Assembly (NCBI GenBank): GCA_028683385.1
Contig: JAQUIJ010000002.1
Location: 248,001 to 312,000, forward strand
Direction of reading: 5' to 3'
DNA: 64,000 nucleotides
DNA from: Prolixibacteraceae bacterium
GTDB taxonomy: Bacteria; Bacteroidota; Bacteroidia; Bacteroidales; Prolixibacteraceae
Within the stretch, counting starts at the first letter, position 1; each line of letters begins with the position of its first letter. The notes beneath the pieces were generated by a model. That model did no database searches. It was given only the letters and a program-made list of their open reading frames with translations, and was not told the DNA's origin. Positions 1 to 64,000 of the stretch are shown one piece after another. The position numbers and the translations under genes are program-made.

Positions 1-74
1 ATGAAGCAAGTAATATCACGAAAGAGGTATTGGTTGGTTTAAATGCAAGATATTCGAAAGCTAAATTGAAATAA
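1..74 (+). CDS. C-terminal tail of an unidentified protein (partial)
   Basis: An open frame enters from the left edge, covers 23 complete codons and stops with TAA at 72-74. The visible tail is lysine-rich (ending KAKLK) and has no diagnostic motif, so no function can be given. It is read as a gene end because a good intrinsic terminator follows directly at 99-124. The alternative, a very short ORF starting at base 1 in another frame, is less plausible. Confidence 0.45.
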   Translation, partial: EASNITKEVLVGLNARYSKAKLK

Positions 75-98
75 TTCAATTCTGAGATATGATCTGAA

Positions 99-124
99 AA
101 ATCCGAAGCAATTCGGATTTTTTT
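99..124 (+). terminator. Intrinsic terminator
   Basis: A 9-bp perfect stem (AAATCCGAA / TTCGGATTT) with a 4-nt loop runs into a run of seven T. It ends the partial gene at the left edge and separates it from the glycosyltransferase at 158. Confidence 0.8.
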
Positions 125-157
125 GTTTAATGTAACTTCTACCTAAATTTTCTTATC

Positions 158-1354
158 ATGTTTGCTGATCGGTATATCAATAAAAATATTGTTTATCCTG
201 AATTCATTGATGCTGTCGTTTCACCTGAGGTATCAATGATTGTAATGATACCCTGTTTGAACGAACCTGAGATTTTCCGTACGTTGGAATCTTTGTGGTC
301 TTGTGATCCGATCAAATCTAGCTGTGAGGTGATTGTAGTTGTTAATGAATCTGAAAACAGTACTCTGGCTGTTAAGAACTTTAATCAGGAGACTTACAAT
401 AAATTGTTTGACTGGAAACGGGAAAATGATCGGGAGAACTTGATTTTACACCCCATTTACGCGCAATCAGTAAATGCAAAGCATGCAGGAGCGGGAATGG
501 CTCGAAAGATTGGTATGGATGAGGTTATTCGTCGTTTTAATGCATTGAACCGACCCGATGGTGTCATTATTTCTTTGGATGCAGATTGTTTGGTTTCATC
601 TAATTACTTGCAGAGAATCGAATCCGTTTTTAATAAGAATAAATCATGTTTCGCTGCAACGCTAAATTTTAAGCATCGTGCTGAAGACATGGATGATCCC
701 AAACAAAAATTGGGAATTCAACTTTACGAAGATTACCTCCATTACTATAAAAAAGCCTTGGATTTTGCGGGTTTCCCGGATTCAATTTATACCATCGGAT
801 CAGCATTTGCAGTTCGGGCTGAAGCATACGTAAAACAAGGCGGAATGAACCGAAGGCAGGCTGGCGAAGATTTTTATTTTCTCAATAAACTAACCAAGCT
901 TGGGCCCATTACTGAAATTAATGACGCCTTTGTTTATCCTTCGGCCAGGGTTTCAGACAGGGTGCCTTTTGGTACAGGTGCAGCAATGACCAAGTGGATG
1001 AACGAAGATGGAGACTTAACGGTAACCTATAATTTTGCGGCCTTTCTCGATTTGAAAGTTTTGTTTGATCAGGTCGATACACTTTTCCGGAATAGTGCAG
1101 ATGAGGTATTCATGGCCTCATTACCTCCTTCTGTACAGGAATACCTACAAGTGCTTGAATTCCCCATTAAACTGGCTGAAATTAATCAGAACAGCTCTTC
1201 TTTATCAGCATTCAGGAAACGGTTTTTTCAGTTCTTCGATGGATTTATTATTCTGCGCTTCCTGAATCTGGCTCATCAAAAATACTATTCACAGCAAAAT
1301 CTTTCGGAAGCAATAGAACAGTTGATGGAATGCGCTTTGGGTGAAAGAAAATAA
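158..1354 (+). CDS. Glycosyltransferase family 2 protein
   Basis: A 398-residue GT-A fold glycosyltransferase, expected to move a sugar from a nucleotide-sugar donor to an acceptor in the cytosol or at the inner membrane face. The N-terminal nucleotide-binding strand (IVMIPCLNEP, about residue 30), the DxD-type metal site (SLDADC, about 140) and the downstream AGEDFYF acidic motif (about 245) are all visible. There is no transmembrane segment. The C-terminal ~120 residues are not recognisable. It stands alone, with a terminator upstream and a convergent araA downstream, so donor and acceptor cannot be inferred. Family call is firm, substrate unknown. Confidence 0.85.
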   Translation: MFADRYINKNIVYPEFIDAVVSPEVSMIVMIPCLNEPEIFRTLESLWSCDPIKSSCEVIVVVNESENSTLAVKNFNQETYNKLFDWKRENDRENLILHPIYAQSVNAKHAGAGMARKIGMDEVIRRFNALNRPDGVIISLDADCLVSSNYLQRIESVFNKNKSCFAATLNFKHRAEDMDDPKQKLGIQLYEDYLHYYKKALDFAGFPDSIYTIGSAFAVRAEAYVKQGGMNRRQAGEDFYFLNKLTKLGPITEINDAFVYPSARVSDRVPFGTGAAMTKWMNEDGDLTVTYNFAAFLDLKVLFDQVDTLFRNSADEVFMASLPPSVQEYLQVLEFPIKLAEINQNSSSLSAFRKRFFQFFDGFIILRFLNLAHQKYYSQQNLSEAIEQLMECALGERK

Positions 1355-1382
1355 AAAAGCCGAAGAAAATTTCTCCGGCTCT
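1351..1382. terminator. Bidirectional terminator between convergent GT2 and araA
   Basis: The stem AGCCG..AGAAA / TTTCT..CGGCT with one mismatch is preceded by an A-run (a T-run on the minus strand) and followed by CTTTAT. The minus-strand reading is the stronger terminator and lies just after the araA stop codon. Confidence 0.7.
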
Positions 1383-1411
1383 TTATCGGGGGATGCTGTT
1401 TAAACTTAAAT

Positions 1412-2923
1412 CTATCTTACTCCACTTGATAAAAGGTAATACAAATCATTCCATTTCAATTCTTTCTTGAAATCAGAAATCGATGTATTTTTATTGATCT
1501 GAACAAGTTCAATTCCTGCCATATCGCAGAAATCTTCAATGTATTCGGCAGTTACAGCCTGGCTGAATGCATTGTGGTGAGCACCACCTGCATAAATCCA
1601 TGCAGCAGCACCAGTTTTAAGGTCAGGCATTGGAGTCCATAATGCGCTGGCAACTGGTAATTTTTCGAGTTTTGCTTCCGGAGCAACACATTCAACATCG
1701 TGTACTACCATCCGGAAGCGGGTTCCCATATCGATAAGGCTAGTGCATGTAGCAGGGCCTGTCTGAGTATTAAATACCAAACGGGCAGGAGCCTCTTTTC
1801 CACCAATTCCTAATGGATGAACTTCAATTTTAGCTTTGCCATCAGCAATCGATGGACAAATTTCAAGCATGTGCGAGCCTAAAGCTTTATATCCGGTTAT
1901 TGGGTTGAGGTGATAGGTGTAATCTTCCATGAATGAGCAACCGCCTTTCAATCCAATACCCATTACTTTTACGGCACGAACCAATGCGGCGTGTTTCCAG
2001 TCGCCTTCGGCGCCAAAACCGTAACCGGCAGCCATTAAACGCTGAGAAGCTAAACCTGGTAATTGTTTTAATCCATGAAGGTCTTCGAATGTAGTAGTGA
2101 AGGCTTTAAAGTCACCAGCTTCCATGAATGATTTTATACCAGCTTCAATACGTGCCTGATAACGAACGCTGTCGTGGTATTTGCCGCCGACCTTCGCTTC
2201 ATTATCGAATTCATAAGTGTCATTGTATTCTTCAACAAGCTTGTCGATTTGAGCCTCGCTTACTCCATCGATAATTTTTACAATGTCACCAACGGGCCAG
2301 GTGTTAACCGAAAGGCCAAGTTTAATCTGAGCTTCAACTTTATCGCCTTCAGTTACGGCAACTTCGCGCATGTTGTCGCCAAAACGTGCAAGTTTAGCTC
2401 CCTGCATATCGTACCAGGCAGCAGCAGCACGACTCCAAACGCCAATACGCTCCTGAACATCATCTTCTTTCCAATAACCAACGACTACTTTACGGCTTTT
2501 GCGAAGACGGGTTAAAATAAATCCATGTTCACGGTCGCCGTGTGCCGATTGGTTCAGGTTCATAAAATCCATGTCGATTTCGCTCCAGGGAAGGTCGCGG
2601 TTGTATTGGGTATGCAACTGAAGCATAGGTTTGTTCAGTAACTTCAACCCATTGATCCACATTTTTGAAGGCGAAAAGGTATGGCACCAGGTAATTACAC
2701 CGATACATTTCTTTGTCGAATTGGCTTCAATACAAACATTGGTTATTTCGTCGGGGCTTCTCATTACCGATTTGTAAACGACGTTTACCGGAATTTGTGC
2801 CGAACCATTAAAAAAAGCAGCAATCTCTTTTGAGTTGGTTGCCACTTGTTCCAATACTTTCGGACCATATAAATCCTGACTTCCGGTTACAAACCAAATC
2901 TCTAGTTCTTTTAAGTTTATCAT
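1412..2923 (-). CDS. araA: L-arabinose isomerase
   Basis: Converts L-arabinose to L-ribulose, the first step of bacterial arabinose catabolism, in the cytosol with a Mn2+ cofactor. The 503-residue length matches the family (about 500). The N-terminal [13 protein letters not shown] signature and the [20 protein letters not shown] and [18 protein letters not shown] blocks are all characteristic. The C-terminal HHNAFS contains the conserved active-site histidine region. No araB, araD or transporter is adjacent in the window, so the rest of the pathway must lie elsewhere. It is a single-gene unit with 141 bp upstream that contains short AT-rich repeats (ATTTACATTTA) which might bind a regulator, though no defined operator is evident. 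Confidence 0.96.
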
Positions 2924-3064
2924 GATCTAAATTTTAAAATGATTCTGTTTTGAAGTTGTAAAAATACGGAATTAATAATAAATGTAAATGTAACACTTAT
3001 GAAATTATCCCAACGATAGATTGTTATTGAACATGTTTTTGATGTGAACAGTTTATAATTTCGG

Positions 3065-4501
3065 CTAGCTTAATTCTTTTGCTGTTTCCTGAATAATTTC
3101 CCAGGCCAGGGCAACATGTTCTTCCTTGGTATTGGTTTGTCCGATGCACATCCGAAGTACGTACTGATTGTTGATGACAGTATGGGTAAAATACATTTTT
3201 CCCTTATTATTGATAGTTTCGAGCAGTTTTCGGTTGAACTCGTTGCCGTTTTTGTGAGCAAAGCATACCAAATTTAATGGTGCTGGAGCAACCAAGTCGA
3301 ATTCATCAGAAGATCGAACCCATTCGGCAAATTGCTGTGCCAAATTTATGTGCTGCCGAATGTGGTAACGCAACCCATTTACTCCATAATGCCTGATTAC
3401 AAACCATAGTTTCAATGAGCGAAACCTTCGCCCTAGTTGGATATGCCAGTCGCGGTAGTCGAATACGGCACCGCTTTCGGTAGCCTGATTTTTCAGGTAT
3501 TCAGGAAGTATCGAAAGTGTTTTGATTAGTACAGATCGATTGGCGACGAAGAAGCAGTTACAGTCGAAGTTCGTAAACATCCATTTATGTGGGTTAAATG
3601 AGAAGCTGTCGGCATATTCAACGCCATTCAGGAAATACCTGTATTCAGGACAAATGGCTGCTGTGCCCGACATGGCTGCATCGATGTGCATCCAAAGCTT
3701 GTATTGCTGGCAAATCTGACCAATTTCAGGTATCGGATCCATGGCATTGGTTGATGTGGTTCCAACGGTGGCACAAACGAAGAAGGGAACCAATCCGTTT
3801 TGTAAGTCATTTTTAATGGCTGTTTCAAGCAGATCCGTTCGCATTGCCAGATTTTCATCAACCCCAATAAGTCGCAAGTTATTCTTTCCGATGCCTGCAA
3901 TTTTAATTGCCTTTTCGACTGACGAATGCGTGTGGATTGAAACATAGGCAACCAAGTTTCCCAAACTTCCGGAATCGTTGGTTTGATAGTTGGTTTTTTT
4001 CTCGCGGGCAGCTAATATCGCGCTAAGTGCGGCGCTTGATGCGGTATCCTGAATAATAGCACCTCCATCCGATGACGATTTAAACTTTTCAGGAAGTTGA
4101 AGCATCTCAGCAAGCCAATCCAAAACCCGTGTTTCGAGTTCGGTACAAGCAGGACTGGTTGCCCAAATCATTCCCTGAACACCAAGTCCTGACGAGAGCA
4201 AATCGCCCAAGATGGATGGTCCGGATGAATTGGACGGAAAATAGGCATAAAAGTTTGGCGATTGCCAATGGGTAATCCCAGGCATAATGATCGAATTAAC
4301 ATCTTCCATAATCTGCGTCATGGATTCACTTTCAAGAGGTGCAGAATCAGGAAGCTGATTTTTGATCTCTCCAGGTTTTACCTGAGATAATACCGGATAT
4401 TTTTCGATGTTTTCGTAATAATCGGCAATCCAGTCAATCATTTGTTTTCCTTGTTCCCTGAACTCTTCGGGAGACATGTGGAAGTTTTTGATATTTTCCA
4501 T
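3065..4501 (-). CDS. PLP-dependent group II decarboxylase (aromatic-L-amino-acid decarboxylase family)
   Basis: Decarboxylates an amino acid, most likely aromatic, to its amine using pyridoxal phosphate. The 478-residue length and layout match the aromatic amino acid decarboxylase/tyrosine decarboxylase family. The PLP lysine is K306 in SFNPHKWMF, and the cofactor-anchoring aspartate is D274 in HIDAAMSG. The HTHSSVEKA motif around 190-197 holds the histidine that stacks on PLP. An N-terminal HWQSPNFYAYFPSN block also fits. Substrate cannot be settled from sequence (phenylalanine, tyrosine, tryptophan and DOPA are all possible). It lies 7 nt after acylphosphatase and probably shares its transcript. 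Confidence 0.9.
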   Translation of the reverse strand: MENIKNFHMSPEEFREQGKQMIDWIADYYENIEKYPVLSQVKPGEIKNQLPDSAPLESESMTQIMEDVNSIIMPGITHWQSPNFYAYFPSNSSGPSILGDLLSSGLGVQGMIWATSPACTELETRVLDWLAEMLQLPEKFKSSSDGGAIIQDTASSAALSAILAAREKKTNYQTNDSGSLGNLVAYVSIHTHSSVEKAIKIAGIGKNNLRLIGVDENLAMRTDLLETAIKNDLQNGLVPFFVCATVGTTSTNAMDPIPEIGQICQQYKLWMHIDAAMSGTAAICPEYRYFLNGVEYADSFSFNPHKWMFTNFDCNCFFVANRSVLIKTLSILPEYLKNQATESGAVFDYRDWHIQLGRRFRSLKLWFVIRHYGVNGLRYHIRQHINLAQQFAEWVRSSDEFDLVAPAPLNLVCFAHKNGNEFNRKLLETINNKGKMYFTHTVINNQYVLRMCIGQTNTKEEHVALAWEIIQETAKELS

Positions 4502-4508
4502 TGGTAAT

Positions 4509-4784
4509 TTAGCGAATTGTAAAGTTAGTGAATGTTCTTGTTGGAGTAATTTCTGAAACCGAGAATGTTTTAATGATGGCTCTGGTTGGTCCTATTTTCA
4601 TCCAATCGACAAAGACGTTGAGATTACCGGGTTCTCCGGTTGCTTCAATCTCAACTTTTCCATCCGGAGTATTTTTAACCCATCCGGAGAGGTTGAATTC
4701 TACCGCTTTGTGATGTGCAAAATAGCGAAATCCGACGCCTTGAACACGACCCGCAATGACCAGAAAGATCGATTTTACTGGCAT
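4509..4784 (-). CDS. Acylphosphatase
   Basis: A 91-residue cytosolic enzyme that hydrolyses carboxyl-phosphate bonds in acyl phosphates such as acetyl-phosphate or carbamoyl-phosphate. The family signature GRVQGVGFRYFAHHKA supplies the phosphate-binding loop and catalytic arginine, and GWVKNTPDGKVEIEATG supplies the catalytic asparagine. Length is typical of the single-domain family. It precedes the PLP decarboxylase by 7 nt on the same strand. That pairing has no obvious biochemical reason and may be simple co-transcription. Confidence 0.93.
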   Translation of the reverse strand: MPVKSIFLVIAGRVQGVGFRYFAHHKAVEFNLSGWVKNTPDGKVEIEATGEPGNLNVFVDWMKIGPTRAIIKTFSVSEITPTRTFTNFTIR

Positions 4785-4820
4785 AGTACGTGAATTAAGG
4801 ATGAGATTATGCGTTCCTGG

Positions 4821-5189
4821 TTAATTTATGGGAGTATTGTTAAACTCAGCTATCGTTTCAGGTTGAATTAAAACCCAAATGGAATATATTCCGATGGCAG
4901 TTCCAAACGGCAAGCTAAATATTTCAATGACAGAAAGAATAAGGCTTAAAACGCGTGCCCATTCTCTTCTTTTGTAAAGACCCATTCCGGCAAAAATACC
5001 CGGTATCGATATGATAATAAATACGATGGCTAAAACATCAGCAATTAGCGAAAGAATTGTTGCCCCATTGGCATCATCAACAAACCCGCCAACCAATTTA
5101 AGAACAGTGAAAATCAAAAAAGCAATCAGTAAATTAAAAATACTTAATCCGATTTGAAGAGCGGCAACAATGTTAATGTGTTTTTCCAT
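4821..5189 (-). CDS. Small four-helix membrane protein of unknown function
   Basis: A 122-residue protein with four predicted hydrophobic segments (about 8-32, 44-62, 75-85 extended by a Lys/Arg loop, and 90-110). A short basic loop GLYKRREWARVL sits between helices three and four and resembles small DUF-type inner-membrane proteins that carry a 'YxRRxWAR' loop. No catalytic or transport motif is visible. It lies 36 nt upstream of acylphosphatase on the same strand and may be the first gene of a three-gene unit with the decarboxylase. Confidence 0.65.
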   Translation of the reverse strand: MEKHINIVAALQIGLSIFNLLIAFLIFTVLKLVGGFVDDANGATILSLIADVLAIVFIIISIPGIFAGMGLYKRREWARVLSLILSVIEIFSLPFGTAIGIYSIWVLIQPETIAEFNNTPIN

Positions 5190-5362
5190 GATGGTAAGTT
5201 TACGTAGATTTTTAGATGGTCTGAAATTACATATTATCTATTGTTTCGTCAATTTATTTTTGTTGGCTTATTGGGTTTGTTAATTATTTAAATGGCTTGA
5301 ACCAAAATGAATTAGAATTGTATTCATTTTATTGAATTTATTCCTTTTTCGTTTAGATAATG

Positions 5363-5370
5363 TAACTTTG
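5363..5370 (+). promoter_or_regulatory. Bacteroidota-type -7 box upstream of the small membrane protein/kinase pair
   Basis: TAACTTTG fits the Bacteroidota -7 consensus TAnnTTTG exactly and lies 27 nt before the start codon at 5398. No clear -33 TTTG element is seen at the expected spacing. Confidence 0.5.
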
Positions 5371-5397
5371 GTATTCATTAAATAGAGCAAATAAATT

Positions 5398-5649
5398 ATG
5401 GCAATTTTAAAAGTAATATTACTGGCAGTTGTGATAATGGCACTGGTTATAGTTGGACTAGCACTACAGACCTTGTTTAAAAAAGGCGGAAAATTCCCGG
5501 ATACCCATATTGGCAGTAATAAATACATGAAAGCTAACGGGGTAACTTGCGCTACTACTTTTGACAAAATGGAACAGGCTAAGGTAAGAAAAGAGCTGAG
5601 GTTTAAGCAACTTTTATTGGATGAGTCTGATACAAAGAGCTCATGCTGA
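5398..5649 (+). CDS. Small single-pass membrane protein with conserved cysteine tail
   Basis: An 83-residue protein with one N-terminal transmembrane helix (about 3-26) and a charged cytoplasmic tail. The tail has the pattern GGKFPDTHIGSNKYM followed by NGVTCATTF, and it ends in a C-terminal Ser-Ser-Cys. Similar short proteins annotated only as 'membrane or secreted protein' occur in Bacteroidota; I recall the GKFPxTHxGxNK pattern from them but could not check it. A -7 box lies 27 nt upstream. The stop codon is 1 nt before the best start of the histidine kinase, so the two are almost certainly co-translated. Its function is unknown. Confidence 0.75.
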   Translation: MAILKVILLAVVIMALVIVGLALQTLFKKGGKFPDTHIGSNKYMKANGVTCATTFDKMEQAKVRKELRFKQLLLDESDTKSSC

Positions 5650-5650
5650 A

Positions 5651-6922
5651 ATGAAAAGATTGATCGTATATAAGAATCGTTTTCAAAACCTGATTTTCGG
5701 AGATTCAGTTCATCGTTTTGAGGAAAAGCTGTTGTTGCTTTCAACGCTGTCTCTTGCTTTGATATTAGCTGTGAGTACCGGTTTTAACTTCATTCTCGAT
5801 CTTAAATTATCTATTACGATTGCCTCAGGAACTGGCGCCTTAGTCTTATTTTGTCTCTATTTGTTTAGTCGGTTGGTAAGTCGAGGCAATGCTGTTTTTT
5901 TAACTACAAGTATTATTATCTTAATTTTTGTTGATACGATATGGTTTGTAAATTATGGTTCGAATGGGCCTATCATGTCAACCTTTGTGGTTTATTATTC
6001 TTTCTTGTTGCTTGTATTTGATAAACGACATTTTTTACTGATATCCGTAATCCTGGTTTTCAATATCATAGTACTTTACCTGTTTGAAGTAAATTATCCG
6101 GAGATTATTGGTGATTATACAAATTTAACAGCAAGAAAAGCTGATAATTATATCGGATTGGTTTTCAGCTTTCTGGTCATCTATTCTTTTCTTTCAGCCA
6201 TAAAAATGAATTACATTCATGAGTATGAGCGGGCAAAAATGTCTGATCGGCTTAAATCTGCTTTTCTGGCTAATATGTCGCACGAGATACGTACTCCATT
6301 GAATGCCATTGTCGGATTTTCTTCATTGATAGCGGACACTGAAATATCTGAGTCGGATAAACAGATGTTCAAGGAACAAGTCATCACCAACAGTGATTAT
6401 TTACTCAGTCTGATTGAAGATATTATCGATGTTTCAAAAATCGAATCAGATCAACTAACTGTAAATTTAAAGAATGTTGATGTTGTTCCTTTGATCATGA
6501 ATATTGTTCAGGCATTTCAACTAGCCATTCCCAATTCGAAAAATGTGCAGGTGGTATGTGGCATCAGAATGTCGCAGTTGATGGTTACAGTCGATCAAAT
6601 CCGTCTGGAGCAAATCCTTCGGAATTTACTTGCCAATGCGGTAAAATTCACTGATGAAGGTGAAATTGAAGTTAACTGTATTCAGGAGAATGATTTTTTT
6701 ATTTTCTCCGTAAAAGACTCCGGAATTGGAATTGATCCGGAACATCAACAGGTTATCTTCGACCGGTTTATGAAGATAGACAATCATAAACAGCATTTGT
6801 ACCGTGGAACTGGAATTGGCTTATTTCTTTCGAAACAATTGGTTGAAATATTTGGTGGAAGAATATGGGTTGAATCAGAAGTTGGGAAAGGCTCAATTTT
6901 CTATTTTTCAATTCCGGCTTAA
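5651..6922 (+). CDS. Membrane-bound sensor histidine kinase
   Basis: A 423-residue orphan sensor kinase. Six or so hydrophobic segments occupy about 27-185 and replace a classic periplasmic sensor domain. The HisKA phosphoacceptor is H211 in NMSHEIRTPLNAI. A complete HATPase follows, with the N box (LRNLLANAVKFT), the G1 box (VKDSGIGI) and the G2 box (RGTGIGLFLSKQL). There is no receiver domain and no adjacent response regulator. The ATG at 5651 is preferred over an in-frame ATG at 5621 because it begins 1 nt after the upstream stop; the earlier start would overlap that gene by 29 nt. Its stop abuts the convergent hydrolase gene. Confidence 0.9.
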   Translation: MKRLIVYKNRFQNLIFGDSVHRFEEKLLLLSTLSLALILAVSTGFNFILDLKLSITIASGTGALVLFCLYLFSRLVSRGNAVFLTTSIIILIFVDTIWFVNYGSNGPIMSTFVVYYSFLLLVFDKRHFLLISVILVFNIIVLYLFEVNYPEIIGDYTNLTARKADNYIGLVFSFLVIYSFLSAIKMNYIHEYERAKMSDRLKSAFLANMSHEIRTPLNAIVGFSSLIADTEISESDKQMFKEQVITNSDYLLSLIEDIIDVSKIESDQLTVNLKNVDVVPLIMNIVQAFQLAIPNSKNVQVVCGIRMSQLMVTVDQIRLEQILRNLLANAVKFTDEGEIEVNCIQENDFFIFSVKDSGIGIDPEHQQVIFDRFMKIDNHKQHLYRGTGIGLFLSKQLVEIFGGRIWVESEVGKGSIFYFSIPA

Positions 6923-7729
6923 CTATTTTAATAGAAGAGTCTCTTGTACTCCTGAATTTCGCTTAATGAAATGGATGGAAATTTCATTAAAAATAGTTGC
7001 CTGATCGAGATTACAGCAATGGCCACTGTTCTTTATGATTTCAAGTTTGGCATTTAATTGTCTTTTTACCAGATCAGTTACCATTGGCAGAAACATATGG
7101 TCCCCATCTCCCATCAGGTATAAAACAGGAGCTGATGGTTCCCTGCGTATAAACTCATTTAGGTTCGATTTAATTTCCCGGGTCATTTTCATCCATTTGG
7201 CAAATTCCTTTTCACCAAGTTTAATCGCTTCCTTTACGAAAATATTACGTGATTCACGATGTTTGCGGTAGGGCATCAGTATTAATGCATTCAGTTTATA
7301 CAACCACATGTAAGGCAATACCGAATTCAGGATTTTTGCCATTCCGATTAGTACTTTGAGGGTTTTGTTGAATTGGATGATTGCTCCTCCAAGTACAATG
7401 GATTCAGCTCTTCCGGGAGCAAGTTTGTCGATAGCCCGGATTACAATACATCCTAATGAAATGCCAACCAGATGAGCTTTTTGAATTTCGTAATGATCCA
7501 TCAGGTGAATCACGTCTAATGCAACTTCATCGAACGAATATCCCGAGTTTTCTTCCTGAATAGTTGGTTTCGATTTACCATGTCCGCGGAGGTCAACCAA
7601 CAGTACATTAAAATGCTTCTTGAATTCTTTCAACTGCCTAAACCATACTACATTGCTTCCTCCAGCGCCATGTACGAACACGACCCATGTTTTGGATTTT
7701 GGATGTATGAATTTGCGGTGATAAATCAT
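6923..7729 (-). CDS. Alpha/beta-hydrolase
   Basis: A 268-residue alpha/beta-hydrolase fold protein. The oxyanion region FVHGAGGSNVVW (about 17-28), LVDLRGHGKS (about 44-53) and the nucleophile elbow GISLGC (about 94-99, Ser at the centre) are present. A late aspartate (MGDGDHMFLP) and histidine (NSGHCCNLD) complete a plausible Ser-Asp-His triad. Substrate cannot be told; esterases, thioesterases and C-C hydrolases share this form. The gene is convergent with the kinase, the two stop codons being directly adjacent. Confidence 0.87.
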   Translation of the reverse strand: MIYHRKFIHPKSKTWVVFVHGAGGSNVVWFRQLKEFKKHFNVLLVDLRGHGKSKPTIQEENSGYSFDEVALDVIHLMDHYEIQKAHLVGISLGCIVIRAIDKLAPGRAESIVLGGAIIQFNKTLKVLIGMAKILNSVLPYMWLYKLNALILMPYRKHRESRNIFVKEAIKLGEKEFAKWMKMTREIKSNLNEFIRREPSAPVLYLMGDGDHMFLPMVTDLVKRQLNAKLEIIKNSGHCCNLDQATIFNEISIHFIKRNSGVQETLLLK

Positions 7730-7775
7730 GGTGTAAAAGTAGTAGAAAATGAAGGCTTACGTTTGTAAACGGCAT

Positions 7776-7808
7776 AAAAAAAGACGCGATACAAAAGTAT
7801 GACGTCTT
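7776..7808 (-). terminator. Intrinsic terminator of the nqr operon
   Basis: On the minus strand the stem AAAAGACG / CGTCTTTT is followed by a T-run of seven. It lies just beyond the nqrF stop codon at 7830. Confidence 0.8.
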
Positions 7809-7829
7809 TTCTCTAAAACAATATTGGAT

Positions 7830-9086
7830 TTAACCGCCGAAGTCGTCAAACATGACGTTTTCATTCGGCACACCCAGATCGTAAAGCATTTTATTGACGG
7901 CACTGTTCATCATCGGTGGACCGCAGAGGTAATAGTCAATTTCTTCCGGTTCTTCGTGTTTACTTAAGTATTGATCGTAAATGACCTGATGTATAAAGCC
8001 TTTATTTCCAGTCCAGTTATCCTCAGGTTGTGGATCGGATAACGCAAGGTGGAACGAGAAGTTTGGGAAATTGTTTTGAATGTGCGTAAACTCTTCGTAG
8101 TAGAAAACTTCTCTCCATGAGCGTGCGCCATACCAGAAAGTGACTTTCTTTTTAGTTTCTTTTACCGTATGAAATAGATGAAACAGATGTGATCGCATTG
8201 GAGCCATCCCGGCGCCACCGCCAATAAACATCATTTCGTTGTCATTGTTTTTCAGGAAGAATTCGCCATATGGACCTGAAACGGTTACTTTATCGCCGGG
8301 TTTACGTGAGAAAATAAATGATGAACAAATTCCAGGATTGATTTTCTGGAATCCACCATTTACGCGGTCGAACGGAGGAGTAGCAATACGGATGTTCAAC
8401 ATCACAATATTACCTTCAGCCGGATGATTGGCCATTGAATAGGCGCGGAATGTAGGTTCAGGATTCTTCATCTGAAGGTTAAACATCCCAAATTTTTCCC
8501 ATTCGGGGCGGTATTCTTCGCCAATGACCATATCTTTAAACTCAACATCAATTTTTGGTACATCTATCTGAATGTATCCGCCTGATTTAAAATTCAGGTT
8601 TTCTCCTTCAGGAAGTCTAACAACAAACTCTTTGATGTAAGTTGCCACGTTGTTGTTCGACACCACCTCGCATTCCCATTTTTTTACACCAAGAACGTGT
8701 TCCGGAACTTGAATCTTCATGTCTTCGCGAACTTTTACCTGACAGCCGAGTCGCCAGTGTTCTTGCTGTTCTTTGCGGGTGAAATGATCGGTTTCGGTAG
8801 CAAGTATAGAGCCACCACCATCAATAACCTGACAGCGGCATTGGGCACAGGTGCCACCACCACCACATGCAGAAGGCAGAAAGATTCCGCTTTCGGACAA
8901 AGTTGAAAGAAGCGAACTTCCCGGATTTACAGTTACCTCTTTTTCATTGTTGATGTTAATCTTTACCTGACCAACGGCAGTTAGCTTGGCGCGGGCAAAC
9001 AACAATGCTGAAACTAACACCAGAACAATGACCAAAAAGGCTATAATACTGGAAATTACTACAAAAATGACTGAACCTAATATCAT
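7830..9086 (-). CDS. nqrF: Na+-translocating NADH:quinone reductase subunit F
   Basis: The NADH-oxidising entry subunit of Na+-NQR. It passes electrons from NADH through FAD to a [2Fe-2S] cluster. The 418-residue protein has an N-terminal membrane anchor (about 4-30). It is followed by a plant-type ferredoxin domain with the ligands in ACGGGGTCAQCRC (about 74-86) and a further cysteine in LGCQV. The FAD motif RAYSMANHP (about 225) and NAD-binding blocks GGGAGMAPMRS and CGPPMMN come next, ending in the conserved FDDFGG tail. It is the last gene of nqrABCDEF, 21 nt after nqrE. Confidence 0.97.
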   Translation of the reverse strand: MILGSVIFVVISSIIAFLVIVLVLVSALLFARAKLTAVGQVKININNEKEVTVNPGSSLLSTLSESGIFLPSACGGGGTCAQCRCQVIDGGGSILATETDHFTRKEQQEHWRLGCQVKVREDMKIQVPEHVLGVKKWECEVVSNNNVATYIKEFVVRLPEGENLNFKSGGYIQIDVPKIDVEFKDMVIGEEYRPEWEKFGMFNLQMKNPEPTFRAYSMANHPAEGNIVMLNIRIATPPFDRVNGGFQKINPGICSSFIFSRKPGDKVTVSGPYGEFFLKNNDNEMMFIGGGAGMAPMRSHLFHLFHTVKETKKKVTFWYGARSWREVFYYEEFTHIQNNFPNFSFHLALSDPQPEDNWTGNKGFIHQVIYDQYLSKHEEPEEIDYYLCGPPMMNSAVNKMLYDLGVPNENVMFDDFGG

Positions 9087-9107
9087 TGGATTTGATTTTT
9101 ATTAGCA

Positions 9108-9725
9108 TTAAATTTTAATCCCCATGAAACTCATGAACGCAAGCCCCATTAAACCGGTAACAATAAATGTAATACCAATACCCCTGAGTGGTGCCGGAAT
9201 TTTATTGTATTTTAGTTTTTCGCGTATTGCGGCCAGCGATACAATGGCCAGAGCCCAGCCTATGCCGGATCCCAATCCCCATGACAAAACTTCGCCGATG
9301 TTTTTATATTCCCGTTGTTCCATAAATAGAGAACCACCCAAAATAGCACAGTTTACTGCAATAAGTGGAAGGAAAATACCGAGGGAATTATAAAGTGCCG
9401 GAGTGAATTTTTCAATGAGCATTTCAACCAACTGTGTCATAGCGGCTATAGTTGCTATGAAAACCATGAAACTCAGAAACGATAAGTCAACATCTTTAAA
9501 GCTTTCGCCAAGCCATACCAATGCCCCGGGTTTCATCACATATTTCAGGAGTAAATAGTTTACCGGAACAGTAATTACTTGTACGAAAATTACAGCGATT
9601 CCAAGTCCCAATGAAGTTTTTACAGTTTTTGAGACGGCCAGGTAAGAGCACATCCCCAAAAACAGGGCGAAGATCATATTGTCGATAAATATCGCCCGTA
9701 TAAATATATTTATAATGCTTTGCAT
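9108..9725 (-). CDS. nqrE: Na+-translocating NADH:quinone reductase subunit E
   Basis: A 205-residue polytopic inner-membrane subunit with six hydrophobic helices. NqrE and NqrD are inverted-topology homologues that share an intramembrane iron centre. The conserved FLGMCSYLAVS near residue 22 and NCAILGGSLF near 124 each hold a cysteine of that site. Length matches the family (about 200). It lies 21 nt after nqrD in the operon. Confidence 0.97.
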   Translation of the reverse strand: MQSIINIFIRAIFIDNMIFALFLGMCSYLAVSKTVKTSLGLGIAVIFVQVITVPVNYLLLKYVMKPGALVWLGESFKDVDLSFLSFMVFIATIAAMTQLVEMLIEKFTPALYNSLGIFLPLIAVNCAILGGSLFMEQREYKNIGEVLSWGLGSGIGWALAIVSLAAIREKLKYNKIPAPLRGIGITFIVTGLMGLAFMSFMGIKI

Positions 9726-9746
9726 AATCGATTGGTTTAATAGGGT

Positions 9747-10379
9747 TTAATCTTTTTCAATCAGTTCTTTGTTAAAACTGCGCTGTATCCAGATGATAAC
9801 TCCCACAAGGATTAGCGCGGCAGTTGGCATAATCATCATCCCATTGTTAATGTATCCAGTGTCGTAAAAAGACTTTGGTATAACATTAAACCCAAGAACG
9901 GCGCCCGAACCAAAAAGCTCCCTGATAAAGCCAATTGCAATTAAAATCATGGCATATCCGAGACCATTGCCAATCCCGTCGACAAATGATGGCCAAGGTT
10001 TATTGCCCATTGCAAAAGCTTCCAAACGACCCATGATAATACAATTGGTAATGATCAACCCTACATAAACCGAAAGCTGTTTGCTAACATCGTAAACAAA
10101 TGCCCGAAGTAACTGATCGACCAGAATAACCATCGTGGCAACAACAACCAATTGAACGATGATACGGATTCGTGGCGGAATATAATTACGCATGGCTGAA
10201 ATCACCAAATTTGATATCGCCGTAACCACCATTACCGATAGTCCCATAACAATTGCCGGTTTTAATTTAACCGTTACTGCCAATGCCGAACAAATCCCCA
10301 GAATTTGTACAGTGATCGGATTCTGTAAATTCAGCGGGTTAGACAGCAGTTTGAAATTTTTTGAAGAGAATATGCTCAT
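9747..10379 (-). CDS. nqrD: Na+-translocating NADH:quinone reductase subunit D
   Basis: A 210-residue membrane subunit homologous to NqrE, with six helices and the two cysteine motifs (ILGICSALAV, about 28-37; ITNCIIMGR, about 107-115). The frame is open further upstream to 10502. The start at MSIFSSKN (10379) is chosen because it gives the normal length and leaves a 13-nt gap after nqrC; the longer form would add 41 unusual residues and overlap nqrC by 110 nt. Confidence 0.96.
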   Translation of the reverse strand: MSIFSSKNFKLLSNPLNLQNPITVQILGICSALAVTVKLKPAIVMGLSVMVVTAISNLVISAMRNYIPPRIRIIVQLVVVATMVILVDQLLRAFVYDVSKQLSVYVGLIITNCIIMGRLEAFAMGNKPWPSFVDGIGNGLGYAMILIAIGFIRELFGSGAVLGFNVIPKSFYDTGYINNGMMIMPTAALILVGVIIWIQRSFNKELIEKD

Positions 10380-10392
10380 TGCTATCGGATTT

Positions 10393-11097
10393 TTATTGAC
10401 GGTTTTTAATGAAATATGTTTTATACTGAACCAGGCATGAATCAAGCATGGCCTGTAGTCCTTTAGACGTAATGGTTCCTCCGGAAATAGCATCCACTGC
10501 ATGCGGATCGTCTTTTTTTGCTCCGCCTTTTTCTACCTGAATGGATACAAAATCAGTTGAATCTTTAAAAAGCGTTTTGCCCATGAATGGCTCCTGAAAT
10601 TCTTTGGTTGCAATTTCAGCGCCAAGGCCTGGAGTTTCACCCTGGTGGTCGTAGGTTACGCCATAGATTGTGTTCATGTCTGGTTTTACAGAAACGTAAC
10701 CCCAAATTGGGCCCCAAAGTCCTTTGCCTCTTACGGGCAATGAATAGGCTTTGGATTGATCGTCGAGCGTGCCAACGAAAACCGGAAGCAATCTTTGCGA
10801 TGCAGCTTTTTCAAGCTCGGTTTTCAAATCAACATCAAAAGCAACGACACCATCTTGCTTCTCTCCTTTATTGTTGATCACATAACTGTCGGTAATGTAT
10901 TTGGCATAAAGGTCAACTGCATTTTTTGTCGTCGATTCAATTCTCAGGGAAGCCAGAATGTTCTGTTTCTTCTCCACTTCAATGTTTTTATCCTGAAATG
11001 GTTTCAGTTGCATTGCAGCCAATGAAAGAAGCAATGCTACGAGAACAACCATTACCGTGGAAAAGATAAATATATATGTATTACTAAAGTTCTTCAT
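10393..11097 (-). CDS. nqrC: Na+-translocating NADH:quinone reductase subunit C
   Basis: A 234-residue subunit with one N-terminal membrane anchor (about 7-30) and a periplasmic FMN-binding domain. The flavin attachment motif reads DAISGGTITS. The usual ApbE recognition sequence is D-x-x-S/T-G-A-T/S, so the alanine is a glycine here; I believe this is common in Bacteroidota NqrC and not a defect. The GETPGLGAEI and KGLWGPIWGYV blocks are family hallmarks. No apbE is in the window. Confidence 0.96.
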   Translation of the reverse strand: MKNFSNTYIFIFSTVMVVLVALLLSLAAMQLKPFQDKNIEVEKKQNILASLRIESTTKNAVDLYAKYITDSYVINNKGEKQDGVVAFDVDLKTELEKAASQRLLPVFVGTLDDQSKAYSLPVRGKGLWGPIWGYVSVKPDMNTIYGVTYDHQGETPGLGAEIATKEFQEPFMGKTLFKDSTDFVSIQVEKGGAKKDDPHAVDAISGGTITSKGLQAMLDSCLVQYKTYFIKNRQ

Positions 11098-11108
11098 GTT
11101 TTTCCTTT

Positions 11109-12272
11109 TTATGCGTTTGCTTTCACTTTGGCTCTTTTCAATCGGCGTTTGATGTGCCCTTCAACAACGAAATAATCGATCAGCGGCGACCAAACATTCA
11201 TCAGCAGAATGGCAAGCATCATTCCTTCAGGATAAGCCGGATTGAATATTCGAATCAGGACGACTAGTACCCCGATCAAAAAACCGTAAATCCATTTTCC
11301 TTTTTCGGTATGCGATGCAGTAACCGGATCGGTAGCCATAAAAACCGCACCAAAAGCAAAGCCACCCATAACTAAGTGATAGTAGGCCGGAAGCTCCATG
11401 TAAGCATTTAATGGCAGCAAGTTGCATAGAAATCCCATACTAAGTGTTCCGAGTACTACTGATAGCATAATTTTCCAACTTCCGATACCAGTGAAAATTA
11501 GGATTGCAGCACCAATAAGTACAGCTAATGTTGATGTTTCACCAATCGAACCGGGAATGAATCCCATAAACATATCGTGGAAAGAGGCCATTTTGGATGC
11601 AGCTCCCTGTCCAATCTGGGCAAGAGGAGTAGCTCCTGAAAAGCCATCAATAGGTACTTTGTTCGGAAGATCATAAATCCATACTGAATCGCCAGACATT
11701 TGTGACGGGTAGGCAAAGAAGAGAAACGCACGGGCAAGCAAAGCAACATTCATGATGTTATAGCCGGTACCTCCAAATATTTCTTTACCAAAAATTACAG
11801 CAAATGCCACTGCAAGGGCAAGCATCCAAAGCGGAATGTTTACCGGCATGATCAACGGAATCAGAATACCTGTTACCAAATATCCTTCGTTTACTTCGTG
11901 TCCGCGGATTTGAGCTGCAATAAATTCTATTCCCAGTCCAACTCCATAGGAAACTACCAGAAGTGGAATTAATTTCAGGAATCCAAAAATGAAATTATCG
12001 ATTATACCTCTTTCAACACCAAATGCTAGTCCATTCTGATAGCCGATATTCCAACTTCCGAACAACATCGCCGGAACCAATGCCAGAATCACTACGGTCA
12101 TTGTACGTTTTAGATCAATGGCATCGTGAATGTGGACTCCCGTTTGGGAAGTGTGATTGGGTGTGAACAAGAACGTTTCGATTGCACCAAAAGTCGATCC
12201 GAGTTTGGCAAACTTACCGCCGGGACTGAAAAGCGGTTTCTTTTTATCTATATAGTTTCTGAGTGATTTCAT
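11109..12272 (-). CDS. nqrB: Na+-translocating NADH:quinone reductase subunit B
   Basis: A 387-residue integral membrane subunit that forms the main Na+ path and binds riboflavin and covalent FMN. The FMN-threonine motif is DGFSGATPLA (about 196-205). Ten or so hydrophobic segments follow a ~50-residue cytoplasmic N-terminus. GHEVNEGYLVTG and MATDPVTASHT are conserved RnfD/NqrB blocks. It is placed 11 nt upstream of nqrC. Confidence 0.97.
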   Translation of the reverse strand: MKSLRNYIDKKKPLFSPGGKFAKLGSTFGAIETFLFTPNHTSQTGVHIHDAIDLKRTMTVVILALVPAMLFGSWNIGYQNGLAFGVERGIIDNFIFGFLKLIPLLVVSYGVGLGIEFIAAQIRGHEVNEGYLVTGILIPLIMPVNIPLWMLALAVAFAVIFGKEIFGGTGYNIMNVALLARAFLFFAYPSQMSGDSVWIYDLPNKVPIDGFSGATPLAQIGQGAASKMASFHDMFMGFIPGSIGETSTLAVLIGAAILIFTGIGSWKIMLSVVLGTLSMGFLCNLLPLNAYMELPAYYHLVMGGFAFGAVFMATDPVTASHTEKGKWIYGFLIGVLVVLIRIFNPAYPEGMMLAILLMNVWSPLIDYFVVEGHIKRRLKRAKVKANA

Positions 12273-12298
12273 TGATATAGTATAACTTAAATTTCTTG

Positions 12299-13654
12299 TT
12301 AATTACCCAGTTCTTTAATCATTACCGTTATTCCATCACGCAGAATCCGCTGAACTTCGATTTTTGAAGTACAAACATATTCGCATAGCGCAAGGTCTTC
12401 TTCAATAACTTCATAAATGCCCAATTGCTCCATTTTGTCAATGTCGTTGGCAATAATGGCTTTCATCAGAAATACAGGAAGAATGTCCATCGGGAGAACT
12501 TTTTCGTATTGTCCGGTAACTACATATGCCCGTTCTTCTCCGTTCAGGTTCGAGTCGGCTTTGTAAACCTTTTTAGGGGTCAACCACGAAAAGTACGATC
12601 GCGAAATACTGAATTTATTTAATCGAGGCATTGCCCAACCTAAAAATTCAAAGTAATCACCTTCAGGAATGACAGTTATTTGCTGGTCGTAAAATCCAAG
12701 ATAATCATCAGTTTCAGTTCTTTTGCCAGTCAGTACATTGCCCGAAATATACCGTTCCTTGACTTCCTGCCTGGTGGCCTTTTTCAATAATTCCGAAAGG
12801 CATATTCCATGAACGACTTTAATGTATTTTGGAGCAGTAACTTCGGAACCTGTAAGTGCAATGATTTTCGAGAAATCGACCTTCCCAGTTTCAAACAACC
12901 GACCGATATACAGAACTTCCTGCGGATTAATGGTCCAAATTAGATCGCCCTTGTTAATCGGACAAACATGATGGATTTGAATGCCTACATTTCCTGCAGG
13001 ATGCGGACCGGAGAACTGGTTGATCACAATGTTTTTGATGCCCGAAAAGAAACCGTTGGCTTGATCAGGACGAATCCCGACTTGAATTTTACCATCGGTT
13101 AGCTTGGAGAGTGCATTAATCCCGGTTTGGAAAGCTGAAGTTTGGCCCTCAAGAATGAATTCGTAATCAGGGGCAAGTGGAGCTGAATCGAATCCTGAGA
13201 TGAAAATATGAAGCGGAGTGCTTTCTGGTCTGGCAACAGTTCCATATGGACGCTGCTTCAAAAAGGCCCACATCCCGCTAGTTTTTAATTGTTCTTTGAT
13301 TTCCTCTCGTGATAGTTTCAGCGGATCGGTCTTTACAAACTCAACACAATCGTTTTTCCCATCTGCTTTGACGACAACTTCAAGTACTTTTCTTCGTTCG
13401 CCTCTGTTGATTGCTAAAACTTCGCCACTTACCGGAGAAGTATATAAAATTTCCGGATTGGATTTGTCAAAAAATAAAGGCTCGCCAGCTTTTACTTGCT
13501 GTCCGGCCTTTACCAGAATTTTTGGCATGAGTCCGGGGAAGTCTGTTGGCTTAATTGCAACCTTGACTGCTGCGATATGAGTCCCCAAGACTTTTTCGGC
13601 ATCCCCTTTCAGACGAATATTTAATCCACGCTTTAAATTGATAACCTTTGACAT
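12299..13654 (-). CDS. nqrA: Na+-translocating NADH:quinone reductase subunit A
   Basis: A 451-residue cytoplasmic subunit implicated in quinone binding. The N-terminal barrel-sandwich part (RGLNIRLKGDAEK; VKAGQQVKAGEPLFFDK) and the GPHPAGNVGIQIHHV block near the middle are typical of NqrA and distinguish it from RnfC, since no ferredoxin cysteines are present. It is the first gene of the operon. The upstream 187 bp are shared with the divergent T9SS plug gene and contain an inverted repeat at 13755-13773. Confidence 0.96.
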   Translation of the reverse strand: MSKVINLKRGLNIRLKGDAEKVLGTHIAAVKVAIKPTDFPGLMPKILVKAGQQVKAGEPLFFDKSNPEILYTSPVSGEVLAINRGERRKVLEVVVKADGKNDCVEFVKTDPLKLSREEIKEQLKTSGMWAFLKQRPYGTVARPESTPLHIFISGFDSAPLAPDYEFILEGQTSAFQTGINALSKLTDGKIQVGIRPDQANGFFSGIKNIVINQFSGPHPAGNVGIQIHHVCPINKGDLIWTINPQEVLYIGRLFETGKVDFSKIIALTGSEVTAPKYIKVVHGICLSELLKKATRQEVKERYISGNVLTGKRTETDDYLGFYDQQITVIPEGDYFEFLGWAMPRLNKFSISRSYFSWLTPKKVYKADSNLNGEERAYVVTGQYEKVLPMDILPVFLMKAIIANDIDKMEQLGIYEVIEEDLALCEYVCTSKIEVQRILRDGITVMIKELGN

Positions 13655-13754
13655 TGTTTTCCCTCGTATAGTTTAGGTTTTAAAAATAAATAAATTAAAA
13701 TCTTTTCACAATCTTTGTTTCATAAACTTACATAAATTGAAATATTTAAATAGT

Positions 13755-13773
13755 TGAAAACGTTTGTTTCAAT
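13755..13773. promoter_or_regulatory. Inverted repeat in the divergent nqrA / DUF5103 promoter region
   Basis: TTGAAA-7 nt-TTTCAA forms a symmetric site in the middle of the 187-bp AT-rich divergent region 13655-13841. It could be an operator for nqr, for the plug gene or for both, but a chance palindrome in AT-rich DNA is also possible. No exact TAnnTTTG box is seen nearby. Confidence 0.25.
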
Positions 13774-13841
13774 TGTATATTTTTTGACCTTTTCAGGAAT
13801 AGTCGATTGATCTTTGATTAAAAACATAATTATAAACTAAG

Positions 13842-15131
13842 ATGAACTTTAAGCGATTGTTGTTATTCTCTATCCTGAGTTTTGTTTTTGTGCTAAATTC
13901 CAAGGCTTTAGAAAAGGTTGATCAGTTTTATTATCAGAATGCTGTTTTCCGGGAGGAAATAAAGTCAGTGCAAATGTATCGCGAAGGGAACGAACTTTCG
14001 AATCCTGTGATTGAACTTGGAAGCGATGTTAAGTTATTGCTCAAATTTGATGATTTGGCTGAAGACGTAAAAAACTATTCGTACACAATTATTCATTGTG
14101 ATGCCAATTGGAACGAGTCCTACATTCAACAGAATGAATATTTGTCTGGATTTCCTGATAATCAGATCACTGATTATGCCATGAGCTTTAATACAACCGT
14201 TAAATTTGTTAATTACCAATTAAGCATTCCTAACGAAGATTGTACTCCAAAATACTCCGGAAATTATGCTTTAATTGTTTTCGAAGATAATAATCGAAAG
14301 AATCTGGTTCTGACTCAACGATTTTATATTGTCGAGCCAAAAGTCAGGATTGAAGGTTTGGTGAAAAAAGCAACTTTCGATGTGTACAACGGGGAAAATC
14401 AGGAAGTCGATTTTAAGGTTGTAAACCAACAGCTCAAACTTCTGAATCCGCGTGAAGATATTAAAGTTGTTTTAATGCAAAACCGCAGATGGGACAATGC
14501 AATATTGAATCTGAAACCAAATTATATTCGTGATAATGTTTTGGATTATGACTATGACAAGGAAAACGTATTCCCCGGAGGAAACGAATTTCGTTATTTC
14601 GATATCCGAACCAAACGACGTAATGGAGAAAATGTAGAAAGTGTAAAATTCATTCAACCCTATTTCCATGTTACACTTCTTCCTGATGAAATTCGAAATA
14701 ACTCCAAGTATCTGCCCTATAAAGAAATGAACGGGAATTTTGTGATTCAAAGTCAGGATCGTGTCACGGATACAGATACTGAGTGTGATTATATGTTTGT
14801 ACATTTCTATCTGGCATTGCCAAGCCAGTTGGTTGGTGGATCGGTAAATGTTTTTGGCGCTCTTACCGGATGGAATGCCAATAAATCGAACGAAATGAAA
14901 TGGAATTATGAAGCTGCAGGATATGAATTAACCCTACTTTTAAAGCAGGGTTATTACAACTATCAGTATGTTTATGTTCCTGAAGGCGCTAAAAAAGCGG
15001 ATTCTGTTAATTTGGAAGGAACATTCTTTATCACTGAAAATGAATATGAGATTTTCGCCTATTATCGTGATCAATCGAGTCGCTATGATCGTTTGGTCGG
15101 ATTTTTAACGCTGAATTCAAGCGTAAAATAA
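13842..15131 (+). CDS. Type IX secretion system plug protein (DUF5103)
   Basis: A 429-residue secreted or periplasmic protein with an N-terminal signal peptide (hydrophobic about 4-20, cleavage near NSKA-LE). The DUF5103 family member known as Plug closes the SprA outer-membrane translocon of the T9SS. Recognisable blocks are YSYTIIHCDANWNES (about 79-93), NEYLSGFPDNQITDY and FEDNNRKNLVLTQRFYIVEP in the first half. Its presence implies a T9SS in this organism. It is convergent with the kinase at 15140 (8-nt gap) and divergent from nqrA. Confidence 0.85.
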   Translation: MNFKRLLLFSILSFVFVLNSKALEKVDQFYYQNAVFREEIKSVQMYREGNELSNPVIELGSDVKLLLKFDDLAEDVKNYSYTIIHCDANWNESYIQQNEYLSGFPDNQITDYAMSFNTTVKFVNYQLSIPNEDCTPKYSGNYALIVFEDNNRKNLVLTQRFYIVEPKVRIEGLVKKATFDVYNGENQEVDFKVVNQQLKLLNPREDIKVVLMQNRRWDNAILNLKPNYIRDNVLDYDYDKENVFPGGNEFRYFDIRTKRRNGENVESVKFIQPYFHVTLLPDEIRNNSKYLPYKEMNGNFVIQSQDRVTDTDTECDYMFVHFYLALPSQLVGGSVNVFGALTGWNANKSNEMKWNYEAAGYELTLLLKQGYYNYQYVYVPEGAKKADSVNLEGTFFITENEYEIFAYYRDQSSRYDRLVGFLTLNSSVK

Positions 15132-15139
15132 ACTGATAT

Positions 15140-17227
15140 TTAACGGACTATTTTGAGGGGGCTCTCTTCCCTGATGTATGGTATCGAAAACGAGAATGTT
15201 GATCCAACTCCCAACTTCGAATTAACGATTAACTCGCCACCAAGTAATCGTACATAGTGTTGTGCGATCGACAATCCAAGCCCGGTTCCTTCATAGGCAC
15301 GGATGGTTCGATTATCGAGTTGGTGAAAGCGTTCAAAAATCCGATTCTGGTCTTTATCTGATATTCCAATGCCGGTATCTTTCACGAAAAATTCCAAATG
15401 ATTTGTTCCTAGAATCCGGTATCCAAATTCAACTTCACCTTCTTCAGTAAATTTAATGCCGTTATCGATCAGTTTCTGAAGAATGGACTGAAGCAAAATT
15501 GAATCAGTTGTTACTGCAAATTTTGGATTTGGATTTTCGCAGTTCAACTTTATCCTGATATTCTTTTTATCATCCAGATCATAAGTAAATTCTTTATAAA
15601 GCGAAACCATCAAATCGTTTACTCTACACAATGATTTTTTTACAACGAGTGTATTGCTTTCTATCTTTGACAGACTGATCATGTCGTTAATTAGCGACAG
15701 TAACAATCTTCCGTTGGTAAGAATAATTTCAACGAATTTGCTTTTTTCATCGTCATCAAATTCAGGAGAACCTAACATTTTTGAAAATCCGATAATGGCA
15801 TTCATCGGTGTTCTGATTTCGTGTGAAATGTTTGCAAGGAAAGCCGTCTTTAAGCGGTCGGCATCTTCAGCTTTGTTTTTAGCCTCTTCCATTTTTAGCT
15901 CTGCCATTTTCCGGGTGGTTATGTCGCGAGCCAACGAGACAACCGAATGATCATTCAATCGGGCAATTCGCATTTCAAACATGGCTGACGACCCTTCTAC
16001 TTCTAGAGCATATTCAATCGTTTCTATACTGTCAAATTCAATGCAGTGCTGAATACATTGGAATATTTTGCTAGACATTTTTTCGGAAAACCCAACCTCA
16101 AAAATTGAATTTCCAATAATGTCATCTGGTTTTATTTTAAGAGCCTCGGACGCTTTGAATACGAAATCGACATAAACTCCCTCTTTATCAATAATAAAGA
16201 ACAAGTCAGGAATAGCTTCTAAAAGTACCTGATAACGTAATTTGTTTTCTTCCAGTTCGTTTATCCGGCGTTCTTTTGACGTTACATCTATAAATAAGCT
16301 AACGATTTGATTGTTGGAGATTTTAAAGGTGTTGACCTCAAAATATTTGTCCAGACGTTCGAGATAAAACGAAAAGTGATTCTTTTTGGAGTGAAGATAT
16401 TCTTTGTTCCAGTCAAATGAACCTCTAAATATTTTAGGAAGCACATCATCTGCCGGATTGTCTTTTAATTCGCGTGATGTTATCTTAAAAAGTCGCTCAA
16501 ATGCCAGATTCGTTCTGCGAACTTCCAGGTGAGAGGGAGTCCCGAATTCATCTTTGACTATTTCGAGATGCATCATTCCCTGCGGAAGGTTTCTAATGGT
16601 TTGATTGATTATTTGTTCTGTATCTTCTTTCTGTTCAATTAATAAGTTAATTGTATTTTGAAATCTCCATGAAAGTAAAAGTGAAATCAGAAAATAAATG
16701 GATAGAGTTATAAACGGATTGGTATAAACCGCATTCGATTGCCATTGAACGTGAAATAATAAATCGATCAGTCCTGCCTGATAGGTATGAAATAGGAGAG
16801 TTATGAATGAGATTGCATAAAATAAGATCAAGTCCTTTTTCTTATCACTGAAAATAAGAAAAAACAGGAAAAATGGAATTAAAGTCCACAAGGTATTTAG
16901 TACCGATAAGTGAGTCGGTATAATTGCAAATGAATTAGAAATAAAGAAAAAATAAGGTAAAATCGGAACCAGAAGGAAGATGTTAGTGGCCCAGTTTGCG
17001 CTAATATAGCGGAGCCCATAAAATGCAAGTCCAAAAAGAATGATTATTGAAACATCACCAGCTAGGCATTCGTTTGCTGAATAGCCAATCAAGTCGAGCG
17101 TAAACATTGCCAGCCCGGTCAATAATCCAAGTGCGATAAACACATGAATGCCAATGATTTTCAGAATGTCATTTTTGGCTTCAACGTTATACTGGCTGGT
17201 AATTGATTTAGCTATGGCTTTAAACAT
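15140..17227 (-). CDS. Membrane histidine kinase with PAS domains
   Basis: A 695-residue orphan kinase. Residues about 22-190 contain six or seven hydrophobic segments. Two PAS-like domains follow (about 205-320 and 330-440); the second includes LFFIIDKEGVYVDF and ends in the PAC-like sequence SLARDITTRK. The HisKA acceptor is H469 in NISHEIRTPMNAI. A full HATPase with LIDNGIKFT, VKDTGIGIS and GTGLGLSIAQHY completes the protein. There is no receiver domain and no response regulator next to it. The signal is unknown. Confidence 0.9.
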   Translation of the reverse strand: MFKAIAKSITSQYNVEAKNDILKIIGIHVFIALGLLTGLAMFTLDLIGYSANECLAGDVSIIILFGLAFYGLRYISANWATNIFLLVPILPYFFFISNSFAIIPTHLSVLNTLWTLIPFFLFFLIFSDKKKDLILFYAISFITLLFHTYQAGLIDLLFHVQWQSNAVYTNPFITLSIYFLISLLLSWRFQNTINLLIEQKEDTEQIINQTIRNLPQGMMHLEIVKDEFGTPSHLEVRRTNLAFERLFKITSRELKDNPADDVLPKIFRGSFDWNKEYLHSKKNHFSFYLERLDKYFEVNTFKISNNQIVSLFIDVTSKERRINELEENKLRYQVLLEAIPDLFFIIDKEGVYVDFVFKASEALKIKPDDIIGNSIFEVGFSEKMSSKIFQCIQHCIEFDSIETIEYALEVEGSSAMFEMRIARLNDHSVVSLARDITTRKMAELKMEEAKNKAEDADRLKTAFLANISHEIRTPMNAIIGFSKMLGSPEFDDDEKSKFVEIILTNGRLLLSLINDMISLSKIESNTLVVKKSLCRVNDLMVSLYKEFTYDLDDKKNIRIKLNCENPNPKFAVTTDSILLQSILQKLIDNGIKFTEEGEVEFGYRILGTNHLEFFVKDTGIGISDKDQNRIFERFHQLDNRTIRAYEGTGLGLSIAQHYVRLLGGELIVNSKLGVGSTFSFSIPYIREESPLKIVR

Positions 17228-17357
17228 GAAATTACAAAATCATTCAACTTTTACGAGGCAATAAATATAGCAAAATTTAGATTCCAATTTTGTTTAGTGA
17301 AATTTATGCAAAAAAGGAAAGGTGATTTTTATTAGTATTTAAACTGTTCAGATAGTT

Positions 17358-17365
17358 TAGATTTG
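17358..17365 (+). promoter_or_regulatory. -7 promoter box upstream of pruA
   Basis: TAGATTTG matches TAnnTTTG and lies 41 nt before the pruA ATG. No good -33 element is visible, so this is a moderate call. Confidence 0.4.
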
Positions 17366-17406
17366 CCAACAAGAATTTGTAAAATGTCAATATAACACTT
17401 TATACC

Positions 17407-19044
17407 ATGTCAAAAGGATTTTTTAATATTCCGGACATTAAAAACGAACCCATCAAAAGCTACATGCCTGGGTCGCCGGAAAGAACCGAATTAAAGAAAA
17501 TGCTCAATGATTTGAGATCAGTTGAGCTTGAACTCCCAATGATTATCGGGGGTAAAGAAGTTACTACTGACCACAGGGTGCGTATTTCACCTCCGCATGA
17601 TCACAAACATACGCTTGGTTATTATTATCAGGGTGATGCATCACATGTTCAAATGGCAATTGATACAGCCATGTTAGCACGAGATAAATGGAATAGCATG
17701 TCATGGCATCACCGTGCAGCGATCTTTCTGAAAGCAGCCGATCTGTTTGCCGGACCATACCGTGCCAAAATTAATGCAGCAACCATGCTGGGTCAGTCGA
17801 AGAATGCTTTTCAGGCAGAAATTGATGCCGCATGTGAGATGGCTGATTTCTTTAGATTTGGGGTTCGCTGTATGACAGATATATACAAGATGCAACCCGA
17901 ATCTGCACCTGGTATCTGGAATTACAATGAATTCAGGTCGCTTGAAGGCTTCATTTTTGCACTTACACCATTTAACTTTACTTCAATTGCTGGAAACCTG
18001 CCTGCAGCACCAGCTATGATGGGAAATGTTGTGGTTTGGAAACCTTCGAAAACTGCTGTTTATTCGGCTGCAGTAATCATGGAAGTTTTGATGGAAGCTG
18101 GTTTGCCTGATGGTGTTATCAACCTGGTTTATGTTGGTGGACCAACCGCCGCGGATGTCATTTTTCAATCGCCTGATTTTGGTGGTATCCATTTTACAGG
18201 TTCAACAGGAGTATTTCAGGGAATGTGGAAAACAATCGGCGAAAACATTCAGAAATATAAATCATATCCAAGAATTGTAGGCGAAACTGGCGGAAAAGAT
18301 TTCATATTTGCTGATCCAACTGCTGATCCTCAGGCTGTAGCAATTGGTATGTTGCGTGGAGCGTTCGAATATCAGGGACAAAAGTGTTCTGCTGCTTCAA
18401 GAGCCTATATTCCTCGTAGCATTTGGGACGATGTTTGCACTCGTTTTGGTAATGAGTTGGCAACCGTTAAAATGGGACCTCCTGAAGATTTCACCAATTT
18501 TATAAACGCAGTAATTGATGAATCGTCATTCGATAAATTGGCCGGTTTTATTGAACAGGCCAAAAAAGATGCCGACGCTGAAGTGCTGTTTGGTGGAAAA
18601 TGTGATAAATCGGTTGGCTATTTTATTGAACCAACGGTAATTCTGGCAAAGAAGCCCGATTATATTACTATGGTTGAAGAGTTGTTTGGACCTGTATTGA
18701 CCATATTTGTTTACGAAGACGAAGATCTGGATCTTACACTCAGTATTCTGGACAAAACTTCAATCTATGCATTGACCGGTGCAATCTTCTCTCAGGATCG
18801 ATTTAATATTGAACGAATTACTAAACGGCTTGAGAACGCTGCCGGTAATTTTTACATCAACGATAAACCCACTGGTGCAACTGTTGGACAACAGCCGTTT
18901 GGCGGGGCCAGAGGTTCTGGTACAAACGATAAAGCAGGTTCGATATTTAATTTCCTTCGATGGACATCTATCCGGACGATTAAAGAAAATTTTGTATCGC
19001 CAAAGAGTTATACTTATCCAAATTTCGCCCCGGATAAGGAATAA
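17407..19044 (+). CDS. pruA: 1-pyrroline-5-carboxylate dehydrogenase
   Basis: Oxidises pyrroline-5-carboxylate/glutamate semialdehyde to glutamate with NAD+, the second step of proline breakdown. The 545-residue protein is a complete aldehyde dehydrogenase: catalytic C327 in YQGQKCSAASRA, general base E293 in VGETGGKDF, and the NAD-binding FTGSTG at about 263-268. The C-terminal YINDKPTGATVGQQPFGG block is specific for the P5CDH branch. No proline dehydrogenase (putA/prodH) gene is adjacent. A strong terminator follows. Confidence 0.95.
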   Translation: MSKGFFNIPDIKNEPIKSYMPGSPERTELKKMLNDLRSVELELPMIIGGKEVTTDHRVRISPPHDHKHTLGYYYQGDASHVQMAIDTAMLARDKWNSMSWHHRAAIFLKAADLFAGPYRAKINAATMLGQSKNAFQAEIDAACEMADFFRFGVRCMTDIYKMQPESAPGIWNYNEFRSLEGFIFALTPFNFTSIAGNLPAAPAMMGNVVVWKPSKTAVYSAAVIMEVLMEAGLPDGVINLVYVGGPTAADVIFQSPDFGGIHFTGSTGVFQGMWKTIGENIQKYKSYPRIVGETGGKDFIFADPTADPQAVAIGMLRGAFEYQGQKCSAASRAYIPRSIWDDVCTRFGNELATVKMGPPEDFTNFINAVIDESSFDKLAGFIEQAKKDADAEVLFGGKCDKSVGYFIEPTVILAKKPDYITMVEELFGPVLTIFVYEDEDLDLTLSILDKTSIYALTGAIFSQDRFNIERITKRLENAAGNFYINDKPTGATVGQQPFGGARGSGTNDKAGSIFNFLRWTSIRTIKENFVSPKSYTYPNFAPDKE

Positions 19045-19060
19045 ATTAAATTTTAGTGGA

Positions 19061-19094
19061 AAAGGAGATGAATTTTTTCATCTCCTTTTTTTTT
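19061..19094 (+). terminator. Intrinsic terminator after pruA
   Basis: A perfect 12-bp stem (AAAGGAGATGAA / TTCATCTCCTTT) with a TTTT loop ends in a run of nine T. It lies 17 nt after the pruA stop, and 37 nt upstream of the next start codon. Confidence 0.92.
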
Positions 19095-19131
19095 GTGCCG
19101 GAAAATCCTATTTTTGTTTAAAATCATTCCA

Positions 19132-19440
19132 ATGGATGCCAAAGAATTAGGATCAAAAATTGTAAAATCGATCATTAACAAATACACGATTGTATTAGCT
19201 GCTTTCGTTGTTTGGGTTATGTTTTTTGATGACAACAATTTAAGGCAACACCAAAAAAATCTTCAGGAACTTGCCATGCTTCAGGAGCAGGTTAGCTTTT
19301 ATAAGCATAAAATTGAGGCTGATAAGCGTAAACTAATTGAATTGCAAACCAATGATGAGAACCTTGAAAAGTTTGCGCGCGAACAGTTCTTTATGAAAAA
19401 GGCAAATGAAGAAATCTACGTTATTGTCGAGGAAAATTAA
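19132..19440 (+). CDS. FtsB/DivIC-like septum formation initiator
   Basis: A 102-residue bitopic protein: a short cytoplasmic N-terminus, one transmembrane helix (about 20-36, VLAAFVVWVMFF) and a periplasmic coiled coil (about 42-80, heptads rich in Leu/Gln/Glu). It ends in NLEKFAREQFFMKKANEEIYVI, which is the conserved 'E..AR..Y.M...GE..F.I' region of FtsB/DivIC. In known systems it bridges FtsL and FtsQ at the division septum. The start at 19132 (MDAKELG) is preferred over an upstream ATG at 19093 that would fall within reach of the terminator and spoil the membrane topology. Confidence 0.85.
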   Translation: MDAKELGSKIVKSIINKYTIVLAAFVVWVMFFDDNNLRQHQKNLQELAMLQEQVSFYKHKIEADKRKLIELQTNDENLEKFAREQFFMKKANEEIYVIVEEN

Positions 19441-19633
19441 AAAATTAAGACGTTTGAGTCTTTATATGATCTCCTTTTTTGTTATTTAACCACCAGTTTA
19501 TTCGCCGCTATTTGCTCTCTTTATTCTTATAATTTCCTTATATTTAGATGGTTGATTAATTTTATCTGAAATTAGTCTGTTTTTTTTGATTAAATCGGGA
19601 GTTTTACTATATTTCTTCAATCAAGTTTGACCG

Positions 19634-20224
19634 ATGAAGATAAATACAAACATATTCAGGATTGAGTCCAATCATGTTCCTCCGAAACAAGGAAATATTT
19701 TGATTGCCGAACCTTTTTTGTCCGGAAGCTATTTTAATCGGTCGATAATAATTTTGGCAACTTGCAATAAAGATGGAGCAGTAGGTTTTATCCTGAACAA
19801 GAAGGTTGATTTCCCGGTAGAAGATCTTTTTGTTGATTTTCCTGATTTTGATTCAGAAATTCACATTGGAGGTCCTGTTGGTACCGATTCCATTTATTTT
19901 ATCCATACTCTTGGTAATTTAATCCCTGAAAGCATTCATATTAAGGATAATCTTTATTGGGGTGGCGATTTCGATACACTCAAAACCCATATTAAACTCG
20001 GTCTTGTTGATCATTCACAGGTTCGTTTCTTCTTGGGCTATTCCGGTTGGGAAGCTGGTCAGCTTGAAGAGGAAATTAAAGAGAATTCATGGCTGGTTGC
20101 CGAAACTTCGGAGACCGATCTGATGAGTATTGATGAAAATGAGATGTGGGCTAAGTCGGTACGTGCTATGGGCGGTAAATATACCATGTGGGAAAACTTT
20201 CCTGAAAATCCTTCGCTTAACTGA
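19634..20224 (+). CDS. YqgE/AlgH family protein
   Basis: A 196-residue cytosolic protein of the UPF0301/DUF179 family. Its biochemical role is not firmly established. The diagnostic blocks are PKQGNILIAEPFLSGSYF (about 17-34), GAVGFILNKKV (about 49-59), IHIGGPVGTDSIYFIHT (about 78-94) and FFLGYSGWEAGQLEEEI (about 136-152). Length is normal. Its stop overlaps the convergent aminotransferase gene by 8 nt. The 193-bp gap before it (19441-19633) holds only a weak short hairpin and AT-rich DNA. Confidence 0.93.
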   Translation: MKINTNIFRIESNHVPPKQGNILIAEPFLSGSYFNRSIIILATCNKDGAVGFILNKKVDFPVEDLFVDFPDFDSEIHIGGPVGTDSIYFIHTLGNLIPESIHIKDNLYWGGDFDTLKTHIKLGLVDHSQVRFFLGYSGWEAGQLEEEIKENSWLVAETSETDLMSIDENEMWAKSVRAMGGKYTMWENFPENPSLN

Positions 20225-21047
20225 AAATGAGCTGATTAAATAAGTCGGTTATTTTTCGGATCGTATGATTGAAATACCGTTTATCTTCAAAGCCAATCAC
20301 CCAACGTATTCCTTTTATCGAGTTTACAATTAATAGTTCTTCAGCTTCGTAGAGATCCGACTTTGTTATCCCTTTACTGTCAGAATAATCAAGCTTTAGT
20401 TTGTTGAAAACATCAAGCATGAGCGGTTTTGTAATGTCTTGATAGGCCCCTTGTTCGCTGCTTGTGCCTTGGGCTGTTTTACCTTTAATCAGGTAAATGT
20501 TTGACCCATAAGTTTCAATAATCTGATCAGAAGTGTTGATCAACAACAACTCATCGGTAGTTGATTCCTTCTGGTGACTTTTTGCAATATTCCATAAAAT
20601 TTCTGAACCTAAAGACAGGTGCGAAAGTGATGAAATTGATTTCTTTATTGGTTCGAAAATTTCAACATATAAGCCTTTTTCATTCAACTCGTAGCCAACC
20701 GGATCTGTTTTTTCTGATTGTATCGTGAACTGAACTGCTTTTTGCCCGGAAAATTTGAGTGTTAGCGTAAGTATCGCACCTAAATAGTGTTTGTTTTTTG
20801 TAAGTGTTCGCTCCAGTTGTCGTTTCAAAACAGAACCATCATTTTCAGTGAATTCAGGGAATGATTGATTGTAAAGGAAAAGCTTGAATCTGATCAAGTC
20901 AAGTGTTTGGTTGAAAAATGGGAAAGTTGACCGTATTGCCCTGATTTTTTCCGTAAAATGGAGTGCTTCTGATTCAACCAGCGAAATCTGATATTCTTCA
21001 GTTGGCACAAATGTTCCGTCGACTAAAATGTATTTGCCTTTGCTCAT
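20217..21047 (-). CDS. Class IV aminotransferase homologue lacking the PLP lysine
   Basis: A 276-residue protein of the fold-type IV PLP family (PabC/IlvE/D-amino acid transaminase). The C-terminal core is clear: DELLLINTSDQIIETYGSNI (about 165-184) contains the conserved Glu (E178) and Ser-Asn. The usual lysine that binds PLP sits in a K-x-x-N context just before this; here the aligned stretch reads SSLSHLSLGSEIL (139-151), so the lysine position is occupied by S145. It may be inactive, use another chemistry, or have a structural role. It is the last gene of a five-gene operon and overlaps the HAD gene by 4 nt. Confidence 0.78.
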   Translation of the reverse strand: MSKGKYILVDGTFVPTEEYQISLVESEALHFTEKIRAIRSTFPFFNQTLDLIRFKLFLYNQSFPEFTENDGSVLKRQLERTLTKNKHYLGAILTLTLKFSGQKAVQFTIQSEKTDPVGYELNEKGLYVEIFEPIKKSISSLSHLSLGSEILWNIAKSHQKESTTDELLLINTSDQIIETYGSNIYLIKGKTAQGTSSEQGAYQDITKPLMLDVFNKLKLDYSDSKGITKSDLYEAEELLIVNSIKGIRWVIGFEDKRYFNHTIRKITDLFNQLIFS

Positions 21048-21532
21048 TGGTTCAGGAATGAGAGGTATGGAAACATATTTTGGTTCGGGACTATTTGAAT
21101 TCCCCGGATTCCAATTTTATCCGCAGCATCCATATCCGATTTGCTGTCGCCAACAAAGTATGAATCCGTCTTGCTGATTTTATGTTTGGAAATGAGTCTT
21201 TCAATCATCAGCGAATCCGGTTTCCGGCACAGACATTTTTCAATTTCAGGATGATGTGGGCAAAATGCAGCTTCTGTAATTTCAATATGATTGGCCTTAA
21301 ATGTCTGAATCAGTTCTGTATGAAGTTTCAGAATGTCGTCTTTTGTATATAATCCCCGTGAAATTCCTCCTTGGTTACTGACAACGAATAGCAAAAATCC
21401 TTTCTGCAAAAGTATCTTCAGATTGTCGATGACACCATCAATAAGCAAGAGCTGATCTGATTTCCAGATGTAGTAATGCTTGCTGTTGTCGATCAGTACA
21501 CCGTCTCGATCCAGAAAGATTGCTTTGTTCAT
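21044..21532 (-). CDS. HAD-IIIA phosphatase, GmhB/HisB-N type
   Basis: A 162-residue phosphatase. The nucleophile motif is FLDRDGVLID (D8, D10), motif II is VVSNQGG (about 49-55), and motif III/IV is VGDSKSDMDAA (about 137-147). The zinc-binding loop CPHHPEIEKCLCRKP (about 99-113) is typical of D-glycero-D-manno-heptose-1,7-bisphosphate 7-phosphatase and its relatives. A role in heptose supply for LPS is a reasonable inference, not proven. It overlaps both neighbours by 4 nt, so it is translationally coupled. Confidence 0.85.
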   Translation of the reverse strand: MNKAIFLDRDGVLIDNSKHYYIWKSDQLLLIDGVIDNLKILLQKGFLLFVVSNQGGISRGLYTKDDILKLHTELIQTFKANHIEITEAAFCPHHPEIEKCLCRKPDSLMIERLISKHKISKTDSYFVGDSKSDMDAADKIGIRGIQIVPNQNMFPYLSFLNQ

Positions 21533-22140
21533 TGTACCAACCTGAATAATTTATCCAGAAAACTTTCGAATAATTGAGGATTGAGCAAGATTGGGAAAAT
21601 AAACCCAAACAAAGCGCCCAGAAAGTGGGCATCATGAGCCACATTGTCTTTTTGTTTTGTACTCATCTGGTACGAATAAACCAGGTAGAGTCCGGCAAAC
21701 ACAATTCCCGGGATGGGCAGAATTCCAAAGAAATAAATCATGTTCCAGGGATCGAAGAAAATTGCCGCGAAAAGTATGGCTGAAACTGCTCCGGAAGCTC
21801 CTACTGAGTTGTAAAAGTAGTTGTTGCGGTGTTTGATTAGCGCGTAAATGTTTGATGCCAGAATTCCTCCAAAGTAAAGAAGTGCATAATCCAGAATGGC
21901 ATTATTTCCGAAATTATATTTGAAATAGGCTTCAATAGCTCGACCAAACGAGAACAGCACAATCATGTTCACGAACAAATGTTCCCAGTTTGCATGAATA
22001 AAGGCATGAGTTATCAGTCGGTGATATTCTTTTTTGTGGACAATTTTACTGGCATTAAACTGCAACTGATCCATCAGTTTAGGCGATTTGAAAGCAGCGT
22101 ATGAAACAGCTACGGTGATGACAATCAGAATTATAGTCAT
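21529..22140 (-). CDS. Rhomboid family intramembrane serine protease
   Basis: A 203-residue six-helix membrane protease. The L1 loop region HANWEHLFVNM (about 49-59), the catalytic serine in GASGA (about 117-121), and the catalytic histidine in HDAHFLGALFGF (about 168-179) are all present, so it should be active. Substrates are unknown. It lies 11 nt after holA and overlaps the HAD phosphatase by 4 nt. Confidence 0.93.
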   Translation of the reverse strand: MTIILIVITVAVSYAAFKSPKLMDQLQFNASKIVHKKEYHRLITHAFIHANWEHLFVNMIVLFSFGRAIEAYFKYNFGNNAILDYALLYFGGILASNIYALIKHRNNYFYNSVGASGAVSAILFAAIFFDPWNMIYFFGILPIPGIVFAGLYLVYSYQMSTKQKDNVAHDAHFLGALFGFIFPILLNPQLFESFLDKLFRLVQ

Positions 22141-22151
22141 TTGCGAATGGT

Positions 22152-23150
22152 TTAATGTAAAATGCGGTATATCATTTCTCGTTGAAGGTCGGCTGACGAT
22201 GCCGAAATATTGCCAAATCCTTTCGATTTCATATCGTACTCACGCAGAATACTTACAATTTCGACCAATTTTTTGATGTTGTAGTTTTTTGCTGCTGCCA
22301 CATAAGTTTTTACGAAAAACGGATGCACACCAAGCACTGAAGCTACGTTGTTTTGCGATTTATCTTCCAGAAAATGATAATTCAGTATTTTTGAAAAATA
22401 GGAAAACAGCGATGAAATCACCACCGGAACCGGATTGGATGACGGATTAGCCCCAAAATAGTTGATGATCCGGTTTGCTTTCAACAGATCGCGATCGCCC
22501 AGTGCATTTTGAAGTTCGTACACATTAAATTCTTTGCTGATTCCGATATTTTTCTCAATGTGATCGGGCGTGATTTGAGTACCAACTGGTAATGAAATAA
22601 TCAGTTTATCCAGTTCATTGGCCACTTTACCCAGATCGGCACCCAGAAATTCCGAGATCATTGCTGCAGCCTGAGGCGAGATGGTATATTGCTGACTTTT
22701 CAGATACGACGAAATCCAGGTAGGCAGTTGATTATCGTATATTTTTTTAGACTCGAACAATACTCCCTTCTGATCCAACAGTTTCGGGAATGTTTTTCGT
22801 TTGTCTAGTGTTTTGTATTTGTAGTTAATAACCAGAATCGTCGAATTTAGCGGATTCCTGGCATAGGTTTCCAATTCCTCAATCTTCTTGATATTTTGGG
22901 CTTCGCGAACAATAATCACTTGATAATTAGCCATCATCGGAAACCGGCGGGCATTGGCAATGATCGTATGAGGCTCGGTGTCTTTTCCGTAAAGCACCGT
23001 TTGATTAAACCCTTTTTCAGCTTCAGTCAACACATTGTCGGCGATGTAATCGCTGATTTTGTCAATGAAATACGTTTCTTCTCCCATTAAAAAGTAAATG
23101 GGGTGGTATATTTTTTTTTGAAGGTTGCTGATTATTTCTTCGAAAGTCAT
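22152..23150 (-). CDS. holA: DNA polymerase III subunit delta
   Basis: A 332-residue clamp-loader subunit that opens the beta clamp. The N-terminal region YFLMGEETYFIDKISDYI (about 18-35) and VIIVREAQNIKK (about 77-88) are typical HolA. The C-terminal helical collar domain spans about 215-332. Length fits the family (about 330-345). It sits 14 nt after the AMP nucleosidase gene and 11 nt before the rhomboid gene in a minus-strand operon. Confidence 0.92.
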   Translation of the reverse strand: MTFEEIISNLQKKIYHPIYFLMGEETYFIDKISDYIADNVLTEAEKGFNQTVLYGKDTEPHTIIANARRFPMMANYQVIIVREAQNIKKIEELETYARNPLNSTILVINYKYKTLDKRKTFPKLLDQKGVLFESKKIYDNQLPTWISSYLKSQQYTISPQAAAMISEFLGADLGKVANELDKLIISLPVGTQITPDHIEKNIGISKEFNVYELQNALGDRDLLKANRIINYFGANPSSNPVPVVISSLFSYFSKILNYHFLEDKSQNNVASVLGVHPFFVKTYVAAAKNYNIKKLVEIVSILREYDMKSKGFGNISASSADLQREMIYRILH

Positions 23151-23164
23151 TCCTATTTCAGGTG

Positions 23165-23935
23165 TTAAAATTTCAGGTGTTTAACCGATTCTCCGTTATT
23201 TTTTATTTCAAGCAAGGCATCAATCCCGGTTTCGAGATGTTCTTTTACGAAGTTGTTCGAAACAATCTGATCGCTTGCATCGGTTTTTACACCTGTTGAA
23301 ATCATTGGTTGATCGGATACAAGCAACAATGCTCCGGAAGGGATTTGATTGTAAAAGCCAACCGTAAAGATGGTTGCTGTTTCCATATCGATGGCCATCG
23401 CTCTCGATTTTTCAAGGTATTTTTTGAACCGGTCGTCGTATTCCCAAACACGTTTGTTCGTGGTGTAAACAACGCCCGTCCAATAATCGTGCTTCCTGTT
23501 TCGGATGGCAGTCGAAACTGCCCGTTGAAGATTAAATGCAGGAAGTGCAGGTATTTCAGGTGGTAAATAATCGTTTGAGGTTCCTTCGCTTCGAATGGCG
23601 GCAATCGGAAGGATGAAGTCGCCTAACTGGTTTTTAGCTTTCAACCCGCCACATTTTCCCAGGAATAGAACTGCTTTTGGATGTACCGCGCTCAGTAAAT
23701 CCATCATGGTCGCAGCATTAGGGCTCCCCATCCCAAAGTTGATGATGGTGATTCCTTCGGCACTGGCATTGGGCATGTTTTTGTTTTCACCAATTACCGG
23801 AACTCCGAATTTTTTGGCAAACATATCCACATACATGTGAAAATTGGTCAACAGAATCAGATCATCAAATTCATCCAACGGCCTTCCGGTATACCGAGGA
23901 AGCCAGTTTTCTACAATTTCTTCTTTTGTCTTCAT
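23165..23935 (-). CDS. amn: AMP nucleosidase
   Basis: Splits AMP into adenine and ribose 5-phosphate. The 256-residue size corresponds to the short Bacteroidota form, consisting of the nucleoside-phosphorylase-like catalytic domain without the N-terminal regulatory domain of the E. coli enzyme. Visible blocks are NFGMGSPNAATMMDLL (about 66-81), FLGKCGGLK (about 91-99) and the purine-binding AIDMETATIFTVGF (about 174-187). It is the first gene of the operon with holA, rhomboid, HAD phosphatase and aminotransferase homologue. Confidence 0.9.
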   Translation of the reverse strand: MKTKEEIVENWLPRYTGRPLDEFDDLILLTNFHMYVDMFAKKFGVPVIGENKNMPNASAEGITIINFGMGSPNAATMMDLLSAVHPKAVLFLGKCGGLKAKNQLGDFILPIAAIRSEGTSNDYLPPEIPALPAFNLQRAVSTAIRNRKHDYWTGVVYTTNKRVWEYDDRFKKYLEKSRAMAIDMETATIFTVGFYNQIPSGALLLVSDQPMISTGVKTDASDQIVSNNFVKEHLETGIDALLEIKNNGESVKHLKF

Positions 23936-23946
23936 AAAAAGTGTCT

Positions 23947-24023
23947 AAAGTTCGGAGTTCGGAGTGTCCAGAGTTACATCCGAAGGAACATTAATTCACC
24001 TCGAACTTCTTTCTCCGAACTTT
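23947..24023. repeat. Inverted and tandem repeat between amn and the HsdR_N gene
   Basis: AAAGTTCGGAG at 23947 is partly repeated in tandem (AGTTCGGAGTTCGGAG) and recurs inverted as CTCCGAACTTT near 24013. It forms an 11-bp stem with a loop of about 55 nt in the divergent promoter region. It may be an intergenic repeat of the genome; no second copy is seen elsewhere in the window. Confidence 0.5.
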
Positions 24024-24080
24024 TATTCGTTATTTTGATTTCGGATTTAACACAAAAATACAAACTTTGTTGGCATCGTC

Positions 24081-24533
24081 ATGCAAAAACTGAATTTGCC
24101 CGAATATTCTTTCAGAATTAAAACAACGGAAGGTAAATCATTTATTTTTGATTCGCTTCGAAAGAAATTTGTACGCCTTACTCCAGAAGAATGGGTTCGC
24201 CAGAATTTTGTTCAATTTTTGATTGCGGAGAAGAAATATTCAGTTTCGTTAATCGCTGTTGAGGCCGGCGTAAAAGTGAATAATAATCCGCAACGAGCCG
24301 ATCTGGTTGTTTACAACCGCACAGGAAATCCGTTACTGGTGGCTGAATTCAAGGCTCCTGAAGTGAAAATTAATCAGCAGACTTTTGATCAGATTGTGCG
24401 ATACAACATGCAGCTCAAAGTACCTTTCCTGATTGTGAGTAATGGGTTGCAACACTTTTGTTGCCAAATCAATTACGCTGATAATTCGTATGCATTTCTT
24501 CCTGAAATTCCTGAATTTGCTGAGATTATTTAA
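24081..24533 (+). CDS. Stand-alone HsdR N-terminal-domain (PD-(D/E)xK) protein
   Basis: A 150-residue protein consisting solely of a type I restriction HsdR N-terminal nuclease-like domain. The catalytic core is visible: the aspartate in RADLVVYN (about 74-81), then LVAEFKAP (about 90-97) with the E-x-K pair, and a downstream FDQIVRYN helix with the conserved glutamine region. There is no helicase part and no hsdM or hsdS nearby, so it is not a restriction system. I recall that this solo protein is found next to holA/amn in other Bacteroidota, which would suggest a housekeeping DNA role. It is convergent with the SulP gene, 2 nt apart. Confidence 0.82.
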   Translation: MQKLNLPEYSFRIKTTEGKSFIFDSLRKKFVRLTPEEWVRQNFVQFLIAEKKYSVSLIAVEAGVKVNNNPQRADLVVYNRTGNPLLVAEFKAPEVKINQQTFDQIVRYNMQLKVPFLIVSNGLQHFCCQINYADNSYAFLPEIPEFAEII

Positions 24534-24535
24534 CT

Positions 24536-26179
24536 CTAAGCTTGCTTCTGAAGTATCATTCCCATACGGGCTAATGCCAGATCGAAAGTTGGTACGATAT
24601 TGTTTGGGCCAATTAATGCCGGAACGCCTCCTTTTTCGAGTTCTTCAAATACCTCAGGCTGAACTCCCGAGAGAATAATTTGTATCCGTCTTGATTTCAG
24701 ATCCTTGATGGTTGCTTTCAGGTTTCGGAGGCCGGTACCATCGATGAACGGAACATGCCGCATACGGATAATGACCACTTTCGAAGTGTGACTAATGTCC
24801 TTTAATGTTTCTTCGTACCGGCGAGCGGCTGCAAAAAAGAATGGCCCGCTGATCTCAAATATTTCAACTCCTTTCGGGATGTCGGCATAATTTTCCAAAG
24901 TATCCGATTCGGTTTCCAGCGGAATCACTTTACTCAGGTTCGACATGCGCTGCATAAACAATAATGACGATAGTACCACACCAACTTCAATGGCAACAGT
25001 TAAATCGACAAATACAGTTAAAATAAACGTGCTGAGAAGTATAAAAATGTCGTATTTGTGACCTTTCAGAATCGAGTAGAACGACTTCATTTCGCTCATG
25101 TTGTAGGAAACAACTATTAGAATTCCGGCCAGACACGGCATTGGGATCAATAGCGCCCATTTCCCGAAAACCAACATGATTAATAAGAGCGTTACTGCAT
25201 GAATAATACCTGCGATTGGTGTGCGTCCGTTATTTTTGACATTTGTCGCAGTTCGTGCAATGGCTCCGGTGGCAGGAATTCCGCCAAAGAATGGTGTGAC
25301 AATATTGGCAACTCCCTGTGCAATCAACTCGGTATTCGAGCGATGATTACTACCGATCATCCCATCGGCAACAACAGCCGAGAGCAGCGACTCAATAGCC
25401 CCGAGCAAGGCAATGGTCAATGCAGGTTGCATATATTGTCCCAACTGATCGAAATGGATTGATGGGATTGTAATCGCGAATTTATTGGGAATAGAGCCAA
25501 ATACACTCTCGATGGTATTCACCTGAAGACCAAATGCGGCAACGATCGCCGTCATCACAATAATGGCGATGAACGATCCTGGAACTTTAGGGATTAGTCG
25601 TCCGGAAAATACAGTTATGATAATGGTTCCAATCGTAATTAATACAGCCGAAAGATTGAAATTCTGCATCTGGTGAAAATAAATTTCCCATTTGGCAATG
25701 AATTCAACCGGAAGTTTATCGATAGGCAGTCCCATCGCGTCCTTAATCTGTGTGGAGAAAATGACCAAAGCAATACCGCTCGTGAAACCAACAATCAACG
25801 GATGTGGAAAGAATTTTAGGATTGATCCCAATCGCAGTAATCCAAAAGTGATTAGCATTATTCCGGCCATGATGGTTGAGATGATCAGCCCATCGAACCC
25901 GTATTTTTGGAGAATTCCGTAAACAATAACAATGAAAGCGCCAGTCGGCCCGCCAATCTGAACGCGGCTTCCGCCCAGTAATGAGATGATAAACCCGGCA
26001 ACCACTGCAGTAATGATGCCCTTTTCAGGAGAAACACCGGAGGCCACAGCAAAAGCAATCGCTAATGGCAACGCTACAATTCCGACGATAATTCCGGCAA
26101 AAATGTCGTTGGTTACATTTTTGGTTAGCAGGCCTTTCTTAAACAGGCTCCATGTTTTAGGAAGAAAAATTGGCTCCAT
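24536..26179 (-). CDS. SulP family anion transporter with STAS domain
   Basis: A 547-residue inner-membrane permease (SLC26/SulP). It has about 10-14 helices from residue 20 to 415, with the family signature region GGPTGAFIVIVYG (about 76-88) and GAIARTATNVKNNGRTPIAG (about 300-319). A C-terminal STAS domain (about 435-545) contains MRHVPFIDGTGL, where a Ser/Thr-Gly element follows the usual aspartate. SulP members carry sulfate, bicarbonate or C4-dicarboxylates; the sequence alone does not decide. It lies 222 bp after the Crp/Fnr gene on the same strand, close to the hydrogenase-related complex. Confidence 0.92.
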   Translation of the reverse strand: MEPIFLPKTWSLFKKGLLTKNVTNDIFAGIIVGIVALPLAIAFAVASGVSPEKGIITAVVAGFIISLLGGSRVQIGGPTGAFIVIVYGILQKYGFDGLIISTIMAGIMLITFGLLRLGSILKFFPHPLIVGFTSGIALVIFSTQIKDAMGLPIDKLPVEFIAKWEIYFHQMQNFNLSAVLITIGTIIITVFSGRLIPKVPGSFIAIIVMTAIVAAFGLQVNTIESVFGSIPNKFAITIPSIHFDQLGQYMQPALTIALLGAIESLLSAVVADGMIGSNHRSNTELIAQGVANIVTPFFGGIPATGAIARTATNVKNNGRTPIAGIIHAVTLLLIMLVFGKWALLIPMPCLAGILIVVSYNMSEMKSFYSILKGHKYDIFILLSTFILTVFVDLTVAIEVGVVLSSLLFMQRMSNLSKVIPLETESDTLENYADIPKGVEIFEISGPFFFAAARRYEETLKDISHTSKVVIIRMRHVPFIDGTGLRNLKATIKDLKSRRIQIILSGVQPEVFEELEKGGVPALIGPNNIVPTFDLALARMGMILQKQA

Positions 26180-26335
26180 TCCGTTCAGATTTTTGAAGGT
26201 GCAAATGTAAGTTCTAATCCAAATGTTTCGGTTGAATCGAATATTTTTTTGAGGTTTCTAAAGACAATGTTAATGGTGTCGTGTCATTGGTAACTTGTTT
26301 CGGCATCTCAGAATAAAATGAGACCCTGACTGTAT

Positions 26336-26366
26336 TGCGCTTAGCGGTCCGAAACCGCTTAGCGCA
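26336..26366. repeat. Near-perfect 13-bp inverted repeat
   Basis: TGCGCTTAGCGGT-5 nt-ACCGCTTAGCGCA is an inverted repeat with one mismatch. It also contains two direct copies of CGCTTAGCG. It lies 35 nt after the crp/fnr stop codon and lacks a T-run, so it is a poor terminator. It could be a REP-like element, an mRNA-stabilising hairpin, or a protein site upstream of the SulP gene. Confidence 0.6.
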
Positions 26367-26401
26367 TTTCTCAAGACGATTGAAACCCACAATTTTGGAC
26401 C

Positions 26402-27106
26402 TCAATAGAATTTCGACATTTCGATCAGTGCTTTTGTTTTTAATGCGCTGATTCTCTTTCCATTGATCCCGATAATTTCTTCCTTTTTGAATTCCTGAAG
26501 CAGTCGAACCAGGGTTTCTGTTGCCGTTCCAACCATATTGGCCAAATCTTCGCGCGACAATACGATCTCAACCAAATCCGATTTGTCTTTTCTTCTGAAT
26601 TTTTCTGAAAGGATCAAAAGAGTCAGCGCCAATCGTTCCCGAACGGACATGTGGGCAAACACCATTACACTGTTTACCATTACGCCAAACTCATGGCTTA
26701 AGCTGGATAAAAGGCAGCTCATCAGGGCGTTCGATTCATTTGTGGCTTTTAGAAATACTTCTTTCGGTAAAAAACCCAAACTCGAAGTTTCCACTGCTGC
26801 AATTGAATCAGGATAAGGTTCGTTACACAATAAAGCCGAATACCCAAGTAATTCACCTTCAGAACAAAGCGATAAAATGTGTTCTTTTCCGGCATGATCG
26901 GTCTTGTATTTTTTCACCAACCCTTCTTTCAGGTAATAGATTCCGGCTGAATATGAACCTTCCAGAAATATGGGCTGACCTTTCTTGTAGGTTCGGTCAA
27001 TCATTTGGCTTTCCAGAAATACTCTTAAATCGGCTGGAATATTTTTAAAAATTGAATCGCTTTTCGAAGTGAATTTTTCGAGGTGAATTAAATCGTTTGT
27101 TTCCAT
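26402..27106 (-). CDS. Crp/Fnr family transcriptional regulator
   Basis: A 234-residue regulator: a cyclic-nucleotide-binding-like beta-roll (about 20-115, with PIFLEGSYSAGIYYLKEGLV), a dimer helix (about 120-150) and a winged helix-turn-helix. The recognition helix reads GTATETLVRLLQEF (193-206). E197 and R201 occupy the positions that read the TTGA/TGTGA half-site in Crp/Fnr proteins. There is no N-terminal cysteine cluster, so it is unlikely to hold an FNR-type [4Fe-4S] cluster; only C81, C94 and C131 are present. It is divergent from the hydrogenase-related operon with a 146-bp shared region that holds an FNR-type box. Confidence 0.9.
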   Translation of the reverse strand: METNDLIHLEKFTSKSDSIFKNIPADLRVFLESQMIDRTYKKGQPIFLEGSYSAGIYYLKEGLVKKYKTDHAGKEHILSLCSEGELLGYSALLCNEPYPDSIAAVETSSLGFLPKEVFLKATNESNALMSCLLSSLSHEFGVMVNSVMVFAHMSVRERLALTLLILSEKFRRKDKSDLVEIVLSREDLANMVGTATETLVRLLQEFKKEEIIGINGKRISALKTKALIEMSKFY

Positions 27107-27124
27107 ATTTTTCAGTTAATCGAT

Positions 27125-27132
27125 CAAATATA
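27125..27132 (-). promoter_or_regulatory. -7 box of the crp/fnr gene
   Basis: On the minus strand TATATTTG matches TAnnTTTG and lies about 20 nt before the regulator start codon. The FNR-type box at 27154-27167 falls about 22 nt further upstream, near the -33 region, a position suited to autoregulation. Confidence 0.5.
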
Positions 27133-27153
27133 GGGATAAAGTCAATGCATTAC

Positions 27154-27167
27154 TTGACTATTATCAA
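27154..27167. promoter_or_regulatory. FNR-type operator
   Basis: TTGAC-TATT-ATCAA differs from the FNR consensus TTGAT-N4-ATCAA at a single base. It overlaps a second symmetric element, GTCAA-8 nt-TTGAC, at 27141-27158. It lies midway between the divergent crp/fnr gene and the first gene of the hydrogenase-related operon. A degenerate -7 box (TTACTTTG, 27212-27219) would place it about 65 bp upstream of that operon's transcript start, a class I-like distance. The match is seen directly; regulation is inferred. Confidence 0.6.
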
Positions 27168-27252
27168 ATTATTCGATGATCAGATTCAAATTAACAACCT
27201 TAATTATTGCCTTACTTTGCAAGCCGAAACAATGTAAATTCAAAAGACAAAA

Positions 27253-29259
27253 ATGATGGAGATGGCAGGACTGTTGAATTTATCGTGGTGCGCAACAATT
27301 GTTGCTATTATTACCTTGTGTTTTGTTTCCACCAGGTTCAAATCATATCTTGCTGCATCGGCAGTAATTGTTAATGCAGTACTAACAAGTTTACTGGCCA
27401 TTGGTGCACTGAATGGCGAAATTAAAGAGCTTATTTTTCAGGGAAATATTTTTTGGGGCGATATTCTTGTCCGCATCGACGGGCTGTCGGCCTGGTTCAT
27501 TTTAATTGTCAATCTTACTTCTGTAACCGGCGTCATTTATGGCATTGGATATTTAAAACCTTACGTCAATTCCGCTCAAAAGCTGGCCTTTCACTGGATT
27601 TTGTTTGTCATTTTTCACCTGTCGATGGTTTGGGTTTGTATGTTGCAACATTCGCTTGCCTTCTTGGTTGCCTGGGAGGTGATGTCATTGTCTTCGATGC
27701 TCCTGGTTATTTTCGACCACGACAAACCCAAAACGATAAAAGCCGGAATCAATTATCTGGTTCAGATGCACATCAGCGTTACGTTTTTAACCATTGGATT
27801 TATCTGGGTCTATTTTCAAACGGGGTCATTCAGCTTCGATGCTTTTCAAACTTATTTTGGTGCAAACAGCAACGTCTGGTTGTTCCTGATCTTTTTCGTC
27901 GGATTCGGCATTAAGGCCGGATTTATTCCTTTACATAGCTGGCTGCCCCATGCACATCCTGCCGCACCATCGCACGTTTCGGGTGTCATGTCCGGAGTGA
28001 TTGTGAAACTAGGCATCTACGGAATTTTCAGGATTATTTCCTTCCTGAAAGCTGATTTCTTATTGTTGGGCGAAATTGTGATCACGATTTCCGTTTTGAC
28101 CGGAGTATATGGAATCTTAAATGCGGCTGTTCATCGCGATTTCAAACGGATGCTTGCATATTGCACCATCGAAAATATCGGGATCATTGGTATTGGCATT
28201 GGCCTCGGATTGATGGGAATAGGCAACAATTCCGCGGTTTTGTATTACCTCGGCTTTGGCGGAGCGCTGTTGCACGTTCTGAACCACTCGCTGTTTAAAT
28301 CCTTGCTGTTCTATTCGGCAGGTTCGGTTTACCAGCAAACACATACCCGCGACATGAATAAACTGGGTGGTTTAATCAGGCAAATGCCAAAAACGGCTGT
28401 TCTTTTCCTGATTGGCGCCATTGCCATTGGCGGATTACCACCTTTCAACGGGTTTGTTTCCGAGTTTATTCTTTATAGCGGACTTTTGGAAGGATTGAAA
28501 TTCAGTAATATAAGCCAAATAAGTTTATTGGTGGTTACGCTTGGTGGATTGAGTATTATTGGCGGTATTTCGGTTTTAACGTTCACCAAAACGTTCGGGA
28601 CAATTTTCCTCGGAACGGAACGAAAAAAGCTAACCCATCAACCGGTTGAAGTTTCTTCTATGATGTTGATTCCTCAATATCTGATTGTTTTAGTCATGCT
28701 GAGTGTTGCATTTCTTCCGCAATTTTACCTGAATCTCATTTCCAAACTTCTGGATACATTTGGTAAAACTCAGTTTGTTGCCGGGTCATTTGGTTTGTCT
28801 GCTTATTCTGAAAGTATCACAAATATTAATCTCTATTCAATCCTGTTTGTCGCGATTGTTGCTGCAAGCTGGGGCGTTCGTGCGCTTGTCGTAAAAGGCA
28901 AATCGATGAAAATTGAGCCAACCTGGGGATGTGCCTATGTTGCGCCAAACAGCCGGATGCAATACACAGGCAAATCGTTTTCAAAATCGCTGGGCAAAAT
29001 TTTTAGTTTTCTTTTGGTTGAAGAAAAAAAATACAAAGAATTGGAAGCCGGAGAGATATTTCCGGAGAGCCGAAAATATGTATCACATTATCAGGATTTT
29101 TTCGAATACCGGTTTATAAATTACATCACCCACCATCTGGTTTATGCGGCAAATTATTTTAAATTTATTCAGAATGGACGGGTGCAATCGTATGTTTGGT
29201 ATGGGATTATATTTATGGTAGCTATATTTACGTTGACAGTTTTAAATGTATTAAAATGA
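27253..29259 (+). CDS. hyfB: HyfB-like antiporter-type membrane subunit, first copy
   Basis: A 668-residue NuoL/MrpA-family proton-channel subunit of a hydrogenase-4-like complex, with about 14-16 helices. Key ion-path residues are kept: E142 in AWEVMSLSS, K221 in GIKAGFIPLHSWLP, K252 in GVIVKLGIYG, and the lysine in LNHSLFKSLLF (about 353). The C-terminal EPTWGCAYVAPNSRMQYTGK motif is specific to HyfB/HycC-type subunits. It starts the operon, and its stop codon overlaps the start of the second HyfB-like gene (ATGA). An upstream FNR-type box suggests control by the divergent regulator. Confidence 0.92.
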   Translation: MMEMAGLLNLSWCATIVAIITLCFVSTRFKSYLAASAVIVNAVLTSLLAIGALNGEIKELIFQGNIFWGDILVRIDGLSAWFILIVNLTSVTGVIYGIGYLKPYVNSAQKLAFHWILFVIFHLSMVWVCMLQHSLAFLVAWEVMSLSSMLLVIFDHDKPKTIKAGINYLVQMHISVTFLTIGFIWVYFQTGSFSFDAFQTYFGANSNVWLFLIFFVGFGIKAGFIPLHSWLPHAHPAAPSHVSGVMSGVIVKLGIYGIFRIISFLKADFLLLGEIVITISVLTGVYGILNAAVHRDFKRMLAYCTIENIGIIGIGIGLGLMGIGNNSAVLYYLGFGGALLHVLNHSLFKSLLFYSAGSVYQQTHTRDMNKLGGLIRQMPKTAVLFLIGAIAIGGLPPFNGFVSEFILYSGLLEGLKFSNISQISLLVVTLGGLSIIGGISVLTFTKTFGTIFLGTERKKLTHQPVEVSSMMLIPQYLIVLVMLSVAFLPQFYLNLISKLLDTFGKTQFVAGSFGLSAYSESITNINLYSILFVAIVAASWGVRALVVKGKSMKIEPTWGCAYVAPNSRMQYTGKSFSKSLGKIFSFLLVEEKKYKELEAGEIFPESRKYVSHYQDFFEYRFINYITHHLVYAANYFKFIQNGRVQSYVWYGIIFMVAIFTLTVLNVLK

Positions 29260-31283
29260 GCCTGATAAATGCGTTTGTAGCAGTGCCGGTTTTGGCGATA
29301 CTCCTCATCCCTTTTCTGAAAGTAAAAGGGAAAGGGATTGTATTGTTTGCCTCCATTGTCGTGAATGCTTTGATTTCTGGTTTTCTTGGGCTGCAAACTT
29401 TGGGCGGGCAATTTTTGGAATTTTCATTTCCCGGTAGTTTAGTAACTGGTCCGGTGAATCTTCGCATAGACGCCCTTTCCGGATGGTTTATCCTGATTAT
29501 CAATTTCATTTTTATAACCGGCAGTTTCTATGGACTTTTCTACATGAAAGCCTACCAGAAACAGAAGAATAATCTTACGCTGCATAGCATTGTTTTCATT
29601 TTACTGCATACTGCCTTGATCAGTCTTTGTGCGGTACAAAATAGCTTGGTTTTTCTGGTAACCTGGGAAATCATGGCGCTTTCGGCGTTTATCGCTGTCA
29701 TTTTCGAACATGGCAAGATGGCTACACTTAGAGCCGGAATGAATTACCTGATCCATTCGCATGTCTCGATTTTATTCCTGATGTTCGGTTTTATATGGGT
29801 AGCGCTTAAAACCGGCAGTTACGATTTCAACTCAATAACAACTTATACTTCTCAAAATTCAGGAGCTACCGGGCTTGTGTTGTTTCTTTGTTTTTTTATT
29901 GGGTTTGGAATCAAGGCTGGATTTGTTCCTTTTCATACCTGGCTACCGTATGCGCATCCGGCAGCGCCTGCTCATGTTTCCGGAGTTATGTCAGGCGTAA
30001 TGATTAAAATCGGAATTTTTGGAATCTTCCGGATGATCACCTTGATTAAAACTGATTATTATACCGTAGGCCTTGTGATCATTACTTTTTCAGTTATTTC
30101 AGGTTTGTATGGGGTGATGCTTGCCATTATGCAGCACAACCTTAAAAAGTTACTGGCTTATCACAGCATCGAAAATATTGGAATTATCGGAATGGGGATT
30201 GGCATTGGTTGCATCGGGTTAGGTACGGGAAATTATTTGCTTGCTTCACTTGGATTTGCTGGTGGATTGCTCCACACCTTAAATCACTCGCTCTTCAAAT
30301 CGCTTTTGTTTTTTACTGCCGGAAATGTTTATCAGGCAACACATACAGTTCACATTGATCATTTGGGAGGACTGATTAAGAAAATGCCGCAAACGGCTTT
30401 GCTTTTTCTGATTGCTGCTATTGCTATTTCGGGAATTCCGCCATTCAATGGTTTTATCTCGGAGTTTATCATTTATAGCGGATTCTATTACTGGATGCAG
30501 GGTTCGCTGATTGGTCCGTTGATGACTATCATATTTTCAGTACTGGCCTTGGTGCTAATCGGTGGGTTGGCGTTGTTGTGCTTTACCAAAGCTTTCGGGA
30601 TTGTTTTCCTGGGCAATCCCCGTCAGAAATTCGACCACGAAGTGAAGGAAGTTTCCTTTTCCCAACTGTTACCGCTTTACCTGATCGCTTTTCTGATCGT
30701 GTTCATCGGCGTGTTTCCGCAAATCTTTATGAATGCGCTATCACAGCCGGTGCATCTTTTGGCTGGTCTTCCTACAATTTCAGATATGCCTTTCCCTGAA
30801 AAAACTACTGAACTTCTCCAACCGGTTACCTGGGGCATCTGGATGTTTATCCTGATCAGTCTGGCAGTTTTGGGGTTCAGGAAACTGGTTACACAAAACC
30901 GAAAAGCTTCAGTCGAACCGACCTGGGGTTGCGGATATATCGCGCCAACTGCAAAACTGCAATACACTGCCGGATCGTTTGTCAGGCCCTACAGCAAGCT
31001 GTTTCGTCCATTTTTGCTTTCGCACAAAACCCAAAAAGAGGTTGAGGGTATTTTTCCTTCAGGAGGTTCGTATGAAACACATAGTTACGACCGGATTGAA
31101 AAGTATTTGGTTGACAGCCTAATAGCAGTTTATAAATCGTTGCTGGGAAGGTTTCTCTTCCTTCAGAATGGAAAACTGCAATTCTATATTTTATATGGAA
31201 TCATTTTCATCGTTTCGGTGATTTGTATTCCGTTGTTTTACGACCAGATTGTGTTATTCATTGAATTTATAAAGCAGATATAA
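29256..31283 (+). CDS. hyfB: HyfB-like antiporter-type membrane subunit, second copy
   Basis: A 675-residue paralogue of the preceding subunit, with the same architecture. E138 in TWEIMALSA, the lysine in GIKAGFVPFHTWLP, the lysine in SGVMIKIGIFG and the lysine in LNHSLFKSLLFF are retained. The C-terminal EPTWGCGYIAPTAKLQYTAG is present too. The start at 29256 is chosen because of the 4-nt ATGA overlap with the upstream stop; a start at 29196 would add 20 residues read inside the previous gene. The tandem pair probably arose by duplication and gives the complex two HyfB-type channels. Confidence 0.92.
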   Translation: MSLINAFVAVPVLAILLIPFLKVKGKGIVLFASIVVNALISGFLGLQTLGGQFLEFSFPGSLVTGPVNLRIDALSGWFILIINFIFITGSFYGLFYMKAYQKQKNNLTLHSIVFILLHTALISLCAVQNSLVFLVTWEIMALSAFIAVIFEHGKMATLRAGMNYLIHSHVSILFLMFGFIWVALKTGSYDFNSITTYTSQNSGATGLVLFLCFFIGFGIKAGFVPFHTWLPYAHPAAPAHVSGVMSGVMIKIGIFGIFRMITLIKTDYYTVGLVIITFSVISGLYGVMLAIMQHNLKKLLAYHSIENIGIIGMGIGIGCIGLGTGNYLLASLGFAGGLLHTLNHSLFKSLLFFTAGNVYQATHTVHIDHLGGLIKKMPQTALLFLIAAIAISGIPPFNGFISEFIIYSGFYYWMQGSLIGPLMTIIFSVLALVLIGGLALLCFTKAFGIVFLGNPRQKFDHEVKEVSFSQLLPLYLIAFLIVFIGVFPQIFMNALSQPVHLLAGLPTISDMPFPEKTTELLQPVTWGIWMFILISLAVLGFRKLVTQNRKASVEPTWGCGYIAPTAKLQYTAGSFVRPYSKLFRPFLLSHKTQKEVEGIFPSGGSYETHSYDRIEKYLVDSLIAVYKSLLGRFLFLQNGKLQFYILYGIIFIVSVICIPLFYDQIVLFIEFIKQI

Positions 31284-31285
31284 CT

Positions 31286-32191
31286 ATGCTGAGTTTAATT
31301 CTCATTCTTATAGCAGCAGCCTTTTTTACGGGGGTAATCGTCCGTGTAAAAAGTATGGCGTCAGGCCGCAAAGGGCCTGGTATTTTACAGCCGCTGTTTG
31401 ATGTTTTCAGGCTCTTTAAGAAAGGAGTTGTGTACAGCGAAACAACCAGTTTTGTATTTCAGATCGCGCCAACGATCTATTTTTCGTCGGTGGTAATGGC
31501 TATGCTGGTAGTTCCGTTCGGGCAATCGAAAGGTATTTTAAGTTTCGATGGCGATTTTATCTTTTTCGCATACATACTGGCATTAGGCAAGTTTTTCAGT
31601 ATTATTTCGGCCATGGATACGGGTAGTAGTTTCGAAGGAATGGGAGCCAGCCGTGAAGCGCTTTATTCGATGTTTGCCGAACCAGCTTTTTTTATCCTGA
31701 TGGGTTCGCTGGCGTTGCTTACCGGACATACCAATTTTCAGGAAATGTTTTCTGCTTTGCATATTGGCTCGTACATCAGCTATGCGCTGGCAATACTTGG
31801 CACTTTCGTTTTGATGATGATAGCGATGGTCGAGAATAGCCGAATGCCAATTGACGACCCGAAAACGCACCTCGAATTGACCATGGTTCATGAAGTGATG
31901 ATTTTAGATAACAGCGGGTTTGACCTTGGTTTGATCCTGACTGCCGGATACCTGAAATTCGCTATTTACGGGGCTTTGGTCGTCAATCTGTTTATCGGAG
32001 TGTTTCCACTGCAATATTCAATCCCGATGTTTTTCGTAATTCAATTCGTACTGGCTTCCGGTGTTGGGTTCATCGAATCGTTTATGGCACGATTCAGGAT
32101 GAGTCACAATGCCCAGTTTATTTTCGTGTTGACGTCGGTTAGCCTCCTTATTTTCTTTGGCGCTTTACTGATTTTAGGAAAGTTTGTTTAA
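31286..32191 (+). CDS. hyfC: HyfC/NuoH-like membrane subunit
   Basis: A 301-residue subunit homologous to HyfC/HycD and complex I NuoH, the membrane protein that links the peripheral arm to the antiporter modules. It contains GRKGPGILQPLFDVFRLFKK (about 27-46), FEGMGASREALYSMFAEP (about 115-132) and the acidic loop ENSRMPIDDPKTHLELTMVH (about 183-202), which in complex I lies on the coupling path. Eight hydrophobic helices are evident. It follows the second HyfB gene by 2 nt. Confidence 0.93.
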   Translation: MLSLILILIAAAFFTGVIVRVKSMASGRKGPGILQPLFDVFRLFKKGVVYSETTSFVFQIAPTIYFSSVVMAMLVVPFGQSKGILSFDGDFIFFAYILALGKFFSIISAMDTGSSFEGMGASREALYSMFAEPAFFILMGSLALLTGHTNFQEMFSALHIGSYISYALAILGTFVLMMIAMVENSRMPIDDPKTHLELTMVHEVMILDNSGFDLGLILTAGYLKFAIYGALVVNLFIGVFPLQYSIPMFFVIQFVLASGVGFIESFMARFRMSHNAQFIFVLTSVSLLIFFGALLILGKFV

Positions 32192-32209
32192 ACCGTAAAA
32201 TCTATACCA

Positions 32210-32842
32210 ATGATAGATGTACTGCTTATTACCTTCATCATCACCCTGTTCTACATGGCAATTGCCAACAGGATGCTGACTTACTTGAAAGTTCTGGCTT
32301 TTCAGGGTGTATTGCTTTTTGTGGTTGTCTTCCTTCAATTGAAGGAAATCAACACGGTAAACCTGGCTTTGATCTTACTTGAAACCATTGTTTTTAAGTC
32401 GGTTGCAGTTCCGCTGTTTATGGCTTACGTGCTGAAGCGAAACAACATTACCCGCGAATCGGAGCCTTTTTTACCCAATTTTGTGTCGTTAATCATTACC
32501 ACATTTATTGTGGTTGTTACCATATTGTTGGCCAATCAGGTGAAAGACACCAATTTGGATAAGATATTCTTTGTTGTTGCGTTGTCATCACTATTTACAG
32601 GTTTGTATTTTATTGCCACCCGCCGCAAAATTATCACCCATGTTATTGGTTACCTGATTATTGAAAACGGAGTTTTTGTATTGTCGCTGGCTGTTGGAAA
32701 CGAAATGCCTATGTTGGTGAACCTCGGTATTATGCTCGATATTTTTGCCAGTGTGCTCATTTTGGGCATTTTCCTGAATAAAATTGGCGACGTATTTAAA
32801 GATGTTGACGTGGATCAGCTAAGTAATTTGAAGGACTATTGA
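32210..32842 (+). CDS. hyfE: HyfE-like membrane subunit
   Basis: A 210-residue membrane protein with six or seven hydrophobic segments and a NuoK-like part: LIIENGVFVLSLAVGNEMPML near 148-168 carries the glutamate equivalent to the conserved NuoK helix residue. Length is as in E. coli HyfE (about 216). It lies 18 nt after hyfC. It is followed by 122 bp with no gene before the next subunit. Confidence 0.87.
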   Translation: MIDVLLITFIITLFYMAIANRMLTYLKVLAFQGVLLFVVVFLQLKEINTVNLALILLETIVFKSVAVPLFMAYVLKRNNITRESEPFLPNFVSLIITTFIVVVTILLANQVKDTNLDKIFFVVALSSLFTGLYFIATRRKIITHVIGYLIIENGVFVLSLAVGNEMPMLVNLGIMLDIFASVLILGIFLNKIGDVFKDVDVDQLSNLKDY

Positions 32843-32964
32843 TAATTAGAAAAAAGAAAAGGGAAAGAGGAAAAGGACGCCTTTGCTGTCCCATTTATGG
32901 AACGGTCATGATTTTCGGAGGAATGGTGAAAATGATAAATGTGTTGATTTAAAATGATTAGAAT

Positions 32965-34392
32965 ATGATAGGAATATATCTGATAGGAGCTTTGTCAATA
33001 GCGCTTGCCTTATTTCTGAAAAAGAACAAGACGCTAACATTCGTATTACTGGGATTATTTCTAATCCTTCAGGGAGCATTAACGTTTCATGCATATACCA
33101 ATTTTCATTCTACCGAATGGAGCTATTTTACGTACGATTCATTGGCTGTACTGTTGTTGTTCGCCTTGGGAATAATCACCATTCCGGCGATAATTCACAG
33201 CCATATTTATCTCGAAGACCAACCTGCCCCACAGAGTTCAAGATCGATTTATTATGCTTCAATTGTATTACTGATATCTGCCATCAGTGCAGGCTACCTA
33301 TCGAACCACATCGCTGTTACCTGGATTTTTACCGAAATTACCACCTTGAGCGCATCGGCACTGATTTATCATCACCGAAATAAGCTGGCGCTGGAAGGTA
33401 CCTGGAAATATGTGTTTATCTGTGCAATCAGTATCACCTTTGTGTTCATTGGCATTTTGTTTTTAAGTATGTCGTTTTCAAATGCCGGATCTGACGATTT
33501 GTCGTTTAAAAATCTGTTGGCCAATAGTTCTCATCTCAATCCTTTCTGGCTGAGACTGGCTTTTCTCTTTATTTTCACCGGGTTTACCGTTAAACTTGGG
33601 CTGGTACCCATGTTTACCGCTGGTGTCGATGCAAAGGATAAAGCTCCGGCTCCTGCTGGCGCATTGCTTTCAAGCGTATTGATGAATTTGGGATTTGTTG
33701 GTGTTTTCCGTTTTTACATTGTGGTTGCAAATACTCCGCTTCATCATTGGGCGAATCTGGTTATAGGCATTGCAGCATTCTTATCGGTGTTTGTTGCCAC
33801 CGTGTACATGATTAAAGTGAAAAACATCAAGCGAATGATGGCCTATTCGAGTATTGAACACATGGGATTGGTTATGCTTGGTGTTGCCGCAGGAGGAATT
33901 GGCTATTATGCCGCGATTCTACACATCATACTTCATGCCTTTGTCAAGTCGAGCTTGTTTTTCCAGTTTACCCAGTTGTACCGGGTGTTTCAGAGTAAAA
34001 GCATTTACCATGTGGGTAATTATTTCAAATACAATACTGCTGGTGCGATGGTTCTTTTGTTAGGTTTTATCAGTGCAACCGCCATGCCGCCTTCAGGGTT
34101 GTTTGTAAGCGAATTTCTAATTTTTCGTTCGATGTTCGAGGCGCATCAGATCATTCTTTTGATAGCCGTTTTGATTTTGCTCACCATGATTATCTATGCT
34201 TTTGGGAAGAACATCATGAAGATATTGTTTATTCCGGCTGTTGGATTTGACGATTCGCATGTTCCGGTGATCAGCCCGTGGGAATCCTCGAGTCAATTTA
34301 TTTTGCTGGCGTTGGTCGTTTATTTAGGCTTGAATCCTTCGGCTGAATTTGTGCAGTTGATCAAAGAAAGTGTCATGTTGTTACCAAATTAA
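32965..34392 (+). CDS. hyfF: HyfF/NuoN-like antiporter-type membrane subunit
   Basis: A 475-residue third antiporter-type subunit, closest in kind to HyfF/NuoN/MrpD. Ion-path residues are seen in WIFTEITTLSAS (Glu, about 118), FTVKLGLVPMFTAG (Lys, about 210) and ILHAFVKSSLFF (Lys, about 328). The sequence DAKDKAPAPAGALLSS takes the place of the usual HPxAP stretch. It begins 122 bp after hyfE and is followed after 6 nt by the HyfG-like gene, so it remains in the same operon. Confidence 0.9.
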   Translation: MIGIYLIGALSIALALFLKKNKTLTFVLLGLFLILQGALTFHAYTNFHSTEWSYFTYDSLAVLLLFALGIITIPAIIHSHIYLEDQPAPQSSRSIYYASIVLLISAISAGYLSNHIAVTWIFTEITTLSASALIYHHRNKLALEGTWKYVFICAISITFVFIGILFLSMSFSNAGSDDLSFKNLLANSSHLNPFWLRLAFLFIFTGFTVKLGLVPMFTAGVDAKDKAPAPAGALLSSVLMNLGFVGVFRFYIVVANTPLHHWANLVIGIAAFLSVFVATVYMIKVKNIKRMMAYSSIEHMGLVMLGVAAGGIGYYAAILHIILHAFVKSSLFFQFTQLYRVFQSKSIYHVGNYFKYNTAGAMVLLLGFISATAMPPSGLFVSEFLIFRSMFEAHQIILLIAVLILLTMIIYAFGKNIMKILFIPAVGFDDSHVPVISPWESSSQFILLALVVYLGLNPSAEFVQLIKESVMLLPN

Positions 34393-34398
34393 CCGACA

Positions 34399-35898
34399 AT
34401 GAATTACACAACGATAATTAACAATCAGACGATTCCGGTTTCAGACATTCCTGAAATTAGTTATAACGAATTTATCGACCTGAATACCGGTTTTTTAACT
34501 GATTCTCCGGAAAGGCATTGCGTCAATTATTTTGGTTCTCGGGTTGGAAATCAGGTTCGGTTGATTTGCTGTATTGCCGACGACAACACGCATCAGATCT
34601 ACGTTTCATCGTGTTTGATAAAATCAGGCGATTCGCTTGATTCATTCACTGCCCGGAATTTCAATTTTGAAAAATTTGAACGCGAGATACATGAGAATTT
34701 TGGTGTGGGCTACAACGATCATCCGTGGTTGAAGCCAGTCCGGTATGCCAAAAACCGTTTCGATCAATCCCAAACTATTGCCAATTATCCTTTCTTTTCC
34801 ATCGAAAGCGACGAATTGCACGAAGTTGGTGTGGGTCCAATTCATGCCGGAATTATCGAGCCCGGTCATTTCCGGTTTATCTGTAACGGTGAGCAAATTC
34901 TCCATCTCGAAATCCAGTTGGGTTACCAGCATCGCGGAATTGAGCAACAGTTCCTGGCGAAGAAAAAGTTGCTTCAACGCACAACGGTAGCCGAATCGAT
35001 TGCCGGTGACACCGTAGTGGGGCATACCACTGCTTTCTCGCATGTCTGGGAAAGCCTTTGCGGGTTTCAACCTTCTCGCGACATTGAATATGCCCGGACA
35101 CTTGCTCTCGAATTGGAGCGAATGGCAGTGCATACAGGCGATTTGAGCGCTGTTTGTACCGACATTGCTTATCAGTTGGGCAGTTCGGTGTTTGGTCGTT
35201 TACGTACGCCAATCATCAATTTCATGCAGGAGTGGGGCGGTAACCGTTTGTCGAAAGGATTAATCAGGCCGGGAAGGAACCAGTTCCCGTTTACTCCTGA
35301 ATTGGCCAATCGCTTGGCTGAAATACTCGATATTTATGAGCCGGATTTCCTGGAAATGAATGAGCAATTGTTCCAGTTGCCCAGCGCCCTTTCGCGGTTT
35401 GAGCGTACCGGCGTGGTTTCGTACGACGATGTTTTATCGATTGGAACGGTTGGAATGGCTGCCCGCATGAGTGGACTGTGCCGCGACACCCGTCAATCGC
35501 ATCCGTTTGGTCTTTATCCTGAATTAAATCACGAGCCCATCATCAAACATCATGGCGATGTGTATTCACGGGTTCAAATCCGTAAGGCAGAAGTCAAACA
35601 ATCCATGCAATACATCCGGAATCTGATTCAACATGTTCCTGAAATTTCTGGAAATGAATCGGTATTCCAGAGTCCGAAACCCAATTCGTTTACGCTTTCA
35701 TTGGTCGAGGGTTGGCGTGGCGAAATTTGCCATTGCGCCATCACTGACGAACTAGGAGAATTAGCTTATTATAAAGTGAAAGACCCGTCGTTCCACAACT
35801 GGCTCGCATTGGCGTTGGCTGTGAGGAATAATGAGATTTCAGATTTCCCGATCTGCAACAAGAGTTTCAACCTCTCGTATTCTGGTCACGATTTATAA
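34399..35898 (+). CDS. hyfG: HyfG-like large subunit lacking all [NiFe] cysteines
   Basis: A 499-residue peripheral subunit: an N-terminal NuoC-like domain (about 1-130) and a C-terminal NuoD/hydrogenase large-subunit domain. The core is recognisable from LGYQHRGIEQ (174-183), with H178 conserved, and from ALELERMAVHTGD. Group 4 hydrogenases have two C-x2-C pairs that hold the Ni-Fe centre. The first (canonical VCGIC) aligns with I201-A-G-D-T205, and the second (DPCxxC) with D462-P-S-F-H-N467, so all four cysteines are gone. It cannot be a hydrogenase. This loss is the hallmark of Ehr-type complexes. Confidence 0.88.
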   Translation: MNYTTIINNQTIPVSDIPEISYNEFIDLNTGFLTDSPERHCVNYFGSRVGNQVRLICCIADDNTHQIYVSSCLIKSGDSLDSFTARNFNFEKFEREIHENFGVGYNDHPWLKPVRYAKNRFDQSQTIANYPFFSIESDELHEVGVGPIHAGIIEPGHFRFICNGEQILHLEIQLGYQHRGIEQQFLAKKKLLQRTTVAESIAGDTVVGHTTAFSHVWESLCGFQPSRDIEYARTLALELERMAVHTGDLSAVCTDIAYQLGSSVFGRLRTPIINFMQEWGGNRLSKGLIRPGRNQFPFTPELANRLAEILDIYEPDFLEMNEQLFQLPSALSRFERTGVVSYDDVLSIGTVGMAARMSGLCRDTRQSHPFGLYPELNHEPIIKHHGDVYSRVQIRKAEVKQSMQYIRNLIQHVPEISGNESVFQSPKPNSFTLSLVEGWRGEICHCAITDELGELAYYKVKDPSFHNWLALALAVRNNEISDFPICNKSFNLSYSGHDL

Positions 35899-35907
35899 GG
35901 AAGAAGC

Positions 35908-36110
35908 CCCCTTCCCGTTCCCCCGAATGGGGAAAGCCTTGGGGGTTCTGGTTCAAGGATATAGCAGAACAAATCATTAGAGCGATATCCTTTGCCGTTG
36001 GCTTTAGCCAACGGATGAAAGTTGAAAAAAGAAATCCGTCCGCGAGAGAATGTTGCTCAGAGAATAATCTCTTTATCGGACGCCTGCCAGCCGCAGGCAG
36101 GGAATGCCAG
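35908..36110. repeat. Cluster of REP-like palindromes between hyfG and the hyfI-like gene
   Basis: The 280-bp gap holds no gene but several palindromes. They are a nested C-rich/G-rich hairpin (35918-35934, TTCCCC/GGGGAA), the perfect CCGTTGGCT-TT-AGCCAACGG (35995-36014), an outer CGTCCG/CGGACG pair (36037-36082) and GCCTGC-5 nt-GCAGGC (36082-36098). There is no T-run after any of them. They look like intergenic repetitive elements that have landed inside the operon. They may alter the amount of the last subunit. Confidence 0.7.
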
Positions 36111-36178
36111 TAAGGCTGAACATTGAGAAAGGCCTTTTAAATTTAGTTTCATTATAGCGAATTTATAAATGACACACC

Positions 36179-36934
36179 ATGTTCGATAATGTAAAAATAG
36201 TCTATCATCAAGGCAAACAATTTATTCCGGATACAGCCAATGCCAAGGTTCCCGGAATTTTCAGGGGCCGTCCTGTGATTAGTTCCGAAAAGGTGAACGA
36301 AGCGGAACTGGTTGATTGTTGTCCGGTTGATGCGATTGCAACCAATCCGGTGAGCATCGACCTCGGAAAATGCACCTTTTGTGGCGAGTGTGCCAAAAGG
36401 TTTCCGAATAAGATACGGTTCACAACCGACTATAAAATATCGACCAACGACCGCAATCGGTTGATCGTGAAAGAAGGCGATGAAGGACCGATTGAAATTG
36501 ATCCCCAAATGGTACGGAATGAAATTCGCCGGATTTTTGGCCGCTCGTTAAAGCTGCGACAAGTAAGCGCCGGTGGCGACAACAGTTGCGAAATGGAGCT
36601 CAATGCCGCCAACAATGTACAGTTCGACATCAGCCGTTACGGGATTGACTTTGTCGCTTCGCCGCGCCATGCCGACGGAATTGTGATTACCGGCCCCATT
36701 ACCGAAAACATGGCTGAACCTTTGCAGATCTGTTACGATGCAATTCCCGAACCCAAATTGATTGTGCTGGTTGGCACTGATGCCATTAGCGGTGGAATTC
36801 ATGCAGGCAACCCTGCCCTTGATCGGAGTTTTCTCGATAAATATCCCATCGATCTCTACATTCCGGGCAACCCGGCCCATCCGCTGACCATTGTTAATGG
36901 ATTGTTGGATTTAACACGGAAACGAAAAATCTGA
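36179..36934 (+). CDS. hyfI: Ferredoxin-HyfI fusion small subunit with most cluster ligands lost
   Basis: A 251-residue protein that joins a HyfH/HycF-like ferredoxin part (about 25-90) to a HyfI/NuoB-like part (about 105-251). In the ferredoxin part, C48 (CCPVDAI) and C65, C68, C71 (CTFCGEC) can bind one [4Fe-4S] cluster. The four ligands of the other cluster are K38, E41, L44 and F75. In the NuoB-like part the proximal-cluster positions are D134, C137, D201 and N231, so three of four ligands are missing. The residual motifs GTDAISGG and YIPGNPAHP make the alignment clear. Electron transfer through it to a partner is therefore unlikely in the normal way. Confidence 0.85.
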   Translation: MFDNVKIVYHQGKQFIPDTANAKVPGIFRGRPVISSEKVNEAELVDCCPVDAIATNPVSIDLGKCTFCGECAKRFPNKIRFTTDYKISTNDRNRLIVKEGDEGPIEIDPQMVRNEIRRIFGRSLKLRQVSAGGDNSCEMELNAANNVQFDISRYGIDFVASPRHADGIVITGPITENMAEPLQICYDAIPEPKLIVLVGTDAISGGIHAGNPALDRSFLDKYPIDLYIPGNPAHPLTIVNGLLDLTRKRKI

Positions 36935-36952
36935 GAACCTATATTCATGTTA

Positions 36953-37143
36953 GAACGGTAGGCTCGAAACATATGGTTTTACAATTTTCAATTTCAATGC
37001 CCACGGATTAAAATCCGCGGCTACAAGATGAACCATCCCTCCTGGATTTACAGGTTAGAACCTTAGGTTCGCTTCATGTTGTAGGGATGGAATTTATTCC
37101 ATCCACATGGATCGCCCATACACACAATGAGAGCCGTAGGCTC
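36953..37143. repeat. Composite palindromic repeat, left of the transposase
   Basis: A string of short palindromes: CCACGGATT-AA-AATCCGCGG (37001-37020), GAACC-TTA-GGTTC (37058-37070), GGATGGAAT-TT-ATTCCATCC (37085-37104) and GAGCC-GTA-GGCTC (37131-37143), with a degenerate GAACGGTAGGCTC at 36953. The block 37001-37143 recurs in the same orientation right of the transposase at 37699-37840. Confidence 0.85.
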
Positions 37144-37177
37144 AGCATATATAATGTTTATAGTTTTTGTTTTTATA

Positions 37178-37639
37178 TTAAATCAAATCTTCAAAAATAT
37201 ACCGCTCATCATAAGGAACTTCAAACTTTTCCAGGAACTCCAGATATTCCTCTCTAAACGTTTGTTGTTCATGGTGCTCCTCTTGATTGGCTATATATTT
37301 GTATACCTGATCAATCTGTGAATGTCCATATGAAAATACGCCATACCCTTCCTGCCATTCGAACCTGCTTTTGGTCAGTTGATGATCATTGATGTATTTT
37401 GATGATTTGGCTTTTACCGTTTTCATTAATTCAGCAATAGAAACCACCGGTTTTAATCCAACAAAACAATGGATATGATCTTCAGTCCCATTTGCGATAA
37501 GGGTTTTGCAGCCGGTTTCATTAATCAGATTGCCAATAACACCAAGCAATGTTGGTCGCCAATCTTTGTCAATGATAGCATATCTGTATTTTACTGCGAA
37601 AACACATTGAATGTAAACTTGATGATAGGTATTTGCCAT
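37178..37639 (-). CDS. IS200/IS605-family Y1 transposase (TnpA / REP-associated type)
   Basis: A 153-residue HUH single-strand transposase. The His-hydrophobic-His metal motif is HIH in EDHIHCFVGLKP (about 54-65). The catalytic tyrosine is expected in the helix VYKYIANQEEHH (about 112-123). Length matches IS200 TnpA (about 150), and no tnpB is present. The gene has intact motifs and no frameshift. Palindromic repeats flank it on both sides, which suggests that it acts on, or was mobilised with, those repeats. Confidence 0.92.
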   Translation of the reverse strand: MANTYHQVYIQCVFAVKYRYAIIDKDWRPTLLGVIGNLINETGCKTLIANGTEDHIHCFVGLKPVVSIAELMKTVKAKSSKYINDHQLTKSRFEWQEGYGVFSYGHSQIDQVYKYIANQEEHHEQQTFREEYLEFLEKFEVPYDERYIFEDLI

Positions 37640-37661
37640 GATTGTTGGTTTTATATGTTTC

Positions 37662-37840
37662 GTTCCTACGGAACTCTTTTCTTATTATTCGGCAATTTCC
37701 ATGGATTAAAATCCATGGCTACAAGATGAACCATCCCTCAGGGATTTACATGTCAGAGCCGTAGGCTCGTTTCATGTTGTAGGGATGGAATTTATTCCGT
37801 CTACATAGATATCACACAACACAATGAGAGCCGTAGGCTC
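37662..37840. repeat. Composite palindromic repeat, right of the transposase
   Basis: It contains an inverted-orientation palindrome GTTCC-TAC-GGAAC (37662-37674). The second copy of the left block follows: CCATGGATT-AA-AATCCATGG (37699-37718), ATCCC-TCA-GGGAT (37735-37747), GAGCC-GTA-GGCTC (37756-37768), GGATGGAATTTATTCCGTC (37785-37802) and GAGCC-GTA-GGCTC (37828-37840). Where the two copies differ, the stems often change on both sides (CCATGG versus CCACGG/CCGCGG; GAGCC/GGCTC versus GAACC/GGTTC). Confidence 0.85.
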
Positions 37841-37881
37841 GGGGTGTATTTGTAATTATCGGATTTCACATGTCTACGGAT

Positions 37882-38409
37882 TTACAAAATCTTCTGAAAC
37901 ATCAATTCGTTTTTCCAGCCATCGAGGGTTCGGCGCCAGTCTTTTTTTGTGCCAATGAGCTCAAAACCGTTGCTTTTAAACAAATGGATACTGGCCAGGT
38001 TGTCTTCACTGATGTTGGCATACAATTGGTGTAGCCTGAGATAATTGCTGGCATAGGCACAAAGCAATTGCAACGCATCGGTGGCATAGCCCAGCTTCCG
38101 GTCTTTTTCATCATGTATCAGGATTCCAATGCCGGCCCTAAAATGAAAAGGATCGAAGTCGAAAAGGTCGATGGCACCAACAGCTTTGCCTTCCAGCGTT
38201 TCGATAACCATACGAATCTGCTTGCTTTCGTAAATGTCGCGCTGCGAGTCCTTGATGTATTTGGCTAAAATATATTTGGAGTAGGGTTCGAAGGTGTTAC
38301 TGATTTCCCAGATTTCGGCATCGTTTTCCCATTCAAAAAGGATGTCGATGTCTTCGGGTTCGAGTGCCCTGAAGCGAATCTTACCAAATTCGAGTTTCAT
38401 ACTTGTCAT
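37882..38409 (-). CDS. GNAT family N-acetyltransferase (RimJ/RimL/SpeG type)
   Basis: A 175-residue acetyl-CoA-dependent acetyltransferase. FGKIRFRALEPEDIDILFEWEND (split across about 8-30) is the typical RimJ-like start. The acetyl-CoA loop is GIGILIHDEKDRKLGYATDA (about 93-112), where the usual R/Q-x-x-G-x-G/A appears as DRKLGYA. The C-terminal SIHLFKSNGFELIGTKKDW matches the family. The start at 38409 forms a 4-nt ATGA overlap with the upstream glycosyltransferase gene, which supports it over an ATG 9 nt downstream. Its substrate is unknown. Confidence 0.88.
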   Translation of the reverse strand: MTSMKLEFGKIRFRALEPEDIDILFEWENDAEIWEISNTFEPYSKYILAKYIKDSQRDIYESKQIRMVIETLEGKAVGAIDLFDFDPFHFRAGIGILIHDEKDRKLGYATDALQLLCAYASNYLRLHQLYANISEDNLASIHLFKSNGFELIGTKKDWRRTLDGWKNELMFQKIL

Positions 38410-40352
38410 GATTGTCCGATGTTTTTCCAGGCTTTCAGTACGATTTCCAGATCGTTCATCAACCGGTAATCCTTAGCATAAACGATATTCAGTTCATCTT
38501 TCTTTTTCTGCGGAAGATTTTCCGGGAAAAGTGAAGCCGGTGAGAGTATGCCTTTTTTTATCGAAGGTAGGTTGTTTTGTGTTCCGGAGCAGTAGCCTAC
38601 CCAACTTTTCTTTCCGGAGAGAACTTCAGGAATACTCCGTAAGAAAACCAGTTTGGTTTTTACGCTCCAGATTAACAAGGGCGAAAGTACAAGCATGCAA
38701 ATGGCTGTTACCAGATCGAATGCGCGTTTGTTTTGCTTGTTATTTTCCTTTGCAATGGAATTAATGTGTACCACATACATTTCTCCGGAAGTTGAAATCG
38801 AGTTGCTGCCAATAATCGAAAAGCTTTCAGGTGGAGCAATTTTATAGTCGATATTGAGGTTATTCAGATCAAGCATTAGGCGGATGATTTCCTGCGAAGG
38901 AATATCTTCAGACGAGAAAATCAGTTCTTCAATTTTGTTGATGCGGATAATTTCAGGCAACTTTTGAATATTCCCGAGATAGAATTGCTGGTGAACCGAA
39001 TCGTCGGGCGATACAAATCCAACAAGTTCAATCTTTAGTCCTGAATGGCTAATCAATTCCGAAATGCGTTTCGATTCGTCTATTCCAGCCAGCACTGCGA
39101 TCCGTTTTTGCTTGTCGATCTCAAGTTCGAGACCGGGTACCTTAAATTTATGCAGCAAATACCTGTATGCTGGTAATGCCAGGAATGCCCATGCAGAGCC
39201 CAAAAGCAATAAGGCTCTTGAATAGCGCATCGTTTCATCGATCAACGAATAAAAAACGAGGATGGAAATTGTTCCCCACAACAGGCCTTTAAAGATCCGG
39301 TTAAATTGGATGTATTTCCGGTATCCTCCGTTGAGCCAGATGCATCCAATCCAGATGAGGATATAAATTGGAACTGCTATTTGTAGGTATTCCGGGGGAT
39401 AATAACCACGTTTGAATTTATAGGTTTCCCAAATGGGGAGCAGGATAGCAAAACCGCTGAAGATAAAAAAGGCATCGGCCAGCGCTAGTTTGATGGTGTT
39501 GAATAATCTTCCGATCAACGACAAGAGCGCCCTGAGGTAAATCGCCAGCTTAATCAGAATGGTAAACTGGCGGGCATTCCCTTTTGAAAAGTGCTTTCCG
39601 GCAAAAATAATCATGGCGTTGTAAAACACTTTCACGTAATTGATGCTGCCCTTTTTGGTGCTTTCGCCTTTATAATGAATGATGGTTGTTTCGGGGAAAT
39701 AATAGTTTTTATAACCGCCTTTAGTGATGCGGTAGGAGAGGTCGATGTCCTCGCCATACATGAAATAGTCTTCGTCGAGCAGTCCAACTTTTGCGAGTGT
39801 TTTGCGTCGAAGAAGCATAAATGCGCCAGCCAAAACGTCAACCTCATGAATCTGATCATTATTGAGATATCCCAGGTGGTAACGTCCAAATCTTTTGGAA
39901 CGAGGGAAAAGACTTGAAATTCCTGACATTTTCCAGAATGCAACTTCCGGAGTGGGTAACCCACGCTTCGATTCAGGTAAAAACCGGCCTTTACCATCAA
40001 TCATTTTAACGCCCAGGCCTCCTGCATCGGGCGTTTTGTCCATAAAGTCAACGATTTTCACGAAGCAGTCTTCCTCAACCACCGTATCGGGGTTCAGCAG
40101 TAAAATATATTCGCCTTTGGAAATCCGCATGGCCTGATTGTTGGCTTTCGAGAAGCCTACATTTTCCTTGTTGGCGATCAGGATTACGTCCGGATATTTT
40201 TCTTCAACCATCCGACATGAGCCATCAACCGAATCGTTATCAACAACAATAATTTCGGAACTCAGCTTCGATGCCGCTATTGAGGCGGTATGAAGGCATT
40301 GCTCCAGAAAATATTTAACGTTATAATTGACAATGACTATTGATAGCTTCAT
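38406..40352 (-). CDS. GT2 glycosyltransferase fused to a degenerate polyprenyl-sugar-phosphate transferase
   Basis: A 648-residue fusion. Residues 1-250 are a complete GT2 domain (SIVIVNYNV; DNDSVDGS; LNPDT with D89; YGEDIDLSYR). Residues about 265-400 hold four or five membrane helices. Residues about 415-530 form the Rossmann-like middle domain usual in WbaP/WcaJ-type transferases (KRIAVLAGIDESK). Residues 541-648 resemble the C-terminal transferase domain: NKRAFDLVTA, then KKSWVGY for the usual MSLVGPRP, then AKDYRLMNDLEIVLKA. About 60 residues carrying the catalytic Asp-Glu pair and the KFRTM motif are missing between them. The second activity is therefore probably lost. Confidence 0.82.
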   Translation of the reverse strand: MKLSIVIVNYNVKYFLEQCLHTASIAASKLSSEIIVVDNDSVDGSCRMVEEKYPDVILIANKENVGFSKANNQAMRISKGEYILLLNPDTVVEEDCFVKIVDFMDKTPDAGGLGVKMIDGKGRFLPESKRGLPTPEVAFWKMSGISSLFPRSKRFGRYHLGYLNNDQIHEVDVLAGAFMLLRRKTLAKVGLLDEDYFMYGEDIDLSYRITKGGYKNYYFPETTIIHYKGESTKKGSINYVKVFYNAMIIFAGKHFSKGNARQFTILIKLAIYLRALLSLIGRLFNTIKLALADAFFIFSGFAILLPIWETYKFKRGYYPPEYLQIAVPIYILIWIGCIWLNGGYRKYIQFNRIFKGLLWGTISILVFYSLIDETMRYSRALLLLGSAWAFLALPAYRYLLHKFKVPGLELEIDKQKRIAVLAGIDESKRISELISHSGLKIELVGFVSPDDSVHQQFYLGNIQKLPEIIRINKIEELIFSSEDIPSQEIIRLMLDLNNLNIDYKIAPPESFSIIGSNSISTSGEMYVVHINSIAKENNKQNKRAFDLVTAICMLVLSPLLIWSVKTKLVFLRSIPEVLSGKKSWVGYCSGTQNNLPSIKKGILSPASLFPENLPQKKKDELNIVYAKDYRLMNDLEIVLKAWKNIGQS

Positions 40353-40421
40353 TCGTTGCTGTTTTCTATGTGTCTATGTGGTTTTTTTTATTTCCTTTTT
40401 TCTGATGACAAATGACTTTCC

Positions 40422-41048
40422 CTAGCGTATGATTGATTCTTCGAAATTCATCCGGTTGACGATCGACCGGCCAAGTGTAACTTCATCGGTATATTCCAGT
40501 TCGTCGCCAATGGAGACGCCCCTGGCCAGCGTCGAAATTTTTACGTTCGTGTTTTTTAACTTCTTGTAAATGAAAAAATTGGTTGTATCACCCTCCATAG
40601 TTGTGCTTAGCGCCAGAATTATTTCTTCGGTATTTCCTTCATTCACGCGGGTTACCAGCGAGTCAACTTCCAGATCCGAAGGGCCAATCCCATCCATAGG
40701 AGAGATAATACCTCCTAAAACGTGATACAAGCCTTTAAATTGTTGTGTGTTTTCAATCGACATCACATCTTTGATATTTTCGACTACACAAATAATGGAT
40801 GGATTTCGTGAAGGATTGGCACAGATGCTGCAAATGTCGGTGTCCGAAATGTTGTGGCAAACTTTGCAGTGCTTGATTTCTGAGCGAAGTTGGATCAGGC
40901 TGTTGCCAAATATTTCAACTTCCTGAAGGTCTTGTTTGAGCAGGTGTAGAACCAGCCGCAAGGCCGATTTTCGTCCGATGCCAGGTAATTTAGCAAATTC
41001 ATTCACCGCATTTTCAAGTAATCTTGATGGAAACCGATCAATATGCAT
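40422..41048 (-). CDS. recR: Recombination protein RecR
   Basis: A 208-residue DNA-repair protein acting with RecF/RecO in loading RecA at gaps. It has the N-terminal helix-hairpin-helix ([17 protein letters not shown], about 21-37), the four-cysteine zinc motif [17 protein letters not shown] (about 60-76) and a TOPRIM domain ([14 protein letters not shown], about 86-99). Length is normal. It is the first gene of a unit with the GT2 fusion and GNAT genes, 69 nt before the former. A TAnnTTTG box lies about 25 nt upstream. Confidence 0.96.
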
Positions 41049-41070
41049 ATTCCGATTATTTTGTAAGCCT

Positions 41071-41078
41071 CAAATTTA
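41071..41078 (-). promoter_or_regulatory. -7 box upstream of recR
   Basis: On the minus strand TAAATTTG matches TAnnTTTG, about 22 nt before the recR start codon. No good -33 element was found. Confidence 0.4.
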
Positions 41079-41124
41079 ATCAGCGAATTTGATTAAATGG
41101 ATTTGGTGATCGAATTTCGTTCGT

Positions 41125-43719
41125 TTATTTATTGAGATATTTTGCAACGGTAGCCAGAACATCGTCCATTCGGATAGGTTTAACCAAAACCTCATTACAA
41201 CCAGCATCCATGCATTTTTGCTTGTCTTCGGCCATAGCATATGCGGTCTGAGCAATGATGGGTAGCGATTTATCGGTTAGCCTGATTTGGCTCGTGGCTT
41301 CATAACCGTTTATTTCGGGTAATTGGATATCCATCAGGATCAGGTCGACTTTTGAACTTTTGTACATCTTCAGAACATCAATGCCGTCTTTGGCCCAAAC
41401 TACATTGGCACCTGTTTTTTGAAGTATGCTGTACAGGTATTCATAATTGTACGGCGTGTCTTCGGCAATCATAATTGTATAATTGCTGAAGTTGTATCTT
41501 GAAGGTGTTGTTGGTCTTACTGTAGCTCTTACCATCGGTATTTTAATTTTATCATATGGAAGTGTCAAAAAGAAAATGCTTCCCTCGCCTTCAACCGATT
41601 TTACATTGATATCGCCTCCTAACAATGTCGCCAGGTCTTTGCATATGGATAAGCCGAGTCCGGATCCAGAAGCTTCAGAACCAGGTGTCTCGTCAGTTTG
41701 ACTAAATCGTTTGAAGATGTTTTTAATTCGGTTCGGAGGTATTCCAGTACCAGTATCTGAGACGAAAAAGCGCAATTTAGTGTCGTTTATGATGGTATAT
41801 CCAATTTCAATTTGCCCTCGTTCAGTGTGCATTAAAGCATTCAGATATAGGTTATTGATTATTTGTTTGAGACGGTATGGATCCGTGAAGATGACATCGT
41901 GATGAGCTTCTTCTGGAATTTGAAAATTGAGATCAAGATGCTGTTTCTCTTTCTGTTTCAGAAAATTATTATAGGTCATTTCGAGTTCTGAAAATAAATC
42001 GCCAAGCGAACAGGCTTCTTTTTTTATTTTCAATTCGTTGGCTTCAATCTTGGCAATATCAATGATATCATCAATCAGCCGGAGTAACGATTGACTGTTT
42101 TCTTCAATGATACCGGAGTATTTAGATCTTTTTTGTGATGGAAGGTTTTCGTTTTTAATGAGTTCGCTAAAACCAATGATTGTATTGATTGGAGTCCTGA
42201 TCTCGTGACTCATGTTGGCCAGGAAAAGGTTTTTGTAGTTATTGGCTACTTCGGCATCTTGTTTGGCCTTTTTTAAATCCTTTTCAATCTTTTTGAGGTA
42301 CGAAATATTCTCTGCAATTTTCACAAAATGGGTGATAGTCCCAAAATTGTTTTTGATTGGTGAGATACTGGCCAGTTCCCAGTAATATTCTCCGTTCTTT
42401 TTTTTGTTTTTAAACTCGCCTTGCCATTCGTTTCCTGAATTGATTGTTTTCCAGAGTTTTTCGTAAAAGCTGGCTGGCTGAAATCCTGATTTAAGGATGC
42501 TGGGTTTTTTTCCTAGTATTTCATGATCATTCCAGCCTGTTATTTTGCAGAATGCAGGATTAAAGAATTCGATATAGCCATCTTTGTCGGTAATAACCAC
42601 TGAGATTGGGCTTTGTATGATAGCCTGATGAAGTTTTTTAAATTCACTTTGAGATTTTTTCTCCTCGGAAATGTCGCGGTGAGTTCCAAGCATTCTTAGG
42701 GCTTTCCCATTTTCATCCCGAAGTACCGTTGCTCGACTTCTAATCCAGATGTAATTGCCGTTTTTATGTCTTAGCCTGAATTCTGCTTCGTAAACACGTA
42801 AATTGCTGTTGATGAAGTTTTCAATGAAAAGAACCATTCTGTCCTTATCTTCAGGATGAAGTAATTCTTCCCATACCTTGTAATCATCAGAAATTTCATC
42901 GGGATAATAACCAAGAATAGATTTCCACTTCCTGGAATAAAATATTTTTCCGGAACCAACTTCGTAATCCCAAATGCCTATATCTGCCGCTTCTATGGCC
43001 ATTTCATAGCGCTGTTCGCTTTCACTTAGCTTCTTTTCAATACGTTTGTACCGGTTTATGTTTCGAAGGATAATTAATACTGATTGCTGTAAACTCGAAG
43101 GATCAATTTCCGGAATTATGAATAAATTCCACCAGACTTTTTTTTCGCCTATCGCAATCAAAATATCAGCTTCTTTTTGTCGCTGTTGTTGAAAAACCTG
43201 TGAAATCAGGTTCGTAATTTGCAGCGTATTTTCTTTGAATAATTGATTTTCTTCAAGGCTTTTCCCAATATAATTTGAAGCTTTTTGGCCAAACTTGGCC
43301 GTGAAATTTTTGGAAGTAAATACAACCTGCATATCTGTATTTATCCTAATCAGTACCTCTTTAAGCTTATCAGGCAAGGTTTGATCAATTATTTTCTCTG
43401 GTGGTGGAACTTCTTCAAAACTTAAGAGTGTTATTCCTGAACTTAGGGGTGTAACTGAGATTAATAGGATGCTATTTTTTCGGGTTAAGGATAAGTGACT
43501 GATTTTATTTGATTTTATTGCAGGCAACACTTCATTTTCAAAAAAGAAGCGGATATTTTTTTTAAGACCTTCAGTAATCTGAATAAGATTTCCATTCAAA
43601 TCTAAATGCTCTTTTCTAAGAATTTGGTTAATCTGTCCTGAAAACTCCTCAACCTGAAGATTTTCATCAAGTTTTATATATCCTGAATAATTTTCAATCT
43701 TATTATTTGGGAGAAACAT
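41125..43719 (-). CDS. Cytoplasmic hybrid histidine kinase with PAS domains and receiver
   Basis: An 864-residue kinase with no membrane segment. After an N-terminal sensor-like region come PAS domains at about 115-225, 235-355 (the PAS_3 type, with GYYPDEISDDYKVWEELLHP and an ISEEKK ending) and 360-475 (SPISVVITDKDGYIEFFN). HisKA follows with NMSHEIRTPINTIIGFSELI (His about 507), and HATPase with VSDTGTGIPP and GSGLGLSICKDL. A C-terminal receiver domain (about 742-864) has the phosphoacceptor D797 in LILMDIQLP and the lysine in LVKPI. There is no HPt and no output domain, so it must relay to an unlinked protein. The signal may be cytosolic or redox-related, but no cofactor motif is evident. 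Confidence 0.92.
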   Translation of the reverse strand: MFLPNNKIENYSGYIKLDENLQVEEFSGQINQILRKEHLDLNGNLIQITEGLKKNIRFFFENEVLPAIKSNKISHLSLTRKNSILLISVTPLSSGITLLSFEEVPPPEKIIDQTLPDKLKEVLIRINTDMQVVFTSKNFTAKFGQKASNYIGKSLEENQLFKENTLQITNLISQVFQQQRQKEADILIAIGEKKVWWNLFIIPEIDPSSLQQSVLIILRNINRYKRIEKKLSESEQRYEMAIEAADIGIWDYEVGSGKIFYSRKWKSILGYYPDEISDDYKVWEELLHPEDKDRMVLFIENFINSNLRVYEAEFRLRHKNGNYIWIRSRATVLRDENGKALRMLGTHRDISEEKKSQSEFKKLHQAIIQSPISVVITDKDGYIEFFNPAFCKITGWNDHEILGKKPSILKSGFQPASFYEKLWKTINSGNEWQGEFKNKKKNGEYYWELASISPIKNNFGTITHFVKIAENISYLKKIEKDLKKAKQDAEVANNYKNLFLANMSHEIRTPINTIIGFSELIKNENLPSQKRSKYSGIIEENSQSLLRLIDDIIDIAKIEANELKIKKEACSLGDLFSELEMTYNNFLKQKEKQHLDLNFQIPEEAHHDVIFTDPYRLKQIINNLYLNALMHTERGQIEIGYTIINDTKLRFFVSDTGTGIPPNRIKNIFKRFSQTDETPGSEASGSGLGLSICKDLATLLGGDINVKSVEGEGSIFFLTLPYDKIKIPMVRATVRPTTPSRYNFSNYTIMIAEDTPYNYEYLYSILQKTGANVVWAKDGIDVLKMYKSSKVDLILMDIQLPEINGYEATSQIRLTDKSLPIIAQTAYAMAEDKQKCMDAGCNEVLVKPIRMDDVLATVAKYLNK

Positions 43720-43882
43720 GGCCTCTTTTGAATTTATTAATTACCTAAATTTAGTGAATATTACATTAACAAACATAATTGCCAATGGTTTTTTACCGTC
43801 TTGAATTAAAATATTAAATATTTTTCCAACAAAGAAGTTTGTTGAAATTTCAAAAGAACTGTGATGAAATCAATTTGTAGTT

Positions 43883-45514
43883 TTAATAAAGGAACCTCTT
43901 TATTTTTTGCGTTGGCGTTTTTTCGAAAGGGATGGGCTGAAGTACTACCCGCTGAATCTGTGAAAACTTATTGAGTTCAATATTTACTTTGTTTTGAATT
44001 TCTTTCAGAATCTCATCTGTTTTGTCGTTCAGATACAGAACCGCTTCTGTTTTCATGTTCCGGTATTTATTTTCAAGCTCTTCCATGTTTAAATGTACCA
44101 AAGCAACAAGTCTTCCTTTTTGTTCGACAACAAGCGATTCGAGTACATATTCCATCCGGTTTATAAGTGATTCAATTTCCTCCGGATAGATGTTTTCGCC
44201 ACTCGATCCAACAATCATGTTTTTCATCCGGCCCTTGATATAAAGGTTCCCATCCTTATCAAAACAGCCCAGGTCTCCAGTCTTCAGCCAGCCATCTTCA
44301 GTAAAAGCATTTTTAGTTATTTCAGGTTCTTTGTAATAACCCATCATAACATTTTCACCTTTGGCTTGAATTTCGCCAAGACCAGTCTTTCGATCAGGTT
44401 GAGCAATTCTGAGATGAACACCTTCCACCGGTAATCCGGTTGAGAGAAATCGGGTTTTTGCAACACCGGCGCCTGCAAGCAATGGCGACGATTCAGTCAT
44501 GCCATAACCAATGGCCAAAGGAAATCCACCTTCCATTAGAAAACGTTCGACATTATCATCCAATTTTGCACCGCCAATACCAAAAAACTTCAGATTGCCG
44601 CCAAATGTTGCAAAGAGTTTCTTTGCGGCGACTTTGTGTAGTAGTTTCCTTGAAACCGGAATTTTATATAGTATTCGTGTGATCAACTTACGGTTAATCT
44701 CGGGCAGTATTTTTGATTTGTATATTTTTTCGATGATCAACGGGACTACCAGCATGATTGTTGGCTTCACCTGTTCCAGCGCAGCCAATAAAATTGAAGC
44801 TACCGGAGGTTTCTTTAGGTAATTAACCGTTGCTCCATATTTGATTGGGAGAATGAGCCCTAACGTGTTTTCAAACGTATGCGAAAGTGGCAGAACGGAA
44901 AGGAAACGGTCGCCCGGAATAACGTTTTGAATAATCCAGCTTTGCTGGGCAGTCCAAACGATATTTTTGTGGGTCAGCATAACTCCCTTCGACTTTCCGG
45001 TTGTTCCGGAAGTATAGATGATCGAACAGAGATCTTTTTCTTCAACTTTGGGGTACTCGAAAAGTTGCTCGTTCATATCGTCGAATACTACCTCTGTTTT
45101 GTCTGAAACAATTTGAAAATTTTCGATGTGAATGACGGTTAATCCAGATATCGGTTCAAGTTTTAAGCGCAATGTTTCTGATACATATACAACGGAAACA
45201 TCAGCATGTAAAATGATATTTTTTATTTCGTTTGGATGAAAGTCAGGAAGAATTGGAACAACTACAGCTCCAAGTACGGTGGTTGCAAAAAATGCGATGC
45301 CCCATTGTGGCATATTTACACTCAATATAGCGACTTTATCGCCTTTTTTTACACCAATCGATTGAAGTTGAAATGCTGCCTTTTTAACTTCACATTCCAA
45401 TTGCTTATAAGTCATGTTTTCCTCACCAACAAATATCAATGACTGACTATTTGCAAAATCCCTATAACTTGCCTGCAACATAGCAGGGATAGTCAAAACT
45501 TCAAGCCTCCTCAT
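43883..45514 (-). CDS. AMP-dependent acyl-CoA synthetase (long-chain fatty acid type)
   Basis: Activates a carboxylic acid, probably a long-chain fatty acid, to its acyl-AMP and then acyl-CoA. The 543-residue protein has the P-loop-like IYTSGTTGKSKGVMLTHK (about 166-183), GYGMTESSPLL (about 342-352), the adenylate-binding GWLKTGDLG (about 405-413) and the hinge KGRMKNMIVGSSGENIYPEE (about 424-443). A final lysine in TPTQKIKRF fits the C-terminal catalytic lysine. It stands alone. A 324-bp divergent gap lies upstream. Confidence 0.92.
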   Translation of the reverse strand: MRRLEVLTIPAMLQASYRDFANSQSLIFVGEENMTYKQLECEVKKAAFQLQSIGVKKGDKVAILSVNMPQWGIAFFATTVLGAVVVPILPDFHPNEIKNIILHADVSVVYVSETLRLKLEPISGLTVIHIENFQIVSDKTEVVFDDMNEQLFEYPKVEEKDLCSIIYTSGTTGKSKGVMLTHKNIVWTAQQSWIIQNVIPGDRFLSVLPLSHTFENTLGLILPIKYGATVNYLKKPPVASILLAALEQVKPTIMLVVPLIIEKIYKSKILPEINRKLITRILYKIPVSRKLLHKVAAKKLFATFGGNLKFFGIGGAKLDDNVERFLMEGGFPLAIGYGMTESSPLLAGAGVAKTRFLSTGLPVEGVHLRIAQPDRKTGLGEIQAKGENVMMGYYKEPEITKNAFTEDGWLKTGDLGCFDKDGNLYIKGRMKNMIVGSSGENIYPEEIESLINRMEYVLESLVVEQKGRLVALVHLNMEELENKYRNMKTEAVLYLNDKTDEILKEIQNKVNIELNKFSQIQRVVLQPIPFEKTPTQKIKRFLY

Positions 45515-45838
45515 ATTTCAGTATTCAACAGCGGATTTAATAACGAATTAATCCGTCAAAAGTATATAAATGTTCTGTTTAGCTTTAAAATTCCTCAAGG
45601 TATTTGTATGTTTTGCCTTTAAATGCCAATGAAAATGAAATTTATTCGAATTTCGGAATTGTTTCGTCGGAGTTTTGCTTATTTGTTTTAATGTGACTTT
45701 CACACAGTACGATAAAATAGATTTAAACATGTGATGCTAATTGGCTTGCTAAAACTTATTCGCCAGATTATAAAATTGTAAAATAAATTGTTCGCGATGT
45801 TCCAAAAAAGACCGTAAATGAATTAAATTTGAAAGGAA
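45515..45838. other. Divergent intergenic region, no gene seen
   Basis: 324 bp of AT-rich DNA between two divergent genes. A minus-strand TACTTTTG (45557-45564) fits TAnnTTTG for the acyl-CoA synthetase. A plus-strand TAAATTTG (45824-45831) lies only 7 nt before the HD-domain gene, too close for a normal leader. A 60-codon minus-strand frame inside has no coding character and is not called. Confidence 0.6.
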
Positions 45839-46489
45839 ATGAATACTACTGAAATCATACAAAATACAGAACGGTTTATCGAATCTCGGTTTCGTTCGGA
45901 GGGGAGTGGTCACGACTGGTTTCATGTTGACCGGGTGCGAAAAATGGCTCTTCGAATTGGAGAACAGGAAGGTTGTGATTTATTTATTGTTGAGATGGCA
46001 GCGTTGCTTCATGATTTGGATGACTGGAAACTGGTAGATTCTGAAAATCAGAATACTTCGAAAGCAAAAGAATGGTTAGATTCGATGTGTGTTGAGCAAA
46101 GAATAGCCGACCATGTTTTACAAGTGATTGAAGAAGTTTCGTTTAAAGGAGCCGATATTGAAACACCGGTTAGTTCAGTCGAAGCTGCTGCTGTTCAGGA
46201 TGCAGATCGCTTGGATGCCATTGGCGCCATCGGAATTGCCCGAACGTTTGCCTATGGAGGCCATAAGAGCCGGCTAATCTACGATCCGTCAATTACACCT
46301 GTAATGCACGATGACTTTCAGAACTATAAAAACAATACAGCATCAACAATTAATCATTTTTATGAAAAATTGTTATTACTGAAAGATAGGATGAATACCA
46401 ATGCTGCCAAAGTTGTTGCAGAACAAAGGCATCAGTTTATGAATGATTATTTATCCCAATTTTATGAAGAATGGGAGGCTATACGATGA
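45839..46489 (+). CDS. HD domain phosphohydrolase
   Basis: A 216-residue metal-dependent phosphohydrolase of the YedJ/uncharacterised HD family. The first histidine lies in HDWFHVDRV (about 24-32), the HD pair is in LLHDLDDWK (about 57-65), and a further aspartate is in VQDADRLDAIGAIG (about 120-133). The substrate is unknown; nucleotides are likely from family precedent. Its stop overlaps the VOC gene start by the ATGA arrangement, so the two are translationally coupled. Confidence 0.9.
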   Translation: MNTTEIIQNTERFIESRFRSEGSGHDWFHVDRVRKMALRIGEQEGCDLFIVEMAALLHDLDDWKLVDSENQNTSKAKEWLDSMCVEQRIADHVLQVIEEVSFKGADIETPVSSVEAAAVQDADRLDAIGAIGIARTFAYGGHKSRLIYDPSITPVMHDDFQNYKNNTASTINHFYEKLLLLKDRMNTNAAKVVAEQRHQFMNDYLSQFYEEWEAIR

Positions 46490-46905
46490 AAACAACAATT
46501 ACTAATACTTCAGTTATGAAAATTGAACACATAGCAATTTGGACACGGGACTTGGAAGGTATGCGAAATTTTTATACGCATTATTTTAATGCGTCATCAG
46601 GTTCAGGGTACTACAATCATTCCAAAGAGTTTAGATCATATTTTCTTTCGTTCGAAGGTGAATGTAGGCTGGAGTTAATGCAAATGCCAACCGTAACGAA
46701 CAATAGAAACGATTATCGGAAACACTATTCCGGCATTGCTCATTTCGCCTTTAAAGTCGGCTCACGCGAGCGGGTTGACCAAATTACGGAAATGCTTCAG
46801 CAGGATGGGTTTGAGATTATCAGTCCCGGAAGAATGACCGGAGATGGCTATTACGAAAGTGCTGTTTATGATCCGGAAAAAAATCGAATTGAGATTGTTG
46901 CCTAA
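46486..46905 (+). CDS. VOC (glyoxalase/bleomycin-resistance) family protein
   Basis: A 139-residue vicinal-oxygen-chelate fold protein with two beta-alpha-beta-beta-beta modules. Probable metal ligands are the histidine in IEHIAIWTRDLE (about 14), a glutamate in RLELMQMP (about 64), the histidine in GIAHFAFKV (about 84) and the glutamate in NRIEIVA at the C-terminus. The start at 46486 is preferred because it makes the ATGA overlap with the HD gene; an internal ATG (MKIEHIAI) 30 nt later would also give a complete fold. Its reaction is not known. Confidence 0.87.
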   Translation: MKTTITNTSVMKIEHIAIWTRDLEGMRNFYTHYFNASSGSGYYNHSKEFRSYFLSFEGECRLELMQMPTVTNNRNDYRKHYSGIAHFAFKVGSRERVDQITEMLQQDGFEIISPGRMTGDGYYESAVYDPEKNRIEIVA

Positions 46906-46914
46906 TAGGAGGAC

Positions 46915-46958
46915 GTCATTAGTCATTAGTAAATGACAATTTCCCAATGACTAATGAC
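46915..46958. terminator. Hairpin between convergent VOC and DUF3109 genes
   Basis: A perfect 13-bp stem (GTCATTAGTCATT / AATGACTAATGAC) with an 18-nt loop is followed on the plus strand by TATTTTCTT. It probably acts as a weak bidirectional terminator. It overlaps the last base of the DUF3109 stop codon. Confidence 0.6.
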
Positions 46959-47530
46959 TATTTTCTTCCTGGCATGTTTTCGGCTGCGTATTGCAATTGT
47001 TCGTACCATTCCTCGCCGTATTTTCTGATCAGAGGTTCTTTCAAAAAAACATAGAGTGGTAATTTTGCGACTTTCCCCCACTCACGTCCGGGCTTACAAA
47101 TGTCGATTTGCTGGTAGTTTACCGCGTCAAATCGTTTGTATTCAGTAATTCGTATCGGGAAAAGGTGGCAGGAAACAGGTTTTCTGAAAGTGATTTTTCC
47201 ATCCAGAAAAGCTTTTTCGATACCACATTTCAGAATGTCGTTTTCTTTGTAGGTGTACACGCACTGCTTGTTGTTCTCAAGTGGCGTTACCAAATCTCCA
47301 TCCAGATCAATCACCGCAAATCCTTGTTTGCTGATTTCATTCCGATGATTTTCTGATAAGTAAGGTTCAACTTCAGGATAAGCTTCCTGAATGGCTTTTA
47401 CTTCTTCAGGAGTGACCGGTGCACCCGAATCGCCTTCAACACAGCAGGCTCCTTTACATTTCAATAAATCACAAAGGAATTTCTTCTCCAGAATATCTAA
47501 ACTAACAATGGTACGGCCGATTTCAAGCAT
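46958..47530 (-). CDS. DUF3109 family cysteine-rich protein
   Basis: A 190-residue protein with a cluster of conserved cysteines: CDLLKCKGACCVEGDSGAP (about 20-38), a later CVYTY and CGIEKAF pair (about 90-105), and CHLFPIRI (about 120-127). The arrangement is like YkgJ-type zinc or iron-sulfur proteins. The family is widespread in Bacteroidota but functionally uncharacterised. It lies downstream of gpmI on the same strand, separated by a long palindrome. Confidence 0.88.
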   Translation of the reverse strand: MLEIGRTIVSLDILEKKFLCDLLKCKGACCVEGDSGAPVTPEEVKAIQEAYPEVEPYLSENHRNEISKQGFAVIDLDGDLVTPLENNKQCVYTYKENDILKCGIEKAFLDGKITFRKPVSCHLFPIRITEYKRFDAVNYQQIDICKPGREWGKVAKLPLYVFLKEPLIRKYGEEWYEQLQYAAENMPGRK

Positions 47531-47544
47531 TTCGGGGAATATAA

Positions 47545-47577
47545 AATCCTGACAGGTTTTTAAAACCTGTCAGGATT
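47545..47577. repeat. Perfect 16-bp palindrome (CCTGACAGG type)
   Basis: AATCCTGACAGGTTTT and its exact inverse complement are separated by one base. Similar CCTGACAGGTTTT-AAAACCTGTCAGG elements are, to my recollection, frequent between genes in Bacteroidota. It lies between gpmI and the DUF3109 gene on the minus strand and could terminate or attenuate transcription, though the T-run after it is weak. Confidence 0.85.
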
Positions 47578-47594
47578 AAAGTGGAATTTTTAAA

Positions 47595-49127
47595 TTATTT
47601 TTCAATCAATACTTTTCCAGTCATTTCAGCTGGAATTTCCAGACCCATGATTGACAACAGGGTAGGAGCAACATCGGCCAGAATACCGTTGTCGATTTTT
47701 ACGTTTTTGTTTTCAGATATGTAAATGCAAGGAACCGGGTTCAGCGAATGAGCTGTGTTGGCCGATCCATCTTCGTTAACGGCGTTGTCGGCATTTCCGT
47801 GGTCAGCAATAATGATAATCTCATACCCACCCTTTTGAGCTGCTTCAACAACAGCTTTCACGCAACCATCAACGGCAGTCACTGCTTTCGAAATGGCTTC
47901 GTAAACTCCGGTATGACCAACCATGTCGCCGTTTGCAAAATTCAGGCAAACAAAATCGGCAGTTCCGTTGGCCAATTCAGGAACAATCAAGTCGCGAACC
48001 ATTGGTGCCGACATTTCAGGCTGAAAATCGTAAGTCGGGACTTTAGGCGAAGGAGCCAAAAGCCTTTTTTCACCCGGGAATTCTTCTTCGCGGCCACCGC
48101 TGAAAAAGAAGGTAACGTGCGCATATTTTTCAGTTTCGGCAATTCGGATTTGTTTCAATCCGGCTTTCGAAACGATTTCGCCCATTGTATTATTCAGGTT
48201 TGGCTTGTCGAAAATAACATTGACATTTTTGAAATCGGCTTTGTAGTTGGTCATAGTGTACCACTGCAAAGGCATGGTTTTTAATCCAAATTCAGGAAGA
48301 TCCTGCTGCGTAAAGGCAATAGTTGTCTGGCGCAAACGGTCGGTGCGGAAATTGAAACAAATCACCACATCGTTTTCCTGAATGGTAGCCAACGGGTTCC
48401 CGTTTTCATCAACCATCACGATCGGTTTCAGGAATTCGTCGGTAACGCCAGCTTCGTATGATTCTTTAACTGTTTTCAGCAAGTCAGTCGAAGGAGTTCC
48501 TTTTCCTTCAGTATATAAATCGTAGGCCAATTTAAACCGGTCGTAATTTTTATCGCGATCCATGCCATAATAACGGCCAATCAACGAGGCAAATTTACCA
48601 TTGGTGCCTTCGAGGCTTTTCAGGTCTTCTTCCAGAAATCCTAATCCTGAACGTGGATCAGTGTCGCGTCCATCGGTCAATCCGTGGATAAATGTATTTT
48701 TTAGTCCGAAGTCGGTTCCAATCTGGCAAAGAGCAACCATATGCGCGCTCAAAGCATGAACTCCGCCAGGGCCAATTAGCCCGATCAGGTGTACATTTTT
48801 ATTATTTTCCTTCGCGTAGGTAAACGCTTTCACGATTTGTGGTTCGGTCCAAAGTGTTTTTTCGCGGATGGCTTTGGTGATTTTTACCATGTCCTGATAG
48901 ATCACACGTCCGGCGCCGATGTTGAGGTGACCTACTTCCGAATTTCCCATTTGACCATCGGGCAAACCAACATATTCGCCACAAGTTAGCAGTTGCGAGT
49001 GAGGATAATTGGCATTCAGGTAGTCCAGGAATGGTGTTGGAGCTGTTGCAATAATATCGCGTGCGGTACCATCGCCAATTCCCCAACCATCAAGTATCAT
49101 TAAAAGTGCTTTTTTATAAGTTGCCAT
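47595..49127 (-). CDS. gpmI: 2,3-bisphosphoglycerate-independent phosphoglycerate mutase
   Basis: Interconverts 3- and 2-phosphoglycerate in glycolysis with two Mn2+ ions. The 510-residue length is typical. The N-terminal LMILDGWGIGDG holds the metal aspartate, and the phosphoserine is in MGNSEVGHLNIGAGR (about 61-75). FIHGLTDGRDTDPRSG (about 147-162) and IIADHGNADNAV (about 443-454) complete the metal sites. The gene has its own promoter (TAnnTTTG about 40 nt upstream). Confidence 0.97.
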   Translation of the reverse strand: MATYKKALLMILDGWGIGDGTARDIIATAPTPFLDYLNANYPHSQLLTCGEYVGLPDGQMGNSEVGHLNIGAGRVIYQDMVKITKAIREKTLWTEPQIVKAFTYAKENNKNVHLIGLIGPGGVHALSAHMVALCQIGTDFGLKNTFIHGLTDGRDTDPRSGLGFLEEDLKSLEGTNGKFASLIGRYYGMDRDKNYDRFKLAYDLYTEGKGTPSTDLLKTVKESYEAGVTDEFLKPIVMVDENGNPLATIQENDVVICFNFRTDRLRQTTIAFTQQDLPEFGLKTMPLQWYTMTNYKADFKNVNVIFDKPNLNNTMGEIVSKAGLKQIRIAETEKYAHVTFFFSGGREEEFPGEKRLLAPSPKVPTYDFQPEMSAPMVRDLIVPELANGTADFVCLNFANGDMVGHTGVYEAISKAVTAVDGCVKAVVEAAQKGGYEIIIIADHGNADNAVNEDGSANTAHSLNPVPCIYISENKNVKIDNGILADVAPTLLSIMGLEIPAEMTGKVLIEK

Positions 49128-49166
49128 AATTTAGATTCGTTTTAAATAATAAACTAATTTGCGACA

Positions 49167-49174
49167 CAAAAGTA
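49167..49174 (-). promoter_or_regulatory. -7 box upstream of gpmI
   Basis: On the minus strand TACTTTTG fits TAnnTTTG and lies 39 nt before the gpmI ATG. A TTG about 22 nt further upstream is a possible -33 element. Confidence 0.5.
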
Positions 49175-49441
49175 TCGTTTTTTCTATTGATTTTACCAAG
49201 ATTGCTAATCGCTTAAAATGAATTAACAATTTACTTTTATTCAGGTTGTGTATTTCAGAAAGTTTTATCAAATGGGATGAAAATGAGATTTACAAAGCTG
49301 ATGGAAACTTTAATCGGTTTTTCTGGTTTCAGGTATTACAATTTGATCGTAAGCGAGTTGTTTATCCTTTCAGGATAGAAAAATGTGAATTTTTATTTCG
49401 TTCAATTGCCTATATTTACCTATGAACTTAAATGTGCTGGT

Positions 49442-51418
49442 ATGAATTTCAATAAAATTACTTCGGTAGTGTTCGTTTGCTCTTTTATTTTCGCTTATCC
49501 AATTGTTGGTCAGGATTTTAACTCGAATCGGGTTGTCAGTCAAACCGGTAAGCCTAATTCAACGGAATTTGCTCAGATTACGGATAACGAATTCATATCA
49601 ACAGATTCAGGAAGTATCTCAAATGCTGGTTCCGAAGTGTTGATTAGCCAGCCTGCCGGTGTTTATGATTTGACAACCCTCAAATTAAAAAATAAGATTA
49701 TTCCATTAACTTATCCGGTTTATCAATTGCTCGACTACTTCGAAACAAAGGGAGATCTGGGCTTTTTACCTCAGGCCAAACCGTACACAAAAGTTTTTAT
49801 TGCTGAACTTTTGATAAAACTTATAGCCAAAGATAATTTGTCGAACCGCGAAAAGCGTGTCGTTCAACAACAACTTGCAGACATTATGCAGGATTACAAT
49901 GGCCTGAAAATATATCAGGAAGCCTCTAAAAATACTTATGCGGTCGTTGGCTTTAGTGCCGAAACATCGGTTCGAAGTGGAATTGGGGATAATGGAACCA
50001 TGGCGATGAGCTTACTTGGAGAGCCATATTTGTCGGGTGATCTGGGCAAACACCTTACTTTTACTGCAGGAATGGGTCTCGCTATTGAAAGGCTTACCCC
50101 GGATATTTTTTACCAGTCGTACACCCGCGATAAACAGGTTGTGTTTCCATACGAATCGGTTGGATATTCCTATTTGCCCTATCAGTTTAATTTTGATACG
50201 ATGTGGGCGCATGTTTTGGCTTCAGGTAATTCAGGTGAAGGAAAGCCGGTTAAAAAGGATTTTACCGCAGGAATGATTTATCACACTGAACTGAATGGAT
50301 CCTGGTTTGACGGAGCAGTCCAGATGAGTATAAATAATCAGCGACGAGCCTGGGGGCATGATCAAAATAACCTGGTGCTTTCGTCCACTGCACGCCGATT
50401 CCCGGGAATTGAACTGAAAATTCAGCCTGCCAAATGGATACGCTATTCTTATGTGATGGGATCATTGTTCTCGTATGCGAACCAGGATTCAAGTTATAAA
50501 AGTGAAATTTATGGGTACGAATTGGGCCAGGTGCAGAAGAATTTCACCTATCATCTGGTTGAATTCATGCCCAATCGTTGGTTGCAAATTTCGGCTGGCG
50601 GAGGTAATATCTGGTCAAAACGTTTCGAACTGGCTTACATGGTTCCGTTTGTAATGCCCCATTTTACGCAGATTGATGTTGGCGATCATGATAATTTGAC
50701 CATGTATTTTGATGTGGCTACTTTGATTCCTCCAGTTGGAAAAATTTGGGGTGGTTTTTTTGTCGATGAATTTGATTTTAAAACATCAGGAAAATTGTTT
50801 CGAATGCCTCATAACCGGTATGCCTGGCAATTGGGTTGGAAATCGAACCTGATCTCCGATTTAATTCCCGGCACAACTTCAACACTAAAATACACCCGAC
50901 TTTCTCCATTTGTTTATACTCATTATCCTGAAACTGAATTTAATACCTTTGGGAGTGGGGCTTTGGATATGACTTATACTCACGATGAATTTAATCTGGG
51001 TTTTTATCTTCCGCCAAATTCATCGGAACTGAATTGGAAGTTGGTAAATGTGGCAGTTCCTGACCTGGTATTGTCTCTTGATAATAAGCTGATTATTCAT
51101 GGTACAAACGATTTGGCAAGTACCAATATTTACCAAATTTACGGTGATGTTTATCGTCAGTACTATGAAGAACCTGGCAGGGCTATGATAAAATACCCAT
51201 ATGAAAATTTTACAAAAGATGGAATTTACGACTGGACGGTGATGTCTGAATTTAAGTTTGATTGGAAACTTCGCCATTCAGGCTTGTTGAATTATTACCG
51301 TGTGGTAGGAAGTTTAGGCTATGCCAAAACGTGGTGGCGGAGTAACGAAAGTCAGGTTGTTGCTCCTGAATCCCGGAACCTGATTACGGGAAGTATTGGG
51401 ATTGTGGTGGAAATGTAG
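49442..51418 (+). CDS. Wzi-like outer-membrane beta-barrel protein (capsule assembly family)
   Basis: A 658-residue exported protein with a signal peptide (about 1-22, hydrophobic core VVFVCSFIFAYP, cleavage near VGQ-DF). An N-terminal region with YPVYQLLDYFETKGDLGFLP resembles the start of Wzi-family proteins. The barrel part includes RRAWGHDQNNLVLSSTAR, like the WGxxxxxxLLLSxxARPF block of that family. Wzi proteins help anchor capsule at the surface. The start at 49442 is chosen because the earlier ATG at 49385 would bury the signal peptide. It is next to the nucleotide-sugar operon, which suits a surface-polysaccharide role. Confidence 0.75.
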   Translation: MNFNKITSVVFVCSFIFAYPIVGQDFNSNRVVSQTGKPNSTEFAQITDNEFISTDSGSISNAGSEVLISQPAGVYDLTTLKLKNKIIPLTYPVYQLLDYFETKGDLGFLPQAKPYTKVFIAELLIKLIAKDNLSNREKRVVQQQLADIMQDYNGLKIYQEASKNTYAVVGFSAETSVRSGIGDNGTMAMSLLGEPYLSGDLGKHLTFTAGMGLAIERLTPDIFYQSYTRDKQVVFPYESVGYSYLPYQFNFDTMWAHVLASGNSGEGKPVKKDFTAGMIYHTELNGSWFDGAVQMSINNQRRAWGHDQNNLVLSSTARRFPGIELKIQPAKWIRYSYVMGSLFSYANQDSSYKSEIYGYELGQVQKNFTYHLVEFMPNRWLQISAGGGNIWSKRFELAYMVPFVMPHFTQIDVGDHDNLTMYFDVATLIPPVGKIWGGFFVDEFDFKTSGKLFRMPHNRYAWQLGWKSNLISDLIPGTTSTLKYTRLSPFVYTHYPETEFNTFGSGALDMTYTHDEFNLGFYLPPNSSELNWKLVNVAVPDLVLSLDNKLIIHGTNDLASTNIYQIYGDVYRQYYEEPGRAMIKYPYENFTKDGIYDWTVMSEFKFDWKLRHSGLLNYYRVVGSLGYAKTWWRSNESQVVAPESRNLITGSIGIVVEM

Positions 51419-51432
51419 AGCGCCTGTAAACG

Positions 51433-51480
51433 AAAACCTCCAATGTGATTGTCTGTAGACAAACGCATTGGAGGTTTCTT
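51433..51480. terminator. Bidirectional terminator between wzi-like gene and fkp
   Basis: A stem of about 14 bp (AAACCTCCAATGTG / CGCATTGGAGGTTT, G-T pair included) with a loop of about 16 nt is flanked by A-rich and T-rich ends. It lies between the convergent stop codons at 51418 and 51501. Confidence 0.8.
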
Positions 51481-51500
51481 ATGCTCGGTTTAGTCGATGG

Positions 51501-54368
51501 TCAACTTTTTGTAACCTGAAGTCCTGAGTTTGAAATACTGAAATCGACAAAGCGGGCTCGGTTGTTAACCGGATTCGTAGTTAATTCATGCCTGATTTGA
51601 TTGGCAGCCTTTTCGTCGCCAGCCATAATAAACATGAATCCACCGCCTCCGGCGCCCAGTAATTTGTGCCCAATCGACCACGGAGCTATCCGATCAATAA
51701 GTTTTTGGATTTCGGGAGTATTTGTTCCTGAATCTAATTTCTGATTCAACTGCCAGCTTTTATTGATGTTTCGGCCTAACCCCTCAAAGTCTTTGGCAGA
51801 AAGGGTTGCACTGGTGTTTTCGGCGTGGTACTTCAGTTCTTCCAATAACGAAAGATGTGCCGACGAATTCAGAAACATTCCTCTAACAATATCGGCCAAA
51901 ATACTTTTGGCTACTCGCGTAATTCCGGTATAATAGAGCAGCATCCTGTTTTTATACAACGGATCGCTAAACAGAGATTCGGGCAACCATTTGATCACCG
52001 GACTTTGCATTTTCCCCGGACTGGTTTCGAGCAGTTTGATGCCTTCGAGAATACCGCCAAACTGATCTTGCCACCCACCACCGGTGGTTAAAAGCTGTTC
52101 GAGGGCCAACGTACGTCGGCCAATTTCTGCTTTGTCCCATCCTAAAGCACAGACTTCAGAAAGAGTTCCCAGCACCGTTGCTGCAAGTATAGAGCTTGTA
52201 CCTAATCCCGAACCTTTGGGAACGGCTGCAAGTATTGATATTTCCAAACCACCACCAGCTTCAATCAGTTGTTCTTGCAAAGAAGAAAATTTCCGGCAGG
52301 AAAAATCAGGAATAAAGCCTGAAAGCGCCAGTGCTGCTTTGGGAATTGCAAAAGGCGAGCCTACACTGTAAAATTCTCTTAATTCATCGTAAGTTGTAAT
52401 TGTTTCCTGGGCGCCCAAATCGATTGACCGAAGTATAAATTCGGGTTTTTCTGAGGCTTTTATGTAACAATGTAATGGTGGCTGACCATTCAATTCAACG
52501 GCCAGGTTGAGAACTCTACCTCCATACAGGAAACAGTAGGGCGGAGTATCCGACCACCCTCCTGCAAGGTCGAGCCGAACCGGACTTCTTCCCCAGGCAA
52601 TCTGGTCTGGTAACAAGTTGATTACTGGTTCAACCAGGTTTTGATGAAAATGGTTTAAAACTGAATCGCGCAGATAATTAAATGCTTTCTTTTCTTCCAG
52701 ATCAAACTCAATGCCTCTTTTTCGCTGAACGGTTGCACGAAACATGTGATCATGCAAAGGCAGCCAGCCGTTGTTTTTAACCTCAAGTTCTGTAGGAAGT
52801 TCAAGATTATTTTTGACATATTCATCAGCCAGCTTATCCAGATCGAGCTGGTAAAATACTGAATTGGAATAATTGCGTGCAATCGCAGGAATGGCATTAA
52901 TGCGATGTCGCGTACTTTGCTTATCAACTTCAGAAATATTGCAGATTTGACCAATTTCGTCAGCGCTTACCCGTCGCGATTGCAGCCAAATATCCGTAAA
53001 TTTCGGATTCAGCGAGGGTTGGTTGTCGATTAACCATTGAAGGAATAATTCGCTGATATTTTCTTTTTTCAGAATTGGGAAAATCGGAAGAAATTGAATG
53101 TCGGTAGTTTCATCCAAATGATCGAATGCCTCCGCCAGTCCTCGTTTCTCTAACCAGACAGAAAGTTTTCTTCCCATGAACAATGTTGATTCACTGCTTG
53201 GTGTCCCCCGGAATGGATCGTTGAATCCATAATTTCGGATCACTACTTCTTGTTCGTTGACCGGAACCAGATCAAGACAGACTCCGTTGTGCAATTCAAT
53301 ATTCCAGTTATTCTCCGGAATGTTGGTCAACGCATGATTTTTATGCAATTGCCAACCAGCCGGAATAAACGCGTTCTCTATCCAAATATTTGCTTGTTCG
53401 GTGTTTAGCTTCGCGTTGACTTCGGAATTTAGAACAAAAATTGAAGGGTGCGGTTTAACCTGACGATGCCAGATTTCGCGCTGATCGGTAATCCGGTTCT
53501 GAATCGAAAGGTTGGACGTGATCAGTTCGGATGTGTTTCCCAAATGATAAAATTCTCCCCCTTCAAGGTTTACCAAAGCGATACTCAATGTATTGATTTC
53601 AGCATCGGATTGAACAGGTGAATTTCCCATTGCAATTCCAAATTCGCTGTACAAATCGTAAAAGTCGGGCGTTTTGTTCTCATAAATTTTTCCATACCAG
53701 CCACAGCGATCCATCAGTAGTTTAATAGCTTTGGGACTGAGCAGCCAAATGCCGATGTCCATCAGGAAATAGTACTCATGTATGAGTTCTTTGATTTTCT
53801 GAATAGATGGTTTTTGCAGCATAAACTGCATTTGACTTGGCGAATCGTGCCGGGCAAAAAATACTCCATGGTTTGTAGCTTTCTCCGGTTCGAGCCACAT
53901 TCCGAAGCAGACGACATCGGCTTCAGGAATTTCAGGAATATTTTTGCCTGAAAATATCAGGGTGTCTCCGCTGGCAATCAAGGTATTTAGCTTGTCAGGC
54001 GCCTGATCGAGTATTTGGTCGAATAATGGAGTCTGAAGGTGAATTAACCGTTGGTTGAGTTGTTGTCCGCGCGACCATCTGAATACAGGCATAGGCAGTA
54101 AACTCTTGCCCAAAGGCGCATACGCAGGCAAGCGTCGGCTTTGGCCGCCAGCATGAATGAGTACCCGCTTTTCTTTTGGTAACCATGCTTCAAAATTGGC
54201 TTCTTTTTCCTGATTAAATGCTTCAGTCAGGAGGAAAGCTGTTCCGCCGCCCGAGCCAACTCTTTTCTCTTTTGGATCGGATGAGATAAACCAATTTTCC
54301 GAAGAAAGACCAGATATTTGATGAAAGTGAGGTATTGTATTTGGCGGAACTGAAATGAGGTGCTTCAT
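51501..54368 (-). CDS. fkp: Bifunctional L-fucokinase / GDP-L-fucose pyrophosphorylase
   Basis: Makes GDP-L-fucose by salvage: L-fucose is phosphorylated and then coupled to GTP. The 955-residue length matches Bacteroides Fkp (about 950). The N-terminal guanylyltransferase part (about 1-450) includes SGGGTAFLLTEAF-like and VLIHAGGQSRRLPAYAPLGK (about 70-89). A central helical/left-handed repeat part follows. The C-terminal GHMP kinase (about 590-955) has LDLAGGWSDTPPYC, the ATP loop PKGSGLGTSSILAA and GAGGGGFMFI. In Bacteroides the product decorates surface glycans and glycoproteins. It is the last gene of the ugd-gmd-fcl-fkp operon. Confidence 0.95.
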   Translation of the reverse strand: MKHLISVPPNTIPHFHQISGLSSENWFISSDPKEKRVGSGGGTAFLLTEAFNQEKEANFEAWLPKEKRVLIHAGGQSRRLPAYAPLGKSLLPMPVFRWSRGQQLNQRLIHLQTPLFDQILDQAPDKLNTLIASGDTLIFSGKNIPEIPEADVVCFGMWLEPEKATNHGVFFARHDSPSQMQFMLQKPSIQKIKELIHEYYFLMDIGIWLLSPKAIKLLMDRCGWYGKIYENKTPDFYDLYSEFGIAMGNSPVQSDAEINTLSIALVNLEGGEFYHLGNTSELITSNLSIQNRITDQREIWHRQVKPHPSIFVLNSEVNAKLNTEQANIWIENAFIPAGWQLHKNHALTNIPENNWNIELHNGVCLDLVPVNEQEVVIRNYGFNDPFRGTPSSESTLFMGRKLSVWLEKRGLAEAFDHLDETTDIQFLPIFPILKKENISELFLQWLIDNQPSLNPKFTDIWLQSRRVSADEIGQICNISEVDKQSTRHRINAIPAIARNYSNSVFYQLDLDKLADEYVKNNLELPTELEVKNNGWLPLHDHMFRATVQRKRGIEFDLEEKKAFNYLRDSVLNHFHQNLVEPVINLLPDQIAWGRSPVRLDLAGGWSDTPPYCFLYGGRVLNLAVELNGQPPLHCYIKASEKPEFILRSIDLGAQETITTYDELREFYSVGSPFAIPKAALALSGFIPDFSCRKFSSLQEQLIEAGGGLEISILAAVPKGSGLGTSSILAATVLGTLSEVCALGWDKAEIGRRTLALEQLLTTGGGWQDQFGGILEGIKLLETSPGKMQSPVIKWLPESLFSDPLYKNRMLLYYTGITRVAKSILADIVRGMFLNSSAHLSLLEELKYHAENTSATLSAKDFEGLGRNINKSWQLNQKLDSGTNTPEIQKLIDRIAPWSIGHKLLGAGGGGFMFIMAGDEKAANQIRHELTTNPVNNRARFVDFSISNSGLQVTKS

Positions 54369-54380
54369 GTGATATGCAAA

Positions 54381-55478
54381 TTAGCAACCTAAATACCAAT
54401 TGTACAACTTTTCAATTCCTTCTTCAATCTCTATTTGATGATGCCATCCTAAAGTATGAAGTTTATCTGGATTTGTAAGCTTTCGCATCGTGCCATCGGG
54501 TTTGGATGTATTAAATGCCAAATCACCTTTGAATCCTAATTTTTCTCTGATTAGAAATGCGAGATCGCGTATTGAGATTTCTTTTCCGGTTCCAATATTT
54601 ATGTGGGTATTGCGGATTTCATTGGGAGATGTCGAATTTGCATGAATGGCATCTTTAAAATCAATATTCTCCATCAAAAATACACAGGCATCGGCCATTT
54701 CTTCGCTCCACAAGAATTCGCGCATGGGCGAACCTGTTCCCCAAATTTCTACGGAAACGGATTTTGACGGATTTTGACGGATTCCGTATTTAGAAAGAAT
54801 GGTTAAAATCTCAATTGGGTTATTAATTCCTGAAATTTCTTCTATCGGGCGTTTGTTTAAATCTTCACTAATGGCGTCCCAGTTGTTTTCTTCCAGACAT
54901 TTTCCCAAATGCATTTTCCGGAGCATCGCTGGCAATACATGCGATTTTTCGAGATCGAAATTGTCATTAGGGCCGTAAAGATTGGTCGGCATCACCGAAA
55001 TGAAGTTGGTGCCGTATTGTAGGTTGTAACTTTCACATAGTTTGATCCCGGCAATTTTTGCAATGGCATATGGCTCATTCGTGTATTCAAGAGGGCCAGT
55101 TAAAAGACAATCTTCGGGCATGGGTTGTGGCGCTTCTGCCGGATAAATACAAGTTGAACCCAAAAATAATAATTTCTTTACCTGATTCAGATATGCCGCA
55201 TGGATCACGTTATTCTGGATCATGAGGTTTTCGTAGATAAACTGTCCTCGGTAGGTATTATTTGCCACAATACCACCCACTTTTGCTGCAGCCAGAATCA
55301 CATATTCAGGTTTTTCAGTCGCAAAAAATGAATTTACAGCATTTGTATCCATTAGATCCAACTCACTAAATTTTCTTCCGACAAGGTTGGTGTATCCTTT
55401 AGATTGAAGATTCTTCCAGAGCGCCGAACCGACCAGTCCAAGATGACCAGCCACATATATTTTAGAGTCTTTTTTCAT
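54381..55478 (-). CDS. fcl: GDP-L-fucose synthase
   Basis: Epimerises and reduces GDP-4-keto-6-deoxymannose to GDP-L-fucose with NADPH. The 365-residue SDR enzyme has the GHLGLVGSAL nucleotide motif (about 12-21), the catalytic YAIAK (Tyr/Lys, about 137-141) with an upstream serine in FLGSTCIYP, and an MPTNLYGPNDNF block. It carries the Bacteroidota-type insert of about 45 residues (about 193-240). A short tandem repeat ATTTTGACGG lies within the insert codons at 54761-54780. Gap to gmd is 13 nt. Confidence 0.96.
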   Translation of the reverse strand: MKKDSKIYVAGHLGLVGSALWKNLQSKGYTNLVGRKFSELDLMDTNAVNSFFATEKPEYVILAAAKVGGIVANNTYRGQFIYENLMIQNNVIHAAYLNQVKKLLFLGSTCIYPAEAPQPMPEDCLLTGPLEYTNEPYAIAKIAGIKLCESYNLQYGTNFISVMPTNLYGPNDNFDLEKSHVLPAMLRKMHLGKCLEENNWDAISEDLNKRPIEEISGINNPIEILTILSKYGIRQNPSKSVSVEIWGTGSPMREFLWSEEMADACVFLMENIDFKDAIHANSTSPNEIRNTHINIGTGKEISIRDLAFLIREKLGFKGDLAFNTSKPDGTMRKLTNPDKLHTLGWHHQIEIEEGIEKLYNWYLGC

Positions 55479-55491
55479 AATGGATAATGAT

Positions 55492-56649
55492 TTATTCGAA
55501 GTAGTTCAGGGTGCGATAGCCACCTTCTCTCAGCCAGGCGTCTTTTTTCATGAGTTTAATGTCCGATTGCATCATATCCTGAATAAGTCCGTTGAGGTCG
55601 TATCTTGGTTCCCATCCAAGTTTCGATTTTGATTTGGATGGATCTCCAATCAAAAGATCTACTTCAGTAGGACGGAAATATTTAGGGTCGACAGCAACGA
55701 TGACATGAGGCGATATTCTTGATTTTATTCCACCTAAATAACGTTCACCAACTTTTTCAATAAATAGCTTTTCGTCAATGGACGTAATAGAACCTTTTTC
55801 GTCAGCGCCTTCACCGGAAAAACTCATTTCAAGTCCGATTTCGGCACATGATAACTTGATAAAGTCGCGAATAGTAGTGGTTATGCCGGTAGCTATTACA
55901 TAATCATCTGGTTGATCTTGCTGAAGAATCAGGTACATCGCACGGATATAGTCTTTTGCATGTCCCCAATCTCGTTTAGAGGAGAGATTTCCAAGAAAGA
56001 GCTGTTCCTGCATTCCAAGAGCAATTCGGCTAATGGCACGTGTGATTTTGCGAGTCACAAATGTCTCACCTCGGATGGGCGATTCGTGATTAAACAAAAT
56101 TCCGTTACTGGCATGCATCTTATAAGCTTCACGATAATTCACTGTTATCCAATAGGCGTACATTTTGGCAACAGCATAAGGGGAGCGTGGATAAAATGGA
56201 GTTCTCTCTGTTTGCGGAACTTCTTGTACCATCCCGTATAATTCGGAAGTAGATGCCTGGTAAATTCGGGTTTTCTCAATCAGTCCGAGCAGTCGAACGG
56301 CTTCCAGAATGCGCAAAGTTCCAAGTCCGTCGGCATTGCCGGTGTACTCTGGAGTTTCGAAACTAACTGCCACATGGCTCATGGCTGCGAGGTTGTAAAT
56401 TTCATCTGGTTGCGTTTCCTGAATGATTCGGGTAAGGTTCATGCTGTCAGTTAAATCGCCATAATGGAGTTTGAAATGACGGTTTTCAACATGCGGATCT
56501 TCGTAGATGTGATCAATTCGCTCAGTATTAAACATAGAAGAGCGTCGTTTAATACCGTGAACCATATATCCTTTTTTGAGTAGGTATTCACTCAGGTAGG
56601 CACCATCCTGTCCGGTGACTCCGGTAATTAATGCAGTTTTTTGTGTCAT
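55492..56649 (-). CDS. gmd: GDP-mannose 4,6-dehydratase
   Basis: Converts GDP-D-mannose to GDP-4-keto-6-deoxy-D-mannose, the first committed step of de novo GDP-fucose synthesis. The 385-residue SDR has [20 protein letters not shown] (10-29) at the start, [14 protein letters not shown] (about 35-48), the active-site TSELYG and YAVAK (about 128-165), and [17 protein letters not shown] (about 186-202). It is followed 13 nt later by fcl. Confidence 0.97.
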
Positions 56650-56727
56650 TTATATAGCGTTTTTTAGATTTTATGTATCTACCAATAACTCGTTAATTTA
56701 TATATTGTTTTAAGAATTTCAAATTCA

Positions 56728-58149
56728 TTAATTTCCAATGCCACTGTATTCAAAACCAATTTCTCTTAATGCTTTTCTTTCCAGAATATTCCGTCCATCG
56801 AACAGAAATGCTGGCTTGTACATGTTTTCATAAATTTTCTGCCAATCGTATGCTTTAAATTCATCCCATTCGGTGAGGATGGCAATCGCATGAGCATCTT
56901 CCATCGCAGTGTATGGATCATTATGGACATGCACCGAAACTCCTTCCATTTCCCCAACAGGTGGTGAATCAAAATCACCTCCATAAGTGGAATGATTCGT
57001 GGCAGCCAGGTAGTTCAAATCGCGTAAAACTTGTTCTTTAGTAACTTTCGGGTCGTAAACGTGAATTTCAGCACGATCTTGCAGAAGTTCGTAGGCCACA
57101 TAAATCGCTGGCGATTCGCGCGTGTCATTGGTGTTTTTCTTAAATGCCCAACCTAAAAAGGCTATTTTTTTACCGGATACAGTATTGAACAGACTGTCAA
57201 TTATTTGTTTGGAAAAGCGGTGTTTCTGGTAATCATTCATGCGAATTACCTGTTCCCAATAGTCAGCTACTTCAGGTAAATTGAAGTGACGACAAAGATA
57301 AACCAGATTGAGTATGTCTTTTTGAAAGCAACTTCCGCCAAACCCGACCGAAGACTGCAAAAATTTGGATCCAATTCGACTGTCAGCTCCAATGGCTCTG
57401 GAGATTTCTTTGATGTCGGCACCGGTGCGTTCACAAAGTGCCGAGATTGAATTGATGCTGGAGATTCGCTGAGCTAAAAAAGCATTTGATGTTAATTTTG
57501 ATAACTCGCTGCTCCAAACGTTGGTTTGTAGAATTCGTTCCCGAGGAACCCATTGGGCGTAAACATTGGTTAGTATTTCAATGGCCTTTAATCCTGCCTC
57601 ACTTTGCTCTCCACCAATCAAAACACGGTCAGGGTGGTGTAAGTCTTGAATGGCCGTTCCTTCAGCCAGGAATTCAGGATTAGAAAGAACCTGAAATTGA
57701 TGCCCTCGGATATTATTGCTTAATATTGTTTTTATAGATTGTGCTGTCCGAACCGGCAAGGTCGATTTCTCAACTACGATTTTATCTCCATTGGCGAATT
57801 CTGCGATTTGCCTAGCGCATAGTTCAACATATTTTAAATCGGCAGCCATCCCTTTTCCTACTCCATATGTCTTGGTTGGAGTATTAACCGATATAAAAAT
57901 AATGTCCCCATTGCGAATCGCTCCTTGCACATCAGTTGAGAAAAAAAGATTTCGATTTCGGGCAGATTTAACTATTTCAGCCAGTCCGGGTTCATAGATT
58001 GGCAGATTGTCTATGTCTTCATCGTTCCATGCTGCAATTCGTTGTGAATTGATGTCAACTATGGTCACTTCAATTTCCGGACATTTTTCAGCAATAACAG
58101 CCATCGTTGGTCCGCCAACATATCCTGCGCCTATACAAGTAATTTTCAT
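56728..58149 (-). CDS. ugd: UDP-glucose 6-dehydrogenase, animal-type
   Basis: Oxidises UDP-glucose to UDP-glucuronate with 2 NAD+. The 473-residue protein has the NAD motif [12 protein letters not shown] (7-18), [25 protein letters not shown] and the catalytic cysteine C274 in [10 protein letters not shown]. The sequence follows the animal UGDH closely in many blocks (NPTKTYG-like [49 protein letters not shown]), more than the short E. coli type. It is the first gene of the operon, 78 nt before gmd, and would supply glucuronate for surface polysaccharide. Confidence 0.95.
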
Positions 58150-58700
58150 AGGAAAATAATTATTTAAAAATTGAAAGATACTTCTAATTCGTGTTTTATT
58201 ATAAACTCCAACACTCTATTTTTTTTGATTCGATTCGGGTAAAGTCCTTTCATGTCAACCAACAGAAAGGTTTCATTGGAATACTTTAAAAAGTTTGATT
58301 CTGTCTTTATTTAAATTTTTAGCAAGTTAGACCGCTGTATCTGAGATCTGCTATTTGTAATTCGATTTTATCGGGAATTAATGAAGTTTAGTATAACTTT
58401 TATAGGTTAGAAAGTTGATTTTAATAAAGTTAACTATTGTCCGCTTCACAGCTTCGCCCTCTCTGTCACAAAGCCAGATATAGACTAATTCATATTGGAG
58501 TTCAAATGTAACTCAAAAGCGGATATAAGTCAATAGATTTTATTGTTAATGCTGGTTTTGCCACAAAATTGCAAAATGCATATTCATTCATCTGGCAACT
58601 TTGTGTATCAATCGATATTAAATTGAATGAAGGTTCAACTCCATGATTTAGGCAAATTGTAAAATTAAAATGCCAATGGAAATAATTTTGAGGGAGTATG
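58150..58700. other. Intergenic region without a gene
   Basis: About 550 bp of AT-rich DNA upstream of ugd. It contains a short hairpin CCTTTC/GAAAGG (58246-58270). A minus-strand frame of 87 codons at 58502-58765 overlaps the tRNA and its terminator, so it is not coding. No clear promoter box, RNA or repeat is identified. A promoter for ugd is expected here. Confidence 0.6.
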
Positions 58701-58701
58701 A

Positions 58702-58737
58702 AATAAAAAAAGCAGTTAAGAAATTTTCTTAACTGCT
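58702..58737 (-). terminator. Intrinsic terminator of the tRNA-Met gene
   Basis: A 13-bp perfect stem (AGCAGTTAAGAAA / TTTCTTAACTGCT) with its centre at 58724 is followed on the minus strand by TTTTTT and TATTTC. It begins 11 nt after the tRNA 3' end. Confidence 0.9.
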
Positions 58738-58748
58738 TCATTTTTAAG

Positions 58749-58822
58749 TAGCGAGAGGCGGGCATGATCCGCCGACCTCGCGATTATGAATCGCGCGCTC
58801 TAACCAGCTGAGCTACCTCGCC
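58749..58822 (-). tRNA. tRNA-Met (anticodon CAT) with unusual T-loop
   Basis: A 74-nt cloverleaf reads on the minus strand. The acceptor GGCGAGG pairs with TCTCGCT (two G-U pairs), the D arm is GCTC..GAGC with AGCTGGTTA, and the anticodon arm is CGCGA-TTCATAA-TCGCG, giving anticodon CAT. The variable loop is AGGTC and the T stem is GGCGG/CCGCC. The T-loop is ATCATGC where TTCGAAT-like is usual, so T54 and A58 are exchanged. CCA is not encoded. Elongator Met is the likeliest identity; tRNA-Ile2 (lysidine type) cannot be excluded. Confidence 0.9.
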
Positions 58823-58874
58823 ATCGTTTATTCTGAACTTAAAAAAAGAAACTTCCATTCCTTTTTTGCGGTGG

Positions 58875-58882
58875 CAAATATA
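58875..58882 (-). promoter_or_regulatory. -7 box of the tRNA-Met gene
   Basis: On the minus strand TATATTTG fits TAnnTTTG exactly, about 52 nt before the tRNA 5' end. Confidence 0.5.
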
Positions 58883-59003
58883 GCACTTTATTTATTTGTT
58901 GATCGACAGAGCTGAAAAAAATCAAAAAAAAATCTGTGTTCCGATTTTTCGATGGCTTGTTTTTTCTGTTTAAATACATATATTGCAGAAAATCAAAGAA
59001 CCT

Positions 59004-59387
59004 ATGGCTGAAAAAACACAAATACAATTGGAATATACTGTCAACTGCTCCCCCAAAGTACTCTTTAACAGACTGAGTACCGCATCAGGCTTAACTGAAT
59101 GGTTTGCTGATGATGTTCGTGTAAAAGGAAACATGTTTACATTCATTTGGGGAGATACAAGTCAAACTGCGGAAAAAAAACTTCATCGCGAAAATAAGAT
59201 GGTTCGGTTCGAATGGGTTGGTGATGACGCAGATGAATTGTATTTCGAGTTCGTAATTAATCAAGATGATCTGACCAATGATGTTTCGCTTACGATTACT
59301 GATTTTGCCGAGGAAGACGAAATCAATGAAACCAGTAATCTTTGGGATACTCAAGTTTCGAAATTGAAACATTTACTTGGCTCCTGA
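59004..59387 (+). CDS. START-like/SRPBCC domain protein
   Basis: A 127-residue protein with an AHSA1/START-like hydrophobic-pocket fold: an N-terminal strand and helix YTVNCSPKVLFNRLSTASGLTEWFADDV (in two blocks, about 9-36), then alternating strands (FTFIWGDTSQTAEKK; VRFEWVG), and a long C-terminal helix (ETSNLWDTQVSKLKHLLG). I recall similar short proteins in Bacteroidota annotated as START-like domain protein. Ligand and role are unknown. ATG at 59004 is chosen; an in-frame TTG lies 21 nt earlier. Confidence 0.82.
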   Translation: MAEKTQIQLEYTVNCSPKVLFNRLSTASGLTEWFADDVRVKGNMFTFIWGDTSQTAEKKLHRENKMVRFEWVGDDADELYFEFVINQDDLTNDVSLTITDFAEEDEINETSNLWDTQVSKLKHLLGS

Positions 59388-59642
59388 TTGGAATAATCGT
59401 GATGAACTACCTCGCTTAAAATCGTCAGTCAAATTTTCAAGTTAACTTTTCCCCACCTACAAATCCATTCTGTCTCATTTACTATTCTGTCTTAGATATT
59501 GTTTTTTTTAATTCAATTATTATTCTCCAAATTCATTTCAGAATATCAGTTTTATGAGAATTGTAAAGCTTCGTTTCTCGTTTTGCGCTCAAAATAATTT
59601 TGAAGGTGTTTGTGATTCACTTTTTAATTCTTCAAAATACTT
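59388..59642. other. Intergenic region, no gene seen
   Basis: About 255 bp of AT-rich DNA between the START-like gene and the LptF/G permease. No stem-loop with a T-run, RNA or repeat was recognised. The promoter of the next gene lies at its right end. Confidence 0.5.
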
Positions 59643-59650
59643 TAGTTTTG
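59643..59650 (+). promoter_or_regulatory. -7 box upstream of the LptF/G gene
   Basis: TAGTTTTG matches TAnnTTTG and lies 27 nt before the ATG at 59678. Confidence 0.45.
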
Positions 59651-59677
59651 TAAACGTTTTATTATGCAAGCATAAGC

Positions 59678-61153
59678 ATGAAGCTATTACATAAGTTTAT
59701 CATTAAAAGTTTTCTGGGTCCTTTTTTTATGACCTTTTTCATCTGTATTTTCATTCTACTGATGCAATTTCTGTGGAAATACATTGATGATTTGGTTGGA
59801 AAGGGACTTGATTGGACAATTGTGACAGAATTGTTGATGTACGCGTCGTTTAGTCTTGTTCCTCTTGCGTTTCCATTAGCCATGCTATTGGCCTCGATCA
59901 TGACTTTTGGCAATTTGGGTGAGAATTACGAGCTGGTTGCCATGAAAGCTTCAGGGATTTCGTTATTTCGAATTATGCGGCCACTTTTTGTTGTTGCTCT
60001 TATTCTTACTTCGATCGCATTTTATTTTTCCAATAATATTCTTCCCAAGGCCAACCTTAAATTTTACACCTTAATGTTTAGTGTTAAACAGCAAAAGCCT
60101 GAAATGGTGATTAAAGAGGGTGTTTTCAGTAATGATATGGAAAATTACAGCATTAAAGTTGAGCGTAAGGGAAAAAATAATAACATGCTTTACGATGTGA
60201 TGATTTACGACCACTCTGATAATCAGGGAAATGTAAGTGTGTCGATTTCTGATTCCGGAAAAATGGAAATAACACAGGATAAGAAGTTCATGTCAATCAC
60301 GCTATATAACGGACAAAATTATACTGAAGGAACTGAAAGCCGGCAAAGTACAGCAAAACGGTATCCTTTTCGGCGCGAATCGTTTCAGAAGGAAGTGATT
60401 AACATTAGCATGAAAGATTTTGAATTTAACCGGATTGATGAAAAACGCTATGCCGGAGCTTCAAAAATGATGAATGTTTCGCAGCTCACCAGTCAGGGCG
60501 ATTCTGTTTTTAAAGAATATAAGATTCAGCTGTGGAGGTATTTGACTGCATTTAGCTACATCAGCGATGTTAATCGGCAAGTTTCGTGGTTGGCTAATCC
60601 AAGGGATTCACTTCGGATTAATCCTAATATAAAACCGGATAGTATCGTAGATTTTGATAAAACTATTGCAGCATTGAGTACCTTTGAGAAGGCAGCTCTT
60701 TACCAGCGTGTTATAAGCAATGTTCGAAGTAACTCATTAGCACTTACTCAGCAATTCGACGAAATGTATATGAGAAAGAAATCGCTGAATAGTTACGCCA
60801 TGGAGTGGCATCGTAAGTTTACTCTTTCATTTGCCTGCCTTATCTTCTTTTTTATAGGTGCACCTCTTGGGGCCATTATTCGGAAAGGTGGGCTGGGTAT
60901 GCCTGTGGTTGTTTCCATATTAATGTTTATCGCTTACTATATTTTGATGATTACCGGAGAGAAATTTGCCCGGGAAGATGCATGGTCAATGGTTGGAGGA
61001 ATGTGGCTTGCCTCGTTTGTTTTTCTTCCATTGGGTATTTGGCTGACTTACAAGGCAGCAACCGATTCCGGAGTTATGAATATAGAAAGCTACCAGGCTC
61101 TTTTTAAACGTCTGATCAAATTTCGATTTTTTAATCGTCATAAACCTGAATAA
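59678..61153 (+). CDS. LptF/LptG family permease
   Basis: A 491-residue inner-membrane component of the lipopolysaccharide export ABC transporter (YjgP/YjgQ family). Three N-terminal helices (about 10-35, 55-80, 100-120) and three C-terminal helices (about 385-470) flank a periplasmic beta-jellyroll. KLLHKFIIKSFLGPFFMTFF at the start and IGAPLGAIIRKGGLGMPVVV near 397-416 are diagnostic. The single copy in the window does not show whether it acts as F or G. It is followed by two glycosyltransferase genes after 7 nt. Confidence 0.92.
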   Translation: MKLLHKFIIKSFLGPFFMTFFICIFILLMQFLWKYIDDLVGKGLDWTIVTELLMYASFSLVPLAFPLAMLLASIMTFGNLGENYELVAMKASGISLFRIMRPLFVVALILTSIAFYFSNNILPKANLKFYTLMFSVKQQKPEMVIKEGVFSNDMENYSIKVERKGKNNNMLYDVMIYDHSDNQGNVSVSISDSGKMEITQDKKFMSITLYNGQNYTEGTESRQSTAKRYPFRRESFQKEVINISMKDFEFNRIDEKRYAGASKMMNVSQLTSQGDSVFKEYKIQLWRYLTAFSYISDVNRQVSWLANPRDSLRINPNIKPDSIVDFDKTIAALSTFEKAALYQRVISNVRSNSLALTQQFDEMYMRKKSLNSYAMEWHRKFTLSFACLIFFFIGAPLGAIIRKGGLGMPVVVSILMFIAYYILMITGEKFAREDAWSMVGGMWLASFVFLPLGIWLTYKAATDSGVMNIESYQALFKRLIKFRFFNRHKPE

Positions 61154-61160
61154 TAGATCG

Positions 61161-62357
61161 ATGCGAATACTTCAATTGATGAATAAAGTTCCATGGCCTC
61201 CAAAAGATGGAGGAGCCATTGCCTGTTTAAACATGACGAAGGGATTCTCAATGCTTGGGCACGAAGTAACTGTATTGAGTATGAATACTTCCAAACATCA
61301 TATTCGAATTAAGGATATGCCTGACGATGTGAGAAGTAAAGCCGACTTTCGTCTGGTCGAAGTGCCAGCATCAATCAATTGGCTAGAGGCTACATTTAAC
61401 CTGCTGTTCTCTAAGCTTCCGTACAATGCACAACGATTTATTTCCGACGAATTTAGCAATGAGTTAGCCAAGCTGCTGACCGAAAAAAACTTCGATGTTA
61501 TCCAGCTTGAAGGATTATATCTTTGTCCATACATTCCGGTTATCCGTGAGTATTCGAAAGCCTTGATTGCGTATCGTGCTCACAATATCGAATACGAAAT
61601 ATGGGAGCGAACGGCCACATTATCTGAAGGATTTCGGTCGAAATATCTTCGGAACCTTTCAAAGCGAATTAAACGATTCGAGGTCAGTTACCTTAATACC
61701 TATGATTTACTTGTACCGATTACCGATCGTGACGGAATTATCCTCGATAAGCTTGGCAATACCAAACCACGTCATACCTCACAAACCGGTATCGATTTTG
61801 CCTCCCTTGTTCCTACTGCCCGAAAGCTTGAGTTCCCGTCTTTGTTTCACATCGGGGCGCTCGACTGGGCTCCAAATCAGGAAGGATTGATCTGGTTTTT
61901 CAATCATTGTTGGCCTAAAATACATCAGGAAAACCCAGATTTGAAATTTTACCTTGCCGGAAGAAATGCTCCTGAATGGTTCGAACGAATTATTAAATTG
62001 GATGGAGTTGAGTATTTGGGCGAAATAAACGATGCCTACGATTTTATTAATTCGAAGGCAGTTATGGTTGTTCCGCTTTTCTCCGGAAGCGGTATGCGAA
62101 TCAAGATTATTGAAGGTATGGCGCTCGGTAAACCAATCGTAACAACTGATATTGGCACTGAAGGTATTCCTACAGAGAATGGCAAAAATATATTAATTGC
62201 GAATGAGGCTGATCGATTTACCGAAGCCATCAATCAATTGATTAACGATCGCTCACTTTCTGATCGGATTGGAACCAATGCAATTGGATTTATTCAGGAA
62301 AAATATGATAATTTATCGCAGGCCGAAGCGTTAGTTGAATTTTACAAACAACATTAA
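61161..62357 (+). CDS. Glycosyltransferase family 4 protein
   Basis: A 398-residue GT-B fold glycosyltransferase. The N-terminal glycine-rich loop PWPPKDGGAIACLNMTKGF (about 11-29) binds the acceptor side. The donor domain (about 205-398) has FHIGALDWAPNQEGLIWFF and the retaining-type region VPLFSGSGMRIKIIEGMALGKPIV (in two blocks, about 307-330, with the conserved glutamate in KIIEG). There is no membrane anchor. Its sugar and acceptor are unknown; the neighbouring LptF/G and GT2 genes suggest an envelope polysaccharide. Confidence 0.9.
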   Translation: MRILQLMNKVPWPPKDGGAIACLNMTKGFSMLGHEVTVLSMNTSKHHIRIKDMPDDVRSKADFRLVEVPASINWLEATFNLLFSKLPYNAQRFISDEFSNELAKLLTEKNFDVIQLEGLYLCPYIPVIREYSKALIAYRAHNIEYEIWERTATLSEGFRSKYLRNLSKRIKRFEVSYLNTYDLLVPITDRDGIILDKLGNTKPRHTSQTGIDFASLVPTARKLEFPSLFHIGALDWAPNQEGLIWFFNHCWPKIHQENPDLKFYLAGRNAPEWFERIIKLDGVEYLGEINDAYDFINSKAVMVVPLFSGSGMRIKIIEGMALGKPIVTTDIGTEGIPTENGKNILIANEADRFTEAINQLINDRSLSDRIGTNAIGFIQEKYDNLSQAEALVEFYKQH

Positions 62358-62362
62358 ATCCT

Positions 62363-63547
62363 TTGGAAATAGTATTCTGGATATTGCTTCTGATCGTGTT
62401 TTATACCTTCGCAGGATATGCAGTTTTGCTGGCCATACTTCTATCCTTAAAAAAAACGATATCCAAAAAAAGTATTTATCCTGAAGTCAAATCCACTGAC
62501 TTGCCCCGGGTTTGTATGTTTGTTGCTGCATACAACGAAAGTAATTATGTTGATGTTAAAGTTGAGAATTTACTCGAGCTCGATTATCCCCAGGACAAAA
62601 TTCAATACCTCTGGATTACTGATGGATCGGATGACGGAACTCCTGAAATATTAAAAAAATATCCACAAATGGAAGTTCATCATCTTCCGGAGCGAAGAGG
62701 AAAAATCCATGCCATGAACCGCGGAATCCAATTTGTTGATGCACCAATCGTAATTTTTTCAGATAGCAATACTACGCTTTGTAAGCAAGCCATTCGGGTG
62801 ATGGTTGATCATTTTAATGACCCCAACGTTGGATGTATTGCCGGCGAGAAAAGAATAATATCACTGAAAGCTGATGGTGCCGCCGGATCAGGCGAAAACA
62901 TGTACTGGAAATTTGAATCCTGGGTCAAACGTATGGACAGTGATCTGAATTCGGCAGTTGGTGCGGTTGGTGAGTTGTTTGCGATCCGCACTTCCCTTTA
63001 TACTGAAGTTGAAAATGATACTATACTTGATGACTTTATTATATCTCTGAGGATTGCTGAAAAAGGTTACCGAATTGCCTATACTCCAGAGGCTTATGCC
63101 ATAGAAACCGCATCGGCGAACGTTTCAGAAGAGATGAAACGTAAAGTACGCATTGCTGCCGGCGGTCTCCAAACCATTGGCCGGTTAAAGGAATTGCTAA
63201 ACCCATTTCGCTATGGGTTGCTTTCGATTCAGTATATTTCACACAAAATTTTGCGATGGACCATAGCGCCAATCGCCCTGTTTAGCCTATTATTTATTAA
63301 TCTTTTCATCGTGTTGAAAAGTGGGGAATGGGGCATTGATAATTTTTATTCGATTTTCTTTTATTTTCAGGGAATCCTGTATCTGTTAGCTCTGTTGGGT
63401 GGGTTGTTGGAACGTCATAAAATTCGCTTTAAATTGCTATTTGTACCATTCTATTTTACTGCCATAAATTATGCCTCCATTCTGGGTTGGATTCGTTTTC
63501 TGAAAGGGAAACAATCGGTCAATTGGGAAAAGTCGAAGCGGGCATAA
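62363..63547 (+). CDS. Membrane glycosyltransferase family 2 protein (TTG start)
   Basis: A 394-residue processive-type GT2 with one N-terminal helix (about 3-28), a GT-A domain (about 48-275) and three C-terminal helices (about 298-385). Motifs are MFVAAYNESNYVD (about 52-64), WITDGSDDGTPEI (DGS, about 90), IFSDSNTTL (DxD-like, about 132) and the QxxRW-like AAGGLQTIG region (about 266). It starts with TTG at 62363. The first in-frame ATG would remove the anchor and the first strand. The start lies 5 nt after the GT4 stop, so the two are coupled. Confidence 0.88.
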   Translation: MEIVFWILLLIVFYTFAGYAVLLAILLSLKKTISKKSIYPEVKSTDLPRVCMFVAAYNESNYVDVKVENLLELDYPQDKIQYLWITDGSDDGTPEILKKYPQMEVHHLPERRGKIHAMNRGIQFVDAPIVIFSDSNTTLCKQAIRVMVDHFNDPNVGCIAGEKRIISLKADGAAGSGENMYWKFESWVKRMDSDLNSAVGAVGELFAIRTSLYTEVENDTILDDFIISLRIAEKGYRIAYTPEAYAIETASANVSEEMKRKVRIAAGGLQTIGRLKELLNPFRYGLLSIQYISHKILRWTIAPIALFSLLFINLFIVLKSGEWGIDNFYSIFFYFQGILYLLALLGGLLERHKIRFKLLFVPFYFTAINYASILGWIRFLKGKQSVNWEKSKRA

Positions 63548-63582
63548 GCTCAATTTCGTACCGTCAAGTCGATAATTTTCAC

Positions 63583-63590
63583 TAATTTTG
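63583..63590 (+). promoter_or_regulatory. -7 box upstream of ribB
   Basis: TAATTTTG matches TAnnTTTG, 29 nt before the ATG at 63620. No riboswitch-like structure fits in the 72-bp gap. Confidence 0.45.
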
Positions 63591-63619
63591 CGGCCATATT
63601 TTTGAAATTAGTTTAAGCG

Positions 63620-64000
63620 ATGAATGAAATAAAACTAAATACAATACCGGAAGCCATTGACGCTATTCGTAAAGGACAGTTAATTATTGTGGTTGACGAT
63701 GAAGATCGTGAAAATGAGGGCGATTTTATTGCTGCTGCCGAAATGGTTACTCCTGAAATGGTTAACTTCATGACTCTGTACGGAAGAGGCCTGGTTTGTG
63801 CTCCAATTACTGAAGAACGATGTGATGAGCTTGAATTGGATTTGATGGTTGGAAAGAATACCTCATCACACGAAACTCCGTTTACAGTTTCTGTTGATTT
63901 ACTTGGTTATGGCTGTACTACTGGTATTTCAGCCAGCGATCGGGCAAAAACATTGAACGCCTTGGCTAATCCCAACATAAAACCCGAAGAACTTGGTCGT
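63620..64000 (+). CDS. ribB: 3,4-dihydroxy-2-butanone 4-phosphate synthase (RibB or RibBA), partial
   Basis: Makes the four-carbon unit of riboflavin from ribulose 5-phosphate. The 127 codons seen cover the N-terminal part. The conserved [18 protein letters not shown] (about 24-41) holds the acidic metal-binding residues, and [17 protein letters not shown] (about 56-72) and [24 protein letters not shown] (in two blocks) follow. The gene runs off the right edge, so whether a GTP cyclohydrolase II domain (RibA) is fused cannot be seen. Confidence 0.95.

Follow-up and report, generated by a model that had tools for sequence, protein, structure and literature searches.

It has long been asked how complex I couples the transfer of electrons to the pumping of ions, and the locus described here raises the question of what a complex I-like machine can do when its ion-pumping arm is intact and its path for electrons appears to be cut. 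The locus is a seven-gene operon, hyfB-hyfB-hyfC-hyfE-hyfF-hyfG-hyfI, at positions 27253-36934 of the window (the whole stretch of 64,000 nucleotides that was analysed). It belongs to a Bacteroidota genome that is nearly complete (5.9 Mb), and the closest relatives with a name are Prolixibacteraceae. All seven reading frames are open, and the order of the genes is unchanged in nearly all relative loci with enough sequence. Judged by its sequence, the operon encodes an Ehr (energy-converting-hydrogenase-related) complex.

The seven genes all lie on the forward strand. The first two encode antiporter-like subunits of the HyfB type: HyfB1 (27253..29259, 668 aa) matches Proton_antipo_M with an E-value of 4e-54 and is best described by the HyfB model, while HyfB2 (29256..31283, 675 aa), which also matches Proton_antipo_M, most likely starts at the ATG at 29256 rather than the TTG at 29196. 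They are followed by hyfC, encoding a NuoH-like subunit (31286..32191, 301 aa; NADHdh, E 4e-36), hyfE, encoding a NuoK-containing subunit (32210..32842, 210 aa; NCBIfam HyfE model, E 3.5e-20; Oxidored_q2-like), and hyfF, encoding a third antiporter-like subunit (32965..34392, 475 aa; Proton_antipo_M). The last two genes encode the large subunit HyfG, which is NuoCD-like and without NiFe ligands (34399..35898, 499 aa; Complex1_49kDa, E 5e-31), and HyfI (36179..36934, 251 aa; Oxidored_q6, E 1.5e-22), in which a ferredoxin domain is fused to a NuoB-like small subunit; the Fer4 match of the ferredoxin part is weak in a profile search. The predicted fold of HyfG matches HycE (7z0s_E, TM 0.78) and that of HyfI matches MbhJ (6cfw_J), with pLDDT below 50 in the HyfI model at loop 133-149, which holds the first two former proximal ligand positions.

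The sequence-only reading of this DNA had proposed that the antiporter-type subunits keep their key Glu and Lys residues, and alignment to NuoM bears this out. NuoM residues E144, K234, K265 and E407 correspond to E142, K221, K252 and E404 in HyfB1, to E138, K220, K251 and E403 in HyfB2, and to E124, K210, N241 and E383 in HyfF. All three subunits retain the NuoM-type Glu of TM5, Lys of TM7 and Glu of TM12; the Lys of TM8 is present in both HyfB proteins and is replaced in HyfF by Asn241, with Asn likewise found in E. coli HyfF. The pumping Glu and Lys residues are at least 97% invariant in about 60 orthologues, and the same holds for the acidic loop residues E183..D213 of HyfC.

The active site of HyfG is a different matter. 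The four cysteines that bind NiFe in HycE align with A202, T205, S493 and G496, so that, as had first been read, none of the four remains. That reading had also noted the absence of a hyp gene nearby, and the absence extends further: no HypD was found in the whole genome, which is listed as 100% complete, and the control genomes were positive. Two CxxC NiFe motifs and Hyp maturation are criteria for a group 4 [NiFe] hydrogenase, and the window complex meets neither. Complex I-like quinone chemistry was considered and rejected; where NuoD of complex I has its catalytic quinone-site Tyr, HyfG has Gly. From these alignments, neither NiFe nor quinone-Tyr chemistry looks possible in HyfG.

The small subunit tells us where the route for electrons would fail. 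In the alignment, HyfI has D134, C137, D201 and N231 opposite the cysteines that hold the proximal cluster in HycG. Among 95 homologues, the first position (codon 36578..36580) is D in 82 and C in 13, the third (36779..36781) is D in 80, E in two and C in 13, and the fourth (36869..36871) is N in 81, Y in one and C in 13; C137 (36587..36589), the remaining cysteine, is A, G or Y in some homologues. The only complete [4Fe-4S] ligand set lies in the ferredoxin domain and consists of C48 (36320..36322) with C65, C68 and C71 (36371..36391), all of them Cys in 95 of 95, while ligands C1-C3 and C8 of the other ferredoxin cluster are gone. This agrees with the earlier claim that one complete site is left and that the proximal cluster and one ferredoxin cluster are missing. 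The retained set aligns with E. coli NuoI C70/C99/C102/C105 and the lost set with C60/C63/C66/C109; residues named near N6a and N6b in E. coli complex I flank these same two NuoI sets (PMC8357420). By alignment, then, the retained cluster would be the outer, N6a-type one, and the lost clusters would be the inner two, N6b-type and N2-type (proximal). The genome also has two separate complex I-type operons (L165 and L166), and its two other NuoB proteins have intact ligand cysteines.

In complex I, electrons pass from N6a to N6b, then to N2 and on to the catalytic site. The two lost clusters are consecutive and nearest to the catalytic site, and it is on this ground that we regard the electron wire as cut. 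In the absence of two clusters, the known route should not carry electrons from the outer cluster to HyfG, although this is an inference made without a structure of the complex; steps in the FHL relay are shorter than 14 Å (PMC9474812). Ehr complexes are generally suspected to couple redox chemistry with charge translocation (PMC6349859), and the machine could still be driven in this way if electrons entered through the N6a-type cluster and passed to another acceptor, or to a non-canonical cofactor close to where the proximal cluster used to be. The ligands of the outer cluster do not vary, and D134, D201 and N231 are almost invariant, as would be expected of a new site. However, C137 varies and other lineages have different residues at these positions (T/D/E/S, N/D/D/A and D/C/D/D), which argues that there is no common set of cofactor ligands; moreover, apart from a Crp/Fnr regulator in a minority of cases, no constant partner or electron-donor gene is conserved upstream or downstream of the operon in relative loci. 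We hold a redox-driven complex to be possible but improbable.

Could the missing cysteines be errors, or signs of decay? The genome collection yielded relatives at 307 places, and 80 of these were retained. Of 95 aligned HyfI homologues, 82 have lost the proximal site, with exactly DCDN in 76, and D-x-D-N occurs in 28 of the 30 best matches in a 393-genome sample of Bacteroidales. Sequencing errors at the ligand codons, which would have undone the first reading, are excluded by this shared pattern. Between congeners, dN/dS is 0.007-0.085 across the seven genes, and the values for HyfG and HyfI (0.044-0.075) are no laxer than those of the pump subunits; all seven genes are under strong purifying selection. 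Conservation and dN/dS together reject both sequencing error and a pseudogene. A nonfunctional, decaying relic of a hydrogenase or Ehr complex would account for the many missing catalytic residues, but not for such constraint on each gene, for reading frames and gene order that are whole in tens of genomes, or for the conservation of the replacement residues, and can be regarded as already refuted.

How the cluster-less form arose can be read from its relatives. HyfI homologues of at least about 60% identity have the window ligand pattern, and those of 47-56% retain the proximal cysteines. The latter include 13 more distant Bacteroidota proteins, all with four proximal cysteines and ten with a full ferredoxin domain; in the other three (L029, L032 and L038), the N6b-type cluster alone is missing. 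Like the window complex, the Bacteroidota Ehr complexes L026-L038 and that of a Variovorax plasmid (L213, HyfI 52% identical) have a fused ferredoxin-HyfI, and those checked have no NiFe ligands; unlike it, they have the four proximal cysteines and mostly both ferredoxin clusters, with the Variovorax complex having all clusters. Homologues in related species that keep the NiFe and proximal-cluster cysteines had been named as grounds for refutation: proximal cysteines do occur at 47-56% identity, but the distant relatives that keep them have no NiFe ligands in those checked. Since proximal cysteines are found in these more distant NiFe-less relatives, the window form is derived from a redox-wired Ehr, and redox coupling is probably ancestral because many relatives keep the proximal cluster.

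Other branches show other combinations. In the plasmid-borne sets of Rhizobium, Azospirillum, Burkholderia, Paraburkholderia and Methylocalor, the ferredoxin domain is absent and the proximal site intact. Allomeiothermus silvanus has a window-type cluster loss. Mycobacterium branderi (L221) has the same double loss, and its Burkholderia/Caballeronia relatives retain every cluster, so that here the wire was cut once within a type of operon that otherwise retains it. L161, a single MAG contig, has D/C/D/D at the proximal ligands and no ferredoxin domain. In a HyfG tree, computed with a mixture model from a protein that does not contain the proximal-cluster trait, loss of the proximal cluster needs a minimum of four changes (4-4 over bootstraps), which fall in the window clade, A. 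silvanus, M. branderi and L161. A single origin for all cluster-less forms was tried as an explanation and is rejected by AU tests (p-AU 7e-51), as is joining the window clade with Allomeiothermus (5e-6), L161 (6e-5) or M. branderi (8e-69). On the evidence of these trees, loss of the proximal cluster is parallel in the window clade and at least two or three other lineages. Both M. branderi and Allomeiothermus sit on long branches, the former on a very long one, so that where exactly they belong is less certain than that they are separate from the window clade. Window HyfG is nested among NiFe-less forms, with L026, which has all four proximal cysteines (CCCC), as the next branch (support 100/99; tree without published Ehr reference sequences).

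A second hyfI was met with in two cases. The cluster-less hyfI of A. silvanus (L216, NC_014213 pMESIL01) occurs twice, at 21491-22294 and 247135-248007, identical across 268 residues. Locus L190 (G457:C23), whose operon has a single hyfB, holds a second HyfI that is 61% identical and likewise of the DCDN type; the same genome has the usual derived operon, L189, with an additional hyfC-like gene upstream (8828-9736).

The residues that took the place of the proximal cysteines have something in common. In the four losing lineages the former ligands are DCDN (window), TDES, NDDA and DCDD (L161): each loss has at least two acidic residues at these positions, and the third position is acidic every time. 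Acidic residues occupy nine of the 16 former ligand positions against a background of 12% (P about 3e-5), and six of 12 when L161, known from one contig, is left out (P 0.0015), with the reservation that the statistic is post hoc and covers four events only. By contrast, the last ferredoxin ligand gave way to F, I, A or S. The net charge of a thiolate-ligated [4Fe-4S] cluster is negative. It follows, as a hypothesis, that a pair of carboxylates is a plausible mimic of that charge and could titrate with protons. In the window complex, D134 and D201, with N231, would take over the part played by the lost cluster's charge, and D134/D201 might switch by protonation in place of reduction. The broader proposal is that an electron switch was swapped for a proton switch independently in several phyla, with a carboxylate pair replacing the charge of the N2-type cluster and its protonation triggering the coupling loops and ion exchange; this is speculative, and we offer it with the odds against it.

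We therefore return to the function of the whole. The first reading had suggested an Ehr-like complex whose intact pump is coupled to a process that is not hydrogen chemistry, and the comparison of ligands and relatives supports it. Our preferred reading, to which we give a probability of roughly 0.55, is that of an Ehr complex that translocates H+ and/or Na+ without electron transfer and serves pH or ion homeostasis; the absence of electron transfer, the transport role and the carboxylate switch are all inferred. The antiporter arm and HyfC would exchange H+ and/or Na+ without redox input, in the manner of Mrp, and the peripheral HyfG-HyfI pair would act as a structural and regulatory cap. 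This rests on the conservation of the ion arm and of the HyfC coupling loop, on the cut wire, on the improbability of NiFe or quinone chemistry, and on the fact that the cut arose several times. Against it stand an invariant [4Fe-4S] set that a purely non-redox machine does not obviously need, the lack of transport data, the lack of any identified energy source or partner, and the likelihood, noted above, that redox coupling is ancestral.

That invariant cluster also allows a middle course, in which it senses redox state or oxygen and regulates an ion channel or antiporter but passes no electrons on. The N6a-type cluster is never lost among members with a ferredoxin domain, and a possible regulator of the operon, a Crp/Fnr-family gene (26402..27106, reverse strand; cNMP_binding and HTH_Crp_2), is divergent from it, as in some other loci: of about 46 derived-type loci for which upstream DNA is available, 12 have a related gene on that side, no more than a few kb from the operon. 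Yet the Rhizobium/Burkholderia branch and L161 do without the ferredoxin domain entirely, and an Fe-S cluster may persist merely for the fold of the domain, which leaves redox gating rather unlikely. At L193 (8245-9621), L195 (8164-9522) and L209 (Niastella vici, 4429-7619), hyfB and the Crp/Fnr gene are separated by genes judged by eye to be GcvH-like and methyltransferase-like, and by one for a small conserved protein (about 98 aa).

Beyond the regulator, the window contains a gene for a SulP-family transporter near the operon (24536-26179, reverse strand). SulP adjoins the operon in the window genus and in the CCCC forms L149, L152, L153, L155, L159 and L148; in the first five of these, it stands ahead of the operon (55-56% identical) together with an HTH-EIIA-type gene, and in L164 a SulP-STAS-EIIA fusion lies inside the operon, between hyfG and hyfI. 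At L148, kdpA/kdpB-like K+ uptake genes (identified by eye, 9040-12789) are divergent from the Ehr operon, with SulP downstream. Such proximity would suit a complex that, like NDH-1MS or DAB systems, takes up or hydrates inorganic carbon with the adjacent SulP. However, SulP gave no match in 34 of the 48 genomes that carry the derived complex, and no carbonic anhydrase or DabA was noticed adjoining the operon. SulP is rejected as an obligate partner, and the inorganic carbon role, already weak for the window clade, is very unlikely.

Some relatives on plasmids have surroundings of another kind. Fluoride riboswitches (Rfam) precede the Ehr-like operons of M. branderi (L221, 4618-10660) and of Burkholderia/Caballeronia (L222, 4906-12632; L226, 4860-12593; L223), near which lie genes of fluoride resistance, namely crcB or those for a CLC-type channel, enolase or pyrophosphatase. 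No fluoride or other riboswitch was found in the window, in seven other window-type loci or in seven CCCC-type loci. In a review, formate hydrogen lyase is among the commonest fluoride-riboswitch enzymes and is read as metabolic, Na+/H+ antiporters rank next after exporters, and pH/Na+/H+ homeostasis is a known response to fluoride (PMC11139923). An ion-homeostasis role fits the fluoride-riboswitch sets better than the metabolic reading, because those seen have no NiFe ligands, and the 'formate hydrogenlyase' of such lists may often be a NiFe-less Ehr-like complex. Although the M. branderi and Burkholderia/Caballeronia complexes are homologous to that of the window, they differ in their fluoride riboswitch and lie on a distant branch of the HyfG tree; the fluoride link bears on that branch and not on the window.

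The DNA around hyfI has features of its own. It is non-coding on either side (35899-36178 and 36935-37177), without internal repeats that could be found, and the spacing between hyfG and hyfI ranges among relatives from about 10 to more than 1000 bases. Just 3' of the operon is a small ORF (37178-37639, reverse strand), IS200-type transposase-like as judged by eye; in L203, a gene 44% identical to it stands immediately ahead of hyfI. In the congeners L143 (17942-19325), L142, L139, L172 and L170 (19116-19165), the 3' end of hyfI (50-98 bp, 81-96% identical) recurs downstream of the gene, and in the first four, the copies enclose a toxin-antitoxin pair that, judged by eye, is MNT-HEPN-like, as if the 3' end of hyfI were an insertion site.

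It remains to set the complex beside known systems. The Ehr complexes of Geobacter sulfurreducens (GSU0739-45) and comammox Nitrospira share the Hyf-type subunit set, which in G. sulfurreducens is encoded by seven genes, like that of the window operon (PMC7894505), and are without NiFe-binding CxxC motifs (PMC10284858); in the literature, Ehr complexes are NiFe-less and of unknown function (PMC10284858, PMC6349859, PMC7894505). The window complex satisfies the criteria of a Hyf/complex-I-like subunit set, absence of the four NiFe cysteines and a tree position among NiFe-less large subunits. It does not have the proximal [4Fe-4S] redox chain by which Ehr complexes are suspected to work (D/C/D/N at the ligands, N6b-type cluster lost), but that chain is a supposed function and not part of the published definition, and so membership by sequence stands. 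The window complex additionally lacks the N2-type proximal and N6b-type clusters, a difference from the Geobacter and Nitrospira complexes that is subject to the ligands of the latter not having been compared. Like the sequence-only reading, which knew of no described version without both clusters, our literature search found accounts of Ehr but none reporting loss of the proximal cluster; the founding description (Marreiros et al. 2013) was outside the search, and the novelty of the variant is probable, not proven. To that reading, the present analysis adds the independent losses in other phyla, the consecutive position of the lost clusters and the acidic replacements of the proximal ligands.

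Here nature supplies a conserved complex with intact pump and coupling elements and a cut electron path, whose close relatives are still wired; it offers a ready test of what the redox module adds, and of whether charge or protonation alone is enough for the peripheral arm to work. The case is also relevant to the function of Ehr complexes, which is unknown. Respiratory complex I differs from the window complex at the N2 ligands, which are replaced in the latter, and at the quinone Tyr of NuoD, where the latter has Gly. Formate hydrogenlyase and hydrogenase-4 of E. coli (Hyc and Hyf) have homologous subunits, with the fold match of HyfG noted above, but they possess a NiFe site and a full cluster chain, and Hyc works with formate dehydrogenase. 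Mrp cation/proton antiporters share with the window complex both the antiporter-like subunits and the proposed mode of work, whereas HyfC, HyfG and HyfI belong to the window complex, and its operon has no genes of the MrpE/F/G type.
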